The position numbers were made by a program, and so were the translations under genes. 53,225 bases of DNA from the IMG/VR virus record IMGVR_UViG_3300024433_000923, positions 1 to 53,225 of that record, one strand, 5' to 3'. Positions 1 to 53,225 of this stretch are shown one piece after another. Source of the DNA: a virus. The stretch's first letter is position 1, and the number at the start of each line of letters is the position of its first letter. Below the pieces are notes generated by a model that searched no databases, was not told the DNA's origin, and saw only the letters and a program-made list of their open reading frames with translations.

Positions 1-1
1 A

Positions 2-70
2 ATAATTATCGGACAAGTTACGGATTGCATTAGACATTACGATTCTTGCTTTAGGGGAGTAAACGAATGA
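2..70 (+). CDS. C-terminal end of an upstream protein (partial)
   Basis: An open frame runs from the left edge and reads ...IGQVTDCIRHYDSCFRGVNE before a TGA stop. The stop overlaps the ATG of the cupin gene (ATGA), the same coupling used repeatedly in this window, which supports it being the end of a real upstream gene of the same operon. Only 22 residues are visible, so no function can be given. Confidence 0.5.
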   Translation: MIIGQVTDCIRHYDSCFRGVNE

Positions 71-411
71 CTGTAATAGATAAACCTTGGGGAACTGAAG
101 AAATTCTAGAATCTAATGATAAGTATGTAGTTAAACGAATCTACATGGAAATAGGAAAAAAATGTAGTCTTCAATATCACGAAAGAAAGAAAGAAACAAT
201 ATTTGTCTTAGTTGGTTCTTTAGAAGTAGATATAGGCGAATCTGTTAATAATCTAAAAACTATTATAGTAAATACAGCAGATGGTTTGACATTAGATCCT
301 GGAGATATCCATAGAATGAAAGCTGTAGAAGAAGATTGTATTTATCTGGAGATGTCTACTCCAGAACTTGACGATGTTATAAGATTAGAGGATGATTATG
401 GAAGAGTATAA
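67..411 (+). CDS. Cupin protein, resembling the C-terminal domain of mannose-1-phosphate guanylyltransferase/isomerase
   Basis: A 114-residue single cupin. It resembles the C-terminal domain of type II phosphomannose isomerase / GDP-mannose pyrophosphorylase (ManC): the segment SLQYHERKKETIFVLVGS (about residues 34-51) carries the first metal-ligand motif with His38, LDPGDIHRM (76-84) carries the second with His82, and it ends in the typical VIRLEDDYGR. These domains normally isomerise or epimerise sugar phosphates or bind nucleotide sugars. The next gene encodes a nucleotidyltransferase, so the two ManC-like activities appear to be split over two genes. Start: GGGGAGT lies just upstream of the ATG. 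It may act in making an activated sugar. The fold is fairly secure; the substrate is unknown. Confidence 0.7.
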   Translation: MTVIDKPWGTEEILESNDKYVVKRIYMEIGKKCSLQYHERKKETIFVLVGSLEVDIGESVNNLKTIIVNTADGLTLDPGDIHRMKAVEEDCIYLEMSTPELDDVIRLEDDYGRV

Positions 412-1972
412 AGTAGTTATACCTTGCGCTGGAGCAGGTGGACGCTTAGGTGGTCTAACTAAGCATGTCAACAAGGCTCTTATTACTGTTGGCCTTAAAC
501 CTATTATTTCCTATATTATTGAAAAATTTCCTGAAAATATTGAATTTGTAATTGCTCTTGGATATAAAGGGCAATTAGTTAAAGACTTTCTTGAGCTTGC
601 TTATCCTGAAAGAAAATTTACTTTTGTAGATGTTGATCTTTACGAAGGAGAAGGATCAAGTGTTGGTTATTCTTTATTCTCCTGTAAAAAACATTTACAA
701 TGTCCATTTATTTTTTGTGCTAATGATACGATAGTTACGGAAGAGATTCCTTGTCCAGTAAAAGATTGGATAGGATATTATGCATTAAAAAAAGCTAATG
801 ATAATTATAGATCAGTTAGTCTTGATTTTAATGTAGTTAATTATGTCCACGAAAAGGGTGAAAATCCGAACGCACGTCCTTATATAGGATTATGCGGTAT
901 AAACAGTTATAAAAGATTTTGGAGAGCAATGGAAGATAGTGATTTATCAGAAGGGGAATGTATTGGATTAAATGCTATATGTCAACTTCATGCATATCCT
1001 TTTATGTGGCAAGATACGGGTAATCTATCTGATTTAGATTCTGCACGTGCAAGAATTGGACAGCAAAAAGAATTAACTATTCTTCCTAAAGAGGATGAAG
1101 CTATTTGGTTTGTTAATGACAAAGTAATAAAATTCCATATTGATAAAGATTTTATTAAGAATAGAATAGAACGGGCAAAGCATTTAGAAGGATATGTGCC
1201 AACGCTTCTTGACGCAAGAGAAAACATGTATAGTTATAAAAAGGTTGAAGGAAGAATGTTTTCAAAAAGTGATTCTATATTATCGGATTTTAAAATCCTT
1301 CTTAAAGTTTTAGGAGGAGGTTTTTGGAAACTTTGTGGTTTGAATCCCGATGAAGAAAAAGAATTTGATAAAGCTTGTATAAAATTTTATAAAGATAAGA
1401 CGTATCAAAGAATTGAACAATATTTTTCAAAATATGATTATAAAGATACTGAAGAAAGAATAAACAGAACATATACGCCGAAATTATTTAGTATGCTTGA
1501 TACTTTGGACTGGGATAATATTACTGATGGTTTTGCTGTCAGATTTCATGGAGATTTACATTTTGAAAATATTGTTATAAATGAAGAAACTGATTTAATG
1601 GATTTTTATTTTATGGATTGGCGACAAGATTTTGGAGGAATTGTAGGAAGATGTGGGGATATCTATTATGATTTCGCAAAGCTGTTACATGGTATGATAG
1701 TTTCTCATGAATTGATAGCGGATGGAAAATTTAATATTTGTAAAAAGAATACTATGATTAATTTTGATTTTCTACGGAAACAAAGTCTAATAGATTGTGA
1801 GAATTATTTTATGGAATGGATTTTAACAAAACCTCAATTTGATTATTATAAAGTAGCTGTTTTGACTGCACTTATTTTTCTTAATATTGCTCCGCTTCAT
1901 GAACATCCTTATTCTGAATTTTTGTTTTATCTTGGAAAATCGTATCTTTACAAAGTAACAAGTGAAGTATGA
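392..1972 (+). CDS. Bifunctional sugar nucleotidyltransferase fused to an aminoglycoside/choline-kinase-like phosphotransferase
   Basis: 526 residues in two domains. Residues 1 to about 235 form a nucleotidyltransferase: the opening VVIPCAGAGGRLG (8-20) with following KAL is the NTP-binding signature loop, and FIFCANDT (106-113) holds the metal-site region. Residues about 240-526 look like an APH/choline-kinase-type kinase: HGDLHFEN (386-393) is the catalytic loop (HGDLHxxN) and MDWRQDFGG (about 415) the metal-binding DFG-equivalent. A plausible reading is phosphorylation of a sugar or alcohol and then its activation to an NDP form, as in LicC/LicA-type pathways. It overlaps the cupin gene by 20 nt; an in-frame ATG two codons later is an alternative start. 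The substrate cannot be read from sequence. Confidence 0.75.
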   Translation: MIMEEYKVVIPCAGAGGRLGGLTKHVNKALITVGLKPIISYIIEKFPENIEFVIALGYKGQLVKDFLELAYPERKFTFVDVDLYEGEGSSVGYSLFSCKKHLQCPFIFCANDTIVTEEIPCPVKDWIGYYALKKANDNYRSVSLDFNVVNYVHEKGENPNARPYIGLCGINSYKRFWRAMEDSDLSEGECIGLNAICQLHAYPFMWQDTGNLSDLDSARARIGQQKELTILPKEDEAIWFVNDKVIKFHIDKDFIKNRIERAKHLEGYVPTLLDARENMYSYKKVEGRMFSKSDSILSDFKILLKVLGGGFWKLCGLNPDEEKEFDKACIKFYKDKTYQRIEQYFSKYDYKDTEERINRTYTPKLFSMLDTLDWDNITDGFAVRFHGDLHFENIVINEETDLMDFYFMDWRQDFGGIVGRCGDIYYDFAKLLHGMIVSHELIADGKFNICKKNTMINFDFLRKQSLIDCENYFMEWILTKPQFDYYKVAVLTALIFLNIAPLHEHPYSEFLFYLGKSYLYKVTSEV

Positions 1973-2808
1973 GAATAGCACTTTGTCTATCAGGTCTTAT
2001 TGGTAATGCCAAGGGAAAATCTGGCGATGCTTCTTCAGAACAATCTGTTTTAGATATTTCTTTTAAGTATTGGAAGAAACATGTTTTAGATAAAAATGAT
2101 GATATTGATGTTTTTATCCATACTTGGGATGTAGATCTTGAAGATAGAATTAAACAATTATTTGATCCTCTTCTTATTACAGTAGAAAAACAAAAAATTT
2201 TTGATATTCCTGATTATGTAGTTGGACATCCTGAACAAAGAAAACAAAACCATTATAGTAGATGGTATGGAAATAGAGAAGCTGTTGGTTTAAAAAGAGA
2301 GTATGAAGATTATTGTGATTTTAAATATGATATGGTTATGCTTTCTAGATTTGATGTAGCATGGCAAACCGATGTAATTTTTTCAAAATTTGATTCTTCT
2401 TGTTTTTATGTAGGAAATTGGTGTACGTTAAGAGATAAAAAAACAAATTTGAATTGTTTTAAAGATGGAAGAGGAGATCTTTATGAACGTTTGGAAACTG
2501 AACCTCTTTCTAATTTTAAACATTCACATTTTCCTATCAGAAGAGGAATGTTAGATCATTGGTTTTTCTCTCATTCTGAAAATATAGATAATTTTGCTGA
2601 ACTTTATAGCAATTTGGATGAATATTTAAAAGATCCAAAAGCATCTAGAGATCCTAATAAACCCGATAGTTCTTTAAATATTTGTAATCATCAATTGGTT
2701 TGTTATCATCTTCAAAAGCTTGGACTTTTTGATAAAGTGCGTTGTGTTTTTCATTCGTTTAGTGATTTTCCATTAACAAGATATAAATTTTTAGGATCCA
2801 AAATATGA
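1969..2808 (+). CDS. Putative glycosyltransferase-like protein, paralog 1
   Basis: A 279-residue soluble protein. It opens with a hydrophobic strand (MRIALCLSGLIGN), then DVFIHTWDVD, NHYSRWY, FKYDMVMLSRFD and HWFFSHSE. The pattern of an N-terminal strand, an FIHTWD segment and a central acidic SRFD motif matches uncharacterised GT-A-like enzymes often found in capsule and lipopolysaccharide loci; the acidic motif could bind Mn2+ and the nucleotide sugar, but this is inference. It starts inside an ATGA overlap with the preceding stop and is followed by a close paralog in the same arrangement. No signal peptide or membrane segment is seen. Confidence 0.55.
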   Translation: MRIALCLSGLIGNAKGKSGDASSEQSVLDISFKYWKKHVLDKNDDIDVFIHTWDVDLEDRIKQLFDPLLITVEKQKIFDIPDYVVGHPEQRKQNHYSRWYGNREAVGLKREYEDYCDFKYDMVMLSRFDVAWQTDVIFSKFDSSCFYVGNWCTLRDKKTNLNCFKDGRGDLYERLETEPLSNFKHSHFPIRRGMLDHWFFSHSENIDNFAELYSNLDEYLKDPKASRDPNKPDSSLNICNHQLVCYHLQKLGLFDKVRCVFHSFSDFPLTRYKFLGSKI

Positions 2809-3617
2809 AAACAGCATTGTGTTTATTCGGATTAGTCGGTAATATCAAAGGGAAAGCTGGTAAGCATTCTTCTGACAATGAACTTCTTGAACTTTGTTAT
2901 AAACATTATAAAGAACACATTTTAGACAAGAATGATATTGATGTATTTATTCACACTTGGGATATTCAATTTAAAGATAGAATTTTAGAATTATATAAAC
3001 CTAAAGATTCGATTTTTGAAAAACAAATTCAATTTAAAACTCCTGATTATATCAAGAGTAATAAGTTAAGAAAAAATAATCACTATAGTAGATGGTATAG
3101 TGCTTGGAAATCTGTATGTCTTAAATATCGGTTTGAAAGAATGTTTAAATTTAAATATGATATGGTTATGTCAAGTAGATTTGATCAAACTTGGGAAACT
3201 GATGTTGTATTTGAAAAGTTTGATCCACAATATTTTTACGCAGGACATTGGTGTGAATTATTTGACATGGTTGGTCGAGTTTTTAGTGCTGGACAAGGAC
3301 CGTTATATAAGTGGATAAAAGAAGGTAGAGATATATCTGATCTTAAACATTCGCATTATACTAAAGAAAATAAGGGATTAGTCGATCATTGGTTTTTTTC
3401 TAATTCAAAATATATGGATAAATTCCATACACTTTTTTTGCATTTGGATGAATATCTAAAAGACCCCGAAGCATCTAAAAATGGTAAAATTTCTAATCAT
3501 GCTTTGGCTCCTTATCATCTTAAAAAAATTGGATTGTGGGATAAACTCAAATTTGTATTCCATTTTTTCGATGATTTCCCATTAGCGCGAAGAAAATATT
3601 TTGGAGTGATAGAATGA
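2805..3617 (+). CDS. Putative glycosyltransferase-like protein, paralog 2
   Basis: 270 residues, clearly a duplicate of the gene just before it. The same blocks occur in the same order: ALCLFGLVGNIKGKAG, DVFIHTWD, NHYSRWY, FKYDMVMSSRFDQTWETD, DHWFFSNS, LDEYLKDPEAS and a C-terminal FPLARRKY. The SRFD acidic motif is kept in both copies, which suggests both remain active and may add successive or different sugars. It is coupled to its neighbours by ATGA overlaps at both ends. Family assignment is by resemblance only. Confidence 0.55.
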   Translation: MKTALCLFGLVGNIKGKAGKHSSDNELLELCYKHYKEHILDKNDIDVFIHTWDIQFKDRILELYKPKDSIFEKQIQFKTPDYIKSNKLRKNNHYSRWYSAWKSVCLKYRFERMFKFKYDMVMSSRFDQTWETDVVFEKFDPQYFYAGHWCELFDMVGRVFSAGQGPLYKWIKEGRDISDLKHSHYTKENKGLVDHWFFSNSKYMDKFHTLFLHLDEYLKDPEASKNGKISNHALAPYHLKKIGLWDKLKFVFHFFDDFPLARRKYFGVIE

Positions 3618-4168
3618 GTTTTAATAAAGAAATGATAATAGAAGCCATAGAATTAATTGATCCTAGATATGAACACGTTCTTGAATTTGGAGTATATAAA
3701 GGACGATCTATAAAAATTATTCGAGAAAATCTACCAAATTCTTTTAGAGTATTTGGTTTTGATTCTTTTGAAGGATTGCCAGAAGATTGGAAAGATTCTA
3801 AAAACAATCTTGTAGGAAAATGTAAAAAGGGATTTTTTTCTACTAATGGTAAAATTCCCGATATAAGAGGAGTAAAGTTTTTTAAAGGATGGTTTAAAGA
3901 TACAATTTCTGAATATAAAAAGATCGCTCAGAAAATTGCTTTTATCCATATAGATTCTGATTTGTATAGTTCTGCGAAAGAAATATTATGGGGATTAAAT
4001 GATTATATTGTTAAAGGGACCATTCTTCTTTTTGATGAATGGTATTATGATCATGATCCTAAATATAATGATCATGAAGAAAAAGCATTTTTTGAATGGT
4101 CAGAAAAATTTAAAAGAAGATATGAAATGTTTGCTGAATACGATGGTAAACAAATTGTGAGGATTTAA
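3614..4168 (+). CDS. TylF/macrocin-O-methyltransferase-type SAM methyltransferase
   Basis: 184 residues with the layout of the TylF-like class I SAM-dependent methyltransferases: LEFGVYKGRSIK (about 23-34) is the glycine-rich SAM-binding motif I, FGFDSFEGLPEDW follows the second strand, FIHIDSDLYSSAKEIL supplies the acidic metal site, and ILLFDEWYYDHDP the later Asp-containing strand. Family members methylate sugar hydroxyls, as in macrocin. Here it sits between sugar-transferase-like genes and a sulfotransferase fusion, so O-methylation of a sugar or glycan is the likely role. It starts in an ATGA overlap with the previous gene. Confidence 0.75.
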   Translation: MSFNKEMIIEAIELIDPRYEHVLEFGVYKGRSIKIIRENLPNSFRVFGFDSFEGLPEDWKDSKNNLVGKCKKGFFSTNGKIPDIRGVKFFKGWFKDTISEYKKIAQKIAFIHIDSDLYSSAKEILWGLNDYIVKGTILLFDEWYYDHDPKYNDHEEKAFFEWSEKFKRRYEMFAEYDGKQIVRI

Positions 4169-4170
4169 AA

Positions 4171-5475
4171 ATGATTAGATGTGATTACCCTAATTGTGGA
4201 TGTAAAAAAACTACTACTTTCAAATGGATTTCTCATGTTTTAAAAACAATTTATTTTGAAGTTCCTAAAGTAGCATCTACAAGTATACGAAAAGGATGTT
4301 TCGGTATTGATGTAAATGATCTAAAGAAAAATAATCCTTATGATTTTGAAGTATTTCGAGATTCCAATCTTGAAAAATATTCTGATTATTTTAAATTTAC
4401 AATTGTCCGAAATCCTTGGGACAGAATCGTATCTATTTGGAAAATGTATACAACACAGTCTTCTCGCAAAAAACAAATAAAAAAATTATTCAAAATAGAA
4501 GATCCTGCTAATCTTTCTTTCCTAGAATTTATTGAAAAAATGACAGAAAAGAGGAATCACCATTGGGAACAACAAATTGAATTTTTGCCTAATTTAAATG
4601 AATTAGATTACATAGGAAGATTTGAAAATCTTAGGGAAGCTTGGCATTTTATTTCTTATAAATTAGGAATAAATACAAAATTACAGAAATTAAATGTCAC
4701 AGATCATTACCATTATCATTATAGTGAATATTATGACAGAATAACAAAAGGAATTGTAGAGAAAGAATATGCGAAAGATTTTAAAATACTTAAATTCAAA
4801 TTTGAAGTGCTTTCTTACTGTGATAATTTTTCTAAAGAAAAATCTAATATTGCAGGATTAAAATATATTCCGACTCAGGAACCATATAGAAGTAATGGTT
4901 GTCAAATGATGAATATTCCTTCTTGGTTAGTAAGAAGAAAGGAAATGAGAAAAGATAGTTTTTCTGTAAGGAATAGAAAAATTTTATTTAAACGTATTAC
5001 TCCTGAAATGAAATGTATCTTAGAAATTGGCGTCAATAGATATGCAGAAAAATCTTCTACAAGTATTGTTTTTAAAGGTAAATCTGACGATTGTGTTTAC
5101 TTAGGAATTGATTTAATGGATAAATCTTATTTGGATAATCCTGAAAAGAATATATATACAATGAAATGCAATTCAAATTTAAAACAAAAGGTTATAGATA
5201 AATTAAATAGTTTAGGACAAGAACAGATAAATCTTCTTATTATTGATGGGGATCATTCAATCAATGGCGTTATAGGTGATTGGGGATTTACTAAATGGCT
5301 TGCTGAAGATGGGATTGTATTTTTACATGATACAAATGCACATACTGGTCCTATGCTTGTTTATGACGCTATAGATGAAACTATGTACAAAAAGAAGAAA
5401 CGTTGTACTGGAAGAAATGAAGATGGCAGTTTTAAAGATTGGGGAATTGGTGTTTGTAGGAAGATTAAAGAATAG
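4171..5475 (+). CDS. Sulfotransferase fused to a C-terminal SAM methyltransferase-like domain
   Basis: 434 residues. Residues about 20-235 resemble the carbohydrate sulfotransferase family: YFEVPKVASTSIRKG (28-42) is the 5'-phosphosulfate loop and FTIVRNPWDRIVSIWK (76-91) the 3'-phosphate-binding motif, with the characteristic RNPWDR. These enzymes move sulfate from PAPS to a hydroxyl. From about residue 280, CILEIGVNRY, VYLGIDLMD, LLIIDGDHS and GIVFLHDTNAH follow the strand order of a small-molecule methyltransferase (CmcI/TylF-like). The N-terminus has closely spaced cysteines (C4, C9, C11), possibly a metal site. It is the last gene of the plus-strand sugar operon and its end overlaps the convergent gene by 11 nt. 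Order and motifs are seen; the glycan acceptor is inferred. Confidence 0.75.
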   Translation: MIRCDYPNCGCKKTTTFKWISHVLKTIYFEVPKVASTSIRKGCFGIDVNDLKKNNPYDFEVFRDSNLEKYSDYFKFTIVRNPWDRIVSIWKMYTTQSSRKKQIKKLFKIEDPANLSFLEFIEKMTEKRNHHWEQQIEFLPNLNELDYIGRFENLREAWHFISYKLGINTKLQKLNVTDHYHYHYSEYYDRITKGIVEKEYAKDFKILKFKFEVLSYCDNFSKEKSNIAGLKYIPTQEPYRSNGCQMMNIPSWLVRRKEMRKDSFSVRNRKILFKRITPEMKCILEIGVNRYAEKSSTSIVFKGKSDDCVYLGIDLMDKSYLDNPEKNIYTMKCNSNLKQKVIDKLNSLGQEQINLLIIDGDHSINGVIGDWGFTKWLAEDGIVFLHDTNAHTGPMLVYDAIDETMYKKKKRCTGRNEDGSFKDWGIGVCRKIKE

Positions 5476-6403
5476 AAATTACATCTACAAATTTAAGCAT
5501 ATTACTTTTTCTATTCCCAATATAAGAAATTAATCTTTTTTGTAGATTTTTCGCTAATTTTTGGCGAAATTCATGATTTTTTATAAGATATTTTGTATAT
5601 TCTATAAGTTTTTCGGGTGTTCTTGCTAAAAGTGCAGTTTCCTTGTGTATAGCATAATCCCGGACCCCTCCAATATCCATACCTGCAATAGCACAACCAC
5701 AGAGACCAGCTTCCATTGGAGGAATATGTAAGCCTTCCGTCTGAGAAGTAAACATCCAAATATCACACTCATTATAGATCCAATTTAATTTTTCAGAATC
5801 AGGAGATCTGTAATAAGAACAAGTATTAAATTTTACATCATTCACTCCAAATGTTATGACTCTGATTTTTTCTGTTTTTCTAATTTCGTTTATAGTTCTT
5901 TTAAATAAATCAAATCTTTTATATCCTCTTTCGTGATACAATCCTCCGATAGTTATTCCTGTTCTTGCGAAATTACGAGAATAAAATATATCCAAATCTA
6001 AACCCGGATAAACAACAGGTGGATAAGAATTAAATCTTCCAATTCTATTACTAAGCCATCTTGCATTCGTAATAATTCTGATTTTTTTGCAAAGTTCTAA
6101 TATTTTTTCATCAGACTGAGACCAATTTTCCCAACCTCTTACGTACCAAATTTTCTTAGCTTTAGTTTTAAATTCCAACAATGGAGGAACTGAATTAATA
6201 CCAGTAGCTATTATAACATCTAAATCTTTAGAATATTCTTTTGTAATACGTGCTACACATTTAGACCATGTGTAATTGTATTTGTCTGCAACAAGATAGA
6301 CTTCATGTCCTAATTCTGTCAAAACATTTGCACAGGAAACAATAGTTTTTGTTCCACCATTGTTTCCATAACCACAGCCTAAAGCAGTGAAAGCAATTCT
6401 CAT
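5465..6403 (-). CDS. GT4-like glycosyltransferase
   Basis: 312 residues from the ATG at 6403, which forms an ATGA overlap with the upstream gene; a longer frame to a TTG at 6418 is less likely. The GT-B layout is visible: MRIAFTALGCGYGNNGGTKT with a glycine-rich N-terminal loop and GHEVYLVAD, then ITIGGLYHERGYKRFD at the start of the C-terminal Rossmann domain, and EGLHIPPMEAGLCGCAIAG, the E-x7-E region of GT4 retaining transferases. It is the last gene of the minus-strand operon. It probably transfers a sugar from an NDP donor; donor and acceptor are unknown. Confidence 0.72.
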   Translation of the reverse strand: MRIAFTALGCGYGNNGGTKTIVSCANVLTELGHEVYLVADKYNYTWSKCVARITKEYSKDLDVIIATGINSVPPLLEFKTKAKKIWYVRGWENWSQSDEKILELCKKIRIITNARWLSNRIGRFNSYPPVVYPGLDLDIFYSRNFARTGITIGGLYHERGYKRFDLFKRTINEIRKTEKIRVITFGVNDVKFNTCSYYRSPDSEKLNWIYNECDIWMFTSQTEGLHIPPMEAGLCGCAIAGMDIGGVRDYAIHKETALLARTPEKLIEYTKYLIKNHEFRQKLAKNLQKRLISYIGNRKSNMLKFVDVISIL

Positions 6404-7368
6404 TTGATTATATCCCAAAGATGTTTTGCAGCATGATTGATAGAAAGATTTTTCCAGTAATAATTATAAGAATTGTATTGATCGTAATGTTTAAGGATAT
6501 GATAAATGCCATTTAATATACCTAATGTATTAAGTTGACAAGATATTCCAGTTTCAGGAGTAATATATTTTTCAAACCAAATATTCATGTCATTGGTCAC
6601 TATTACAGGAAGACCACATACAAGAAATTCTGGTAAAACTCTTGGACAAGAATCGTATTCTGTGCTGCATATCAAACCCATTTTACATTGACTCATAAAA
6701 GCAGAAAGATTTGCTCGTCTTTGCCATCCTACTGATTTGATATTATGTTTTTTGGCAAGCTGTTTATCTCTATCATTTAACATTCCTATATGAAGAAGAG
6801 AATATCTAGAATCTTTGAAAGTTTCAAAAGTTAGTTTGATTCTTTTTATATCTTTGTCAGTAGAATTTGCCATAAAACAAACATCGTAATTTTTCTTTCC
6901 AAATCGAAACGAAGGATGAGGATAAAAGATATTTTCTGCTGCGGGTTTAATAAATAATTTAGAACCAGGAACTTGTTTTTGTTGTTTGACACTATCGACT
7001 AAAATAATATCCCAATTGCCGTCAGACGGTTTAAAACGATTACCGGCACCATAGTATACCCATTTTGCACTTTGAATCGTCTGACGAGCCTTTAAACAAT
7101 CAGAGAACCCACCTCTAGCAATAACAACATCGAAATCGGTAACAGGCAGTTTATTTAAATCAGGAACCCATCTTTCGACGAATCTAGGACTAACAACTTT
7201 GATTTTTTTATAATCTCCTCCCCAATACCATAGTTCTACTTCATTAAAATATTTACACATTCTTTCAGCAAGGATAGTCCACATGTCTTCGCATTGCCAT
7301 ATGTGATCGTATTTAAGCCTTTCGGGCTTAAAAGTAGGAACTTTACCACGAAGGAAAAGAAGTTTCAC
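6400..7368 (-). CDS. GT4-like (GT-B fold) glycosyltransferase
   Basis: 322 residues. The C-terminal half has the GT-B nucleotide-sugar region: YDVCFMANSTDKDIKR, KSVGWQRRANLSAFMSQC, then SCPRVLPEFLVCGLPVIVT, which corresponds to the conserved E-x-x-x-x-G-x-P-V segment of GT4/GT1 transferases. The N-terminal half is more divergent (MKLLFLRGKVPTFKPERL...). Soluble, with no membrane segment. It is linked by a 4-nt overlap to the GT downstream and to the dehydrogenase upstream, so the three are co-transcribed and probably build the same sugar chain. Confidence 0.65.
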   Translation of the reverse strand: MKLLFLRGKVPTFKPERLKYDHIWQCEDMWTILAERMCKYFNEVELWYWGGDYKKIKVVSPRFVERWVPDLNKLPVTDFDVVIARGGFSDCLKARQTIQSAKWVYYGAGNRFKPSDGNWDIILVDSVKQQKQVPGSKLFIKPAAENIFYPHPSFRFGKKNYDVCFMANSTDKDIKRIKLTFETFKDSRYSLLHIGMLNDRDKQLAKKHNIKSVGWQRRANLSAFMSQCKMGLICSTEYDSCPRVLPEFLVCGLPVIVTNDMNIWFEKYITPETGISCQLNTLGILNGIYHILKHYDQYNSYNYYWKNLSINHAAKHLWDIIK

Positions 7369-8204
7369 AGAATCGCTCCCTCGATATCTTCCCAGTCACG
7401 TTTTTTACGAAGACGTAAATTGTTTTCCCAAGCGGATTCAAGGAAAGAAGTATCAATATCTAAATCTTTGAATAATCCTATGATTGATCGCATATCTTTA
7501 GGAAGACATTTGCCACCAAATCCTCTAGCATTGGAAACTTTCAAATGTTCAGCAGAATACATAGGATCGGCAGTAACGATTTCTACAAGTTTTTCGTAAT
7601 CTACACCAAGTTTATCAAATCCTTGTTTCATCACATTTGCGTATATGACTTTGATTGCTCCTAAGGAATTTGCAAAATATTTTGTAGCTTCAGCAGTAAC
7701 AGTATCACATCTATATATTGGAATATCTTTGTTAATATTTTCTAAAGATCTTATGTATTCATTGACCTTACAAGGATATTCTGCCCCTATAACATGACGT
7801 TTTGGATTTATGGCGTCAAACATCCAAATAGATTCAGTAAGAAATTCAGGAGAAAAATAGATATTAGAATAGCCAGTACTTCTGATTAATTCTTTAGTTG
7901 TACCAGGAGTAACAGAAGATTTGATAATAATATGTTTTAAATGTTTGGTTTTGATTTTAACTATATCTCCTACTATTTGTTCTACAAGATGAACACTTAT
8001 TCTAGGATTATTATTTATATCTACACAAGGAGTAGGAACACAAACAAAAATAAATTTGGATTCTTTTACAACTTCTTCAAAGCTATAAGTATCAGGATTT
8101 TTAGGATCATAAAATTTTATTGAAATATTTTTTCGATGATGTTTAAAGAAAAGAGCTGTTGCTTTTCCAACAATGCCATAACCTATGATTCCAATATTAT
8201 TCAT
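7365..8204 (-). CDS. UDP-sugar dehydrogenase (UDP-glucose / UDP-ManNAc type), short form
   Basis: 279 residues of the nucleotide-sugar dehydrogenase family, which oxidise a sugar C6 alcohol to a uronic acid with two NAD+. IGIIGYGIVGKA (4-15) is the NAD-binding glycine loop; FVCVPTP (53-59), IIKSSVTPGTT (93-103) and FSPEFLTES (117-125) are family blocks; EATKYFANS (172-180) carries the conserved Lys and Asn; GFGGKCLPKD (228-237) carries the catalytic cysteine Cys233. It stops shortly after the central domain, so the C-terminal UDP-binding domain of normal enzymes (about 390-450 residues) is largely missing. Catalytic residues are intact, but how it binds UDP is unclear. It likely makes a uronic-acid donor for the neighbouring transferases. 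Confidence 0.8.
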   Translation of the reverse strand: MNNIGIIGYGIVGKATALFFKHHRKNISIKFYDPKNPDTYSFEEVVKESKFIFVCVPTPCVDINNNPRISVHLVEQIVGDIVKIKTKHLKHIIIKSSVTPGTTKELIRSTGYSNIYFSPEFLTESIWMFDAINPKRHVIGAEYPCKVNEYIRSLENINKDIPIYRCDTVTAEATKYFANSLGAIKVIYANVMKQGFDKLGVDYEKLVEIVTADPMYSAEHLKVSNARGFGGKCLPKDMRSIIGLFKDLDIDTSFLESAWENNLRLRKKRDWEDIEGAIL

Positions 8205-8206
8205 TT

Positions 8207-9145
8207 TTAAACCTTTGTAATAGGATGAAAATGCATTCTGGCTTTACCTACCTGTTTTTTAATCTTCCAATACTTACCCCACTCACAGAGACAAAATTCC
8301 ATATCTTGAAGTGTCAATCGTGGACCTTTGAATTTAATGCCAAGATGTTCAAAATGTTCATCTTGTTCATCGGTAAGTTCCGACATTGCATCTGTGTAGG
8401 AAATACATTCCCTATTAGGATATATTGTTTCTATTCCAAATTCGCATCCTGGTCCTGGATTAGCAAAAGTATCACGAACTTTGTCAGGGAATACTCCAGC
8501 ATAGACCATATCTATACAGACTTCGTATGAAGTAAATCCTCCGAATCCATATTGTTTAAGAAAAAATTTAAAGCATCCTTCCCAATCTAAAATTTTTCTA
8601 AACTTTTTAATTTCTTTCCAGATATACTTCCAATTCTTTTTGAGTTTGGTGACGATAGTAATGAAATTAGCAATACGAGACTGCTTAAGATTTGATTGAC
8701 AAGTAATGTGCGCATTTGTAAAGACTCTAAATCCTTTTGATTTGTAGGAATTAAGGCGTTTTTCGTATTTTTCGGGATTAAATTTTTTTCTGAGAGGAAT
8801 TCCACAGGCTTCAAAGGTTTCGATATTGTTGTTAATCCTATAAAAAATGCAAGCCCAAACTTTATCTTGAAGTCTCGGATACTTATCGTTTTCAATAATA
8901 TTTTTAATCATCCACTGACTGCCACGATCAAGAATACGATAAACATTAGTAAATTTATATTTTTCTAATATTGGGTCTTTAGTCCACGGAGGAGGTTTTT
9001 TCTTTATAAATCGACGTATATAAATGTTATGACGTTTATGAAGGAATCTGAAAAACATATCAAGATTTTTCTGACAAACTTCAGGATAATCTTCAGGTTT
9101 TGGAAGAGCAGATAAAGATTTAGAAGATTCTCTTTTTAGAACCAT
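8207..9145 (-). CDS. Thymine-hypermodification protein of the 5-hmdU DNA kinase helical / glutamyl-putrescinyl-thymine pyrophosphorylase family
   Basis: 312 residues. Three blocks match the helical family described in phages with hypermodified thymine: PPPWTKDPILEKYKFTNVYR (51-70), GFGGFTSYEVCIDM followed by FANPGPGCEFGIE (about 201-240), and a late QDMEFCLCEWGKYWK (about 280-295). Family members are found with 5-hydroxymethyl-dU DNA kinases or as the enzymes that replace the activated pyrophosphate group on thymine with an amine. No P-loop kinase motif is seen here, so the pyrophosphorylase-like (transferase) subgroup is the better fit. It lies inside a glycosyltransferase/sugar operon, so the added group could be a sugar-related moiety; that is inference. 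Recognition of the family is fairly firm, the exact reaction is not. Confidence 0.7.
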   Translation of the reverse strand: MVLKRESSKSLSALPKPEDYPEVCQKNLDMFFRFLHKRHNIYIRRFIKKKPPPWTKDPILEKYKFTNVYRILDRGSQWMIKNIIENDKYPRLQDKVWACIFYRINNNIETFEACGIPLRKKFNPEKYEKRLNSYKSKGFRVFTNAHITCQSNLKQSRIANFITIVTKLKKNWKYIWKEIKKFRKILDWEGCFKFFLKQYGFGGFTSYEVCIDMVYAGVFPDKVRDTFANPGPGCEFGIETIYPNRECISYTDAMSELTDEQDEHFEHLGIKFKGPRLTLQDMEFCLCEWGKYWKIKKQVGKARMHFHPITKV

Positions 9146-10071
9146 TATTCACCCCTTGTAAAACCGTACTGATATTGTTGGAGAATTTTGTCAACTTTGT
9201 CATCTTCTATATCGCAATGCCATTGTTTTTTAAAAGCATTTCTTGACTCATGAAAATGTAATAACAATATACCTTCGACGTTAACCTTTTTACGATAATC
9301 AATTAAACGCTTTTTAAGTGATGGAAGTAAATTTCTAAGAAGCTGAATATGTTTACCTAATTGACAATCAAAATTATATTCGCTGATTTTAAGAGAAATT
9401 CTTATATCACCAAAGAGAATAATGCGCATTAAAAAATCTGTTACTGCATATGTAGGATGTTTAAAATTAAGATTAAACATTCCTATCATATCAAAGACTT
9501 TCTTGTGAACAAGAAAACAATTAAACCCTGAAGCAATTAACATTGATCCTTTCATTACTTGTTCACAAAATATATTAAACCAATTATATTTCCACATAAC
9601 ATCGTATCCACTAATTAAAATCCAGTCTGTATTAGACGCTGTAATAATAGCATTACAAAATTTTGAAAAATTACAATTTTCAAAATCTATATCCGTATCT
9701 ATTATATTTAAATCATGTATTGTTTGAAATGATGACTCTTTATCTAAAAATTTTTCCAATTTTTCTATTTCTTCTTTTTTAAAAAAAGAAAATTCAAAAA
9801 CTTTATTGTTAAGCATTTTATAAAGTTTAATAGGATCAAAATTATTACTAAGAATATTTACATCTGTATTGGAAGGAAGTGTATTAAGAAGAGAAATAAC
9901 TGATAAATAAGTCACTTCTGTTGGCATAAAATAATTCAGAATATTGCAAGTGATTGGTATCATACTATAATTAATATGACAGAGTTGATCATGAAAAATA
10001 TTTAATATTTTTAAATATTTTTTATTATATGAATTTCTTCCAACATTACGAGACGCTAGGGCGTCGCGCAC
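9145..10071 (-). CDS. Divergent GT-A-like glycosyltransferase (uncertain)
   Basis: 308 residues. It has a GT2-like rhythm: TYLSVISLLNTLPSNTDVNI near the N-terminus, NTDWILISGYDVMW at the point where GT-A enzymes carry their DXD strand, then IASGFNCFLVHKKVFDMIGMF and a YAVTDFLMRI segment, similar to the acceptor region of GT2 enzymes. A clear DXD is absent (SGYD instead), so activity is uncertain. The longest frame starts at a GTG that lies inside the hairpin at 10050-10093 and has no clear Shine-Dalgarno, so the true start may be further in. It is the first gene of the minus-strand operon. Confidence 0.45.
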   Translation of the reverse strand: MRDALASRNVGRNSYNKKYLKILNIFHDQLCHINYSMIPITCNILNYFMPTEVTYLSVISLLNTLPSNTDVNILSNNFDPIKLYKMLNNKVFEFSFFKKEEIEKLEKFLDKESSFQTIHDLNIIDTDIDFENCNFSKFCNAIITASNTDWILISGYDVMWKYNWFNIFCEQVMKGSMLIASGFNCFLVHKKVFDMIGMFNLNFKHPTYAVTDFLMRIILFGDIRISLKISEYNFDCQLGKHIQLLRNLLPSLKKRLIDYRKKVNVEGILLLHFHESRNAFKKQWHCDIEDDKVDKILQQYQYGFTRGE

Positions 10072-10093
10072 AGGCGCTTGCCCTAAGCGTCTT
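10050..10093. repeat. GC-rich inverted repeat in the divergent intergenic region
   Basis: GACGCTAGGGC (10052-10062) pairs with GCCCTAAGCGTC (10080-10091) with a single bulged base. Inside it GCGC (10066-10069) can pair with GCGC (10074-10077) around an ACAG loop. The result is a long, strong stem-loop in otherwise AT-rich sequence, between the start of the minus-strand operon and the start of the terminase operon. It has no T-tract, so it is not a standard terminator. It may be a protein-binding site, a structured leader or a replication/packaging element. Confidence 0.6.
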
Positions 10094-10119
10094 AAGGGAG
10101 GAAGCTGGAGATTAGGATC

Positions 10120-11004
10120 ATGGAATTTGAAAAAGCATTAACAAAAGAACAAAAAAGAAAACAAAAATTAGAAAAATTATTAAAAAAATATGGACATCTT
10201 CTTAGTATTCCTGCGGGAGTTTTACCTTTAGAACATAAAGCTCCTTTAGGTGGTGGATTGAAATGTTTTCAGAAAATATATCAGCGCAAAAATGGTAAAA
10301 AAATAAAAAACCTTCCAAAAATCCGCTGTACTAATCCTGCCGTAAAAGGATCATTTTTTTGTAAAAAGCATGGCGGTGGTAATACACATGCAATGGTTCA
10401 TGGGAAAAGAAGAATGTCCTCTATTACCGGAGGATTATACGGAAGAGGAATGCAACAAGATTTTAGTAATCTTCTTGAAGAATTTTTAAATGATCCTAAA
10501 ATGGTAGATCTTAGACCTGAACTTGCCGCATTACGATTAGCTCTATCGGAATATATGAGTGAACTTACTTCTGGAGAACCCAAACAGTCTCCAAAGAGAT
10601 TAATCAAATATATTAAAGATATTACAGAAAGTGAAAATACAAATTATGGAGAAAAATTTGTATTGATAAGAGATTTATGCGCTTCTCAAAGTTTTTTAAC
10701 TGATGGTGATTCTTTAGATAGACTGTATAAGATAATAGAAACTATAAGTAGAGTTGCAGAAAGAATGCATAAAATACAAATGCAAGATAATTATATTTTG
10801 ACTCCTGATGGGTTGAAAGTTTTCTTAAGATCTATAGTTGATTTATTAAAACAAACTATTCCTGATCCAGACATATTGAAAGAAATTCAAGAAAAATTGT
10901 TAGAAATTTCTATGCAGACAAAGGGAAATATACACGATGTTGGTAGAAAAAACGTAAATATAATGAATGAAAAGGAAGATATGGAATTTCAGGAATTTGA
11001 TTAA
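10120..11004 (+). CDS. terS: Probable terminase small subunit with a Cys/His zinc-type motif
   Basis: 294 residues directly upstream of and overlapping the large terminase gene. After a basic N-terminus it has C-x(n)-IRCTNPAVKGSFFCKKHGGG (cysteines near residues 50, 69 and 80 with a HGGG motif), a Cys/His arrangement that could bind zinc, then HAMVHGKRRMSS and a helical region. Similar CxNPAVxGxxFCxxHGGG proteins are found next to terminase large subunits, where they recognise packaging-site DNA. Start: the ATG at 10120 is preceded by GGGAGG and GGAG-containing sequence, though spacing is somewhat long. The call rests mainly on position and the motif. Confidence 0.6.
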   Translation: MEFEKALTKEQKRKQKLEKLLKKYGHLLSIPAGVLPLEHKAPLGGGLKCFQKIYQRKNGKKIKNLPKIRCTNPAVKGSFFCKKHGGGNTHAMVHGKRRMSSITGGLYGRGMQQDFSNLLEEFLNDPKMVDLRPELAALRLALSEYMSELTSGEPKQSPKRLIKYIKDITESENTNYGEKFVLIRDLCASQSFLTDGDSLDRLYKIIETISRVAERMHKIQMQDNYILTPDGLKVFLRSIVDLLKQTIPDPDILKEIQEKLLEISMQTKGNIHDVGRKNVNIMNEKEDMEFQEFD

Positions 11005-12749
11005 TGGCACAAAAACGTAGAAGAATAATCCAACACATAGTTCAAAATCCTTTTGAAGAATTAGCTCTCGGATTATCAGCAGATAAAATTGAAGATGAAA
11101 TATGGGAAGAAAAGCCTGTAAGTATTCAAGAATTTATTGAAGGCGAAGAATATCTTAATTTAAAGTGGAACGGAAGAATTGGTTGTCGTCCTGAGATAAT
11201 GAAAATATTGAAAAAAGTATCTCAAGATCATATACGCGAAGCTGTTCTTTTATTAGGTAAGGGTTCTGGGAAGGATTATTCAGCAGCAATACTACATTGT
11301 TATGGAATTTATAAATGTTTATGTATGAGGAATCCTCAAGGATTTTATGGATTATCTAGAAGATCAAAGATTTATTTTGTTAATACCGCAAGAAATGACC
11401 AACAGGCAAGGAAAGTTTTCTTTGAAGAGTTTAGAGGAATGGTAGAAGATTGTCCTTGGTTTGAAGGACAATTTTCTGAACCTACAGGCAGTAGTATTTT
11501 TTTTGCAAAACGAATTGAAGCGATTAGTGTAAATAGTCAAGCTTTTGGATGGCTTGGATATAATACCATACAGTGGGTTGGAGATGAATTGGCATTTTTC
11601 TTAGAAAATGATAAAGATGAAGAATCTGATTCTCGTGCAGAAGAATGTTGGGAAGCCGCTTATGGTTCCTGTAGTACGAGATTTGGAAATTATTATAAAA
11701 TGATTGGAATAACAACACCACGTTATGATGATGATTTTGTAATGAAAAAATTTTATGAATTACAAGATAGACCTGATGGCTACGCAATTCAAAAGGCAAC
11801 TTGGGATATTCACCCTGATAGAGAAAAGAAAGATTATTATTGGGCGTTGACTAGAAACTATCGTCGTGCTATGCGTGATTTTGGAGCAGTTCCAAGTGGT
11901 GTTATAGAATCGTTCTGGGCTGATCCTGATTTTGTAGAAAACAATATTTGTCAACAATGTAGGCAATGTCCTGTTTATCAGAATAGAGGAATAGATAGCG
12001 ATATTTATAGTTGTTGGGATTATGATAAGTGTAAAGTAAATGCTTATATGGGAAATGGAAGATGGCGTGAATGGTTTAAACCTGAAGAAGATAAAGAAAT
12101 ATTTATTCATTTTGATTTATCAAAAAATAAAGATAGAGTAGGATTTTCAGTAGGGTACGTAAATGATTATATTCAAGTCGAATTAGATTTACATGTAATG
12201 AAAGAAAAAGCAGAAAAAGAAAAAGTGGAATTAAAAACTCTTGATGACGATGATCGTTTCGAAGAAAAACCAATGATAAAAATCTGTGCCATTGGTACAA
12301 TTTCTCCTGCAAGTAAAAGAGACTCAAGACTTACAAAAAATGGTGAAATTTATTATACTGGTATTTTAAAGCATATTATTGTAACTCTAATAGATAAAGG
12401 ATTTGAGATAGGCACTATTTCTTTCGATCAATTCCAAAGTCACATGTTGAAACAATCTTTAGAAGATATGGGAATAGATGTAGAATTGATTTCTTTGGAT
12501 AGGAATGATACTTTACCAGTGCAGGCTAAATTAGCCCTAACAGAGAATAGAGTTGAATATCCTTATTCTAAACTTTTATGTGATGAAGCAAGACATTTAA
12601 AGTATATTAAAGGTAAGAAAGTGGATCACGCGAAGAAAAAGTCAAAGGACGTATGGGATGGATTTGCTGGCACTATAGCAGATTGTGAAAATTATTCCGG
12701 AGGAAGTAAAACATTTGCTTTTGAGGATGATGAAGAAGACGATGATTAA
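11004..12749 (+). CDS. terL: Terminase large subunit (packaging ATPase/nuclease)
   Basis: 581 residues with both terminase domains. The ATPase has Walker A LLGKGSGKDYS (84-94) and Walker B IQWVGDELAFF (189-199), with the coupling segment MIGITTPRYDDD further on. The nuclease opens with IFIHFDLSKNKDRVGF (about 366-381), the first RNase-H-like catalytic Asp, and continues with ISFDQFQSHMLKQSLEDMG. A cysteine-rich insert CQQCRQCPVYQ (about 318-328), with further cysteines near 341-348, lies between the domains and may bind a metal. It translocates DNA into the prohead through the portal. Start overlaps the small subunit stop (TTAATGG). Confidence 0.92.
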   Translation: MAQKRRRIIQHIVQNPFEELALGLSADKIEDEIWEEKPVSIQEFIEGEEYLNLKWNGRIGCRPEIMKILKKVSQDHIREAVLLLGKGSGKDYSAAILHCYGIYKCLCMRNPQGFYGLSRRSKIYFVNTARNDQQARKVFFEEFRGMVEDCPWFEGQFSEPTGSSIFFAKRIEAISVNSQAFGWLGYNTIQWVGDELAFFLENDKDEESDSRAEECWEAAYGSCSTRFGNYYKMIGITTPRYDDDFVMKKFYELQDRPDGYAIQKATWDIHPDREKKDYYWALTRNYRRAMRDFGAVPSGVIESFWADPDFVENNICQQCRQCPVYQNRGIDSDIYSCWDYDKCKVNAYMGNGRWREWFKPEEDKEIFIHFDLSKNKDRVGFSVGYVNDYIQVELDLHVMKEKAEKEKVELKTLDDDDRFEEKPMIKICAIGTISPASKRDSRLTKNGEIYYTGILKHIIVTLIDKGFEIGTISFDQFQSHMLKQSLEDMGIDVELISLDRNDTLPVQAKLALTENRVEYPYSKLLCDEARHLKYIKGKKVDHAKKKSKDVWDGFAGTIADCENYSGGSKTFAFEDDEEDDD

Positions 12750-14469
12750 AAGAACAATTCCTGAAATTAAAACCAGCAATATCGAGATGCGCACAAAAGA
12801 AGCTTCTGGCTTCATAGAAGATATTATATTTGGAGATATTTTAACTTCTGCTTTTGAAAGAATATCGGATCAGGATGCGTTCGATTTATATAAATCAAAC
12901 GAATGGGTTGGAAATACTGTAAATAGAATTGTAAGAGATTGTGTTAAAAATGAACCTGTTGTTGTTCCAATTAGAAAAACTAATAAAGTTTCTAAACGTC
13001 AAGAAGGAAGGATTAGAAAAGTCCAAGATTTTCTTTGGAATCCTAATAAGGGTAAAGAAAGTTTTAAAGAAATAAGAGAAAAACTTATACGGGATGAATT
13101 AATATATGGACGTGGAGGAATAGAAAAAGTAGTTGATAAAGATTCTAGAAAATTATTAGAAATTTATTCGGTATCTGGTAAAGACATTAGAGTAATGGCG
13201 GATAAAAAAGGAAATCTTCCTCCTACAAAAACTTATAGACTTACAAAACATCCTTTTAGTAATTCTAAAACCGATAATGAAAATACTATTTGGTTTGATT
13301 TTGACGAATTAATTTTTGTTGTATTGAATCCAATTAGTAGAAGTTTGTATGGAATTAAGATTTTGGATAATATAGCTTTTGCTGTAGGCGTCGATATTCT
13401 TCGGTCAAACTATAATGGAAATTTCTTTGTTAATGGTGCTGAGGCTTCAGGAATTATTTCTGTTCCTGATTTAAATAAAAGAGCGTTTAGAGCATTTACA
13501 AGTAAGTGGAAAACTGGACATAAAGGTGCTGCTAAATCTCATAGACTTGCATTCACAAATTCTCAAGTCAAATTTGAAAGGATGTCTTTATCAAATCGTG
13601 ATATGGAATTTGGAGAATATGGTAAAGAATTACGTGATAAAATATTTAGTGGATATGGAATGCAACCTGTTGTAATGGGTATAGTTGATTCGACCACAGG
13701 AAAACTTAATTCTAAGGAACAAATTAATCTTTATAAAGAGGGCGGTTTAAGACCTGTTCTTGAAAAGGAAGCTTATTATTATACTTTAGAAATTTTACAT
13801 ATGGGATTTAATATGCGGGATTTAAAAGTTACATTCCCAAGTATTGAATTGGCTGATATCGAAACTCAAACGGGAATTGAAACTCAAAGGCTTACTGCTG
13901 GAACTACATATATTAATGAAGTTAGGGCAAATCACAATGAGCCTCCTGTTGATTGGGGTGATAGACCTGTTGTGCTTCAACCGGGAGGAGGTCAAGTCAA
14001 TCCAGGAGGTACGCTTGTACCTCCTTCTGGAAGTAAAAAACCCCAGAAAGAATTAGATCTATTTATAAAATATTTTGATTCTTTAAAAATTAAGCTTAAT
14101 GCTTTATTTGGAATACTTGATAAAATCAAATTTGAAAAATGCAAGATTGACGAAGTTTCAAAATCACAAAGCATAAAATATAATGGAAAGAACTTTAAAT
14201 TAAAAAGATTTACATTGCCGAGTAAATTTAAAGGATGTGAATTAGATAAAACATTAGATAAAATTATTGATTATAGATTAGTAATTGAAGGAAATTACTA
14301 TGATGATTATATGGAATGTTTGCTTTCTAGAATAAAAAGTGCGATAGTTTCTAATATAATGGATGGAAGTGAGAAAAATATCTTTAACGAGATGGATAGA
14401 ATTAAAAATGATGAGATGAATTATGGTCCGGCTACGGTGATTTTCAATGGCAATAATACCTCAAGCTGA
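12742..14469 (+). CDS. Portal protein
   Basis: About 575 residues from the ATG at 12742, which overlaps the terminase stop by 8 nt; the frame extends to 12685 but that would give a long overlap. Position after terL and before the prohead protease, the length, and internal features (EWVGNTVNRIVRDC early, YGRGGIEKV, LNPISRSLYGIKILDN, FSGYGMQPVVMG) match HK97/SPP1-type portals, the twelve-subunit ring at the capsid vertex. After a Gly/Pro-rich linker (VVLQPGGGQVNPGG) the protein has an unusual helical C-terminal extension of about 150 residues that might contact the scaffold or protease. Confidence 0.85.
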   Translation: MIKRTIPEIKTSNIEMRTKEASGFIEDIIFGDILTSAFERISDQDAFDLYKSNEWVGNTVNRIVRDCVKNEPVVVPIRKTNKVSKRQEGRIRKVQDFLWNPNKGKESFKEIREKLIRDELIYGRGGIEKVVDKDSRKLLEIYSVSGKDIRVMADKKGNLPPTKTYRLTKHPFSNSKTDNENTIWFDFDELIFVVLNPISRSLYGIKILDNIAFAVGVDILRSNYNGNFFVNGAEASGIISVPDLNKRAFRAFTSKWKTGHKGAAKSHRLAFTNSQVKFERMSLSNRDMEFGEYGKELRDKIFSGYGMQPVVMGIVDSTTGKLNSKEQINLYKEGGLRPVLEKEAYYYTLEILHMGFNMRDLKVTFPSIELADIETQTGIETQRLTAGTTYINEVRANHNEPPVDWGDRPVVLQPGGGQVNPGGTLVPPSGSKKPQKELDLFIKYFDSLKIKLNALFGILDKIKFEKCKIDEVSKSQSIKYNGKNFKLKRFTLPSKFKGCELDKTLDKIIDYRLVIEGNYYDDYMECLLSRIKSAIVSNIMDGSEKNIFNEMDRIKNDEMNYGPATVIFNGNNTSS

Positions 14470-15709
14470 TATTATCGAAGAAATCCTGAAGAGTCCAAAA
14501 GCTTTTGAGCGGAATGGTCTTGAAGAGGATTTCTGTATTTATGTAAAAAATATTAAAAAGAAGAAGATAAATAAAAAGAAATTTATTATAGAGGGATTTG
14601 CTGCTACTTCTGATAAAGATCGTGTTAACGACGTTATTACTAATGCTGCATTGAAAGAAGCTAAAAATCATCTTCTTCAAGATGGTGCAAGTACAGTATT
14701 TTATAATCATAATCGGAATAGGCCAATTGGAAAAGTTATTGCAACAGAATTTATTTTTAATAAGGGACTTAAAGTAACAATTTTGATTTCCAAGGCTAAG
14801 GATGTTCGCAGTATAAGAACTAAATTACGTGAAAATGTTTTGAAATCACTGAGCATTGGAGGGCGGTTCAAGAAAGTACGAATTGAACGCGATGAAGAAG
14901 GAAGAGTCATCGCGTACAAGGTACTTAGAATTGAACTTTATGAAGTCTCTGTTGTCGGACTTCCTGCCAACCCCAAAGCCAGAATTACAAGTGTAGAAGG
15001 TAAGCCGTTGAAAGGATGGACTAAAATGTGGAAAAACATTAAGTTCAAAACTTCAGCGACAAACGACAACGGAAGGAGTGATAAAGTGGCTAAGAAAAAG
15101 ACGAAGAAAAAGGATAAGAAAGAAGTTGATAAGGATGTAGACGATAATGATGATGAGCAGGAAGATACGTTTACGAAAGAAGTTGTTTCTGAAATGATTA
15201 AGGAAGCTATTGATCCTATTTCAGAAAGTGTAAAGGAAATTGCTGGTTCAGTTAAGAAATTAGCTGATCTTATTCCTCAAGAAAACAAGAATGACGACGA
15301 TGATGATAACGATAATGAAGACGACGATGATGAGAATGATGAAAAAGACAAGAAGAAAACTAAAAAGAAGGATAAAGACACCAGTGATGCTCCTGAGTGG
15401 GCAAAGGATCTTGCAGAAACTGTCGATAGCATTTCAAAACGGATGAAGAAAATTGAAAATGGTAGCGATAATAAGCGGAAAGGATATACTGGTTCTGATG
15501 ATCCTGATGACAATGAGGATGACGACAATGAGGATGATAAGGATGTACCCAAGAAGAAACTGAGTGAAGACCTGGACGAAGATACCCTTAAGTATCTTGA
15601 CTATATCTATAATAAGGAACCGGGAAAATACACGAAACTAACTGATGAGGAAAAGCAGTTAGCAGATGCTCTTTATGCGGCTGCGATGTTGATCATTAAT
15701 GGCAAATAA
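14447..15709 (+). CDS. Prohead protease fused to an acidic scaffold-like domain
   Basis: 420 residues. Residues about 20-190 resemble the HK97-type prohead serine protease: FIIEGFAATSDKDRVNDV, VFYNHNRNRPIGK with the catalytic His, SLSIGGRFKK with the Ser, and ELYEVSVVGLPANPKARI closing the fold. From residue about 205 the protein changes to a Lys/Asp/Glu-rich low-complexity region with predicted helices, as expected for a delta-domain scaffold. A fused protease-scaffold precedes the capsid gene in many phages and is degraded on maturation. The internal methionine near the junction (15027) could give a separate scaffold product. It overlaps the portal gene by 23 nt. Confidence 0.82.
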   Translation: MAIIPQADIIEEILKSPKAFERNGLEEDFCIYVKNIKKKKINKKKFIIEGFAATSDKDRVNDVITNAALKEAKNHLLQDGASTVFYNHNRNRPIGKVIATEFIFNKGLKVTILISKAKDVRSIRTKLRENVLKSLSIGGRFKKVRIERDEEGRVIAYKVLRIELYEVSVVGLPANPKARITSVEGKPLKGWTKMWKNIKFKTSATNDNGRSDKVAKKKTKKKDKKEVDKDVDDNDDEQEDTFTKEVVSEMIKEAIDPISESVKEIAGSVKKLADLIPQENKNDDDDDNDNEDDDDENDEKDKKKTKKKDKDTSDAPEWAKDLAETVDSISKRMKKIENGSDNKRKGYTGSDDPDDNEDDDNEDDKDVPKKKLSEDLDEDTLKYLDYIYNKEPGKYTKLTDEEKQLADALYAAAMLIINGK

Positions 15710-15739
15710 GAGAAAGAATAAATTTGTTAGGAGGTAAAA

Positions 15740-16738
15740 ATGCGTACAATGTCCCTAATTAGAAAGGCGCTCAGTGTAGGGACTGGCGGAAATATTACCG
15801 ATTATCTTCCTGCTCCAATGGCTAAGAAGATAGTTGATTATATCCGTGAAATCAGTCTTATGCGGCGTCTATTGAAAAGCTTTATTCAGAGATCAAGGAC
15901 TTGGAAGAAAGCTACTAGAGCTACTGGTGGAAGTGCATATCATGTGGGTGACGGAACTGAAGTTACACAAACTAACTTTACGTCTGGTAGTGTGACGTGG
16001 ACTGCCAAGAAGCTGATGGTCTATTTCACTGTGGATGAAGAAGCATTTGAAGACTCTTTGCCTGATTTAATGACACAGGTACTTGATGATGGCGCGGATG
16101 CACTTGCAGAAGCAGAAGAAAATGCTATTTTAAACGGTGACGATGGACATACCGCAACTGCCGCTACTGTTGCTGCTGCTACGGAAACTAACTGGTTCAC
16201 TCAAGATGCCCGTTTAATGTTCGATGGAATTTTCCCGGTAGCTACAAGTGCTAGTGCTTCTGATAATGTTGATGCTGCGAGTGGAACTTTTGATAAAGAA
16301 ATGGTAAATACGGCACTATATAATCTTGGCAAATACGGACGGAATAAAAGTAAACTAATTGGTCTTCTTCCTTCTTCACAAGCATCAAATATCCGTTCTA
16401 ATTCGGATTGGCATAGTGCTGCAACTACTGGCCTTGCTCTTGCTGCATTTATTTCTGGTATGGGATCTGCTGGTGAAGCTGATGGTCTTGTTACTACTAT
16501 TTATGGGATTAGATTTTTTGAAACTCCTCAGGTTTCTTCAGCAAATGAGGATAAGATTGCAATTCTTGATAAATCTAGTCCCGAAGTTGGTGATAGGCGT
16601 AAGATTAAGCTTGCCACTGATAATGTTGTTGAATCTGATCAGCGCAAATTTGTAATGAGTGAACGTATTTCCTTTAACTATAATAATAAGGCTCAATTAA
16701 CGGCGATTGATAATCTTAGTACAACGATTGCTTCTTAA
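15740..16738 (+). CDS. Major capsid protein (HK97 fold)
   Basis: 332 residues, directly after the protease-scaffold gene and with the strongest Shine-Dalgarno in the region (TAGGAGGTAAAA before the ATG). N-terminal helix region, then the E-loop-like stretch GDGTEVTQTNFTSGSVTW, the spine-helix segment DDGADALAEAEENAILNG, and P/A-domain strands ending LSTTIAS. Base composition is slightly richer in GC than neighbouring genes, as often seen in highly expressed capsid genes. It is followed at once by an intrinsic terminator, which marks the end of a transcription unit. Confidence 0.9.
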   Translation: MRTMSLIRKALSVGTGGNITDYLPAPMAKKIVDYIREISLMRRLLKSFIQRSRTWKKATRATGGSAYHVGDGTEVTQTNFTSGSVTWTAKKLMVYFTVDEEAFEDSLPDLMTQVLDDGADALAEAEENAILNGDDGHTATAATVAAATETNWFTQDARLMFDGIFPVATSASASDNVDAASGTFDKEMVNTALYNLGKYGRNKSKLIGLLPSSQASNIRSNSDWHSAATTGLALAAFISGMGSAGEADGLVTTIYGIRFFETPQVSSANEDKIAILDKSSPEVGDRRKIKLATDNVVESDQRKFVMSERISFNYNNKAQLTAIDNLSTTIAS

Positions 16739-16762
16739 TAATAGAATAAGAAACAATTAAAG

Positions 16763-16792
16763 AAAAGGGCGTTTTCGGACGCCCTTTTTTAT
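16763..16792 (+). terminator. Rho-independent terminator after the capsid gene
   Basis: GGGCGT (16767-16772) pairs with ACGCCC (16779-16784) around TTTCGG, with A-rich sequence before and a run of six T after. This is a textbook intrinsic terminator that ends the head-gene transcript before the glycosyltransferase genes. Confidence 0.9.
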
Positions 16793-16838
16793 TTAGTGAT
16801 TTATAATAGACATTTTATTATTATATAAGGAGATTATT

Positions 16839-19667
16839 ATGAATATTGCAGTATTCAGTGAAAATAGAAACGATTATTGGAGCGGAGGAAGATGGTATCC
16901 GTGGTTTATGGGACATGTCCTTGCCAGCTTAGGACACAAAGTAATATTATCTACAAATAATCTTCCTACTTTTGATAAATGTTTTGAAGAATTTCCTGGA
17001 AGAGAAAATATAAATATTTTAGTATGTAAACATTATGGCATTAGAAAAGATATGAATAAAATTTTTAAGGGAGGATTTGATCTTACTATTGGTTCTCCAA
17101 TTTGGGGTGCAGAAAAAGCCGTTACTTTTGCAGAAATATTTAAATGTAAAAGTATGATTTTATGTTATGAACCAAATAATTGGATTGAAGAAAAGAGTGG
17201 TAGAGATGACATATTGTTGCCAGGACAAAATTGGTCTAGTTATATAAACGCTTCTAGAAAGTGTGATAAATTTCTTTGTAATGCAAAACTTCCTGCAAAA
17301 TATGCCCGCAAATGGATTCCAGAAATATCGGACAGAATTGATTATTTATTTAATGGGATTAATACTGTAACTGCGGATAAAATAAAACGTATATTATCAG
17401 ATAAGAGAAAAAATCAAGTTGTTTATGTTTCAAGAAGTGATCTTTATAAAGGATTTGAAGATATAGGTAAATATTTTTCTGATCTTAAAGACAAACCTAA
17501 AATTATTTTTATAACAGGAATGTTGAAAAAAGAAAATGAAGAAAAACTTTTAGATATTTGTCAAAATATTGGTTTAGAATTAGAAGTAAAAATTCTCATT
17601 GATGATCAACAAAAATTTCAATTAATTTCGGAAAGCAAGGCATTATTTTTCCCATCTAAGTGGGAAGGTTTTGGTATTCCTCCTGCTGAAGCTTTTTATT
17701 TATCAGTTCCTGTGATCTGTTATGATTTACCCATAACAAAGGAAATTTATAGAGATTTTCCACATTATTTGCGATTAGAAAATGAAGAACATAACAAGAA
17801 ATTAATGAAAAAATTATTTACTGATAATGATTTTTTATTTAGAAAAATAAAAGCTGCAAGAGAATATGTGACTAAATTTGCAGCTTTTGAAAATTACGCA
17901 CAACATTTGAATGAAAAAATAGCAAATGTATTTAAAGCACCTTTAGCTGATAAAGTTGAAAAAGTTTCTTCACAACAGGAACGAAGTATTATTTCTAAAT
18001 TACAACCAAAGAAGAAAGCTTCTGATTTTAGTAAATCAGATCTTAAGCCTAAATTTGTATCAAACAAAAAAGTATCTATAGTTATTCCATATTATAATGG
18101 GAATTTACAATATCTCAGTGAATGCGTTCAATCAATAGATAGACAAACTCACAAGAATAAAGAAATAATTTTTTTAGATGATGGAACTACAGATAAAGAA
18201 TGTAAAAAAGCAATTAAAATTATAGAAGATGCTGGCGAATGGCGTTTGATTAAGCATGAAAAAAATCAAGGTATACCAAAATCTATGACGGATGGTGTGA
18301 AAGCCGCTACAGGAGATATTATAATTTTTTTGGATGCGGATGACACTTTGCGTGATCGCGCTTTAGAAATAGTGACATTGTGTTTTGAACAAAATAATAA
18401 TTTAAAGATGTTATATACAAATGAAGTACACATGAATGAAAATGGTGAGATTTTTGCTGAAGAACGTAAACCAAATTGGAATATTGAATGTTTGTATACA
18501 GGACAATACTTAAATCACCTTACAGCATTTAAAGCTGATTTTTTGAAAAAAATGATGCCATGTTCTGAAAAATATGGCCGCAGTTGGGATTATGATTTGA
18601 TGTTGCGTATTGCCGAAAAAACTTCTGAGATAAAACATATTCCAAAGATTTTATATAATTGGCGAATCCATGGTGGACAGTTTGGCGGAGGGGAAGGAGC
18701 TTATATTGCTCAAGAAAACGCTATTTCAGCTTTGAATGCACATTTAAAACGCATAAAATTAGATAAGAAAAAACAAATAACGCAAACTCCTAATTTAGGA
18801 TTTTATGGATCAAAACATAGGATAAAAAGAAAACCAAAAATATTAGTGATCACTATGACAAGAGATATTCACTATCTTGGACAATTATTAATAAGTATGG
18901 AAAAACATACCCATATCCCATATGATCATTTGATAGTACATCATGAACCTAAAGGTAATTGGGATAAAAATATATTAGAATATTTTAAAGTTAAAGATTT
19001 ATGGTTTGAGCTTGAAGATGGAGAATTTAATTTCTCAAAAACTCACAACAAAATGATTGAAAAACATGGAGATGGATATGATTATTTTGTTTTATTAAAT
19101 GATGATATTATTTTAAATGATAGATGGCTTGAAGAATCAATCGCAATGTTCGATTATAGGTGGGATAAAGTCGGAGTTGTTGGAATAAAATTAATGTACC
19201 CCAATGATGAAGATATCAGAAAAATAAGATTACCGAAATATTGGATGGAAAATGTAGCGACAATACAACATGCTGGAGTATGTTTGTTGAAAGATAGAGG
19301 GGCTGCTCATTGTTACGTTAATAGACCGAGCAATATGAGAGCAATAAATTTTGCTAGAGAGTTTGAAACAGTAACATTTGCTGTAGTTACTATTGATTCA
19401 AAGTGCTTTAATGAAATTAAAATGAATGAAAAATATGATTCTGATTTGAATGATATGGTTTTTTGTATAAACGCGAAGAGAAAAGGATGGAAAATAATAT
19501 ATACGCCTTGGGCTAATGGAATTCATTTAACCTCTGTTACACGAGAAAAATACGGTATTGCTGGAAAAGTTGAAAATCAGGTTGCATTTAGAAAAGAATT
19601 TAAGGAAGAAATAGAAGACAAAATGAATTATCCTCAGATGCTAAAAGCTGAAGAGGAAGGTTTATGA
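16839..19667 (+). CDS. Three-module glycosyltransferase (GT4 + GT2 + GT2-like)
   Basis: 942 residues with three transferase modules. Module 1 (1-370) is GT-B/GT4: MNIAVFSENRNDYWSGGRWY, VVYVSRSDLYKGFED and FPSKWEGFGIPPAEAFYLSV (E-x7-E region). Module 2 (about 405-650) is GT2/GT-A: VSIVIPYYNGNLQYLSEC, IIFLDDGTTD and IIIFLDADDTLRD (DAD metal site). Module 3 (about 665-930) is again GT-A-like: ILVITMTRDIHYLGQLLISM, YFVLLNDDIILNDRWLEE (NDD) and a late HLTSVTREKYG. Such polymer-like arrays can build a short glycan on their own. Start ATG with AAGGAG upstream; it follows the capsid terminator, so it should have its own promoter. The target is unknown; capsid glycosylation is one option. Confidence 0.85.
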   Translation: MNIAVFSENRNDYWSGGRWYPWFMGHVLASLGHKVILSTNNLPTFDKCFEEFPGRENINILVCKHYGIRKDMNKIFKGGFDLTIGSPIWGAEKAVTFAEIFKCKSMILCYEPNNWIEEKSGRDDILLPGQNWSSYINASRKCDKFLCNAKLPAKYARKWIPEISDRIDYLFNGINTVTADKIKRILSDKRKNQVVYVSRSDLYKGFEDIGKYFSDLKDKPKIIFITGMLKKENEEKLLDICQNIGLELEVKILIDDQQKFQLISESKALFFPSKWEGFGIPPAEAFYLSVPVICYDLPITKEIYRDFPHYLRLENEEHNKKLMKKLFTDNDFLFRKIKAAREYVTKFAAFENYAQHLNEKIANVFKAPLADKVEKVSSQQERSIISKLQPKKKASDFSKSDLKPKFVSNKKVSIVIPYYNGNLQYLSECVQSIDRQTHKNKEIIFLDDGTTDKECKKAIKIIEDAGEWRLIKHEKNQGIPKSMTDGVKAATGDIIIFLDADDTLRDRALEIVTLCFEQNNNLKMLYTNEVHMNENGEIFAEERKPNWNIECLYTGQYLNHLTAFKADFLKKMMPCSEKYGRSWDYDLMLRIAEKTSEIKHIPKILYNWRIHGGQFGGGEGAYIAQENAISALNAHLKRIKLDKKKQITQTPNLGFYGSKHRIKRKPKILVITMTRDIHYLGQLLISMEKHTHIPYDHLIVHHEPKGNWDKNILEYFKVKDLWFELEDGEFNFSKTHNKMIEKHGDGYDYFVLLNDDIILNDRWLEESIAMFDYRWDKVGVVGIKLMYPNDEDIRKIRLPKYWMENVATIQHAGVCLLKDRGAAHCYVNRPSNMRAINFAREFETVTFAVVTIDSKCFNEIKMNEKYDSDLNDMVFCINAKRKGWKIIYTPWANGIHLTSVTREKYGIAGKVENQVAFRKEFKEEIEDKMNYPQMLKAEEEGL

Positions 19668-20416
19668 ATATCGTAATCTGTGCTACAACTTATTTTAGAT
19701 TATCTCTAACAAGACAATGGCTTACTTCTATTTTGAAGTATTTCCCTGAAGATGCTATTCTTTTGATTGCTGATAATGGAAGTAAAGATGGTACAAAAGA
19801 ATATTTGGAATCTTTGAAAGAAAATAAAAAAATAGGATTAATAAAATTATTTGATAAAAATATTGGAAAAGCTAAGGCAATGAATTATTTATTTGCAGAA
19901 GCAAAGAAAAAATATAATCCTCGATTTTTAGTAAGTTCCGATAATGATATTGTGATTTGTAAAGATTGGGATAAAATATTAATTGAAGTTTTTGAATATT
20001 GGAGTAAGAAGAAGAAAATGGGATGGGTAGCTCCAATATATGAAGAAGATAATTGCCCAATGCCAGAGAGCAAAGCAAGAACTATTAAATTGGCAAACGA
20101 AAGAGGAGCAGGTTTTTGGGATAAAGGTGGTCTTGCTGGTGGATTTTTTTTAATGCCAATTGAACTTTATGACCATTTGGGCGGTTATTGCATTGATAAT
20201 GTTTATGGAGGAGTTGATGGAAGTTATTTACATCTTTGTAGAAAAAATAAATACCATTGCGGATGTACTCCTAAATGCGTAATGAGACATTTATGTGGCG
20301 GAAAGGAATTTGAAAAGTATGAGGAATGGAAATTTCAAAAACAGAAAGAGCTTAAAGCCTATATGAAGAAGCATGGGAACTTTGATTTTAAGATAGATAA
20401 AGGCTTTTTCGATTAG
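19664..20416 (+). CDS. GT2 family glycosyltransferase
   Basis: 250 residues with the GT-A order: MNIVICATTYFRLSLTRQWL, ILLIADNGSKDGTKEYL (nucleotide-binding loop with the DNGSxDGT signature) and FLVSSDNDIVICKDW, where DND is the metal-binding DXD. A later GGLAGGFFLMP and VYGGVDGSYLHLC form the acceptor side with the catalytic-base region. It begins in an ATGA overlap with the three-module transferase, so both are made together. It probably adds one sugar to the same acceptor. Confidence 0.85.
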   Translation: MNIVICATTYFRLSLTRQWLTSILKYFPEDAILLIADNGSKDGTKEYLESLKENKKIGLIKLFDKNIGKAKAMNYLFAEAKKKYNPRFLVSSDNDIVICKDWDKILIEVFEYWSKKKKMGWVAPIYEEDNCPMPESKARTIKLANERGAGFWDKGGLAGGFFLMPIELYDHLGGYCIDNVYGGVDGSYLHLCRKNKYHCGCTPKCVMRHLCGGKEFEKYEEWKFQKQKELKAYMKKHGNFDFKIDKGFFD

Positions 20417-20455
20417 GTATACCCTTTTATTATTTTGACAATCTGAGGGGGGAGT

Positions 20456-21355
20456 ATGACGATCAAGAATGTGCTCTGTGTCGGGGGTCTAGGCTATTTA
20501 GGCAGTACAATATCGGGTAAACTTAAAAAAAATGGAAACAAAGTCGATATTTTAGATTGTGGAATGTATGATAATCTAGATGTAGTGGATGAAATTCGTC
20601 CTGACAACTTGTTTCAAGAATCCACATACAGTTTTGTATTAGATGTTAAAGATTATGATTTGATAATATGGTGCAGTGATATAGATGTTCCAGAATATTA
20701 TGATCAAGGTTATGAATATGACGATCCATTTTTTGATTTGTGTTTAAAACAAGCAAAGAATTTTTATTATGTGGGACATTATATTGATATGATCGAAGAT
20801 AGTCCATATAAGACATTTCGTAATTTTATTATAAATAAAAGAAATAAAATTATAAATGGAGGAAAATATTATATAAGATGTGGAGAATTATTTGGACCAT
20901 CTCCACGAATGAGATGGGATACGCTTGTAAATCGAATGATATTTATGGCAATTACACAGAAACAAATATTTTTAGAAGGAGATTGGTTATCAAAATACCC
21001 TATTTGCAATGTATCGGATGCTGCTGAAGCAATAATTGAAAATACGACAGATGCTTCAGTGGAATTTAATACATTCTCTTCTATAATGTCAATGGTAGAA
21101 ATTGCACACATAATAGGAAATTGTTTTGAAGATTTTGAGAAAGTAAATACAGTAGGAGATTGTGATAAAATTTTGGATTTAAATTTTGAACCTGATATTA
21201 AAGATAATTTTTCGATAGAATCAAGCATTAAACAAATTATACGAGAATTAGAAGCAGGACATCTTCCTGATTTTATGAATGACACGTATAGTAATGAGGT
21301 TATTGTTAATAATATGATTAATGGGCGTCTTGCTTGGAGTAGATTAAGAGAATGA
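20456..21355 (+). CDS. NAD-dependent epimerase/dehydratase (extended SDR) with altered active site
   Basis: 299 residues. NVLCVGGLGYLGSTISGKL near the N-terminus is the Rossmann GxxGxxG of extended SDRs, followed by VDILDCGMYDN (coenzyme-binding acidic residue), and YDLIIWCSDIDVPEYY and YYIRCGELFGPSPRMRWDT as in sugar epimerases and dehydratases. The usual catalytic Tyr-x-x-x-Lys is not evident: the corresponding place reads SPYKTFRNF, with Arg where Lys is expected. It may be a reductase variant, a weak enzyme or a binding protein. Start: a very strong GAGGGGGGAGT Shine-Dalgarno. It sits between glycosyltransferases and neck genes, and its stop overlaps the next start. Confidence 0.7.
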   Translation: MTIKNVLCVGGLGYLGSTISGKLKKNGNKVDILDCGMYDNLDVVDEIRPDNLFQESTYSFVLDVKDYDLIIWCSDIDVPEYYDQGYEYDDPFFDLCLKQAKNFYYVGHYIDMIEDSPYKTFRNFIINKRNKIINGGKYYIRCGELFGPSPRMRWDTLVNRMIFMAITQKQIFLEGDWLSKYPICNVSDAAEAIIENTTDASVEFNTFSSIMSMVEIAHIIGNCFEDFEKVNTVGDCDKILDLNFEPDIKDNFSIESSIKQIIRELEAGHLPDFMNDTYSNEVIVNNMINGRLAWSRLRE

Positions 21356-22026
21356 GTTATACCACAAAAGCTTCAGCTCTTATATTTCTTCAGAATTATT
21401 ATTCTTCTGCTGCATTAACTGATATTACGGATTATTTACTTAATGCTTCAGATGAAGAAATAAACTATAGAACTGATACTCAATGGTCTGAAGATACTGA
21501 AGATCAGACTATTACAATGGATGGAAATGCTGAAAGATTTATTCAAGTTCCTATAAGGCCAATAATTAGTATTACTTCTATTACAATTATAAGCATGGAT
21601 GAAGATGAAACAAGTCTTGATTTGTCGGGAACAAATAGAGAAGTAAGATGGAATGATGAAACTGGAATGATTGAAAGAATTGATGTAACAGAAAATTCTT
21701 TAATTGAACGTGATTGGGATGAACAAGAAGGTGCAGTATTTCCAGAAGGTATAGGCAATATTCAGATCGTTGGAAAATTTGGACGTGCAGCACCTAGTAT
21801 GCTTGAATTAATTGCTAATTTAATTATTCTTCGATATATGACTCAGATTGATGCTGAAAATTATAAGACTGATCTTATTTCTGAGACAATGGGAAAATAT
21901 AAATATATGATGGATTCAAAATCAAAGAGAAATAAAGAAAACGAAAACCTAACACTTGAAGGATTAATTAATTATTTATTTTCTATTCTTCCTAAAGACG
22001 ATAAACTTTTTTTAGATGCAATTTAA
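21352..22026 (+). CDS. Head-tail connector / adaptor protein (gp6/gp15-like)
   Basis: 224 residues. The beginning TTKASALIFLQNYYSSAALTDITDYLLNASDEEINYRTDTQW, the central RPIISITSITIISMDEDE strand pair and the helical C-terminal region with LELIANLIILRYMTQ fit the HK97 gp6 / SPP1 gp15-type adaptor that attaches below the portal. The position before a head-closure protein and a gp10-like neck protein supports this. It overlaps the previous gene by 4 nt (ATGA). Confidence 0.7.
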   Translation: MSYTTKASALIFLQNYYSSAALTDITDYLLNASDEEINYRTDTQWSEDTEDQTITMDGNAERFIQVPIRPIISITSITIISMDEDETSLDLSGTNREVRWNDETGMIERIDVTENSLIERDWDEQEGAVFPEGIGNIQIVGKFGRAAPSMLELIANLIILRYMTQIDAENYKTDLISETMGKYKYMMDSKSKRNKENENLTLEGLINYLFSILPKDDKLFLDAI

Positions 22027-22370
22027 TGAGTTTTGAAAGTTTACTAAAGGATAGATGTAATATAAAAAGAAGATCGTTCACTACTAGGAATACTTATGGT
22101 GAGCCGGTTTATGGAGATCCTTCAGTTATAGTTTCTGATGTTTCGTGCAGAAAGGAAGAAATAACAGATGATTTAGATGAAGCAAGACCCGTAGCTGGAA
22201 ATAGAAAACGTTATTTATTTTTTTATCCTGCTGGAACTGATATTAAATCGCAAGATATTATTGAGATTGGAAGTAGTGATAATTATACTGTCGAAAATGT
22301 TGAACCAATTGGTGGAAGGAATGCTACACATCATCTTGAAGTAAAAGTTGAACAAGTTAGGGACACATAA
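22026..22370 (+). CDS. Head closure / head-tail joining protein (SPP1 gp16-like)
   Basis: 114 residues, small and beta-rich: LLKDRCNIKRRSFTTRNTYG at the N-terminus, then a central DVSCRKEEITDD and KRYLFFYPAGTDIKSQD, ending with HHLEVKVEQVRDT. This is the profile of the head-completion (stopper) family of the gp16/HCO type, a ring that closes the DNA channel under the adaptor. Position second in the adaptor-stopper-neck trio is the main support. Confidence 0.7.
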   Translation: MSFESLLKDRCNIKRRSFTTRNTYGEPVYGDPSVIVSDVSCRKEEITDDLDEARPVAGNRKRYLFFYPAGTDIKSQDIIEIGSSDNYTVENVEPIGGRNATHHLEVKVEQVRDT

Positions 22371-22912
22371 TGCCTTTTAGGGGAGCCAAGGGAGGATTAT
22401 TTGTTGCGGAATTTGTTAAGGATCCCGTAAAGATTATCAATAAATCTTTTAAAAAATGGGATAAAATTCAGCAGAAAAAACTTAAGAAAGCATTGAAAGG
22501 ATCTGTTGTATATCTCAAGAAGAAAATGGTCGACTATGCACCGTCAGGAAGAAGTGGAAGAGGAGCACCATTAAAGACGTTGATTAAAGATTTACCTATT
22601 GGAACCGTCAGAAGAAAAGGACAAGGAATATCAATATTCCTTAACAAACGAGGATCAATAACTATTACTTTAAATATTAGACCAAAGAAACACGCCAAGA
22701 TTAGATGGGTAAACGATGGAACAGGAATATATGGACCTAATAGAAAATTAATTAGACCGAGAAAATCTGAATTTTTATATTTCGAAGTAGATGGACAGTT
22801 AATAAGAACAAGATCAGTGCGAGGACAACCTGGACAAAAATTTATTCAGAAAGCAGTTAATGTGTCTAAGTTGATTATTGCTAGAAAGATTCAAAAAGCT
22901 TTTAGGATATAG
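22370..22912 (+). CDS. Neck / tail-completion protein (HK97 gp10-like)
   Basis: 180 residues, highly basic. After a short N-terminus, FKKWDKIQQKKLKKALKG is the amphipathic helix typical of HK97 gp10-like proteins, followed by VYLKKKMVDYAPSGRSGRG with the conserved PxxTGxL-like turn replaced by APSGRSG. C-terminal strands include IRWVNDGTG and KFIQKAVN. It forms the interface between the head stopper and the tail terminator. ATG overlaps the previous stop (ATAATGCC). Confidence 0.65.
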   Translation: MPFRGAKGGLFVAEFVKDPVKIINKSFKKWDKIQQKKLKKALKGSVVYLKKKMVDYAPSGRSGRGAPLKTLIKDLPIGTVRRKGQGISIFLNKRGSITITLNIRPKKHAKIRWVNDGTGIYGPNRKLIRPRKSEFLYFEVDGQLIRTRSVRGQPGQKFIQKAVNVSKLIIARKIQKAFRI

Positions 22913-22922
22913 GATAAATGCT

Positions 22923-23024
22923 TTGTTTTTGCAGTCCATATTACAAGATACGACGATCATCGTGGATGCTCTTGAGGACGTCGAGCTTGGTGATATCCTG
23001 GTGGTCGGGAACATAGGGGAGTAG
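22923..23024 (+). CDS. Possible small protein, or leftover 3' end of a donor gene
   Basis: A 33-codon frame from a TTG, ending ALEDVELGDILVVGNIGE, with AGGA eight bases upstream. The stop lies only three bases before the start of the next gene. The sequence is coding-like and its codons are GC-rich, in contrast to the gene before it. It may be a tiny gene, or the tail end of a longer gene that came in with the GC-rich block on its right. No function can be proposed. Confidence 0.35.
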   Translation: MFLQSILQDTTIIVDALEDVELGDILVVGNIGE

Positions 23025-23027
23025 GGA

Positions 23028-23465
23028 ATGGCTGATGGCGTTGCAATTATACTTCACACAACTGGTCGAGGTCAACTCGGTGACGGTGATTATGATCCCG
23101 GTAACGTGATTGCTGCTTTTGAATATTTTGAAGAGCAAGGCGAGATAATGTTGCAAATTGGTGCGGATGAACGCGGTCGAGTAAGTGATATCGGTTCCGA
23201 AGCTGAGCAGAAGTTTCGCACAGTGCTCTTACCCGGTGCGAAGTTGGTTGACGTGATGGCTTATGTCGGACGTGGCAAGGTGGAACTCAATGTGTCACAT
23301 AGACCCGAGCAGGAAATTTCCGCAACTGTGGCGCGGTTCGATCCGAAGCGCCGTTGTGTCGTGAAAGTCAAGCGTATACTTGGTGATTTTGGGGAATTAC
23401 AGCGTGCTAAGCGTGGCCCCGAATGGGAGAAGGAATTGATCCTTCCTAATGATGCGGAGCTTTAA
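23028..23465 (+). CDS. Unknown virion-module protein on a GC-rich segment
   Basis: 145 residues, not recognised. It opens MADGVAIILHTTGRGQLGDG and contains FEYFEEQGEIMLQIGADERG and VAYVGRGKV-like beta-rich text; the second half is basic (FDPKRRCVVKVKRILGDFG). No signal peptide or membrane segment. Its codons are markedly richer in G and C than those of the neck genes upstream. Its stop overlaps the start of the beta-helix protein (TTTAATGG), suggesting the two arrived together and work together, for example as an anchor and a decoration protein. Confidence 0.6.
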   Translation: MADGVAIILHTTGRGQLGDGDYDPGNVIAAFEYFEEQGEIMLQIGADERGRVSDIGSEAEQKFRTVLLPGAKLVDVMAYVGRGKVELNVSHRPEQEISATVARFDPKRRCVVKVKRILGDFGELQRAKRGPEWEKELILPNDAEL

Positions 23466-25099
23466 TGGCAGACCGTACCTATCTTGTTAAAACCATCGGC
23501 ACTACTGGCCGGGATTATGCCACGGTCGCCTTGTGGGATGCCGGGCTTGGCGACATGAGCCTTGGTTATCAGATCGGTGTGGTCTACGCAGACTCGGTTT
23601 TCACTGAATATAACACGTACGTCTATCATCTTACCAGTGATTATAACAACTATAGTACCAGGGTTGATTTGATTGCTGCGAAAGATGAAGCTCCTATCTG
23701 GCGTCCTGGTGCTGTCGCGGCAAGTTATATCATCCGAAACCAAATGAAAGGTTTAACAGCTGGACTCGATTTCGATGGTGTTAATTTAACTGCGGGAATT
23801 TTATTTCAAAGTCTTCATGGTGCCAACACAGAGCCTGGACAATTAGTCATTGCCTGCCGGGCGAGAAATGGACCAGCTGAAGGATTTTATGCTAGTAGTA
23901 ACTATAGAAGAACGCAATATCATTTATGTCTTGCCGATAATAATGCTGGTGATGGCTTCCGGAATGGTCTCCAAAAGAGTATAGGCTTAACTTGTTGTGG
24001 TTCCGTCAAGAATGGCGGTATGGGGCTCAGGGGATATAATGATTCTTATAGGCCAACACAAGCATATAACTGTTATTTCCTTGGAAATATTGGTGATGAT
24101 GCTGACAGTACATACCCACCTGTGGCATCCTTTTACATCTGGATATCAGACACATCTCTAGCTGCCGGAGATGACATCCATCGAAGTGTTGATCCGACCA
24201 CGCTCGGTTTTACGGACTGGGCGGGTGATGATTTCCGTCTTGCAGCTGGAAGTCCTCTCCTTCAAGTTGGTCAGCCTATTGGCAATGCTGATAGTAGGTA
24301 TTCTGGATTCCGTCTTGAGTATTACACCAATCGCCCCAGCCGCATGATGATTCGGGATGTGTTTAACAATAATTTAACACGTGCATATTTCGGCGAACGT
24401 TTTGACATCGGGCCGCATCAGTTAAGTTATGCTCCAGCCTCTGCTGCCACGCCCACTTTTGATTCCCTTACCGACGCAGCCAGTTCCGGTGAACTGGTAG
24501 TCGTTTGGACTTCTGCTGAGGATTGGGTTCTGGTCGTGGACGATACGACTGGTGACATTCTCGGCGGTGGTTCTGGTGCTTCCGGTGGAGTCACTATAGG
24601 CGGATTGACTGATGGAAATCCATACACTATTAAGATCAAGGCCAGTTCGGAAGGGAAAACGGATTCTGGATATTCTGGAACCAAGACCGCTACGCCTACT
24701 GCTGCTTCTATTCCTACAAAATGCAGTAATGTTGCGGCTTCAAATCTTAATAGAAATCAGGATATAAGATTAACTTGGGATAAATCTTCTGATGATGATG
24801 GATCTTCTGTTGATGGATATCAAATATATTCTGGAACTACACTGAATGCAGCTTTAACATTGGCAAATTCAGGAGCAGATTATGATTTTGAAGTAGAAGC
24901 TGACGGTTCAGCTTCTTATGTAAAAGATGTAACAGGATATACAAACAATATTGAAAGATTTTTTGTTGTAAGAGCAGTATTGCGTAAGATTGGCGCAACA
25001 GATCACGCTGATGGTGATGGAACTCATGCATCGGCAACTCCTGCAACAGACGCTGATATAACCCCCACAGCAAAGGCAACAGGTGTTGGAGCGGTATAA
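23465..25099 (+). CDS. Virion decoration-type protein: beta-helix-like N-terminal part plus two fibronectin type III-like domains
   Basis: 544 residues. The N-terminus (TIGTTGRDYATVALWDAG) is a motif often found at the start of right-handed beta-helix surface proteins, and the first 320 residues are rich in Gly, Asn and aromatic turns typical of beta-solenoids. From about residue 335, ATPTFDSLTDAASSGELVVV begins a fibronectin III-like domain and IPTKCSNVAASNLNRNQDIR (about 417) a second. No lyase active site is recognisable. The gene is GC-rich until about 24,710 and AT-rich after it, so the first FN3 and the second have different base compositions. Probable exposed particle protein binding carbohydrate or host surface. 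Confidence 0.6.
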   Translation: MADRTYLVKTIGTTGRDYATVALWDAGLGDMSLGYQIGVVYADSVFTEYNTYVYHLTSDYNNYSTRVDLIAAKDEAPIWRPGAVAASYIIRNQMKGLTAGLDFDGVNLTAGILFQSLHGANTEPGQLVIACRARNGPAEGFYASSNYRRTQYHLCLADNNAGDGFRNGLQKSIGLTCCGSVKNGGMGLRGYNDSYRPTQAYNCYFLGNIGDDADSTYPPVASFYIWISDTSLAAGDDIHRSVDPTTLGFTDWAGDDFRLAAGSPLLQVGQPIGNADSRYSGFRLEYYTNRPSRMMIRDVFNNNLTRAYFGERFDIGPHQLSYAPASAATPTFDSLTDAASSGELVVVWTSAEDWVLVVDDTTGDILGGGSGASGGVTIGGLTDGNPYTIKIKASSEGKTDSGYSGTKTATPTAASIPTKCSNVAASNLNRNQDIRLTWDKSSDDDGSSVDGYQIYSGTTLNAALTLANSGADYDFEVEADGSASYVKDVTGYTNNIERFFVVRAVLRKIGATDHADGDGTHASATPATDADITPTAKATGVGAV

Positions 25100-25905
25100 T
25101 GGCTAGACTTGGTATAAGATTTACAATGCCTTCCGATGCTGATGCTGATGGTATTGCTGTCGCTATTGCTGAAACAGCGGCTGAAGCAGTTACAAATGCA
25201 AATGCTAAGACTTTTGCAAAAATGAAAAGATATAGTGCTGGAACTACAAATACGATTTACGTTTATTCTTTAGCTGATGGAACGCAATTAACAAAAGACA
25301 CAAGATATTATTTTATAGCTAGTCCATTTGACACGAGTCTTAATTTTAATACGGATTATGATGCAGATGATGTAGTTAGCGGATTAGCAACAGGTATTTA
25401 TGATGTAGCCGCTGCTGCTGGAAGTTTTGAAGCTACATTGGTATCTATACTTAAAGCTGATAGCACAGTTCAAGCAAATGTTTCAAAGGATCAAAGTGGA
25501 ATAGATTATGAAATTTATCCCACTGGTTATCATCCCGTAGGAAATAGATTTCCACAACTTACTTATGAATTTGACGAAGGACCATCAGAAGATGCTATAC
25601 CTGCTGGAAGAAGATCTTTAAAACTTATATATTGGGTGAAAAAATCTCAAAGCGAAGCATTCAGTAAGATAAAAACTGTTACCGATAAACTTAATGAACT
25701 TGTTAATAGATCAGCAGGCGATTACCAAAGTGTAAATGAAGATACTAATACGGGATACAGAGTTGCCGGTATTATAAAAACAGGTGGAGGCATTGATTTT
25801 GATGAAGAACATAATTGTCACACTTTTGAATTGATTTATGATATAATTATTTCGGAGGAAGAAAGTTTTGCGGCGGCAACGAGCGGAGAAGCAGACTGGA
25901 TTTAA
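25099..25905 (+). CDS. Probable tail terminator/completion protein with an N-terminal FN3-like extension
   Basis: 268 residues in two parts. Residues 1-110 (MARLGIRFTMPSDADADGIA... with TIYVYSLADGTQLTKDTRYY) look like another fibronectin-like beta domain, continuing the series from the gene before. Residues about 115-260 begin ATLVSILKADSTVQANVSK and contain FPQLTYEFDEGPSEDAIPAG, RRSLKLIYWVKK, a helix FSKIKTVTDKLNELVN and HNCHTFELIYDIII. That order (short helix, strand with FP.L.Y, long helix, terminal strands) fits the tail terminator ring family. Position between neck and tail tube agrees. Medium confidence. Confidence 0.6.
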   Translation: MARLGIRFTMPSDADADGIAVAIAETAAEAVTNANAKTFAKMKRYSAGTTNTIYVYSLADGTQLTKDTRYYFIASPFDTSLNFNTDYDADDVVSGLATGIYDVAAAAGSFEATLVSILKADSTVQANVSKDQSGIDYEIYPTGYHPVGNRFPQLTYEFDEGPSEDAIPAGRRSLKLIYWVKKSQSEAFSKIKTVTDKLNELVNRSAGDYQSVNEDTNTGYRVAGIIKTGGGIDFDEEHNCHTFELIYDIIISEEESFAAATSGEADWI

Positions 25906-27190
25906 TCAATTAGATACTGGACATATTCCAGTATATGCTTATTGTTCTGAAGAATTAAAAAAAATAACTTCCTCAGAAGCCGCTCTTAGTAGACCATTTA
26001 ATGTTGTTAATTTGACATCTCCTAATAAAATTAATCTTCACATAAGAACTTATGTCGATTTTTATGGAGGTTATGCTGAACATGGAAGAAATGTATTATT
26101 TAGATTAGACGATACAGGAAAATATAATTTAAGACTTACACCAATCAAGACACCTATTGATATTGATCCTATAGTTTGGAATAGATGTAATTGGTATACA
26201 AAAAATCCTAATTTTAAAAAAGACGAATCAATATTATTAACAATAGCTGGACCAGGATGGATGCAAAAGAAATATTTATCAGAACATAGGGTAAACATTG
26301 GTTGGACAATGGTAGAAAGTATGGAACCGCATTCTGATATTGTGCTTTGGTTAGAAAATTGTGATGAACTATGGTGTCCAACTGATTTAGATTGGGCGAG
26401 ATTTGCAGTAGCTGGAATACCTGAAACAAGTTTATTTAGAATGCATCTTGGATATGATGAGAAAATGTATAATCAAAATATAAAACCTTTAGATATTTCA
26501 AATGTCCGTAATAGATTTGTGTTCGGAGTTTTAGGATCATGGAATAAAAGGAAAAATGTAAAAGCAATTGTTCAAGCATTTGCACAGGCTTTTGGTCCTG
26601 ATGACAATGTTAGTCTTTTATTGTGTTGTAAGTACGGAACAAGACCATATGGAGAAGAAAAAGAGAATGATGAGCGTTGGACTATTGTTCATGAATTTAA
26701 TCAATACCTTGAAGAAATTAAAAAATCGCCAGATGAATATCCTCATATGTGCTTGATAGATGTGCCTTTGCATGAAAGTGTTATGCCACATCTTCTTGCA
26801 AGATTTGATTGTCTCGTAGGATTTTCCATGGGGGAATCTACTTGGCTTCCAGGACTTCAAGCCATGGGAATGGGAATTCCTATAATCCAGTTGAACGCTG
26901 ATTTGACAAATGGATTTCTTGAATATTTACATGATGTTGGATTTTTGTGTATGGAAAAGGAATATATTTACGCCGATGAAGAACTTTATAAAGGAACTTC
27001 AGAATATTATGAAGGTCAGAAGTTTGCGGAAGGAAATGTTGATGAATTAGCTGGAAAGATGGAAGAAGTATATGAGGATTATGACAATAAAGAAATGCGT
27101 GATAAAATTGAATTAGGGCTTAAGAAAGCAAAAGATTGGACTTGGGATAAAGCAATTGAAGAAGTGGACATAAGACTTGGGATTTTTTAG
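25868..27190 (+). CDS. GT4-like glycosyltransferase inserted between tail terminator and tail tube
   Basis: 440 residues. The start is a TTG at 25868, placed eight bases after a strong GGAGGA and 38 nt inside the previous gene; no in-frame ATG occurs for about 140 codons, so this start is convincing. GT-B features: NIGWTMVESMEPHSD, FVFGVLGSWNKRKNVKAIVQ (C-terminal Rossmann opening), HMCLIDVPLHESVMPHLLAR, and FSMGESTWLPGLQAMGMGIP, the E-x7-E-like acidic region. Soluble. It interrupts the expected terminator-tube adjacency, which suggests it modifies a tail protein or was placed for co-expression with tail genes. Confidence 0.78.
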   Translation: MRRQRAEKQTGFNQLDTGHIPVYAYCSEELKKITSSEAALSRPFNVVNLTSPNKINLHIRTYVDFYGGYAEHGRNVLFRLDDTGKYNLRLTPIKTPIDIDPIVWNRCNWYTKNPNFKKDESILLTIAGPGWMQKKYLSEHRVNIGWTMVESMEPHSDIVLWLENCDELWCPTDLDWARFAVAGIPETSLFRMHLGYDEKMYNQNIKPLDISNVRNRFVFGVLGSWNKRKNVKAIVQAFAQAFGPDDNVSLLLCCKYGTRPYGEEKENDERWTIVHEFNQYLEEIKKSPDEYPHMCLIDVPLHESVMPHLLARFDCLVGFSMGESTWLPGLQAMGMGIPIIQLNADLTNGFLEYLHDVGFLCMEKEYIYADEELYKGTSEYYEGQKFAEGNVDELAGKMEEVYEDYDNKEMRDKIELGLKKAKDWTWDKAIEEVDIRLGIF

Positions 27191-27302
27191 TGTTCAAATT
27201 TAAAAGAATCTATGTAGGATTGCTGATGAATTAGGTCGCTCAAGACAGATAGTTGCAAATAGAGCTGAATGGTTTAAACAAAGATCAAGAAAGGAGTGTT
27301 AA
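27190..27302 (+). pseudogene. Short coding-like stretch, apparently frameshifted small ORF
   Basis: A GTG at 27190 overlaps the stop of the glycosyltransferase and opens MFKFKRIYVGLLMN before a stop at 27232. In another frame 27204-27302 is open and reads IADELGRSRQIVANRAEWF, with KQRSRKEC and a stop two bases before the tail tube ATG. The second part looks like real protein (a helix-rich, basic stretch) but has no normal start codon. A single frame change near 27214-27222 would join the two into a protein of about 37 residues. It may be a decayed small gene, a programmed frameshift or a sequencing indel. Confidence 0.35.
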
Positions 27303-27303
27303 A

Positions 27304-27979
27304 CATGGCCTTCCAGTTGAGGCCTTCAAAAATTAGCTGGCTCTTTTGGTGACAAAAGATGAAAAATCGGGTGAATTCAGGGAACCCTGAGATGGGAATC
27401 CTGAGCCAAGCCAGGAAGGGTATAAGTTTCCTGGAAGGTGCAGAGACTAGGAAGGTGAGTCCCAACAATAATCCTTCCCACGAGTGCCCGACAAGTCAAG
27501 AGACTTGAAGATATAGTCCGAGCTATAGGGAATTCAACCTATAGAAGTTAAGGATAAAGAGCCTTAGCGATAACAAAACTGACCAATTTAGTGTAGGAAC
27601 AATTAGTGTAGGTAGTAATGATCTTGGAATTGCTACTGAAGTTACTGTTTCGTATGATGGTGATCCGCAGAGTTTCTATGGAGGTGACTATCGTCTGCCT
27701 CTTGCTGTAGAACTTGGAAACAGGACTGGTGAAATTACTGTCTCTACTGCAAGGTTTGATACTGCGGATGATCCGCTTGATAATGCATATGTAACTGTAA
27801 CTCTTGCAACGGGGAAGAACAGTGGTGGTCTTACTGGAACAATTAACTATTGCAAAGTAACAAGTTATAATGTGAATTCTACGCAGAATGACTTTGTGAC
27901 TTCAGATATGACATTGGCGATTAGTAGTCAGGATGCTGAAGGGGCTTCCAAGGGAGGTTCTTGGCCAAGTTGGGTATAG
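27304..27979 (+). CDS. Probable tail tube protein, split by a group I intron (exons 27304-27311 and 27568-27979)
   Basis: Exon 1 is only ATGGCCTT, with AAGGAG seven bases upstream. Joined to exon 2 at 27568 it reads MAFDNKTDQFSVGTISVGSN and continues for 139 residues through DGDPQSFYGGDYRLPLAVEL and GEITVSTARFDTADDPLDNA to SKGGSWPSWV. Without splicing, translation stops after 15 residues. The product is a compact beta-rich protein of the size of siphophage tail tube subunits. It lies between the tail terminator and the tail assembly chaperone, exactly where the major tail protein belongs, and a terminator follows. The 3' splice site is predicted from frame and structure; 27569/27570 would cause a stop. 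Coding reality is strong, the tube assignment is by position. Confidence 0.75.
27312..27567 (+). ncRNA. Group I self-splicing intron without ORF
   Basis: The four conserved elements appear in order: P (TGAATTCAGGGAA, 27371-27383), Q (AATCCTGAGCCAAGC, 27396-27410), R (GTGCAGAGACTA, about 27438-27448) and S (AAGATATAGTCC, 27507-27518). P7 forms between GACTA (27444-27448) and TAGTC (27513-27517). P1 pairs exon GGCCTT (27306-27311) with GAGGCC (27318-27323) and puts the required U-G pair at the 5' splice site. A P2 hairpin with a GTGA loop (27341-27358), a P8-like hairpin CAAGTC/GACTTG (27491-27506), P9 CTATAGG/CCTATAG and a last stem GTTAAGG/CCTTAGC follow. It has no homing endonuclease gene. 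The 3' end is set within one or two bases. Confidence 0.9.
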
Positions 27980-28018
27980 TAAACGACTTACAGGTTTTTA
28001 GAATATTTTTAAATTTTT

Positions 28019-28050
28019 AATAACGGTTGATTTTTATCAACCGTTATTTT
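28019..28050 (+). terminator. Rho-independent terminator after the tail tube gene
   Basis: TAACGGTTGA (28021-28030) pairs perfectly with TCAACCGTTA (28037-28046), with AA/TT extending the stem, followed by a short T-run. It separates the highly expressed tube gene from the chaperone and tape measure genes. Confidence 0.85.
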
Positions 28051-28091
28051 ATTGAATAGATTAGAACGTTTATAAAACAAAGGAGGATAGT

Positions 28092-28607
28092 ATGAAATTT
28101 CTCAAATTATCATTATCTGATGAAAAAGTTTACACTTTTTCAACTCTTACGATTAAACAGAGATTGGCGTTGAAAGATGTTTATAAGAAAGCATTAGATC
28201 TTCAGAAAGAAATAAATAGAATTCAATTTGATGTTGATGAGAAAGGAAAACCGAAGAAAGATGAAGAGGGTGCAATTACTGTTAAAGAATTAAGTCCAGA
28301 TGATCAAAATGAATTAATTGGTATTCAGGATCAAATGGTAGCAATTCTTATCGACATTGTTAGAATGTCTATCGCCAGAAAACATCCAGAATTTAAGAGA
28401 GACAAAAAGAATGAAAAGGAAGATATAGAAATCAAAGATAAGATGTTAGAATTATTTGATTTTGATGATGCTACAGATGTAAGTAGATTTGCAATGAATG
28501 GAGAGATTCCTTATAGAGAAGCCACTGAATATGATTTTAGTGAATTGAAAACTGTAACTAGTATGACTTTTAGTGATGATGAAAAATCAGAAGAGAAGTC
28601 TGAATGA
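28092..28607 (+). CDS. Tail assembly chaperone (gpG-like)
   Basis: 171 residues, acidic and helical: KFLKLSLSDEKVYTFSTLTI at the start is a short beta unit typical of these chaperones, followed by helices (KQRLALKDVYKKALDLQKEI) and an acidic C-terminus. It lies between the tail tube and tape measure genes and overlaps the next ORF in another frame, the hallmark of the two-product gpG/gpGT chaperone locus. The chaperone coats the tape measure protein before tube polymerisation. The start has a strong AAAGGAGGATAG site. Confidence 0.8.
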   Translation: MKFLKLSLSDEKVYTFSTLTIKQRLALKDVYKKALDLQKEINRIQFDVDEKGKPKKDEEGAITVKELSPDDQNELIGIQDQMVAILIDIVRMSIARKHPEFKRDKKNEKEDIEIKDKMLELFDFDDATDVSRFAMNGEIPYREATEYDFSELKTVTSMTFSDDEKSEEKSE

Positions 28608-29256
28608 ACAATTAGAAGATTTGAAAAAATCTATATTGGGAAGTTCAGACGCAGCAAATTATTTTGAAGAAATAGAATTCCCGGATGGAACTGTTATAAA
28701 AGCAGACGTCCGGGATTTTTATGATATAGTTGATATGTTTGCAAGCAATTATGGATTAGGAGGATGTAAGACATTAAAGGAATTTATAGAACATATTGAT
28801 GAAATTGATTTAAATATATTAATTGGATTACAAGGATCTATTATAAGACGCATAGAAGCAATGTATGGTAAAAAATCTTCTTGGAAAGATCATCAAATAG
28901 AAGGACGGAAGGAAATGAAAGTACCAGAACAATTTAGACCTAAACAAAAGAACAGAATTGTTGCTGGACCTCAAGAAAAAATATTTATAGGCAAAGAATC
29001 TTCAAAGGCCGAATTACAAAAAATGGGAATGTTTTTGAAATCATGGGGTGCTCCTTATGATAAAGTCAATGAGGCTATTAATCAGATAAAGAAAGGAAAG
29101 ATAGCTATACCAGACGAAGATTTTAGTTGGATAACGCCTGAAGTACTATTACATCCGAATTTTGATACTAGGCTTGTTTTAAAAGCTATGAGAAAATCAA
29201 GAGAAAAATCAATTAATTTCAATGTGGGACGCGATACTTTGAATGCGAGAAGATAA
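28573..29256 (+). CDS. Tail assembly chaperone C-terminal part (gpT-like, probably made by frameshifting)
   Basis: 227 residues if started at the ATG at 28573, but no Shine-Dalgarno precedes it and the frame is open only from about 28566. The text (DAANYFEEIEFPDGTVIKAD, DIVDMFASNYGLGGCKTLKE, LIGLQGSIIRRIEAMYGKK) is helical and not otherwise recognised. Position directly before the tape measure gene and overlap with the gpG-like ORF in the +1 frame fit the T domain, normally produced only as a gpG-T fusion at low level. Its stop overlaps the tape measure ATG (ATAATGCC). Confidence 0.65.
   Translation: MMMKNQKRSLNEQLEDLKKSILGSSDAANYFEEIEFPDGTVIKADVRDFYDIVDMFASNYGLGGCKTLKEFIEHIDEIDLNILIGLQGSIIRRIEAMYGKKSSWKDHQIEGRKEMKVPEQFRPKQKNRIVAGPQEKIFIGKESSKAELQKMGMFLKSWGAPYDKVNEAINQIKKGKIAIPDEDFSWITPEVLLHPNFDTRLVLKAMRKSREKSINFNVGRDTLNARR
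28581..28587 (+). promoter_or_regulatory. Candidate frameshift site in the tail chaperone overlap
   Basis: In the gpG frame the codons are GAA AAA TCA at 28581-28589. The five A residues (28582-28586) let a Lys-tRNA on AAA slip two bases back, or the ribosome move one forward, both leading into the AAT CAG AAG frame of the downstream ORF. The overlap offers no other homopolymer of this length. Confidence 0.5.
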
Positions 29257-32200
29257 TGCCTGACCAAGTAATCGCTCTTACTCTAAAATTAAAAGATCGT
29301 GGGATTGCTGGCACCACTTCTAAGATGGTAAAATTGAAGGGGACTGTCAAGCAATTAGATAAAGCTTTAGCATCTGCCGCAGGATCAGGATTGAAGGGCG
29401 CTACATGGATGCGCTCTGGATATAAGAAAGCACGAGAAGAATTAAAGAATGCGGCAAAGAATGCTAAAAATTTAGAAACTGGTCTTAAAGCTGTTAATGT
29501 AGAGCTTACTAATATAGGGCGTGGAAGAGCAGGATCAACGATAGGTAAGATATTAGGAGGAAAAGATTTTGCGGCTGAACGTCGTGCAAAACTTAATGCT
29601 ATAAGACGTGCTATGCGTGAAGAAGAAAGATTACGTGAACGTATGCAGCGTCAGCAAATGCAAAGGATGGCAAAACAAAGAGCAAGATTTTCAAAAATGA
29701 TGATCGGTACGATTCAAACTACAGGCTTTGTAGGAATTGCTGCTGCTAGTGCATTAAAAACCTTATTTGATCCTACTAAAATTCAAGGTATATTTGGTCC
29801 TGCTCTTGGACAATTGGGTTCAGTTATTGGAAATTTGTTTGGAGAAACCATTGGTTCAATTTTAGGAGATTTAGGAAAAGCTGGTGGTGAAATTGCTGAA
29901 GCTTTATTAAATGGAATAACTGCTACTCTAAGACTTGGCGCAAGATTTTTAGGTAGTTTTTTTGAAACGTTCTTTATTGGTGTGATTGCAGCACACGGAA
30001 CGATGATGGTTTCTATTCTGGTAGGCATAGTTGCAGGACTTGTAAGAGCGGTAATGGAAACTTTTACAGCTTTTGTTAAAGAAATTGTAGATTTATTTAG
30101 GTCTTTAGTCAAAGCGATTGTGGCCATTATTTCAGCATTTGTTAAGACAGTAGTAGCAATTTTTAGAGGAATAGGAAAAATAATAGTAGGAGTCTGGAAA
30201 GGAGTTTGGGCAACTCTTAAGGCTATAACAAAATTATCTGTTCAAGCTATTCTTGGTATTGTGAAAAAACTTGTAGATCAAATTGCTGTTGGTTTTAAAG
30301 AATTTGTGGCAATTCAGGTAGAAGCTGCAAAAACATTTGGCCTTGTAACAGATGTTGCAGGACAATCGACGAGGAAGTTTGCTACTCTTGCGATGAGATT
30401 AGCAAGTGAATTTGGATTTGCAATGGGGGATATTCAAAAGACTCTATTTGATGTTACTTCGGCAGGATTTAGAACTGCTGCTAAAGGTGCAAAAATTTTA
30501 GAAAAATCTTCTATATTAGCTGTAGCTGGTGCTGCAAGTCTTTCAGGAGCTACTAAGGCTGTTGTTTCAGTTCTTAGAGCATATAGTAAAGATGCTAGTG
30601 AAGCAGATCTGGTAACAAGACAATTATTTGCAGGACAGGTATTTGCAAGAGCAACGGTTGATGAATTTGCTTCTGCATTAACAAATATTATTCCTATTGC
30701 TTCTTCTGCTGGCGTGAGTTTTGAAGATGTAACGAAAGCACTTGCAACTATTACATTGTCAGGATTTTCTGCAAGTAGAGCCTCACGTGGATTAAGTTTG
30801 TTATTGACAGGATTGATTGCTCCTAGCGGCCAAATTCGTAAGAAGTTTGAAGGTATTGGTATGAGTTTTACAGAAATGGGGAAAAATGGGCAAATTGTTC
30901 TTAAGCCTTTGGGAGATATTATCAAACAATTGCAGAAAGTTTCCATTGCTGAGATTAGGACTGTTGCATCTCGTATTCAGTCAAGAAATGCTGTATTAGC
31001 ATTAAAATCAGGTTATGAAAAATATCTTGAAATTTCACGCGATTTTGTTAAGGTAACTAAACAGCTTGATGCAGCACACAAGGGCGTAACAAAAGAATTT
31101 GATAGACAGTTTAAAATTCTTTATGGGAATATTACTGTATTACGTTCTTTACTTGTTGGGGGATTTGCAAGAGCAATTCAGGGTCCATTTAAAGATCTTG
31201 TAGATATGATTAAAGAGATTACACAATGGTTATTAAAATCAGAAGCCGTTGAAAGATTTTTTAAGGCTTTCCAAAAATTTGCACAGCCTGTGATTGATAC
31301 AATAATTGAGCCTATGAAAAAAGGACTTGATGGTATTTTAACTGTATTAAAGACTGAAGATTTTGCTAAGATTTTTGAGACAGAAACGGCGGAAAAATTT
31401 AGAGAAGCTTTATTAAAGATTGTTGAACATATTAAAAATATTCCGACCTTTTTAGTAAAGATTTTTGATACTGTATTGGATACCATTGAAATAATAAAGA
31501 TTGAAGCAAAATTTATTGCGGATGTAATCTCAGGAATGTTTAAAAAATTAGCTGATCCAGAAACTTTTGTTAAATCTTTTGATGCGTTTGCTAATGCATT
31601 TATGGATGTAATTAGTATTATAGGAAAATTTTTGTATCAAACTTTGAAAGATGTATTTCTTATGTTGGTTGATTTTTTCAATGCTACAATTGGACCAAAA
31701 ATAGTAGATTTTATAGATAAGATGGTTGATAAAGTAATTGTTGAATTGGGAACATCTTTTATAGGGAATTTACCTTTTATTGGGATGGAAGATAAAACTT
31801 TTAAGGATGCTTTGCGTAGAAAAGGTGTAAGAGAACAGGTTGGTACTCTTGAAGAAGAAATAAGAACAGGGGGTAAAGAAAAAACTAGAGAGAGATTAGA
31901 AAAAGAATTAGGAGAAACAAGAAGAGCTTTAGTAAAACTTGAAAGATCAGTCTTAAAAGGAGGCTGGAGTGGTTTACAAGCACATAAAGAACGTAAAGAA
32001 CGTGAAGCTGCTATTGAAGCTGCTAAATTAAGTGTTGAAGTAGCTGAAGATCAGCTTAAAGCTTTTGCGATAGCTCTTAAAAACGTAACTGATCCTTTAG
32101 GAAGAGAGACTGCTGCTGCAAAAAGTATGATGGCAAGAATTGCTGCATTAAGAGCAACTTTTGGTCCTAGATTTAGAGGAGCGGCTGCTGGAGTTGGAGC

Positions 32201-32663
32201 GGCTGCTAAGGCTGGCGCTGGTAAAATAGGAAAAATTGTAGGTGCAGGTGAAATAACTGGATCAGCACAAGCGGCAAGAGCTACTGCATTAGGACAATTA
32301 AAGGCTAATCAAGAAAAACGTACCCAAGAAAGACTTCAAGCTGAAGCAGCAAGAAAAGAAGATTGGGCAAGACGTAAGGCACAAATTACTACTGCTGATT
32401 GGATAGGGGAAATGGGCGTTCCGACTGTTTATGAAAAAGGTTATAAAGAAAAGAAACCATATACGACTAGAGGTGGATTAGTTGGTTCTGAAGCTGAAAG
32501 AGAGCTTAGAGCTTCAAATAAAGCAGAATTTGATCGTCTTGTTACTATATTTCAAAATATTGAAAAAAATACAAGACGATCTGCTGAAGGTGCAATAGTT
32601 CAAGAACGTGCTGCTGCTAATATGGTGGGAGAGATGGGCGTTCCGACTGTTTATAGTGAATAA
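29256..32663 (+). CDS. Tape measure protein
   Basis: 1135 residues, the longest tail gene, after the chaperone pair. The N-terminal 150 residues are basic and helical. Strongly hydrophobic stretches about 155-330 (including IGVIAAHGTMMVSILVGIVA and repeats of the VKAIVAIISAFVKTVVAI kind) are potential membrane segments for DNA entry. Residues about 385-560 hold the phage tail tape measure (TP901-like) domain, with VSFEDVTKALATITLSGFS and ASRGLSLLLTGLIAPS. A coiled, Ala/Glu/Arg-rich C-terminus follows. The last 85 residues contain the motif GEMGVPTVY twice. The gene sets tail length. Confidence 0.9.
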   Translation: MPDQVIALTLKLKDRGIAGTTSKMVKLKGTVKQLDKALASAAGSGLKGATWMRSGYKKAREELKNAAKNAKNLETGLKAVNVELTNIGRGRAGSTIGKILGGKDFAAERRAKLNAIRRAMREEERLRERMQRQQMQRMAKQRARFSKMMIGTIQTTGFVGIAAASALKTLFDPTKIQGIFGPALGQLGSVIGNLFGETIGSILGDLGKAGGEIAEALLNGITATLRLGARFLGSFFETFFIGVIAAHGTMMVSILVGIVAGLVRAVMETFTAFVKEIVDLFRSLVKAIVAIISAFVKTVVAIFRGIGKIIVGVWKGVWATLKAITKLSVQAILGIVKKLVDQIAVGFKEFVAIQVEAAKTFGLVTDVAGQSTRKFATLAMRLASEFGFAMGDIQKTLFDVTSAGFRTAAKGAKILEKSSILAVAGAASLSGATKAVVSVLRAYSKDASEADLVTRQLFAGQVFARATVDEFASALTNIIPIASSAGVSFEDVTKALATITLSGFSASRASRGLSLLLTGLIAPSGQIRKKFEGIGMSFTEMGKNGQIVLKPLGDIIKQLQKVSIAEIRTVASRIQSRNAVLALKSGYEKYLEISRDFVKVTKQLDAAHKGVTKEFDRQFKILYGNITVLRSLLVGGFARAIQGPFKDLVDMIKEITQWLLKSEAVERFFKAFQKFAQPVIDTIIEPMKKGLDGILTVLKTEDFAKIFETETAEKFREALLKIVEHIKNIPTFLVKIFDTVLDTIEIIKIEAKFIADVISGMFKKLADPETFVKSFDAFANAFMDVISIIGKFLYQTLKDVFLMLVDFFNATIGPKIVDFIDKMVDKVIVELGTSFIGNLPFIGMEDKTFKDALRRKGVREQVGTLEEEIRTGGKEKTRERLEKELGETRRALVKLERSVLKGGWSGLQAHKERKEREAAIEAAKLSVEVAEDQLKAFAIALKNVTDPLGRETAAAKSMMARIAALRATFGPRFRGAAAGVGAAAKAGAGKIGKIVGAGEITGSAQAARATALGQLKANQEKRTQERLQAEAARKEDWARRKAQITTADWIGEMGVPTVYEKGYKEKKPYTTRGGLVGSEAERELRASNKAEFDRLVTIFQNIEKNTRRSAEGAIVQERAAANMVGEMGVPTVYSE
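32412..32654 (+). repeat. Two 21-nt direct repeats at the 3' end of the tape measure gene
   Basis: The same 21 bases, beginning ATGGGCGTTCCG, occur at 32412-32432 and 32634-32654. They encode MGVPTVY in the same frame, the second copy ending only a few codons before the stop. The identity at DNA level suggests a recent duplication or selection on both protein and DNA. Confidence 0.8.
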
Positions 32664-33475
32664 TGGTTTATCCTACTTTCGATGGTGATCAAGTTGCAAC
32701 AGAGGGTTACGGCGTCTTGAGTGGACGTAGTAGTCCGTTTGTTGTATTATATCCTAGAACGGTTGGCGGAATTCTTCAGGAATCTGGTGTTGTAACAAAA
32801 AGATTAAATCTGCGTAGTTATCTTATTCCTCCTTCTACTGCTACTCGAAAAACTATAGAAGAATATTGTAATTCTTTAAACGAACAAATAGGAACAAAAG
32901 AAGCAAATTTAATTCTTAATGGAAATACTTATTTAAATTGTAATGTAGAAAATATAGATTATGATTTAGAAAAAGTAAAGAATTATATAAGATACACAAT
33001 TGGTTTTATAATAGGAGATCAGAATACAGGAGGGTCAGTAAGACAATTGTCTGTGTCTGACCTTTTAGGATTTACACGCGGACGTGTAATGACATTTCAA
33101 TCAACTTTAGATGATTTTACAAATAGAACTTTTACATTTTGGCATAATACCGATAAAGTAAGAAATTTTGAAACACAGATAACAGTAACTTATACTGACA
33201 GTTTTGGAGGAGGAAGCAGAATAATTCGTGTAGGTGGATTTGAAAGAATAAGGTGTGAATGTTGGATATTGGGATTGGATGAAGGTCAATTAAATAGAAA
33301 AAATCTTGAAGCTTATTTCTACAATATGATTAATGGACCATTGGGAAGATTAGGTACATTGGTTATAAATGGTGAAACACTGAAAAATTGTTTCTTCGAG
33401 TCTGCATCTATGTCTGACGAAACTGGAATAGGAATTAATTATAATCTATCATTCCTAAAATCTTTAGCATGTTGA
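32663..33475 (+). CDS. Distal tail-type protein (Dit-like position)
   Basis: 270 residues immediately after the tape measure, the usual site of the distal tail protein that starts the tail tip. The text seems to hold two related halves: LNLRSYLIPPSTATRKTIEE with LILNGNTYLNCNVENIDYDL, and later RIRCECWILGLDEGQLNRK with LVINGETLKNCFFESASMSD. In each, a helix is followed by a -NG-T-LNC- strand, suggesting an internal duplication of a tube-like fold. No enzymatic motif is visible. Start ATG overlaps the tape measure stop (GAATAATGG). Confidence 0.55.
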   Translation: MVYPTFDGDQVATEGYGVLSGRSSPFVVLYPRTVGGILQESGVVTKRLNLRSYLIPPSTATRKTIEEYCNSLNEQIGTKEANLILNGNTYLNCNVENIDYDLEKVKNYIRYTIGFIIGDQNTGGSVRQLSVSDLLGFTRGRVMTFQSTLDDFTNRTFTFWHNTDKVRNFETQITVTYTDSFGGGSRIIRVGGFERIRCECWILGLDEGQLNRKNLEAYFYNMINGPLGRLGTLVINGETLKNCFFESASMSDETGIGINYNLSFLKSLAC

Positions 33476-33502
33476 GAGCTATGATAAACGTTATTGTTTT
33501 AT

Positions 33503-35398
33503 ATGAAAATATTGATATTAGATCCTGGTTTTGAATATTCCACTTTAGCAGTAGCAGAAAGCTATTATAATGCGTTTGTGCGTCTTGGGTATGAAGTAGA
33601 AGAATATGATACGCACCATGCTTTTAGAGAAGCATCGAGATTAACGAAGTTTCAATGTCCTGCCTGTAAAGAAAATTTTAATTTTTCAGAAGAATATAAT
33701 TGGAATAGACTTACTGAAATAGTAACTGCTCCTATTTTGAATATTGTCGTTCAAGATAGATTTGATGTAGTTATAGCAATTCATGGATACCATATTAATC
33801 CTGTTATTATTAATAGCATAAGAAAGATTGGATGCAAAACTGCTTTGGTTCTTACTGATGAACCTCAACAAATGGATATAACTAAAGGTTGGAGTCAATT
33901 TTATGACTACAATTTTTCAAATGATAAAGGTACTGCTAATTATCATCACAATGGATATTATTTGCCAATGGCCGCAGACGAAAGAATATTCAAACCGCAA
34001 AAAGTATTGACAATGTATGAGTCGGATATTTTAGTTGGAGGAAGTTTTTATCGAGAACGTTTTAAATTTCTTATGGATCCTGATCTGACACAATGTATGT
34101 TCAGGCACAATACAAAATTTATTGGAGCTAGGAAAAGTAATTTTGGAAATAATGATATAAGAAATAACTTATTTGTAGGGAATAAAATATCGTATGAAGA
34201 AATGGCAAAATATACGGCTGGTACAAAAATTAACGTCGATATACCTAGAGATGAGTTCCGTGACGGTATATTCTTGTCTGGGAACACTAAAAAAATAAAA
34301 GCAACATGTTTAGCCCCGCGCATTTTTGAATCGCCTCTGGCAGGAGCATTAGTTCTTACGTCTGGGCAACGTCGAGATATATTTGATCTATTTCCTGAGG
34401 GAATGTTTCCAATATATGGAGATCAGAGTCACCTTACTCAATTGATTGAAGAATATCTAGGAGATGAGGAAAAACGAAAGAAATTAGTAGAAGAACAAAG
34501 AAAATATTGTCTTGAAAATCACACTTATTATGAAAGAGCTAAAGAAATTGCAAAGGTTATGGATTTAAGTTTAACAAGAAAAATAAGTAATACATTTGTT
34601 TGGAATAGAAAGGCAGTTAAACATTGGGAACTTATATGGCGAAAAAATTATGATTTTATGAAGAAAAAAGAATATTATAAAAATAGGAGTTTAGAAAGTC
34701 TTAAAAATCATTATAATAATGGATCAATAAATATTGTTAGTAATGGTCCTTCTTTAGAAAAATATGTAGAGGATTTAAATGGGAAACAAGTAATTAATAT
34801 GACAGTTAATGACGCCTTCAGATATATTGATTGTCAATACTATGTAGTTATTCATCCTGACGATGATGTATATGAAAGATGCGTAGAAGATCTAGATGAT
34901 TTAAGGCATAAAGAAACAATGTTGTTAGCTTCTTCTGTAGTAAATTATAAAGTTGTGGAACATTGGATAAAGAGAAATTTACCTGTTAAGTTTTTTGGAA
35001 CATCATTAAATGAAGAAGATAGTATAAAGAGAGTAATACGTTTAGTATATAATTTTCCAATTCTTGATGCAGGATATTCAGTAGGGTATTCAGCTATAAC
35101 ATGTGCATTGTATATGGGGCTGACTAAGGAAATCAATGTATATGGATTAGATTTTTGTTATAAAAACATGAAACGTTATGCTTTTGAAGAGCCAATAAAG
35201 TTTAAGGATGCACTTGATAGAGAAACTATCCTACTTGAGGATGCCGAAGGAAATCCGGTTTTGACTGATAGTGTTTTAATTAAGAGTAGAGACTTAGTTT
35301 TAGATTTAATAAGAAAAAATCCGAATACAAGATTTAATATATATGGTGGAGGATTATTGTATTCGGATAAGATAGAAAATTTAATAGTACATGTCTGA
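33503..35398 (+). CDS. Glycosyltransferase fused to a Maf/DUF115-like glycosyl-modification domain
   Basis: About 631 residues from the ATG at 33503; a TTG three codons earlier is possible. Residues 1-355 are GT-B-like (MKILILDPGFEYSTLAVAES, a CPAC metal-type motif near residue 54, then SPLAGALVLTSGQRRDIFDL and a P-M-Y donor region) similar to the CgeB-like spore-coat transferase family. Residues about 410-630 match the Maf/DUF115 domain: NIVSNGPSLEKYV, NMTVNDAFRYIDCQYYVVIH and SVGYSAITCALYMGLTKEINVYGLDFCY. In bacteria this domain takes part in attaching nonulosonic acid to flagellin. It is placed inside the tail module, so a tail protein is the natural guess for an acceptor; that is inference. 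Confidence 0.75.
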   Translation: MKILILDPGFEYSTLAVAESYYNAFVRLGYEVEEYDTHHAFREASRLTKFQCPACKENFNFSEEYNWNRLTEIVTAPILNIVVQDRFDVVIAIHGYHINPVIINSIRKIGCKTALVLTDEPQQMDITKGWSQFYDYNFSNDKGTANYHHNGYYLPMAADERIFKPQKVLTMYESDILVGGSFYRERFKFLMDPDLTQCMFRHNTKFIGARKSNFGNNDIRNNLFVGNKISYEEMAKYTAGTKINVDIPRDEFRDGIFLSGNTKKIKATCLAPRIFESPLAGALVLTSGQRRDIFDLFPEGMFPIYGDQSHLTQLIEEYLGDEEKRKKLVEEQRKYCLENHTYYERAKEIAKVMDLSLTRKISNTFVWNRKAVKHWELIWRKNYDFMKKKEYYKNRSLESLKNHYNNGSINIVSNGPSLEKYVEDLNGKQVINMTVNDAFRYIDCQYYVVIHPDDDVYERCVEDLDDLRHKETMLLASSVVNYKVVEHWIKRNLPVKFFGTSLNEEDSIKRVIRLVYNFPILDAGYSVGYSAITCALYMGLTKEINVYGLDFCYKNMKRYAFEEPIKFKDALDRETILLEDAEGNPVLTDSVLIKSRDLVLDLIRKNPNTRFNIYGGGLLYSDKIENLIVHV

Positions 35399-36446
35399 CA
35401 TCAGTAAATTAATACTTGCTTTAGCCGAATATCATCCGATTGATATGAAAAGAAAAGTTGGAGGATATCATACTTTAGTACCGATTGACAGTGATGTAGA
35501 TAGCGTATTTCAACCAGGATTTAAACCACCCTCAGATTTTCCAACTGATACTTTTGATCAATATAGGAAAGTATTCTGGCGAAACCAAACAGGTAGATCT
35601 TTATCGGGAGTTCAGATATATGGATTCAATGTAAAAAGTTCTAATGTTGTTAAATTTGCTTTGGAACGTGGACCTGATGGAGTAATAACAAGAGATGGAA
35701 GTGATGCAATACGGAATTATCAGATTAGACCAACATTTTTATCCGACGGACATTTTACTGAAGTAACTACAGATAATGCTTTGTTAATCGGAGGTTCAGG
35801 AGTATTAGCACATGGATCAGGTCAAGGAGTATGGTTAAGGCAAAGAATAACAGGAACAACAGCGGAAGACGCAAGTGATAATTTTGCAATAGGAACAGTT
35901 GTTTCAGAAGTAGGATCAACTACCATTAAGGAAGAAAATATTTTCCATACAAGAATTCCTGGTCTAACTACAATATTACGAATAAGAATTGATCAGTATA
36001 ATCCTATGACTATAATTGTGGATTTCAGCCATAGTCTTACGACTAACTATTACAAAACTGCGGCGGAAACACTTTATGCTTTGTATGTAGATAATAAATT
36101 TGTAAAGGAATTTACAGGAGAGATCGTAAAAGTTCAGATGCTAAGTATTGATACGATTAGTGAAGTCGATATTTATGCAATTCCACATTCAGGATTTAGA
36201 CCTCATCAAGATCCTACTGATCCTGAAGAAGGAACAAGATTAGACCCTACTATTCCTGGAAACAAAATAAGAATTAGATTTAGAGCAAAGGATTCTGGTG
36301 TATTTGATGTAGAAGCACACCATATACAGTGGGATGAAGGAACAGGAACTTTTGTAACTAAAGAAATAGGTGTAATAAATGCGGATGATGCTTCTATTAA
36401 GAGCGGATATAAGATTAAATCAAGTGAAATGATTGATCCTATTTAA
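35391..36446 (+). CDS. Unknown tail-module structural protein
   Basis: 351 residues, not recognised. It opens SDISKLILALAEYHPIDMKR and has beta-rich text with RKVFWRNQTGRSLSGVQIYG (a common phrase in phage tail/decoration proteins for a strand pair), GGSGVLAHGSGQGVWLRQRI and IRIRFRAKDSGVFDVEAHHI. No signal peptide, no enzymatic motif. It overlaps the preceding transferase gene by 8 nt and is followed by a beta-helix protein, so a role in the tail tip or receptor-binding apparatus is likely by position. Confidence 0.55.
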   Translation: MSDISKLILALAEYHPIDMKRKVGGYHTLVPIDSDVDSVFQPGFKPPSDFPTDTFDQYRKVFWRNQTGRSLSGVQIYGFNVKSSNVVKFALERGPDGVITRDGSDAIRNYQIRPTFLSDGHFTEVTTDNALLIGGSGVLAHGSGQGVWLRQRITGTTAEDASDNFAIGTVVSEVGSTTIKEENIFHTRIPGLTTILRIRIDQYNPMTIIVDFSHSLTTNYYKTAAETLYALYVDNKFVKEFTGEIVKVQMLSIDTISEVDIYAIPHSGFRPHQDPTDPEEGTRLDPTIPGNKIRIRFRAKDSGVFDVEAHHIQWDEGTGTFVTKEIGVINADDASIKSGYKIKSSEMIDPI

Positions 36447-36494
36447 AAATAGATGGATAAAGTTAAATATTAAATATTTGTTAGAGGAGACAAA

Positions 36495-37706
36495 ATGACT
36501 TTATCTAGAAGAGCTTTTGGCCTTGGGGGAACAGCTTTAGGATATTTAAAAGAAATAGGAGCAGGAATCGTAGGTAGAGCCGTAACTCACACCTTATATG
36601 TTTCACCGGAAGGTAGTGGAGCTGATGGATTGACTTGGGCAACTGCCTATAAGACAATTCAAGCCGCTTTAGATGCTGCTTCAACTGATGGAGATAATTT
36701 AACTTTAATAAATATTTCCCCACATACAACTAATTACGATATAAATACTACTGGCGATCCTACATGGACAGGAAATTATATTTTAAAAGGAAGTCACAGG
36801 AATTGGGCGAAAATTAAGAATGCGCATGGTAGTGCTACTTCTATTATGAAGTTCACTGGTAAGGTTTCATTAAAAGATTTGAATTTTAATTTAGGTTCAG
36901 GAAGTGGGAATGGCGTAATAATAACTCACGGCGGATTCAGGGTAAGAGATTGTCAATTTGTTGGAGAAGATTTAACTGGTGCGGCAACAGCGCTCCATAC
37001 AGATGGCGCAACAGTATTGAAACATGGAATAATAGAAAATTGCCATTTTCTCGGAGAAGGAATAACACATATGACGGCGCTCTTGTTGGATAAAACGGCA
37101 AGAAGCTTTATTGAAGGATGTAAAATCCACGAATGTAAAACTGGCATTCAGATAGTTGATGCAGATAGTGATGAAAATATGTTTCGTTTTATTGATATTG
37201 GTGATTCCGGTATCGGATTTGATATAGATGCCGGAAATGCTCAACATATAGAACATGTCTTATTTCACAACAATACAACAAATATAGATGATGAAGTTGG
37301 AGATCATTTATATGATACCTTATTGGGAGAAAGTTCAGGGACAATATTATTGCCTGACGATTTTACAGGAGTAGATTTAGATACTCATGCTGATCCAGCT
37401 ACTTGGGGAACTAATACGGAAATACTGGCCGCTGTGGGCAGAACCAAGCCGTTTCGAGTTATTGGAATCATAATGGAAGCAGATGCAAATGAAAAATTTA
37501 GAGTCAGACTTTCTGCGGATGGTGGGACTTCTCATTTCACAGATATTATGGTTGAAGGTGCAGCAAATGCAGCTAAAAGAGAATCAGTGCAATTGCCTCC
37601 TGGAGTTGAAGTAATTCTTAATCAGGGTATTCAAATATCTGGTTCTTCAAAGTCTGAATCAGGGAATAATACAGCTACAGTCTGGTTGGAAATACAAGAA
37701 ATATAA
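36495..37706 (+). CDS. Right-handed beta-helix tail protein (tailspike-like)
   Basis: 403 residues. LYVSPEGSGADGLTWATAYKT (about 35) is the classical beginning of pectate-lyase-like beta-helix proteins, and IQAALDAAS follows as in phage tailspikes. Repeated turns (SLKDLNFNLGSGSGNG, FRVRDCQFVGEDLTG, IIENCHFLGEGI, FIEGCKIHECKTG, EHVLFHNNTTN) give regular beta-helix rungs to about residue 270. A C-terminal jelly-roll-like domain follows (RVRLSADGGTSHFTD). Good Shine-Dalgarno AGAGGAG. No catalytic residues can be assigned; it may bind or cut host-surface polysaccharide. Confidence 0.72.
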   Translation: MTLSRRAFGLGGTALGYLKEIGAGIVGRAVTHTLYVSPEGSGADGLTWATAYKTIQAALDAASTDGDNLTLINISPHTTNYDINTTGDPTWTGNYILKGSHRNWAKIKNAHGSATSIMKFTGKVSLKDLNFNLGSGSGNGVIITHGGFRVRDCQFVGEDLTGAATALHTDGATVLKHGIIENCHFLGEGITHMTALLLDKTARSFIEGCKIHECKTGIQIVDADSDENMFRFIDIGDSGIGFDIDAGNAQHIEHVLFHNNTTNIDDEVGDHLYDTLLGESSGTILLPDDFTGVDLDTHADPATWGTNTEILAAVGRTKPFRVIGIIMEADANEKFRVRLSADGGTSHFTDIMVEGAANAAKRESVQLPPGVEVILNQGIQISGSSKSESGNNTATVWLEIQEI

Positions 37707-37736
37707 GATTAAAGGAAAAACTTTGTAGGAGCAATA

Positions 37737-38297
37737 ATGGCTACTTTTACAGTCTATTTCAGTGATAGTGGTGTTGCTGCAACTGGTTTGACAGTGGCAT
37801 TTGAATATCTTAAAAAGGCTAGCGATAATACCAATGTTTCAACGGCAGGAGCCACTATTGTCGAAATAGGAGGAGGTTGGTATAAAATCACAGGTTTAAA
37901 TCCTGATGAGTTATGGGTAGGAGTAATGGATGGAAGTAATACTTTAGCTAATGCCGATAGATATGTTCCAATTGCAATGGAACCTGAAGATTATAATTAT
38001 GAAGCACATGGTATTCCTGTTTATAATGAAACTTCAGATCAATTGAAAATCGCAGCGTTTCTTTCAAAGAATGGACAAAGAGTTACAACAAATCTTACGA
38101 ATTGTTCTATAATAGTTTACGATGAGAATCATGCAGCATTATTCACTATAACTTCTGCTTCTGCAACAAATGGCGTATTTTTTGTGACTAAGACGACTCC
38201 TAGGTTTGTCAAAAACAAGTTGTATTATGCAGCTATTACGATTACCCATGATGGCGTAGGTTATGTTTCAACGGATGCGATTATTGCGATAGAATAA
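37737..38297 (+). CDS. Unknown beta-rich tail-module protein
   Basis: 186 residues made of two small beta domains: ATFTVYFSDSGVAATGLTVA with IVEIGGGWYKITGLNP, and TSDQLKIAAFLSKNGQRVTT with YAAITITHDGVGYVSTDAII. This arrangement is seen in phage virion accessory proteins (for example fibre-associated or baseplate accessory proteins) but no named family is recognised. A GTAGGAG site precedes the ATG. It lies in the run of tail surface proteins between the beta-helix gene and an FN3-like gene. Confidence 0.55.
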   Translation: MATFTVYFSDSGVAATGLTVAFEYLKKASDNTNVSTAGATIVEIGGGWYKITGLNPDELWVGVMDGSNTLANADRYVPIAMEPEDYNYEAHGIPVYNETSDQLKIAAFLSKNGQRVTTNLTNCSIIVYDENHAALFTITSASATNGVFFVTKTTPRFVKNKLYYAAITITHDGVGYVSTDAIIAIE

Positions 38298-38953
38298 TGA
38301 GTTTAAAGGTTTTCAATCCAAGAAAGAGGCAAGTATCTTTCTTCAGAATTAATTCAGATTATCCTTTTCGGGATAATTTGTTTGTTTCTGGAGGAAGAAG
38401 TGGAAGCATTGTTTTTTTAAATTCTGCATTAAATAATCCATATAGACATTACAAAGTAATTACACTTCCAGTAGCCAATGGAAGTTATAAAGTAAGAGTA
38501 GCTTCAGAAGATGCTTATGGTAATACTAATGTTCCTGGAACTGATCCTGAAGCCTATGGAGTAATAGTTGTAGGAGTTTTTGTATTACCTCCTATAGATA
38601 TAAAATTTACAGTATCTGGAAACAATGTTACATTTACGTGGGAACATCCTTCAAGTGGTGCTCCTGATGCTTATATTTTTTATGGTGGAAGAGATGGAGC
38701 AGCAATTGATAGAACTACGCCTATAGGAACCGCTGCTGGATCAGCAAAAACAAAGACTTTAACGTTAGCAAGCGGAGTTTGGAAGATAGTTATAGAAGCT
38801 AAGATCAATTGTGATCAATGGGATATAGCACTTGGCGCTCCAAGTGCTATGAATAGAGTGGATGTAGGAGATTCAAATCTTACAGGAGCACAAGCTACTG
38901 TAACAGATGGTGTTGATCGAGGAAATAACTCAGCTTTATGGGTATTTAGTTAA
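38297..38953 (+). CDS. Fibronectin III-like tail-module protein
   Basis: 218 residues. The first 95 residues are a beta domain (YRHYKVITLPVANGSYKVRV), and residues about 98-195 look like a fibronectin III domain: LPPIDIKFTVSGNNVTFTWE, HPSSGAPDAYIFYGG and TLASGVWKIVIEAK. FN3 domains in phage particles are usually exposed and thought to bind surface glycans. The stop and the next start overlap (TTAATGG). Confidence 0.55.
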   Translation: MSLKVFNPRKRQVSFFRINSDYPFRDNLFVSGGRSGSIVFLNSALNNPYRHYKVITLPVANGSYKVRVASEDAYGNTNVPGTDPEAYGVIVVGVFVLPPIDIKFTVSGNNVTFTWEHPSSGAPDAYIFYGGRDGAAIDRTTPIGTAAGSAKTKTLTLASGVWKIVIEAKINCDQWDIALGAPSAMNRVDVGDSNLTGAQATVTDGVDRGNNSALWVFS

Positions 38954-41004
38954 TGGCTAACAATACTTGGACAAATGGAAACGGTACTAACGTTTGGAAT
39001 GATGCCCTTAATTGGTCTTTAGGGCATGTTCCATTGGCTACAGAAGATGTGATATTTGATGGAACAGATGTTGGTAACTGCACTATAGATACTTATCCAA
39101 ATAATGTAGTTTCAATCGCCGTCGATGTTTTGTATACTGGACAGATCACTCAGACATGCGCGGTAGTGGTAAATGGTCCCTTCGCTTCAGCAGGCAAATG
39201 GGACTGCAACGCCAATTTTGATTGCACCAACTATACCCTAACAGCTGGCACTTTCCAAGCAGGAGCTGGAAATATCACGACAGCCGGTAATGTGGCAATG
39301 GCTACTGGTACGTTTAGTCGCCAAACTTCCACTTTTATTTTATCTGCTACTGGGACCATTAATGCTGCGGGCATTATATTTCATAGCTTTACTCAAAATA
39401 ACGGTGTAATAACAGATATATTAAGTAATGTAGTTTTTGCTACTGGCGGCATACTCACAACTGGTAATAATACTTCCACAATAAGAGCTTCTGGAGCTAC
39501 TAGAACTCTTTACATTTATTCAACATTAATAAACAATGGATGTACTTGGGGCGGTGGTGGACAATTAATGATTCTTTATATTCTTCGCCAAGACATGCCA
39601 GGTGGCAATTATGGCGATTGTCGTATTTGGTTTAGAGATACTCTAGGTGTTCCAAGAAATCTACTTGGTAATCTTACCACTACAGAACGATTTTACATTG
39701 ATAACTGGGTAGTAGGAACAGCTCAATTATCTTCAGCCGGATTTAATATTACCTGTGCGTGGTTGCGTCTTGGTCAGACCACCAATAATCTTTGTGGTAA
39801 ATTAATTCTTAATCCTGGAACCACACTCCAAGTCAACGGTGATCTTACGATCTATGCCGATGACGGAAGCTCTGAAAACGCTCTAGTCGTAGACACGGAC
39901 GGCGCTAATTTGATTTATGTATCAGGCAACTGGGACATCCAAGATCCTAGTGCGGAATTTGATGCCCAACAGTCCACTGTGATTTTCAATGGCGTAGGTG
40001 CTCAGACTATTAAGTCGAGTGGGAATGCTTTTTATGATATTCAATTAAATGATGGCGGTGCTGGTGGTTCATGGACGCTTCAAGATGCTTTAACATGTCA
40101 TGATCTTACACAAACAGATGGAATACTTGATACCAAAAATGGAGTAAATAATCCTATAACTGCAAGTGGAGATATTGCATTTGATGGAGGGACACTTATT
40201 GCACGTGGAGCGACTATAACATGTCCTGGGAGTATAACTTTCGATGCGAGCTTTACATTTACTTACGGAACTTCAAAAATTTTATTGAATGGAACATCAA
40301 CTCAAACCATTATGTCTAACGGAATTGCAGTTTATGATATGGAAGTAACTAATACTGAAGGAAAAATAGTTTTTGATGATGCTGTGGATATTGATAATCA
40401 ATTAATAGCAAATGCTGCAACGGCTGATATTCTGATCGAATTTGATGAAAATGGCGGACATACCATTGAAGATCTCAGTGGATTAACTGGAACAAGTCCT
40501 CACTATGTTAAACTGAGAAGTCAAGTAACTGGTGATGAAAGTGAAAATTTTGATGTTCAGGATGTGACTTTACCTTCTACTTCAGTAAAACCTCCTCAAC
40601 CTGGATTACCAGCTACTTCTGATCCTAATAATACACTTGATGCAGATAATCCGTTTGTAGAAACTGGACTTGAATTAACAAGGGTATCGGTTGGAAAAGC
40701 AAGGATTCGTTTTTATTGGTTATGGGGAAATTTAGCCACAAAATTTAGAATTTATCACAATAATGGATCAGGAGATGTTGATTGGGTTACACATGCTTAT
40801 GAATTTAATAGAGTAGATGGTATTATTCAATCCTATACGACTCTTCAGTTGAATGTAACAAGTGTAGTTCAAACATGGAAATTTGGAGTACGTGCGGTAA
40901 ATTCTAATAACCAGACAGATACTAATACAGATGAGTATGAAATAGATATAGAGGGTCTTCCGCCAGATTTAATTGAAGATATTGTTTTGGATACGGTGTT
41001 ATAA
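38953..41004 (+). CDS. Large beta-solenoid virion protein with C-terminal FN3-like domain
   Basis: 683 residues. The opening (NTWTNGNGTNVWNDALNWSL, then GHVPLATEDVIFDGTDVGNC) is the signature of surface beta-solenoid proteins in which an N-W-S-x-G-x-x-P segment leads into a repetitive parallel-beta region. Solenoid-type text (LTAGTFQAGAGNITTAGNVA, IIFHSFTQNNGVI, FNGVGAQTIKSSGNAFYDIQ, LLNGTSTQTIMSNGIAVYDM) continues to about residue 500, including two tandem units of about 100 residues. An FN3-like domain follows (ELTRVSVGKARIRFYWLWGN). GC content falls sharply around 40,070 inside the ORF. Probable tail fibre or decoration protein. Confidence 0.6.
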   Translation: MANNTWTNGNGTNVWNDALNWSLGHVPLATEDVIFDGTDVGNCTIDTYPNNVVSIAVDVLYTGQITQTCAVVVNGPFASAGKWDCNANFDCTNYTLTAGTFQAGAGNITTAGNVAMATGTFSRQTSTFILSATGTINAAGIIFHSFTQNNGVITDILSNVVFATGGILTTGNNTSTIRASGATRTLYIYSTLINNGCTWGGGGQLMILYILRQDMPGGNYGDCRIWFRDTLGVPRNLLGNLTTTERFYIDNWVVGTAQLSSAGFNITCAWLRLGQTTNNLCGKLILNPGTTLQVNGDLTIYADDGSSENALVVDTDGANLIYVSGNWDIQDPSAEFDAQQSTVIFNGVGAQTIKSSGNAFYDIQLNDGGAGGSWTLQDALTCHDLTQTDGILDTKNGVNNPITASGDIAFDGGTLIARGATITCPGSITFDASFTFTYGTSKILLNGTSTQTIMSNGIAVYDMEVTNTEGKIVFDDAVDIDNQLIANAATADILIEFDENGGHTIEDLSGLTGTSPHYVKLRSQVTGDESENFDVQDVTLPSTSVKPPQPGLPATSDPNNTLDADNPFVETGLELTRVSVGKARIRFYWLWGNLATKFRIYHNNGSGDVDWVTHAYEFNRVDGIIQSYTTLQLNVTSVVQTWKFGVRAVNSNNQTDTNTDEYEIDIEGLPPDLIEDIVLDTVL

Positions 41005-43517
41005 TGGTTCAAGCTGGTATACAATCTGGACAAAATGTGACTTCTTTCAGGAAGCATAAGGTTTTTCTATTAAGAAATAATACATTCAGTAATCTTACCA
41101 AAAGAACATCATTTCTAATGGATGGCAAAGTAAGAGAAATTAATAAAGGGATTAATGAACATATAGACACATGTGAAATAGAATTTCCTGCGAAAGCTTT
41201 TGGAAATCACATAGGATTTAATACTCCTGTGATTGTAGCTATTGATAATGCAAGCAATATTGTGTTTAGAGGAAATCTCGTAATAGAAAAAGGAATTCTT
41301 TCAAGAACGAGCGACACACTGACTACAACTGCTTATGGATTAAAATGGTATCTTAATAAAATGTCTAAAATACGAGGGAAAATTTATACAGTTGATAATA
41401 CTATTAAACCCATTTTAGGATATGACACAAATACGACGAATAGATTATTTGAAAAATTTAGAAATCCTCCTCCAGGAGCAAATACAGCTTATGGATATTT
41501 GGGAAGTGAACGTACTGTATTTAATGTTGATGGAAAAGAAGATTCAGCAACATCTGGAGATAATAAAGATCTTGCTATAGCGTTTAAATTTGATCCTACA
41601 CAACAATATATAGAAGCTGCTGGTGCAGTAGCAATGGATGTGAAATATTTCTGGAATTATGCTACAATTCTTATGTATATCGAAGAATGGTATATTAAAC
41701 CATTTCTTAATACTTTTCTTTCTGGCGTAAAAGTGCGCATAAGTCAAAGATCTTTTGAAAAAATATTTCGTTGGGGTGAAAAGATTGGGTTAGAAAAAAT
41801 AAGACCAATCAATTTTGACATTAACGGTTTGGGTCCAGTTGAAGCAATTGATAAAGTTGTAAAAGCCATTCCTGGTCCTTGGTATTGGTATCTTAAACAT
41901 AGTAAGAATGTAAGTGAAGTTGAACTTATAAACCATCTTATGAAAGACGATGTTCCAAAAGCTGTATATATTGGAAGAGATGGTAAAATATTAGATACCG
42001 ATAGTGGAACAAATATAGCTGGAGCTGATGTAGAAAGAAGTATAGCCGATGCTATTGTTCATGCGGTTGTGGTAGGCGCTCCATTAAAACTTGAAACTAC
42101 GCTCGAATTAATACCACGTTGGACTAGATATCTTAGACCTACTTCGGATCAAAATAAACAACCTTCTGATACTGATAATAATTATACAGAATATGAAGCT
42201 GGAGAAGTAACGAGTAGAAGATATATTTCACATTTTAAAAATCCTATTGATTATAAAAAATATGTTGCCATGAATAAAGCTGGAGCTACTCCAGAAGTTT
42301 GGAATACTACTCAAACTGAAGATAAAGCTAAAATAACTGCTAGTGATGTTCAAAGATATGCTAGAATATTTAGAGAATTTACAGTTCCTGGATCTAAAGA
42401 AGAAATAACTAAAAATCTTGTAGATGATTTAGGATTGCATGATGATATTAGTGATGTATTTTCTGGATTTGCATCAGAAATAGAACAATTTATATTTGAT
42501 AATGCTGAACGTATAAGAAAGATAGAACCTCCTGTAACTAAATACGAAACAAGTAAAGTTAATAAGAATCTTGAACCTTCTAGACCTTTTATATTTTTAT
42601 ATGATGAATCTAAAACTATAGAAGCAGAAGATGAGAAACCTGCTGCCGCTGTAGGTGGTGCGGATAAAAAAGAAGATATACTGAAAAAAATTCCTTTTAT
42701 TATACCTGATGGAAGAGATAAAGACGCTTTTAAAGGTACTTATTCTTTTGAAAATGATTTTCAAGTTGTAAAATTTTCAAAACCACAATATTCAAGTGAT
42801 TTACCTGATGTATTAAATGCTGATTTAGAAGGTTGGAAAAAATTTGCTAATGCAAAAACAAAACGAGCGTTTATGACTTGTCGGATATCGTTAGATGTTC
42901 CTTTAATTGATGATTTGTTGAATGAAGAAAGAGAATTATTGTATGGCAATGGAAGATTTATAGCTTATTATATTGATGAAAAATTAGAATTTGTTTTAAG
43001 ATCTTCTGCTATTTATCCTAAACCGAAAGCTTTAACTACAGGAGTTCCAGCAATAACTTATACATTGCCTTCAGGAACATCACAAATAGGAAGTCTTGTT
43101 ATACCAACAAAAAATAGAAATTTGAATGATAAGTTTCCATTACTTGATTGGAATATGCTTAATAGCACAGAAGATGGATTATTAGGCGAATTATTTTCAC
43201 AGCAAGTTGTTAAGAGTGATCTAAAACAATTGAAACAAGCTTTGGAAGATATGCTTACAAGTGCTCCTGATTTTATAGAAAACATTTCTTTAGATCATGG
43301 AAGAGTCGATTTAAGTTTAGAAATAGGAGATCAGGTTGATAGGATTATAGGAAGTGAATTGTCAGATGGAGCGGATGGATATTATGGATTAGATTCAGTT
43401 GTAACAGGAATTAATATAACTTCTCGTGGCGATACGGAAGCATGGAAAACGCTTTCAGTATTACGTAATCGAAGAGGATTTACTTTAGGTGATCTTAAAA
43501 TAAAGGCTAGAGCATGA
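41004..43517 (+). CDS. Tail hub / tail-associated protein (gpD/Tal-like position)
   Basis: 837 residues. Residues about 30-110 (INEHIDTCEIEFPAKAFGNH, NTPVIVAIDNASNIVFRGNL, TLTTTAYGLKWYLNKM) resemble the opening beta-barrel of phage hub proteins of the late-control-D/gp27 class, in which a vector-type domain is followed by an FxG strand. The C-terminal IGDQVDRIIGSELSDGADGY and GLDSVVTGINITSRGDTEAW is similar to the end of such hubs. It is the longest protein after the tape measure. No lysozyme or peptidase motif was found. Call by composition and position. Confidence 0.5.
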   Translation: MVQAGIQSGQNVTSFRKHKVFLLRNNTFSNLTKRTSFLMDGKVREINKGINEHIDTCEIEFPAKAFGNHIGFNTPVIVAIDNASNIVFRGNLVIEKGILSRTSDTLTTTAYGLKWYLNKMSKIRGKIYTVDNTIKPILGYDTNTTNRLFEKFRNPPPGANTAYGYLGSERTVFNVDGKEDSATSGDNKDLAIAFKFDPTQQYIEAAGAVAMDVKYFWNYATILMYIEEWYIKPFLNTFLSGVKVRISQRSFEKIFRWGEKIGLEKIRPINFDINGLGPVEAIDKVVKAIPGPWYWYLKHSKNVSEVELINHLMKDDVPKAVYIGRDGKILDTDSGTNIAGADVERSIADAIVHAVVVGAPLKLETTLELIPRWTRYLRPTSDQNKQPSDTDNNYTEYEAGEVTSRRYISHFKNPIDYKKYVAMNKAGATPEVWNTTQTEDKAKITASDVQRYARIFREFTVPGSKEEITKNLVDDLGLHDDISDVFSGFASEIEQFIFDNAERIRKIEPPVTKYETSKVNKNLEPSRPFIFLYDESKTIEAEDEKPAAAVGGADKKEDILKKIPFIIPDGRDKDAFKGTYSFENDFQVVKFSKPQYSSDLPDVLNADLEGWKKFANAKTKRAFMTCRISLDVPLIDDLLNEERELLYGNGRFIAYYIDEKLEFVLRSSAIYPKPKALTTGVPAITYTLPSGTSQIGSLVIPTKNRNLNDKFPLLDWNMLNSTEDGLLGELFSQQVVKSDLKQLKQALEDMLTSAPDFIENISLDHGRVDLSLEIGDQVDRIIGSELSDGADGYYGLDSVVTGINITSRGDTEAWKTLSVLRNRRGFTLGDLKIKARA

Positions 43518-44788
43518 GTGCTATAACAGCTAGACAACTTAGATCATTTCAAGAACGTATAGATAGATTAGAAACTGCTTTATCTACAGGTTTTGGTGTA
43601 GCTTCTTTGGATGAATTATCTGCCCCCAAAGAAGGCAAAATAAAAATGGCGAAATGGACTGGAACTGGAGTTCTTCCACGATATTCTCCAATGAAATTTG
43701 ATTTAATCGCACATGATGGAGATGTATTAGTGGCGCAAAGAGTAGCAAAACTTCCTCTTCTTGAATATCCAGAAAAAGACGATGACGATAAATTAATTTG
43801 TGTAACACAAATGGAAGCAGAACAAGGAGATATTGTTCCTGTAATGATTGAAGGGGAAACACTGGTAAGATTTAAAAGTAGATCTGATTTAACTGACATT
43901 AATGATGATCCCAATCAAGTAGTAAAATTTGGTGATGCGTTATATATATATTATAAAGATGATACAGATGCAGGAAAATTGATTAATAAAACTACTGATC
44001 CTGATGATGCAAGTATATTACAATATATTTCAGATGGATCAGTGGCATTTGCTCTTGAAACTCAACAATCTAATGCCACATTGGTAAGGAGTTTACTTCG
44101 GCCCCGTGGTGTAACGGGATTGAATTATTTTGATAATGGAGTGATGGTAAAGTCCGATGATGCTGCATCAAACTTTTATCATGCAGTAAATTGGGATGTT
44201 GATCTTAAAGTAGATAATGGAACTAGATGGGAAGTTTATCTCAAATTTGCATCTCCGATTACTTCTTTCGATAGATTATTTATATGTCTTGAACATATAC
44301 GTTCTTTTATTAATGAACCTTTTTATACAGAATCTTCTTTCTTTGGTATAGAACATCGTTTTGATTATGATTTAATTAGGGTTGATTTAACTCCCGGTGA
44401 AACATGGGGATTGGATGCACTTACTTGGAATAATGCGAATAGAGCTACAGGGACATTATTTGATACACCAGCTAATTTTCTTTCTGGAGCACAGATAAAT
44501 TTTGTTCATGAATATTATGAAACTGTATTAAATTGGGAACCTTGTGAACCTCCTGGTATGCCAGCAACACAAGAAACAGAAGTAGGAGGAGCTGACGGTG
44601 AGTGTGATGGTATAGCTTTAGAAGCTCTTGCTCCAGAAACTTTAGCTGGCATATTTTTTGGAATAATTCTTTATTTAGGAGCTGACAATAGTGCTGGTGA
44701 TCATAGTCCGGATACAGTTCAATCTATTCTTCCAATACGAAATACTCGAACAGGTCAGTCTCATAGAAGTTTTGCTGTTTCTGAATAA
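43514..44788 (+). CDS. Unknown tail-module protein, coiled coil plus beta domains
   Basis: 424 residues, not recognised. A short N-terminal coiled coil (ITARQLRSFQERIDRLETAL) is followed by beta-rich text (GKIKMAKWTGTGVLPRYSPM, VQRVAKLPLLEYP-like) and a C-terminal domain starting near residue 200 (VTGLNYFDNGVMVKSDDAAS). It overlaps the hub gene by 4 nt (ATGA) and is the last gene of the virion module. It could be a trimeric tail appendage. Confidence 0.5.
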   Translation: MSAITARQLRSFQERIDRLETALSTGFGVASLDELSAPKEGKIKMAKWTGTGVLPRYSPMKFDLIAHDGDVLVAQRVAKLPLLEYPEKDDDDKLICVTQMEAEQGDIVPVMIEGETLVRFKSRSDLTDINDDPNQVVKFGDALYIYYKDDTDAGKLINKTTDPDDASILQYISDGSVAFALETQQSNATLVRSLLRPRGVTGLNYFDNGVMVKSDDAASNFYHAVNWDVDLKVDNGTRWEVYLKFASPITSFDRLFICLEHIRSFINEPFYTESSFFGIEHRFDYDLIRVDLTPGETWGLDALTWNNANRATGTLFDTPANFLSGAQINFVHEYYETVLNWEPCEPPGMPATQETEVGGADGECDGIALEALAPETLAGIFFGIILYLGADNSAGDHSPDTVQSILPIRNTRTGQSHRSFAVSE

Positions 44789-44820
44789 TTATAAAGATAT
44801 CTCAATACGTTATTAAGTAA

Positions 44821-46650
44821 ATGGCTAACGTTGGAATTTATACTGGATTACTTAAAGGTGGAAGATTACAAATATATGTAAGGTCTGAATCTAGAAAATT
44901 ATTTGGACGAGCAATAAGAACTCTTTCCCGTATTCCTGTTATTTCCTATAATAAAAAAAGAAAATATCACGAATCAACAATTTATTACTATGACTTTATC
45001 AAAGAACTTGTTATAAATAATGGATGGAATTTCTTTTTTACTAAGAAACTTAAGAGATATTATCGGAAATTTAAGGAGAAATTAGAACGTGTAAAAGAAG
45101 CAAGGAAGGATAAAACTTTTCAATCAAAATATTGGACAAAAGACCCTGAAAATCAGATACTTTCTTTTCAAGCACAAGCTGTAAACGTATGTTATGAAGC
45201 TAAGAAATATCTTATTGGTGATGATATGGGTTTGGGTAAAACTCCTGAAGCTTTAGGAGTAATGTGTAAAGCTTTTGAAGATGGGTATAAAAGGACATTA
45301 ATAGTTGTTCTAAATAGATTAAAATTCCAGTGGCGGAATGAAATAGAAAAGTTTACAACATTCAGAGAAAGCAATGGAGATATATCAATTGTAGATTCTA
45401 CGGTTGGAATAAAATGTGAAAAAGGCATTAAACTTAATTTAAGAAGTAGAGAATGTAAAAATTGTAAATCAAAAAAGAAATGTAAACGATTAAGGGATGA
45501 CCCTCGCAGAAGACGTAAGTACCAATTTAGTAAAGGGAAAATTGTAATATGTAATTATGAAATTCTTGATAGATCGTTGGAAATTATTAAAAAAAGTGGA
45601 TTTGATATTTTTATTTTAGATGAAGCATCTAAGATGAAAAATCGAAGTACAAAATTGACAAAGGCTTTATTGAAAATAAGGAGAGAATTAAGACATAACG
45701 CAATTTGTATACCTATGTCTGGGACTTTTATTGAAAATAGATTGGAAGAATTATGGGCACCTTTTTATTTTACTGATCCAAGAATATTAGGAGAATTTTA
45801 TAATTTTAAAAACCATTATTTGATATTTGATTATTGGGGAAATACAGTAGGATATAAGAATGAAAAAAAATTGAAAAAAATAATAAAAGATCACATAATC
45901 AGAAGACCTATTGAAAAAGTTTGGAAAGATAGACCGCCGTTGATTTCTGTTGTGCGGACTTGTGAGATGACAATGATGCAAAGATCTATCTATGATGATG
46001 CAAGGGAAGGAATATTAAAACAGCTTAATGATTTAGCTTCTCAAAAGAAAATAAATAGAGCTGATATATTACCATTGATGAATTATCTTATTCAGATTTG
46101 TGATACGACTGAAACACAGGATCCAAGTATTAGAGAAAGTGGGAAAATTGATGTGTTAAAAGATATTATTGAAAATGAAATTCATCCAAGACACAAGGTT
46201 GTTATTTTCAGTTTTTATGCAAACAAAGTTATTCCTATATTGAAGCGAGAATTAAAATCTTTTGGAAAATCAGTGACAGTAGTCGGAGGCTTGAAGCCAA
46301 AAATATTTGAAAAAAGAAAAAGTAAATTTATTGAAAATGAAAATATACGTTTTGCTATCTGTTCAGATTCAATGGCGTATGGTCAGAATATGCAGGTTGC
46401 AAGCTATGTGATTAATTTTGATTTGTTATGGAATCCTGCCAAAATGGAACAAAGACTTAGGCGCGTTTATAGGATAGGACAAAAGAAACCTGTTACTGTT
46501 ATTGATCTTGTAACAACTAATACTCTGGAAGATAAAATGTTAGAAGTGTTAGGAGAACGTAGGGAACTTTTTGATAAGATTTTAGGAGCTAAAGCTAAAA
46601 AGACCAAAAAACCTAGTGTAGACCAGCTTTTAGGTATTTTGCGCAATTAG
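44821..46650 (+). CDS. SNF2/Rad54-type helicase-like ATPase
   Basis: 609 residues with the SNF2 motif set: GDDMGLGKTPEA (about 133-144, motif I), IVVLNRLKFQWRNEIEKF (Ia), ILDEASKMKNRST (about 263-275, DEAS in place of DEAH), CIPMSGTFIENRLEELW (III), and in the second lobe FAICSDSMAYGQNMQ and RLRRVYRIGQKKPVTVID (about 544-561, motif VI with the QxxRxxR arginine region). A short Cys/Lys-rich insert CKNCKSKKKCKR lies between motifs Ia and II. It is a double-stranded DNA translocase, probably in replication, recombination or transcription of phage DNA. It starts the replication module. Confidence 0.9.
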   Translation: MANVGIYTGLLKGGRLQIYVRSESRKLFGRAIRTLSRIPVISYNKKRKYHESTIYYYDFIKELVINNGWNFFFTKKLKRYYRKFKEKLERVKEARKDKTFQSKYWTKDPENQILSFQAQAVNVCYEAKKYLIGDDMGLGKTPEALGVMCKAFEDGYKRTLIVVLNRLKFQWRNEIEKFTTFRESNGDISIVDSTVGIKCEKGIKLNLRSRECKNCKSKKKCKRLRDDPRRRRKYQFSKGKIVICNYEILDRSLEIIKKSGFDIFILDEASKMKNRSTKLTKALLKIRRELRHNAICIPMSGTFIENRLEELWAPFYFTDPRILGEFYNFKNHYLIFDYWGNTVGYKNEKKLKKIIKDHIIRRPIEKVWKDRPPLISVVRTCEMTMMQRSIYDDAREGILKQLNDLASQKKINRADILPLMNYLIQICDTTETQDPSIRESGKIDVLKDIIENEIHPRHKVVIFSFYANKVIPILKRELKSFGKSVTVVGGLKPKIFEKRKSKFIENENIRFAICSDSMAYGQNMQVASYVINFDLLWNPAKMEQRLRRVYRIGQKKPVTVIDLVTTNTLEDKMLEVLGERRELFDKILGAKAKKTKKPSVDQLLGILRN

Positions 46651-46724
46651 GCCAAAATTTGGATCGTTGTAATGGCTTGAGGACAATCAGTTTAGGTGAG
46701 GGTAGGTGTAAGGTAGGGGCTAAA

Positions 46725-47654
46725 ATGGCGAATAACGAATCTTATTTCCAGTTGTTTACTTTCGACGAAAAGATTTTGAATAAATTGCAGACAATTGATA
46801 GCGTGAAATGTTTACGATTTGTGATTGCATTGATAAGAAATGGAATTACAGAAGAATCGAAAATTATGGAGTTGTTGAAATGTTCAAAAGCTGATCTTTT
46901 CAGAGTTGTTAAAAAACTTATTGCAGCGGATATAATTATTAGATGGCGTGATAAAAATACCAGTGTTCCTTCTTATACTCTGAATTTTGAATTTTTTGAT
47001 ATTACTGAATCTTGTAAACAATGTAGATATAGAAAAACGGAAGTTAAAGATATTGGATCTTTAAAATTTAGATATTTGAATTGTTCTTTGAATGGAACTG
47101 TAAAGTGTATTCACAATTATCAAAGAGAAAATTATAATATTTGTAAACTTTTATCCGTAACACATGATAAAGTAAGTGCAGAAGTTTTGGATAGAAAAAA
47201 TAGATATAAATATAATGAAGATAAAGATATAGAAGAATGGAATATAAGAGATTTTGTGGAATTTTATAGAGAAGAGTGTATCGAAAATTTTCCCACAATG
47301 ATTATGGATAATAATAATATTATACGATCACATATGCGGAGTATCGTTGAGAGTTTTAAAAAGCATTTTAAAGGTAAGTGGCAGAGGTTTTTGAAGTTAT
47401 ATATGAATAAACAGATAGATGAAGCTAAGAAAGAAAGAAGGTATTTACCTTCTATTCAATTAGCAAGAGGAGTTGTAATAGCAAATTTTCTTAGAAGTGT
47501 AAAGAAAAAGGGATATACAGAAGTTGGATTTTGTAAACAGAAAAATTTGTATTGTTCCTATTGTGACACTGATAGCAATATTTGTAAATTGAAAAAAGAT
47601 AAATTAAAATGCACAAGAAACATTAGAAAAAAGATGAAAAAGTTGTATAACTAA
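46725..47654 (+). CDS. Winged-helix protein with Cys-rich zinc-type motifs (replication-associated)
   Basis: 309 residues from the ATG at 46725 (GTAGGGGC upstream); an upstream TTG at 46659 is in frame but unlikely. Residues about 25-75 (KCLRFVIALIRNGITEESKI, ELLKCSKADLFRVVKKLIAA) form a winged-helix-like unit. Then cysteine pairs (CKQCRYRK near 97, with more at about 118 and 127) and a C-terminal set CKQKNLYCSYCDTDSNICK could each bind zinc. It abuts the DnaB-like helicase gene, so a helicase loader, primase-type factor or origin-binding role is suggested by context. No primase motif is visible. Confidence 0.5.
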   Translation: MANNESYFQLFTFDEKILNKLQTIDSVKCLRFVIALIRNGITEESKIMELLKCSKADLFRVVKKLIAADIIIRWRDKNTSVPSYTLNFEFFDITESCKQCRYRKTEVKDIGSLKFRYLNCSLNGTVKCIHNYQRENYNICKLLSVTHDKVSAEVLDRKNRYKYNEDKDIEEWNIRDFVEFYREECIENFPTMIMDNNNIIRSHMRSIVESFKKHFKGKWQRFLKLYMNKQIDEAKKERRYLPSIQLARGVVIANFLRSVKKKGYTEVGFCKQKNLYCSYCDTDSNICKLKKDKLKCTRNIRKKMKKLYN

Positions 47655-49078
47655 TGGCGAAGAAAAAATCTTTTAAAGATTCATACAAGCGTAAAAGGGC
47701 TTCAATGCGTGATAGTCCTTTTTCACGTATTTTAGATGAGAAGAAGTTCTTAGGTGGTCTTATAAAATTTCCAAAAGTTGTGGGAGTTATAGTAAATCAA
47801 TTTGATAGTAGATGTTTAAGTAGCGACAAATTGAAATGGCTTTATGAAGAAATAGAAGAATTTTTTAATAAGACGGGATATGTTTTAGATGATAAAGGCT
47901 TTAATGAATATGTCGGTTCTTTAAAAGTAAAGAAAAGAAAGATATATAAAAGACTTTGGAAGTCAATTAAGAAAATTTCTAAGAAAATTTCCGAAGCTTC
48001 TACATTGGTTATAAAAGATAATTTAGAAAAATTATATGATGCGCGATTAATGATTTATAATGCTAATCATGTTGCAGATATTTTAGATAAGGCTGATGTT
48101 GATGGAATAGATGTCGTTGAAAAAGCAAAGAAACAATATGAAAAAATAAACGATGAATTAAGTAGAGGTAGAACAGTTATAAAAGTTGTAGATGCCATTA
48201 ATTCTTATGATGATTTTAAAGAGTATCATCAAAAGGCTCAAGCTAATCCTAAACGTTATAAAGGCGTTCCAACAGGGATGCGACCACTTGATAAAAAGAT
48301 AGGTGGGTTAAGAGATTCAGAATCTGGCATGGTATTGACAAGAACAGGGGTAGGTAAATCAATACTATTAATGGAATTTGCTGCATATTGTTATCAATTT
48401 TATGGAGATGTTATATATGTTACGATAGAAATGCCTGAAATTCAGCTTAGACAGAGATTGTATTGTCATCTTTCTAGAATAAAATATAAATATTTTAGGA
48501 ATTTTGATTTAAATAAAAAGCATTGGAGAAGACTTAATAAGAAAATTAAATCAAGATTTGAAAATCATCCTTTTAAATTTAATATCATTGACATTCCTGG
48601 TTCAGGGACAGTTGCCGATATTAAAAATAGGATTGAAACAATATTAAATCATAATCCTGGCGTAAGATTGATTTGTGTTGATTATTTAAATATCATGCGT
48701 TGTAGTACAGGAGCTATAGCTGTTGAATGGCCTAGACAGATTGAAATAGCTATTGATCTTAAACAGATGTATAGATATTTCGATAAGCCTGGATGGTCTG
48801 CTGCACAGTTAAAAGCCGATACTGAGGGGAAGGAAACTAAAATACGTATAAGTGATATGGCTTTATCAAAAAATATTCCTGACCATATAGATATAGGTGT
48901 GACAGCACAAGATACTCCTGAAGAAAATATATTTAGAATAGGATTTATTAAAGCTAGAGATTTTAAGGGGGAAGAATTTTATGTTAAAGGTGATAGAGAT
49001 AGGATGACTTTTAATACCGTTAGTAAAAAAGAATCCGAAAAATATTATGAACAAGAACAAGGAGGATTAAAGGTATGA
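47654..49078 (+). CDS. dnaB: Replicative DNA helicase, DnaB-like
   Basis: 474 residues. An N-terminal domain (FLGGLIKFPKVVGVIVNQFD) of DnaB type is followed by GVPTGMRPLDKKIGGLRDSE and the RecA core: Walker A RTGVGKSILLMEFA (about 230-243), VIYVTIEMPEIQLRQRL (motif 1a region), Walker B VRLICVDYLNIMR and a late segment GWSAAQLKADTEGKE with the sensor residues. This is the phage replicative fork helicase. It overlaps the winged-helix gene by one base and the next gene by 4 nt, so the replication genes are translated together. Confidence 0.88.
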   Translation: MAKKKSFKDSYKRKRASMRDSPFSRILDEKKFLGGLIKFPKVVGVIVNQFDSRCLSSDKLKWLYEEIEEFFNKTGYVLDDKGFNEYVGSLKVKKRKIYKRLWKSIKKISKKISEASTLVIKDNLEKLYDARLMIYNANHVADILDKADVDGIDVVEKAKKQYEKINDELSRGRTVIKVVDAINSYDDFKEYHQKAQANPKRYKGVPTGMRPLDKKIGGLRDSESGMVLTRTGVGKSILLMEFAAYCYQFYGDVIYVTIEMPEIQLRQRLYCHLSRIKYKYFRNFDLNKKHWRRLNKKIKSRFENHPFKFNIIDIPGSGTVADIKNRIETILNHNPGVRLICVDYLNIMRCSTGAIAVEWPRQIEIAIDLKQMYRYFDKPGWSAAQLKADTEGKETKIRISDMALSKNIPDHIDIGVTAQDTPEENIFRIGFIKARDFKGEEFYVKGDRDRMTFNTVSKKESEKYYEQEQGGLKV

Positions 49079-50193
49079 TATCTAATGTTACTATTTTAAA
49101 ACCAACTGAAATGTTTGATATGGAAGTTATATATGATATTAAAAAATCTAATACTTTATTAATTTCCAAAACAAATCCTAATTTTTATTGTCCCGTTATT
49201 TCTAAATATACAAATGTGGGATTTAGATATGCTTATTTTCTTTGGATAATGCGTGGTGCGAATTTACTTGATCAATTAATGTATTATAGTGATCATTTGG
49301 AAGGAAATACTGACGATGGTATGATTTTAAGAGGAGCATATGGGACTAGATTAAAATTTTGGGTAGGCGTAGACCAAATAGCGGAAGCCAATAAATATAA
49401 CGCAAATATTGATGATGGAGCATATGGAGATGAATTTATAAAACCTCAAGGTATTGATCAATTATTTAATGTGTATAGAGATTTGAAAGAAGGAATGGAT
49501 ATATCTGTAGCGAATATATTTGATCCCGCTTTGGATTTTGATGAAACAAATGATATTCCTAATTTACTTTCGATGGTTTTTAAATATAATTATGAAAGAT
49601 TAGATTTATTTGCCACTTTTTCTGAAGTAGCAATCAATAGTCACTTTATTAATGATTATTTCTTTTTAAGTCTTTTACAGGTATGCATGGCGGGATGGTT
49701 AGAATGTGATATAGGAGAATTAAATGTATTGATTAATAAACCAATTTCTGAAGAAGAAAATTTAGAAGTTTGCAAGTTAGATATTTTTGAAAAAGAAAAA
49801 TTTATACCAAGAACTGACGATATTACTTTTTGGGAAGATATTTGGGAATTATCAAATATAGAACGACATTTAAGGATGATGATAAACGAGAAGACGATTG
49901 CAGATGAAAAAGTGTCTGTGACAATATTAAGTGAAACTATTATTAATGGAATTTCTCGAAGAATAATTACAGCTTTTTGGCAAGAAGTAGGATATACTTT
50001 GACAATATATTCCATTATAAAACATGGAGGATTGATTGACGAATCTTTACAAGATTTTGTCATAGAAGTATTAGAAACAAAATTTACAATTACTTCTGTG
50101 CTGATTGAACTTTGTTGGTGGATAACAATGTTTTGTTCTGAATATAATAATGTTGTTAAAAAAGCTGAGGAAATTATAAATGGCTCTTTATAA
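49075..50193 (+). CDS. Thymidylate-synthase-fold protein lacking the catalytic cysteine
   Basis: 372 residues. The stretch from about 60 to 225 follows the thymidylate synthase/dUMP hydroxymethylase pattern: DDGMILRGAYGTRLKFW (80-96; family GAYGxR), GIDQLFNVYRDLKEG (126-140; the DQL helix), NIFDPALDFDETNDIPNLLS (147-166; family (D)xxDIPC), then LSMVFKYNYERLDLFATF and HFINDYFFLSLLQVCMAGWL (family dimer/active-site helix). The cysteine expected after DIP is Asn163, and the RSND phosphate-binding loop reads FSEV. Normal chemistry therefore cannot operate. It may have another function, regulate, or be a relic. The fold call is from motif order; alternative: an unrelated protein with chance resemblance. 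Confidence 0.5.
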   Translation: MISNVTILKPTEMFDMEVIYDIKKSNTLLISKTNPNFYCPVISKYTNVGFRYAYFLWIMRGANLLDQLMYYSDHLEGNTDDGMILRGAYGTRLKFWVGVDQIAEANKYNANIDDGAYGDEFIKPQGIDQLFNVYRDLKEGMDISVANIFDPALDFDETNDIPNLLSMVFKYNYERLDLFATFSEVAINSHFINDYFFLSLLQVCMAGWLECDIGELNVLINKPISEEENLEVCKLDIFEKEKFIPRTDDITFWEDIWELSNIERHLRMMINEKTIADEKVSVTILSETIINGISRRIITAFWQEVGYTLTIYSIIKHGGLIDESLQDFVIEVLETKFTITSVLIELCWWITMFCSEYNNVVKKAEEIINGSL

Positions 50194-50500
50194 TACTGAT
50201 TCAGAATTTATTAGTGAACTTGCTAGAGAAATGAAAGTAAGTTTACCAAAAGCAAAAAGGTTCATTAAAATATTTTCTGAATGCATTAAACGAGTGCTTG
50301 TTGTAAATGGTACATTAAATATTAGGAAACTAGGTTTATTTTATTTAAAGAAAAGAAAAAATAGTATTGCTAGAAATATAAGAACAGGCGAAGTTTTTAA
50401 GATTCCGTTGACAATGAGAATAATTTTTAAACCTGCTCTTTCTTTGAAACGTTCCGCTAATGAAAGAGTTAGAAAAATTCGTGATGAAAAACTTATTTAA
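50180..50500 (+). CDS. HU/IHF-family DNA-binding protein
   Basis: 106 residues. The HU shape is clear: an N-terminal helical half (DSEFISELAREMKVSLPKAK) and the arm region GTLNIRKLGLFYLKKRKNSIARNIRTGEVFKIP, matching the HU phrase GxxxxRNPxTGExIxIP, and then RIIFKPALSLK. HU-family proteins bend and compact DNA. It overlaps both neighbours (ATG inside the previous gene, end 16-40 nt into the polymerase frame). Likely a replication or packaging architectural protein. Confidence 0.85.
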   Translation: MALYNTDSEFISELAREMKVSLPKAKRFIKIFSECIKRVLVVNGTLNIRKLGLFYLKKRKNSIARNIRTGEVFKIPLTMRIIFKPALSLKRSANERVRKIRDEKLI

Positions 50501-53081
50501 TAATCTTCACGCACATAGTCACTATAGTATAGGAGATGCTACTCTTCACATTGATAAATATATAGAAAAATGTAAAAAATTAGGAAGTAATGCTGTAGCT
50601 TTGACAGAGCATGGAAATTTAGCTTCTGCGTATGAATTACACAAAGAATGTAAAAAAAGAGAAATAAAACCTATTCTTGGTATAGAAGTATATATGGTAG
50701 ATAAATATGGTACAGAAGCTGCTGAAACTCCTTATAGTTATTATCATGTTGTTTTACTTTGTAAAAATGAAACAGGTTGGAAGAATCTAAAGAAACTTCA
50801 CAGCGCATCGTGGCAACACGGTTACTTACGTCGGCCTAGAATAAGTCAGGGAACGCTACAGTCGTTCTCGGACGGCTTAATAGTGCTTACTGCATGTTTG
50901 GGCGGGGTTGTAGGCAAACTATTGTTAGGGATCGATCCTTACTACAAAGAATTATCTACAAAGAAGTGTTTAAAAGTATTAAAAAAAAGATTGAAATTTT
51001 TTATAAATACATTTGGAGATGATTTTTATTATGAAATGCAATTAAATGATCTTGATGGACAAAATATTGTCAATAAATATATTTTGGGACAAAAAGGAAA
51101 GAAAGTAATAACGAATGATATACATTATCTTAGGAAGATGGACTGGGAAATACATGACATTGTTAGATGCCGTGCGTGGAGGAAAACTCTTAAAGATGAG
51201 AATAATGGTATTTACCCGACACATCAATTGTATGTTAAGGGAATTAAATCTCTCCGAAGAGCGAAAGAAAAATGGCATGATTATATATCGGACAAAGAAT
51301 TTTTAAAAGCTATGAAAGCGACTGAAGAAATAGCAGAAAAAGTTGAAGAATATCCTTTAGTTCCTAAGAAAAGCACACTTCCAAAATACGGTAAGGGTGA
51401 CAGCATGGAAACCCTTACTAAACTTTGCAAAAAGGGATATAAAAAAAGGTTGACCGTTGACCAACAAAAATCTATTGTTTATAAAAAAAGATTGAAACGT
51501 GAATTAAAAGTTATTAAGAAGATTGGGTTTCCTGATTATTTTTTGTTTGTATGGAATGTAGTTAGAAAATGTAAGAAAAAAAATATAATAGTTGGACCTG
51601 GACGTGGATCAGTTTGTGGAAGTTTGGCGGCTTATCTTCTGAATATTACACAAATAGATCCTATTAGATTTAATTTAATGTTTGAAAGATTTTTGAATGA
51701 AGACAGACTTTCTATGCCTGATATTGATATGGATTTTAGTAAGGCTAGACGTGACGATGTTAAGAAGATTATGGAACAAATGTATGGGGCAGATAAATTA
51801 GCTCACATAGCTGCATATGCAAAGTGGAAACCAAGGGGAGTTATAACAGATGTAGGACGAGTATTGGGATATGATTATTTTAGTGTGCTTAAGAAACAAA
51901 CCAAGTTGGTAGATAGTAAAGTAGAAAAATGGAAAGAATTACCTGATGAAATAAAACCTTTTTTGAAAAAGAATAAAACTTTAACGGATAGAGCTAAACG
52001 ATTAATGGAAACTGTAAATCAACAAGGAGTTCATGCAAGTGGAATTATTGTAACACCATCTGAGTTAGAAGAATGGTTGCCTACTGCCTATACTGTTGAT
52101 AAAAATGATGAAGAAAGACGAAGAGTAAAGGTATCAGAATGGGACATGTATGCTTTGGAAGATTTGGATCTATTAAAATTTGATAGATTAGGGTTGACAA
52201 CTCTTGATGTTATCCAACGGACTGTAGAATTAGTTAATAGAGATGGAGAGAAAATAAAAGATATTGATGAAGTCTGTTTGAATGATTTAGAAAATAAAAA
52301 AGTGTATGAACTTATTAGAACTCAGGAGTTACAAGGATTATTTCAGATAGAGACTTCGCAGGGAATGGCAAGACTTATAAGCGACATGAAACCGAAGCGA
52401 TTCAATGATATTGTGTTGATTATTAGTTTATTTAGAACTGCTGTGTTGAAAGCAGGGATGCATACGGAATACGTAAAACGGAGAAATTGGGTTAAGAAAA
52501 AAGAAGAGTTTAAAATTAAAATGATTCATCCTATGTTAAAGGATATATTGAAGGAAACATATGGTGTATTAATATTTCAAGAACAAGTGATGGCAATTGC
52601 AAATAAAATGGGAAATATGACGTTACGAGAAGCTGATAATTTTAGAAAAGCTATTAAGTTGAAAGATTCTGAAAAATTTGGTGTATGGAAAGAAAAGTTC
52701 TTAGAAGGTGCAAAGAAGAATAATGTAAAGGATAAAATAGCCAAAAAGGTTTGGGATTGGATGTATAAGTTTTCGGGCTACGGATTCAATGTGTGTTTAG
52801 CTCCCGACAATACTGTGTTAAAGGATTCTGGTGAGTATATGTTATTATCAGAAGTTAAAATAGGTGATAGAATTAAGGCATATAATGTTGATTCTGATTC
52901 TTTCTATTATGATGAAGTTATAGATGTAATAGATCAAGGAAAACAAGAAGTTTATGAAGTACAATTGAATAATGGGAGTACAATTAAATGTACTATGGAC
53001 CATAGGTTTTTATGTAAAGATAAACTGAAGCATCCGTTATGGGAAATTTTGAAAAAGAAACTAGACATTATTTGTGAATGA
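50484..53081 (+). CDS. dnaE: DNA polymerase III alpha subunit (DnaE type), N-terminal part, ending in an intein N-half
   Basis: 865 residues from the ATG at 50484; an upstream ATG at 50460 in frame is possible. The PHP domain opens NNLHAHSHYSIGDATL (6-21, with the HxHxxxS metal site) and GIEVYMVD. The polymerase core has GPGRGSVCGSLAAYLLN (about 371), SMPDIDMDFSKARRDDV with the paired Asp (about 411-418), VHASGIIVTPSE and LKFDRLGLTTLDV with the third Asp (about 565). It reaches GYGFN, a family motif, then turns into intein sequence and stops. The rest of the polymerase must follow outside the window. It is a C-family replicase and would replicate the phage genome with the DnaB-like helicase. 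Confidence 0.9.
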   Translation: MKNLFNNLHAHSHYSIGDATLHIDKYIEKCKKLGSNAVALTEHGNLASAYELHKECKKREIKPILGIEVYMVDKYGTEAAETPYSYYHVVLLCKNETGWKNLKKLHSASWQHGYLRRPRISQGTLQSFSDGLIVLTACLGGVVGKLLLGIDPYYKELSTKKCLKVLKKRLKFFINTFGDDFYYEMQLNDLDGQNIVNKYILGQKGKKVITNDIHYLRKMDWEIHDIVRCRAWRKTLKDENNGIYPTHQLYVKGIKSLRRAKEKWHDYISDKEFLKAMKATEEIAEKVEEYPLVPKKSTLPKYGKGDSMETLTKLCKKGYKKRLTVDQQKSIVYKKRLKRELKVIKKIGFPDYFLFVWNVVRKCKKKNIIVGPGRGSVCGSLAAYLLNITQIDPIRFNLMFERFLNEDRLSMPDIDMDFSKARRDDVKKIMEQMYGADKLAHIAAYAKWKPRGVITDVGRVLGYDYFSVLKKQTKLVDSKVEKWKELPDEIKPFLKKNKTLTDRAKRLMETVNQQGVHASGIIVTPSELEEWLPTAYTVDKNDEERRRVKVSEWDMYALEDLDLLKFDRLGLTTLDVIQRTVELVNRDGEKIKDIDEVCLNDLENKKVYELIRTQELQGLFQIETSQGMARLISDMKPKRFNDIVLIISLFRTAVLKAGMHTEYVKRRNWVKKKEEFKIKMIHPMLKDILKETYGVLIFQEQVMAIANKMGNMTLREADNFRKAIKLKDSEKFGVWKEKFLEGAKKNNVKDKIAKKVWDWMYKFSGYGFNVCLAPDNTVLKDSGEYMLLSEVKIGDRIKAYNVDSDSFYYDEVIDVIDQGKQEVYEVQLNNGSTIKCTMDHRFLCKDKLKHPLWEILKKKLDIICE
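52794..53081 (+). other. N-terminal half of a split intein (inserted after YGFNV of DnaE)
   Basis: 95 residues from Cys771 (TGT at 52794). The opening CLAPDNTVL is intein block A with the nucleophilic Cys1; IGDRIKAYNVDSD, VIDQGKQEVYEVQLNNGSTI and the block B motif CTMDHRFL (TxxH) follow in the usual order. The end, EILKKKLDIICE, ends with a stop where the cyanobacterial DnaE split inteins also end their N-half (about 102 residues). Net charge is acidic. The visible intein half that follows is basic, as is typical of a split pair. Confidence 0.88.
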
Positions 53082-53225
53082 TTACTTTATGGGAAGATAA
53101 AAATTTTAGATGGGAAATTTGGGAGACAGTTTTGGTTAAAACTGCAAAAATTGTTGGATTAAGAAGAATTGGTAAAGTAAAATGTTTGGATTTGAAAATG
53201 AAATCCAAGCATCACAATTTTATAT
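53078..53225 (+). CDS. C-terminal intein half, presumably joined to the rest of DnaE (partial)
   Basis: 49 residues visible from the ATG at 53078, which overlaps the TGA of the previous ORF (ATGA), in the -1 frame. After a linker (MITLWEDKNFRWEIWETVLV) it reads KIVGLRRIGKVKCLDLKMKS then KHHNFI, matching the end block of DnaE C-inteins (GKxxVYDIxVExxHNF). The sequence stops at the edge before the expected block G with terminal HN/SN. The next residue should be the Ser of the DnaE motif following GFN. Basic, complementary to the acidic N-half. Confidence 0.8.
   Translation, partial: MITLWEDKNFRWEIWETVLVKTAKIVGLRRIGKVKCLDLKMKSKHHNFI

What the first reader, a model, noticed from the sequence alone, without database searches (positions are those of the whole stretch)
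52780..53225. Split DnaE intein with its two halves in overlapping adjacent ORFs
Seen: DnaE reaches GYGFNV, continues as a 95-residue intein N-half with block A Cys771 and TMDH, and stops. The stop overlaps (ATGA) a new start in the -1 frame whose product carries a C-intein motif (VKCLDLKMKSKHHNFI). Known: the cyanobacterial DnaE split intein sits three residues upstream in the same polymerase motif, with halves far apart in the genome; phage split inteins usually have an endonuclease gene between halves. Here the halves are adjacent and coupled, with no endonuclease, at a site that would use Ser as the +1 residue. This could be a split intein at an early stage, or one kept for stoichiometry. 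A frameshift mutation of a formerly continuous intein is an alternative.
Basis: partly seen in the sequence, partly recalled or inferred. Interest (0 to 1): 0.93.

Follow-up and report, generated by a model that had tools for sequence, protein, structure and literature searches.

The report
Phage polymerase intein, split, endonuclease lost
A bacterial virus appears to make its DNA polymerase as two proteins carrying the two halves of a self-splicing intein; most relatives keep a mobile DNA-cutting gene between the halves, and here that gene seems to have been deleted, leaving a short scar.

Summary
The split is real. A second assembly (L002's record, 109.6 kb) matches the window's last 8,730 bases with one mismatch and runs past its end: the downstream ORF completes the C-intein (HHNF...TSN), then Ser+1 (SHAVSYAF) and the DnaE C-terminus. 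The two ORFs cover TIGR00594 positions 1-749 and 749-1022. The closest DnaE relative found (45%) lacks the intein and is seamless there.

The interpretation changes. Of 28 distinct viral loci with a split intein at this site, 24 have an ORF between the halves or fused to the N-half (21 endonuclease-like); the window, L077, L161 and relic-bearing L158 do not. N-halves stop at the same place in 25 of 28. A start codon sits at the conserved C-half start in 28 of 28; in the window it is TTG 53132, with a good Shine-Dalgarno site. The ATGA overlap is therefore probably incidental. Read in the relatives' endonuclease phase, the window's 50-nt spacer resembles an endonuclease tail (12 of 20,000 random sites score as high); L077, L161 and L158 show clearer scars.

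Most likely this is a 'fractured' polymerase gene after loss of its homing endonuclease, not an intein beginning to split. Splicing itself is untested.

The parts
50484..52793 (+). DnaE (DNA polymerase III alpha) N-extein; an upstream ATG at 50460 is also possible
   Evidence: TIGR00594 1-749, PHP, DNA_pol3_alpha and finger domains
52794..53078 (+). N-intein, 95 aa, Cys1; stop codon 53079-53081
   Evidence: TIGR01445 and PF14890; 36-44% identical to four same-site N-regions incl. flanking extein; profile matches DnaE intein structures such as 2keq, E 1.5e-12
52992..53003 (+). block B, TMDH
   Evidence: sequence; T and H conserved in the alignment
53078..53081 (+). ATGA: ATG of the long reading of ORF2 overlaps the N-half stop; probably incidental
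   Evidence: anti-SD pairing +0.5 kcal/mol, weakest of the 16 ATGA-coupled G001 genes, itself included
53082..53131 (+). 50-nt spacer between the N-half stop and the likely C-half start
53087..53162 (+). probable 3' scar of a deleted Vsr-like homing endonuclease: LWE motif, then, after a change of frame, IKILDGKFGRQFWLKLQKLLD* in the phase relatives use; its last part overlaps C-half coding sequence
   Evidence: controls and weaknesses given in the text
53121..53125 (+). GGGAG, Shine-Dalgarno-like, 6 nt before TTG 53132
   Evidence: -7.3 kcal/mol; stronger than 77% of 118 G001 ORF starts and 97.5% of 3,000 random sites
53132..53225 (+). likely start (TTG) of the C-half: 39-aa C-intein, cut by the window's end; in L002 it runs on through SN and SHAVSYAF to the stop at 9752
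53183..53221 (+). block F and first part of block G: CLDLKMKSKHHNF
   Evidence: sequence and alignment

Best explanation
dnaE of this tailed phage is a fractured gene that has lost its endonuclease. Two proteins are made: DnaE-N with a 95-aa N-intein, and a 39-aa C-intein with DnaE-C, started most likely at TTG 53132. By the class 1 pathway, the intein halves associate, fold and join ...GYGFNV to SHAVSYAF..., giving one polymerase of about 1,100 residues. An ancestor carried a homing endonuclease ORF between the halves, as most relatives do. A deletion removed it except for its last codons, which contain the ribosome-binding site and start of the C-half and so could not be lost. Shown here: the anatomy, the family, the conserved stop and start positions, and loss of the endonuclease in relatives. 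Inferred: trans-splicing, and endonuclease loss in this particular lineage.
For: Complete C-intein, Ser+1 and DnaE-C in L002. Seamless intein-free relative L021. Same-site split inteins with LAGLIDADG (L006, L043; Pfam) or Vsr-like (L042; DUF559 and PHROG endonucleases) ORFs between the halves. N-half stop 25-30 aa after the block-B His in 25 of 28, and a start codon within -1 to +3 codons of the C profile start in 28 of 28. SD at TTG 53132. Spacer in endonuclease phase: best score 30 (against L085), reached by 12 of 20,000 random G001 sites and 23 of 5,000 dinucleotide shuffles. Clear scars elsewhere: L158 keeps a broken endonuclease tail, L077 reads ISDGTFKEDLKCKLLK where L088's intact ORF has INDGSFKEDLKCKLLE, and L161 has the same with a stop. 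No Vsr-like endonuclease elsewhere in G001 (best E 0.015).
Against: No splicing assay. The scar is short: the mean score over all 13 relatives is not unusual (reached by 670 of 20,000 random sites and 654 of 5,000 shuffles; another frame of the same stretch gives nearly the same mean, 12.77 against 13.08). It needs a change of frame, and it was found after earlier scar tests of mine on another motif and on DNA (77 and 82 of 20,000; 295 of 20,000; 19 of 1,000). In the intein tree the window groups (94/88, fork open) with LAGLIDADG-type split and contiguous loci, while the scar resembles Vsr-like ORFs of another group.
Confidence: 0.78

Rival explanations
1. A formerly continuous mini-intein was broken recently by a small frameshift, and the gene is damaged.
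For: The halves are adjacent and in different frames; continuous mini-inteins occur at this site (L080, L093, L117, L177).
Against: Two assemblies agree without a gap. The N-half stop and a good ribosome-binding site plus start codon both lie where split relatives have them. Both exteins are intact to profile ends.
Confidence: 0.08
2. The ATGA overlap is the true junction: ORF2 starts at ATG 53078 by translational coupling and the C-intein is 57 aa.
For: ATGA overlaps are common in this phage (16 of 100 pairs); the AceL NrdHF C-intein has 48 aa (PMC7891396, passages).
Against: ATG 53078 has no SD (+0.5), TTG 53132 has a strong one (-7.3); 28 of 28 split loci have a start codon at the place of TTG 53132, although some start codon within five codons would arise by chance fairly often.
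Confidence: 0.15
3. Programmed -1 frameshifting makes one continuous intein-containing protein.
For: ORF2 is in the -1 frame.
Against: A TGA in the ORF2 frame lies directly before its ATG (53075-53077), so the shift would have to happen on the last sense codon, and no slippery heptamer is there (read).
Confidence: 0.02
4. The halves no longer splice and act as a two-subunit polymerase.
For: Not excluded by any search; genes in pieces without splicing are reported for a phage ribonucleotide reductase (PMC10448857, passage).
Against: Block A Cys, block B T and H, block F Asp, the HHNF motif, terminal Asn and Ser+1 are all kept.
Confidence: 0.06

Closest known systems
Fractured genes with phage split inteins (Dassa et al. 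2009; recalled and seen as cited, paper not held); examples: AceL NrdHF with a GIY-YIG ORF between the halves (PMC7891396, passages) and phage MIJ3 PolB with an HNH ORF (PMC6892783, passages)
   Same: Phage replication or nucleotide-metabolism gene, adjacent N and C genes, canonical split point, about 95 + 40 aa intein halves.
   Different: No endonuclease ORF between the halves; only a probable 3' scar.
Cyanobacterial split DnaE intein (Ssp, Npu)
   Same: Same host protein, related N-intein (2keq E 1.5e-12 with profile A3), SN before the +1 residue.
   Different: Inserted four residues downstream (V|S instead of Y|C), Ser+1, halves adjacent rather than far apart in the genome (the last point recalled; also PMC7765530, passage).
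Continuous DnaE mini-inteins of phages at the same site (L080, L093, L117, L177 here)
   Same: Same site, no endonuclease.
   Different: One ORF.
Homing-cycle model of endonuclease loss after fixation (PMC1654191; start of abstract in the listing)
   Same: Endonuclease lost, splicing part kept.
   Different: That model as seen concerns introns and inteins in general; here the intein stays split after the loss.

Membership tests
Split intein (class 1) | Block A Cys1 and block B T..H in an N-half that ends in a stop codon | tested here: met
   CLAPDNTV..., CTMDH, stop 53079-53081; TIGR01445 and PF14890 above cut-off
Split intein (class 1) | C-half with block F, HN-containing block G, terminal Asn and Cys/Ser/Thr +1 | tested here: met
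   CLDLKMKSKHHNFICEGLVTSN then S in L002. Pfam, NCBIfam and PDB sequence searches give no separate C-intein hit
Split intein (class 1) | Exteins are the two parts of one protein, meeting at the junction | tested here: met
   TIGR00594 1-749 and 749-1022; L021 continuous there
Split intein (class 1) | Trans-splicing activity | not testable with these tools
   needs co-expression
Fractured gene | Split intein halves encoded by neighbouring genes in a phage | tested here: met
   tailed-phage genes nearby: TerL, DnaB, UvsX-like, dUTPase
Fractured gene | Homing endonuclease ORF between the halves | tested here: not met
   50-57 nt only; probable scar
Cyanobacterial DnaE split intein allele | Insertion between Y and CFN, Cys+1 | tested here: not met
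   insertion after GYGFNV, Ser+1

The most novel reading that the evidence does not exclude
One insertion site in phage DnaE shows a whole life cycle of inteins: a continuous intein whose homing endonuclease is overprinted in a second frame (L119, L151, L182), then a split intein with the endonuclease between the halves, then endonuclease relics (L158, L161, L077, window), then split or re-fused endonuclease-free inteins. A stop in the intein frame of the overprinted form would by itself split the intein, because the endonuclease's end already overlaps the start of the C-part in the same phase. That would be a concrete route by which split inteins arise and stay split.
Probability: 0.35. Interest if true: 0.8.

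Novelty: new variant of a known kind. Interest (0 to 1): 0.6.

Why it matters
How split inteins arise, and why they remain split once the selfish endonuclease has gone, is open. This site offers intact, relic-bearing and endonuclease-free split forms next to continuous ones, in the same protein at the same residue, so the order of steps can be tested by trees and by splicing assays. The window's pair, and L077 and L161, are also candidate natural split inteins with Ser+1 and a 39-aa C-part, of practical use if active.

Tried and rejected
Programmed frameshifting: rejected on sequence. Circular continuation at the window's start: no dnaE there. Cellular relatives: genome-contig scan with A3, 21 pattern matches, none confirmed. 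Named phage isolates with this intein: tblastn with the N-region and the C-half gave weak matches only; three records opened showed no same-site split intein. My first scar tests used another motif and plain DNA. They gave 77 and 82 of 20,000 random sites, 295 of 20,000 shuffles, 1 of 142 ORF upstreams, 6 of 3,156 in-frame sites, and for DNA 19 of 1,000 shuffles and 5 of 142 gene upstreams. They also showed a phase conflict (2 mod 3 in 13 of 13 relatives, 0 in the window), which led to the phase-based test. Rows dropped: L120, L144, L124 (other sites) and one L135 pair (another gene) before the count of 28; seven pairs too short for the tree, and L120, L144, L124 again (46 to 39 to 36 rows). 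One search returned the best 80 of 147 loci, so the family is undersampled.

Full report
WHAT IS THERE. The window is an IMG/VR viral record of 53,225 bases that ends inside dnaE. ORF1 (ATG 50460 or 50484) encodes DnaE up to GYGFNV and a 95-aa N-intein, and stops at 53079-53081; ORF2 opens at ATG 53078 and is cut by the window's end. The search for related loci returned L002, a 109,578-base contig that matches the last 8,730 bases with one mismatch. Its record G001 matches the window in two blocks with 7 and 2 mismatches and no gap, and its ends share 123 identical bases, which suggests a circular genome. In L002, ORF2 completes the C-intein, ends it in TSN, and continues SHAVSYAF to a stop at 9752. 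TIGR00594 is covered 1-749 by ORF1 and 749-1022 by ORF2. L021, the most similar DnaE found apart from L002 (45%), reads AGYGFNISHATAYG without an insert. The phage has TerL, a DnaB-like helicase, a UvsX-like recombinase and a dUTPase; its host is unknown.

THE FAMILY. Scans with ORF1, the N-region alone and with two, then five N-regions, and with five C-halves gave 46 distinct N/C pairs. After dropping three loci at other sites and one pair in another gene, 28 are split. Between the halves, or fused to the N-half, 24 of the 28 carry an ORF. 13 are Vsr-like: L042 by Pfam DUF559 (E 3.1e-4) and PHROG 559 (E 3e-15), L085 by a home-made profile, the other 11 by alignment with L042. 6 are LAGLIDADG-like: L006 and L043 by Pfam, L115, L150, L167 and L171 by eye. 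2 are NUMOD4-HNH domains fused to the N-half: L147 by Pfam, L157 by eye. 3 are unassigned (L090, L092, L116). Four have no intact ORF: the window/L002, L077, L161 and L158. Continuous inteins at the site also occur, short (L080, L093, L117, L177) or with an endonuclease. The genome-contig scan confirmed no cellular relative.

WHERE THE HALVES END AND BEGIN. In 25 of 28 split loci the N-half stops 25-30 residues after the block-B His (window 25). In 28 of 28 a start codon lies within -1 to +3 codons of the C-profile's first position (ATG 20, TTG 5, GTG 3). In the window this is TTG 53132. Anti-SD pairing is -7.3 kcal/mol there (stronger than 77% of 118 G001 ORF starts and 97.5% of 3,000 random sites) and +0.5 at ATG 53078 (weakest of the 16 ATGA-coupled starts). 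The ATGA overlap is thus real but probably not the junction in use.

THE SCAR. In 13 of 13 Vsr-like loci (12 intact ORFs and the L158 relic) the endonuclease's end is in the same phase relative to the C-half. In that phase the window's spacer and the start of its C-half read GKIKILDGKFGRQFWLKLQKLLD*, beside L085's WEIEINDGRFREQLICELQKLNL. Counting only the 14 codons that end at the TTG, the best score is 30 (L085), reached by 12 of 20,000 random G001 sites and 23 of 5,000 dinucleotide shuffles. Against this: the mean over 13 relatives is ordinary (670 of 20,000; 654 of 5,000), another frame of the same stretch has nearly the same mean (12.77 against 13.08) though a maximum of only 16, the match requires a change of frame after the WE motif, and it came after other tests. 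Scars in relatives are clearer. L158 keeps a broken endonuclease tail. L077 reads ISDGTFKEDLKCKLLK where L088 has INDGSFKEDLKCKLLE, and L161 the same with a stop. The retained end holds the SD and start of the C-half, which would explain why deletions stop there (inference).

HISTORY. On a 36-row intein tree the endonuclease-free loci need three changes and split versus continuous six (direction not told). The AU test rejects one clade of all four (p 9.6e-5) and window + L158 (p 8e-4), but not window + L077 + L161 (p 0.075). The groups were named after the tree was seen. So at least two losses are supported; three are likely. The window groups with L006, L115, L167, L117, L114 and L187 (94/88, open fork).

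HOW IT WORKS. Most likely both halves are translated from one mRNA, associate and trans-splice to one polymerase (class 1 pathway, from general knowledge; splicing not tested). Once split, a phage can lose the endonuclease by any deletion that spares the C-half start, but re-fusion needs an in-frame junction, so the split state should persist (inference).

KNOWN OR NEW. Fractured genes with split inteins are known (Dassa 2009, not held; passages of PMC7891396 and PMC6892783). Nine searches of the open library listed no paper whose title or visible abstract describes this DnaE site or endonuclease scars between split-intein genes; full texts were not read beyond passages. I rate it a new variant of a known kind.

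SIDE RESULT. In 7 of 9 continuous loci examined an endonuclease-like ORF lies in a second frame of the stretch that the intein frame reads through. Synonymous shuffles of that ORF leave the intein frame open in 0 of 2,000 for six loci and 14 of 2,000 for L028, and all seven have the phase seen in the split loci. HNH is supported by Pfam for L012 and L018; L017 and L028 are by eye. L119, L151 and L182 have no Pfam match above cut-off and only weak profile matches. L012, L017 and L018 may sit a few residues from the site. Out-of-frame HNH ORFs are known in a phage methylase insertion that is not an intein (PMC11855218, passages).

Noticed in passing
L119 3018-4070; L151 3264-4127; L182 3102-4097; L012 8675-9148; L017 8498-9061; L018 8588-9211; L028 8708-9232: Endonuclease-like ORFs overprinted in a second frame inside continuous DnaE inteins; intein frame stays open where synonymous shuffles almost never do.
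   Followed up: partly
L158 3800-4022: Broken relic of a Vsr-like endonuclease between split DnaE intein halves.
   Followed up: partly
L077 4325-4360; L161 3992-4027: Split DnaE inteins with only 27 nt between N-half stop and C-half start, reading as the 3' end of the endonuclease.
   Followed up: yes
L147 3162-4022; L157 3147-4022: N-half of the split intein continues into an HNH endonuclease (NUMOD4-HNH by Pfam in L147) while the C-half is a separate, touching ORF.
   Followed up: partly
L120 2339-4315; L144 1513-4363: Viral contigs with a split DnaE intein at the cyanobacterial site (Y|CFNKSH); the ORFs between the halves (427 aa in L120) do not look like endonucleases by eye.
   Followed up: no
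G001 46562-48847 (L066): Continuous intein in an ORF that looks like thymidylate synthase in the same phage, with an HNH-like stretch by eye.
   Followed up: no
L006 5968-6894 and 6879-8546; L025, L027, L037 near the same residue: DnaE is broken a second time near residues 281-311: overlapping ORFs in L006, a gap in the match in L025, an insert of about 1.6 kb in L027 and L037.
   Followed up: no
L052 4590-6889; L059 4752-6960: ORFs that look like a clamp-loader ATPase split by intein halves with another ORF between them.
   Followed up: no
L124 2526-4339: Split DnaE intein inserted two residues further on (FNKSH then C), with a LAGLIDADG-like ORF between the halves.
   Followed up: no
window 67-10071: Run of genes that by eye look like sugar-nucleotide enzymes and glycosyltransferases next to the terminase.
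   Followed up: no
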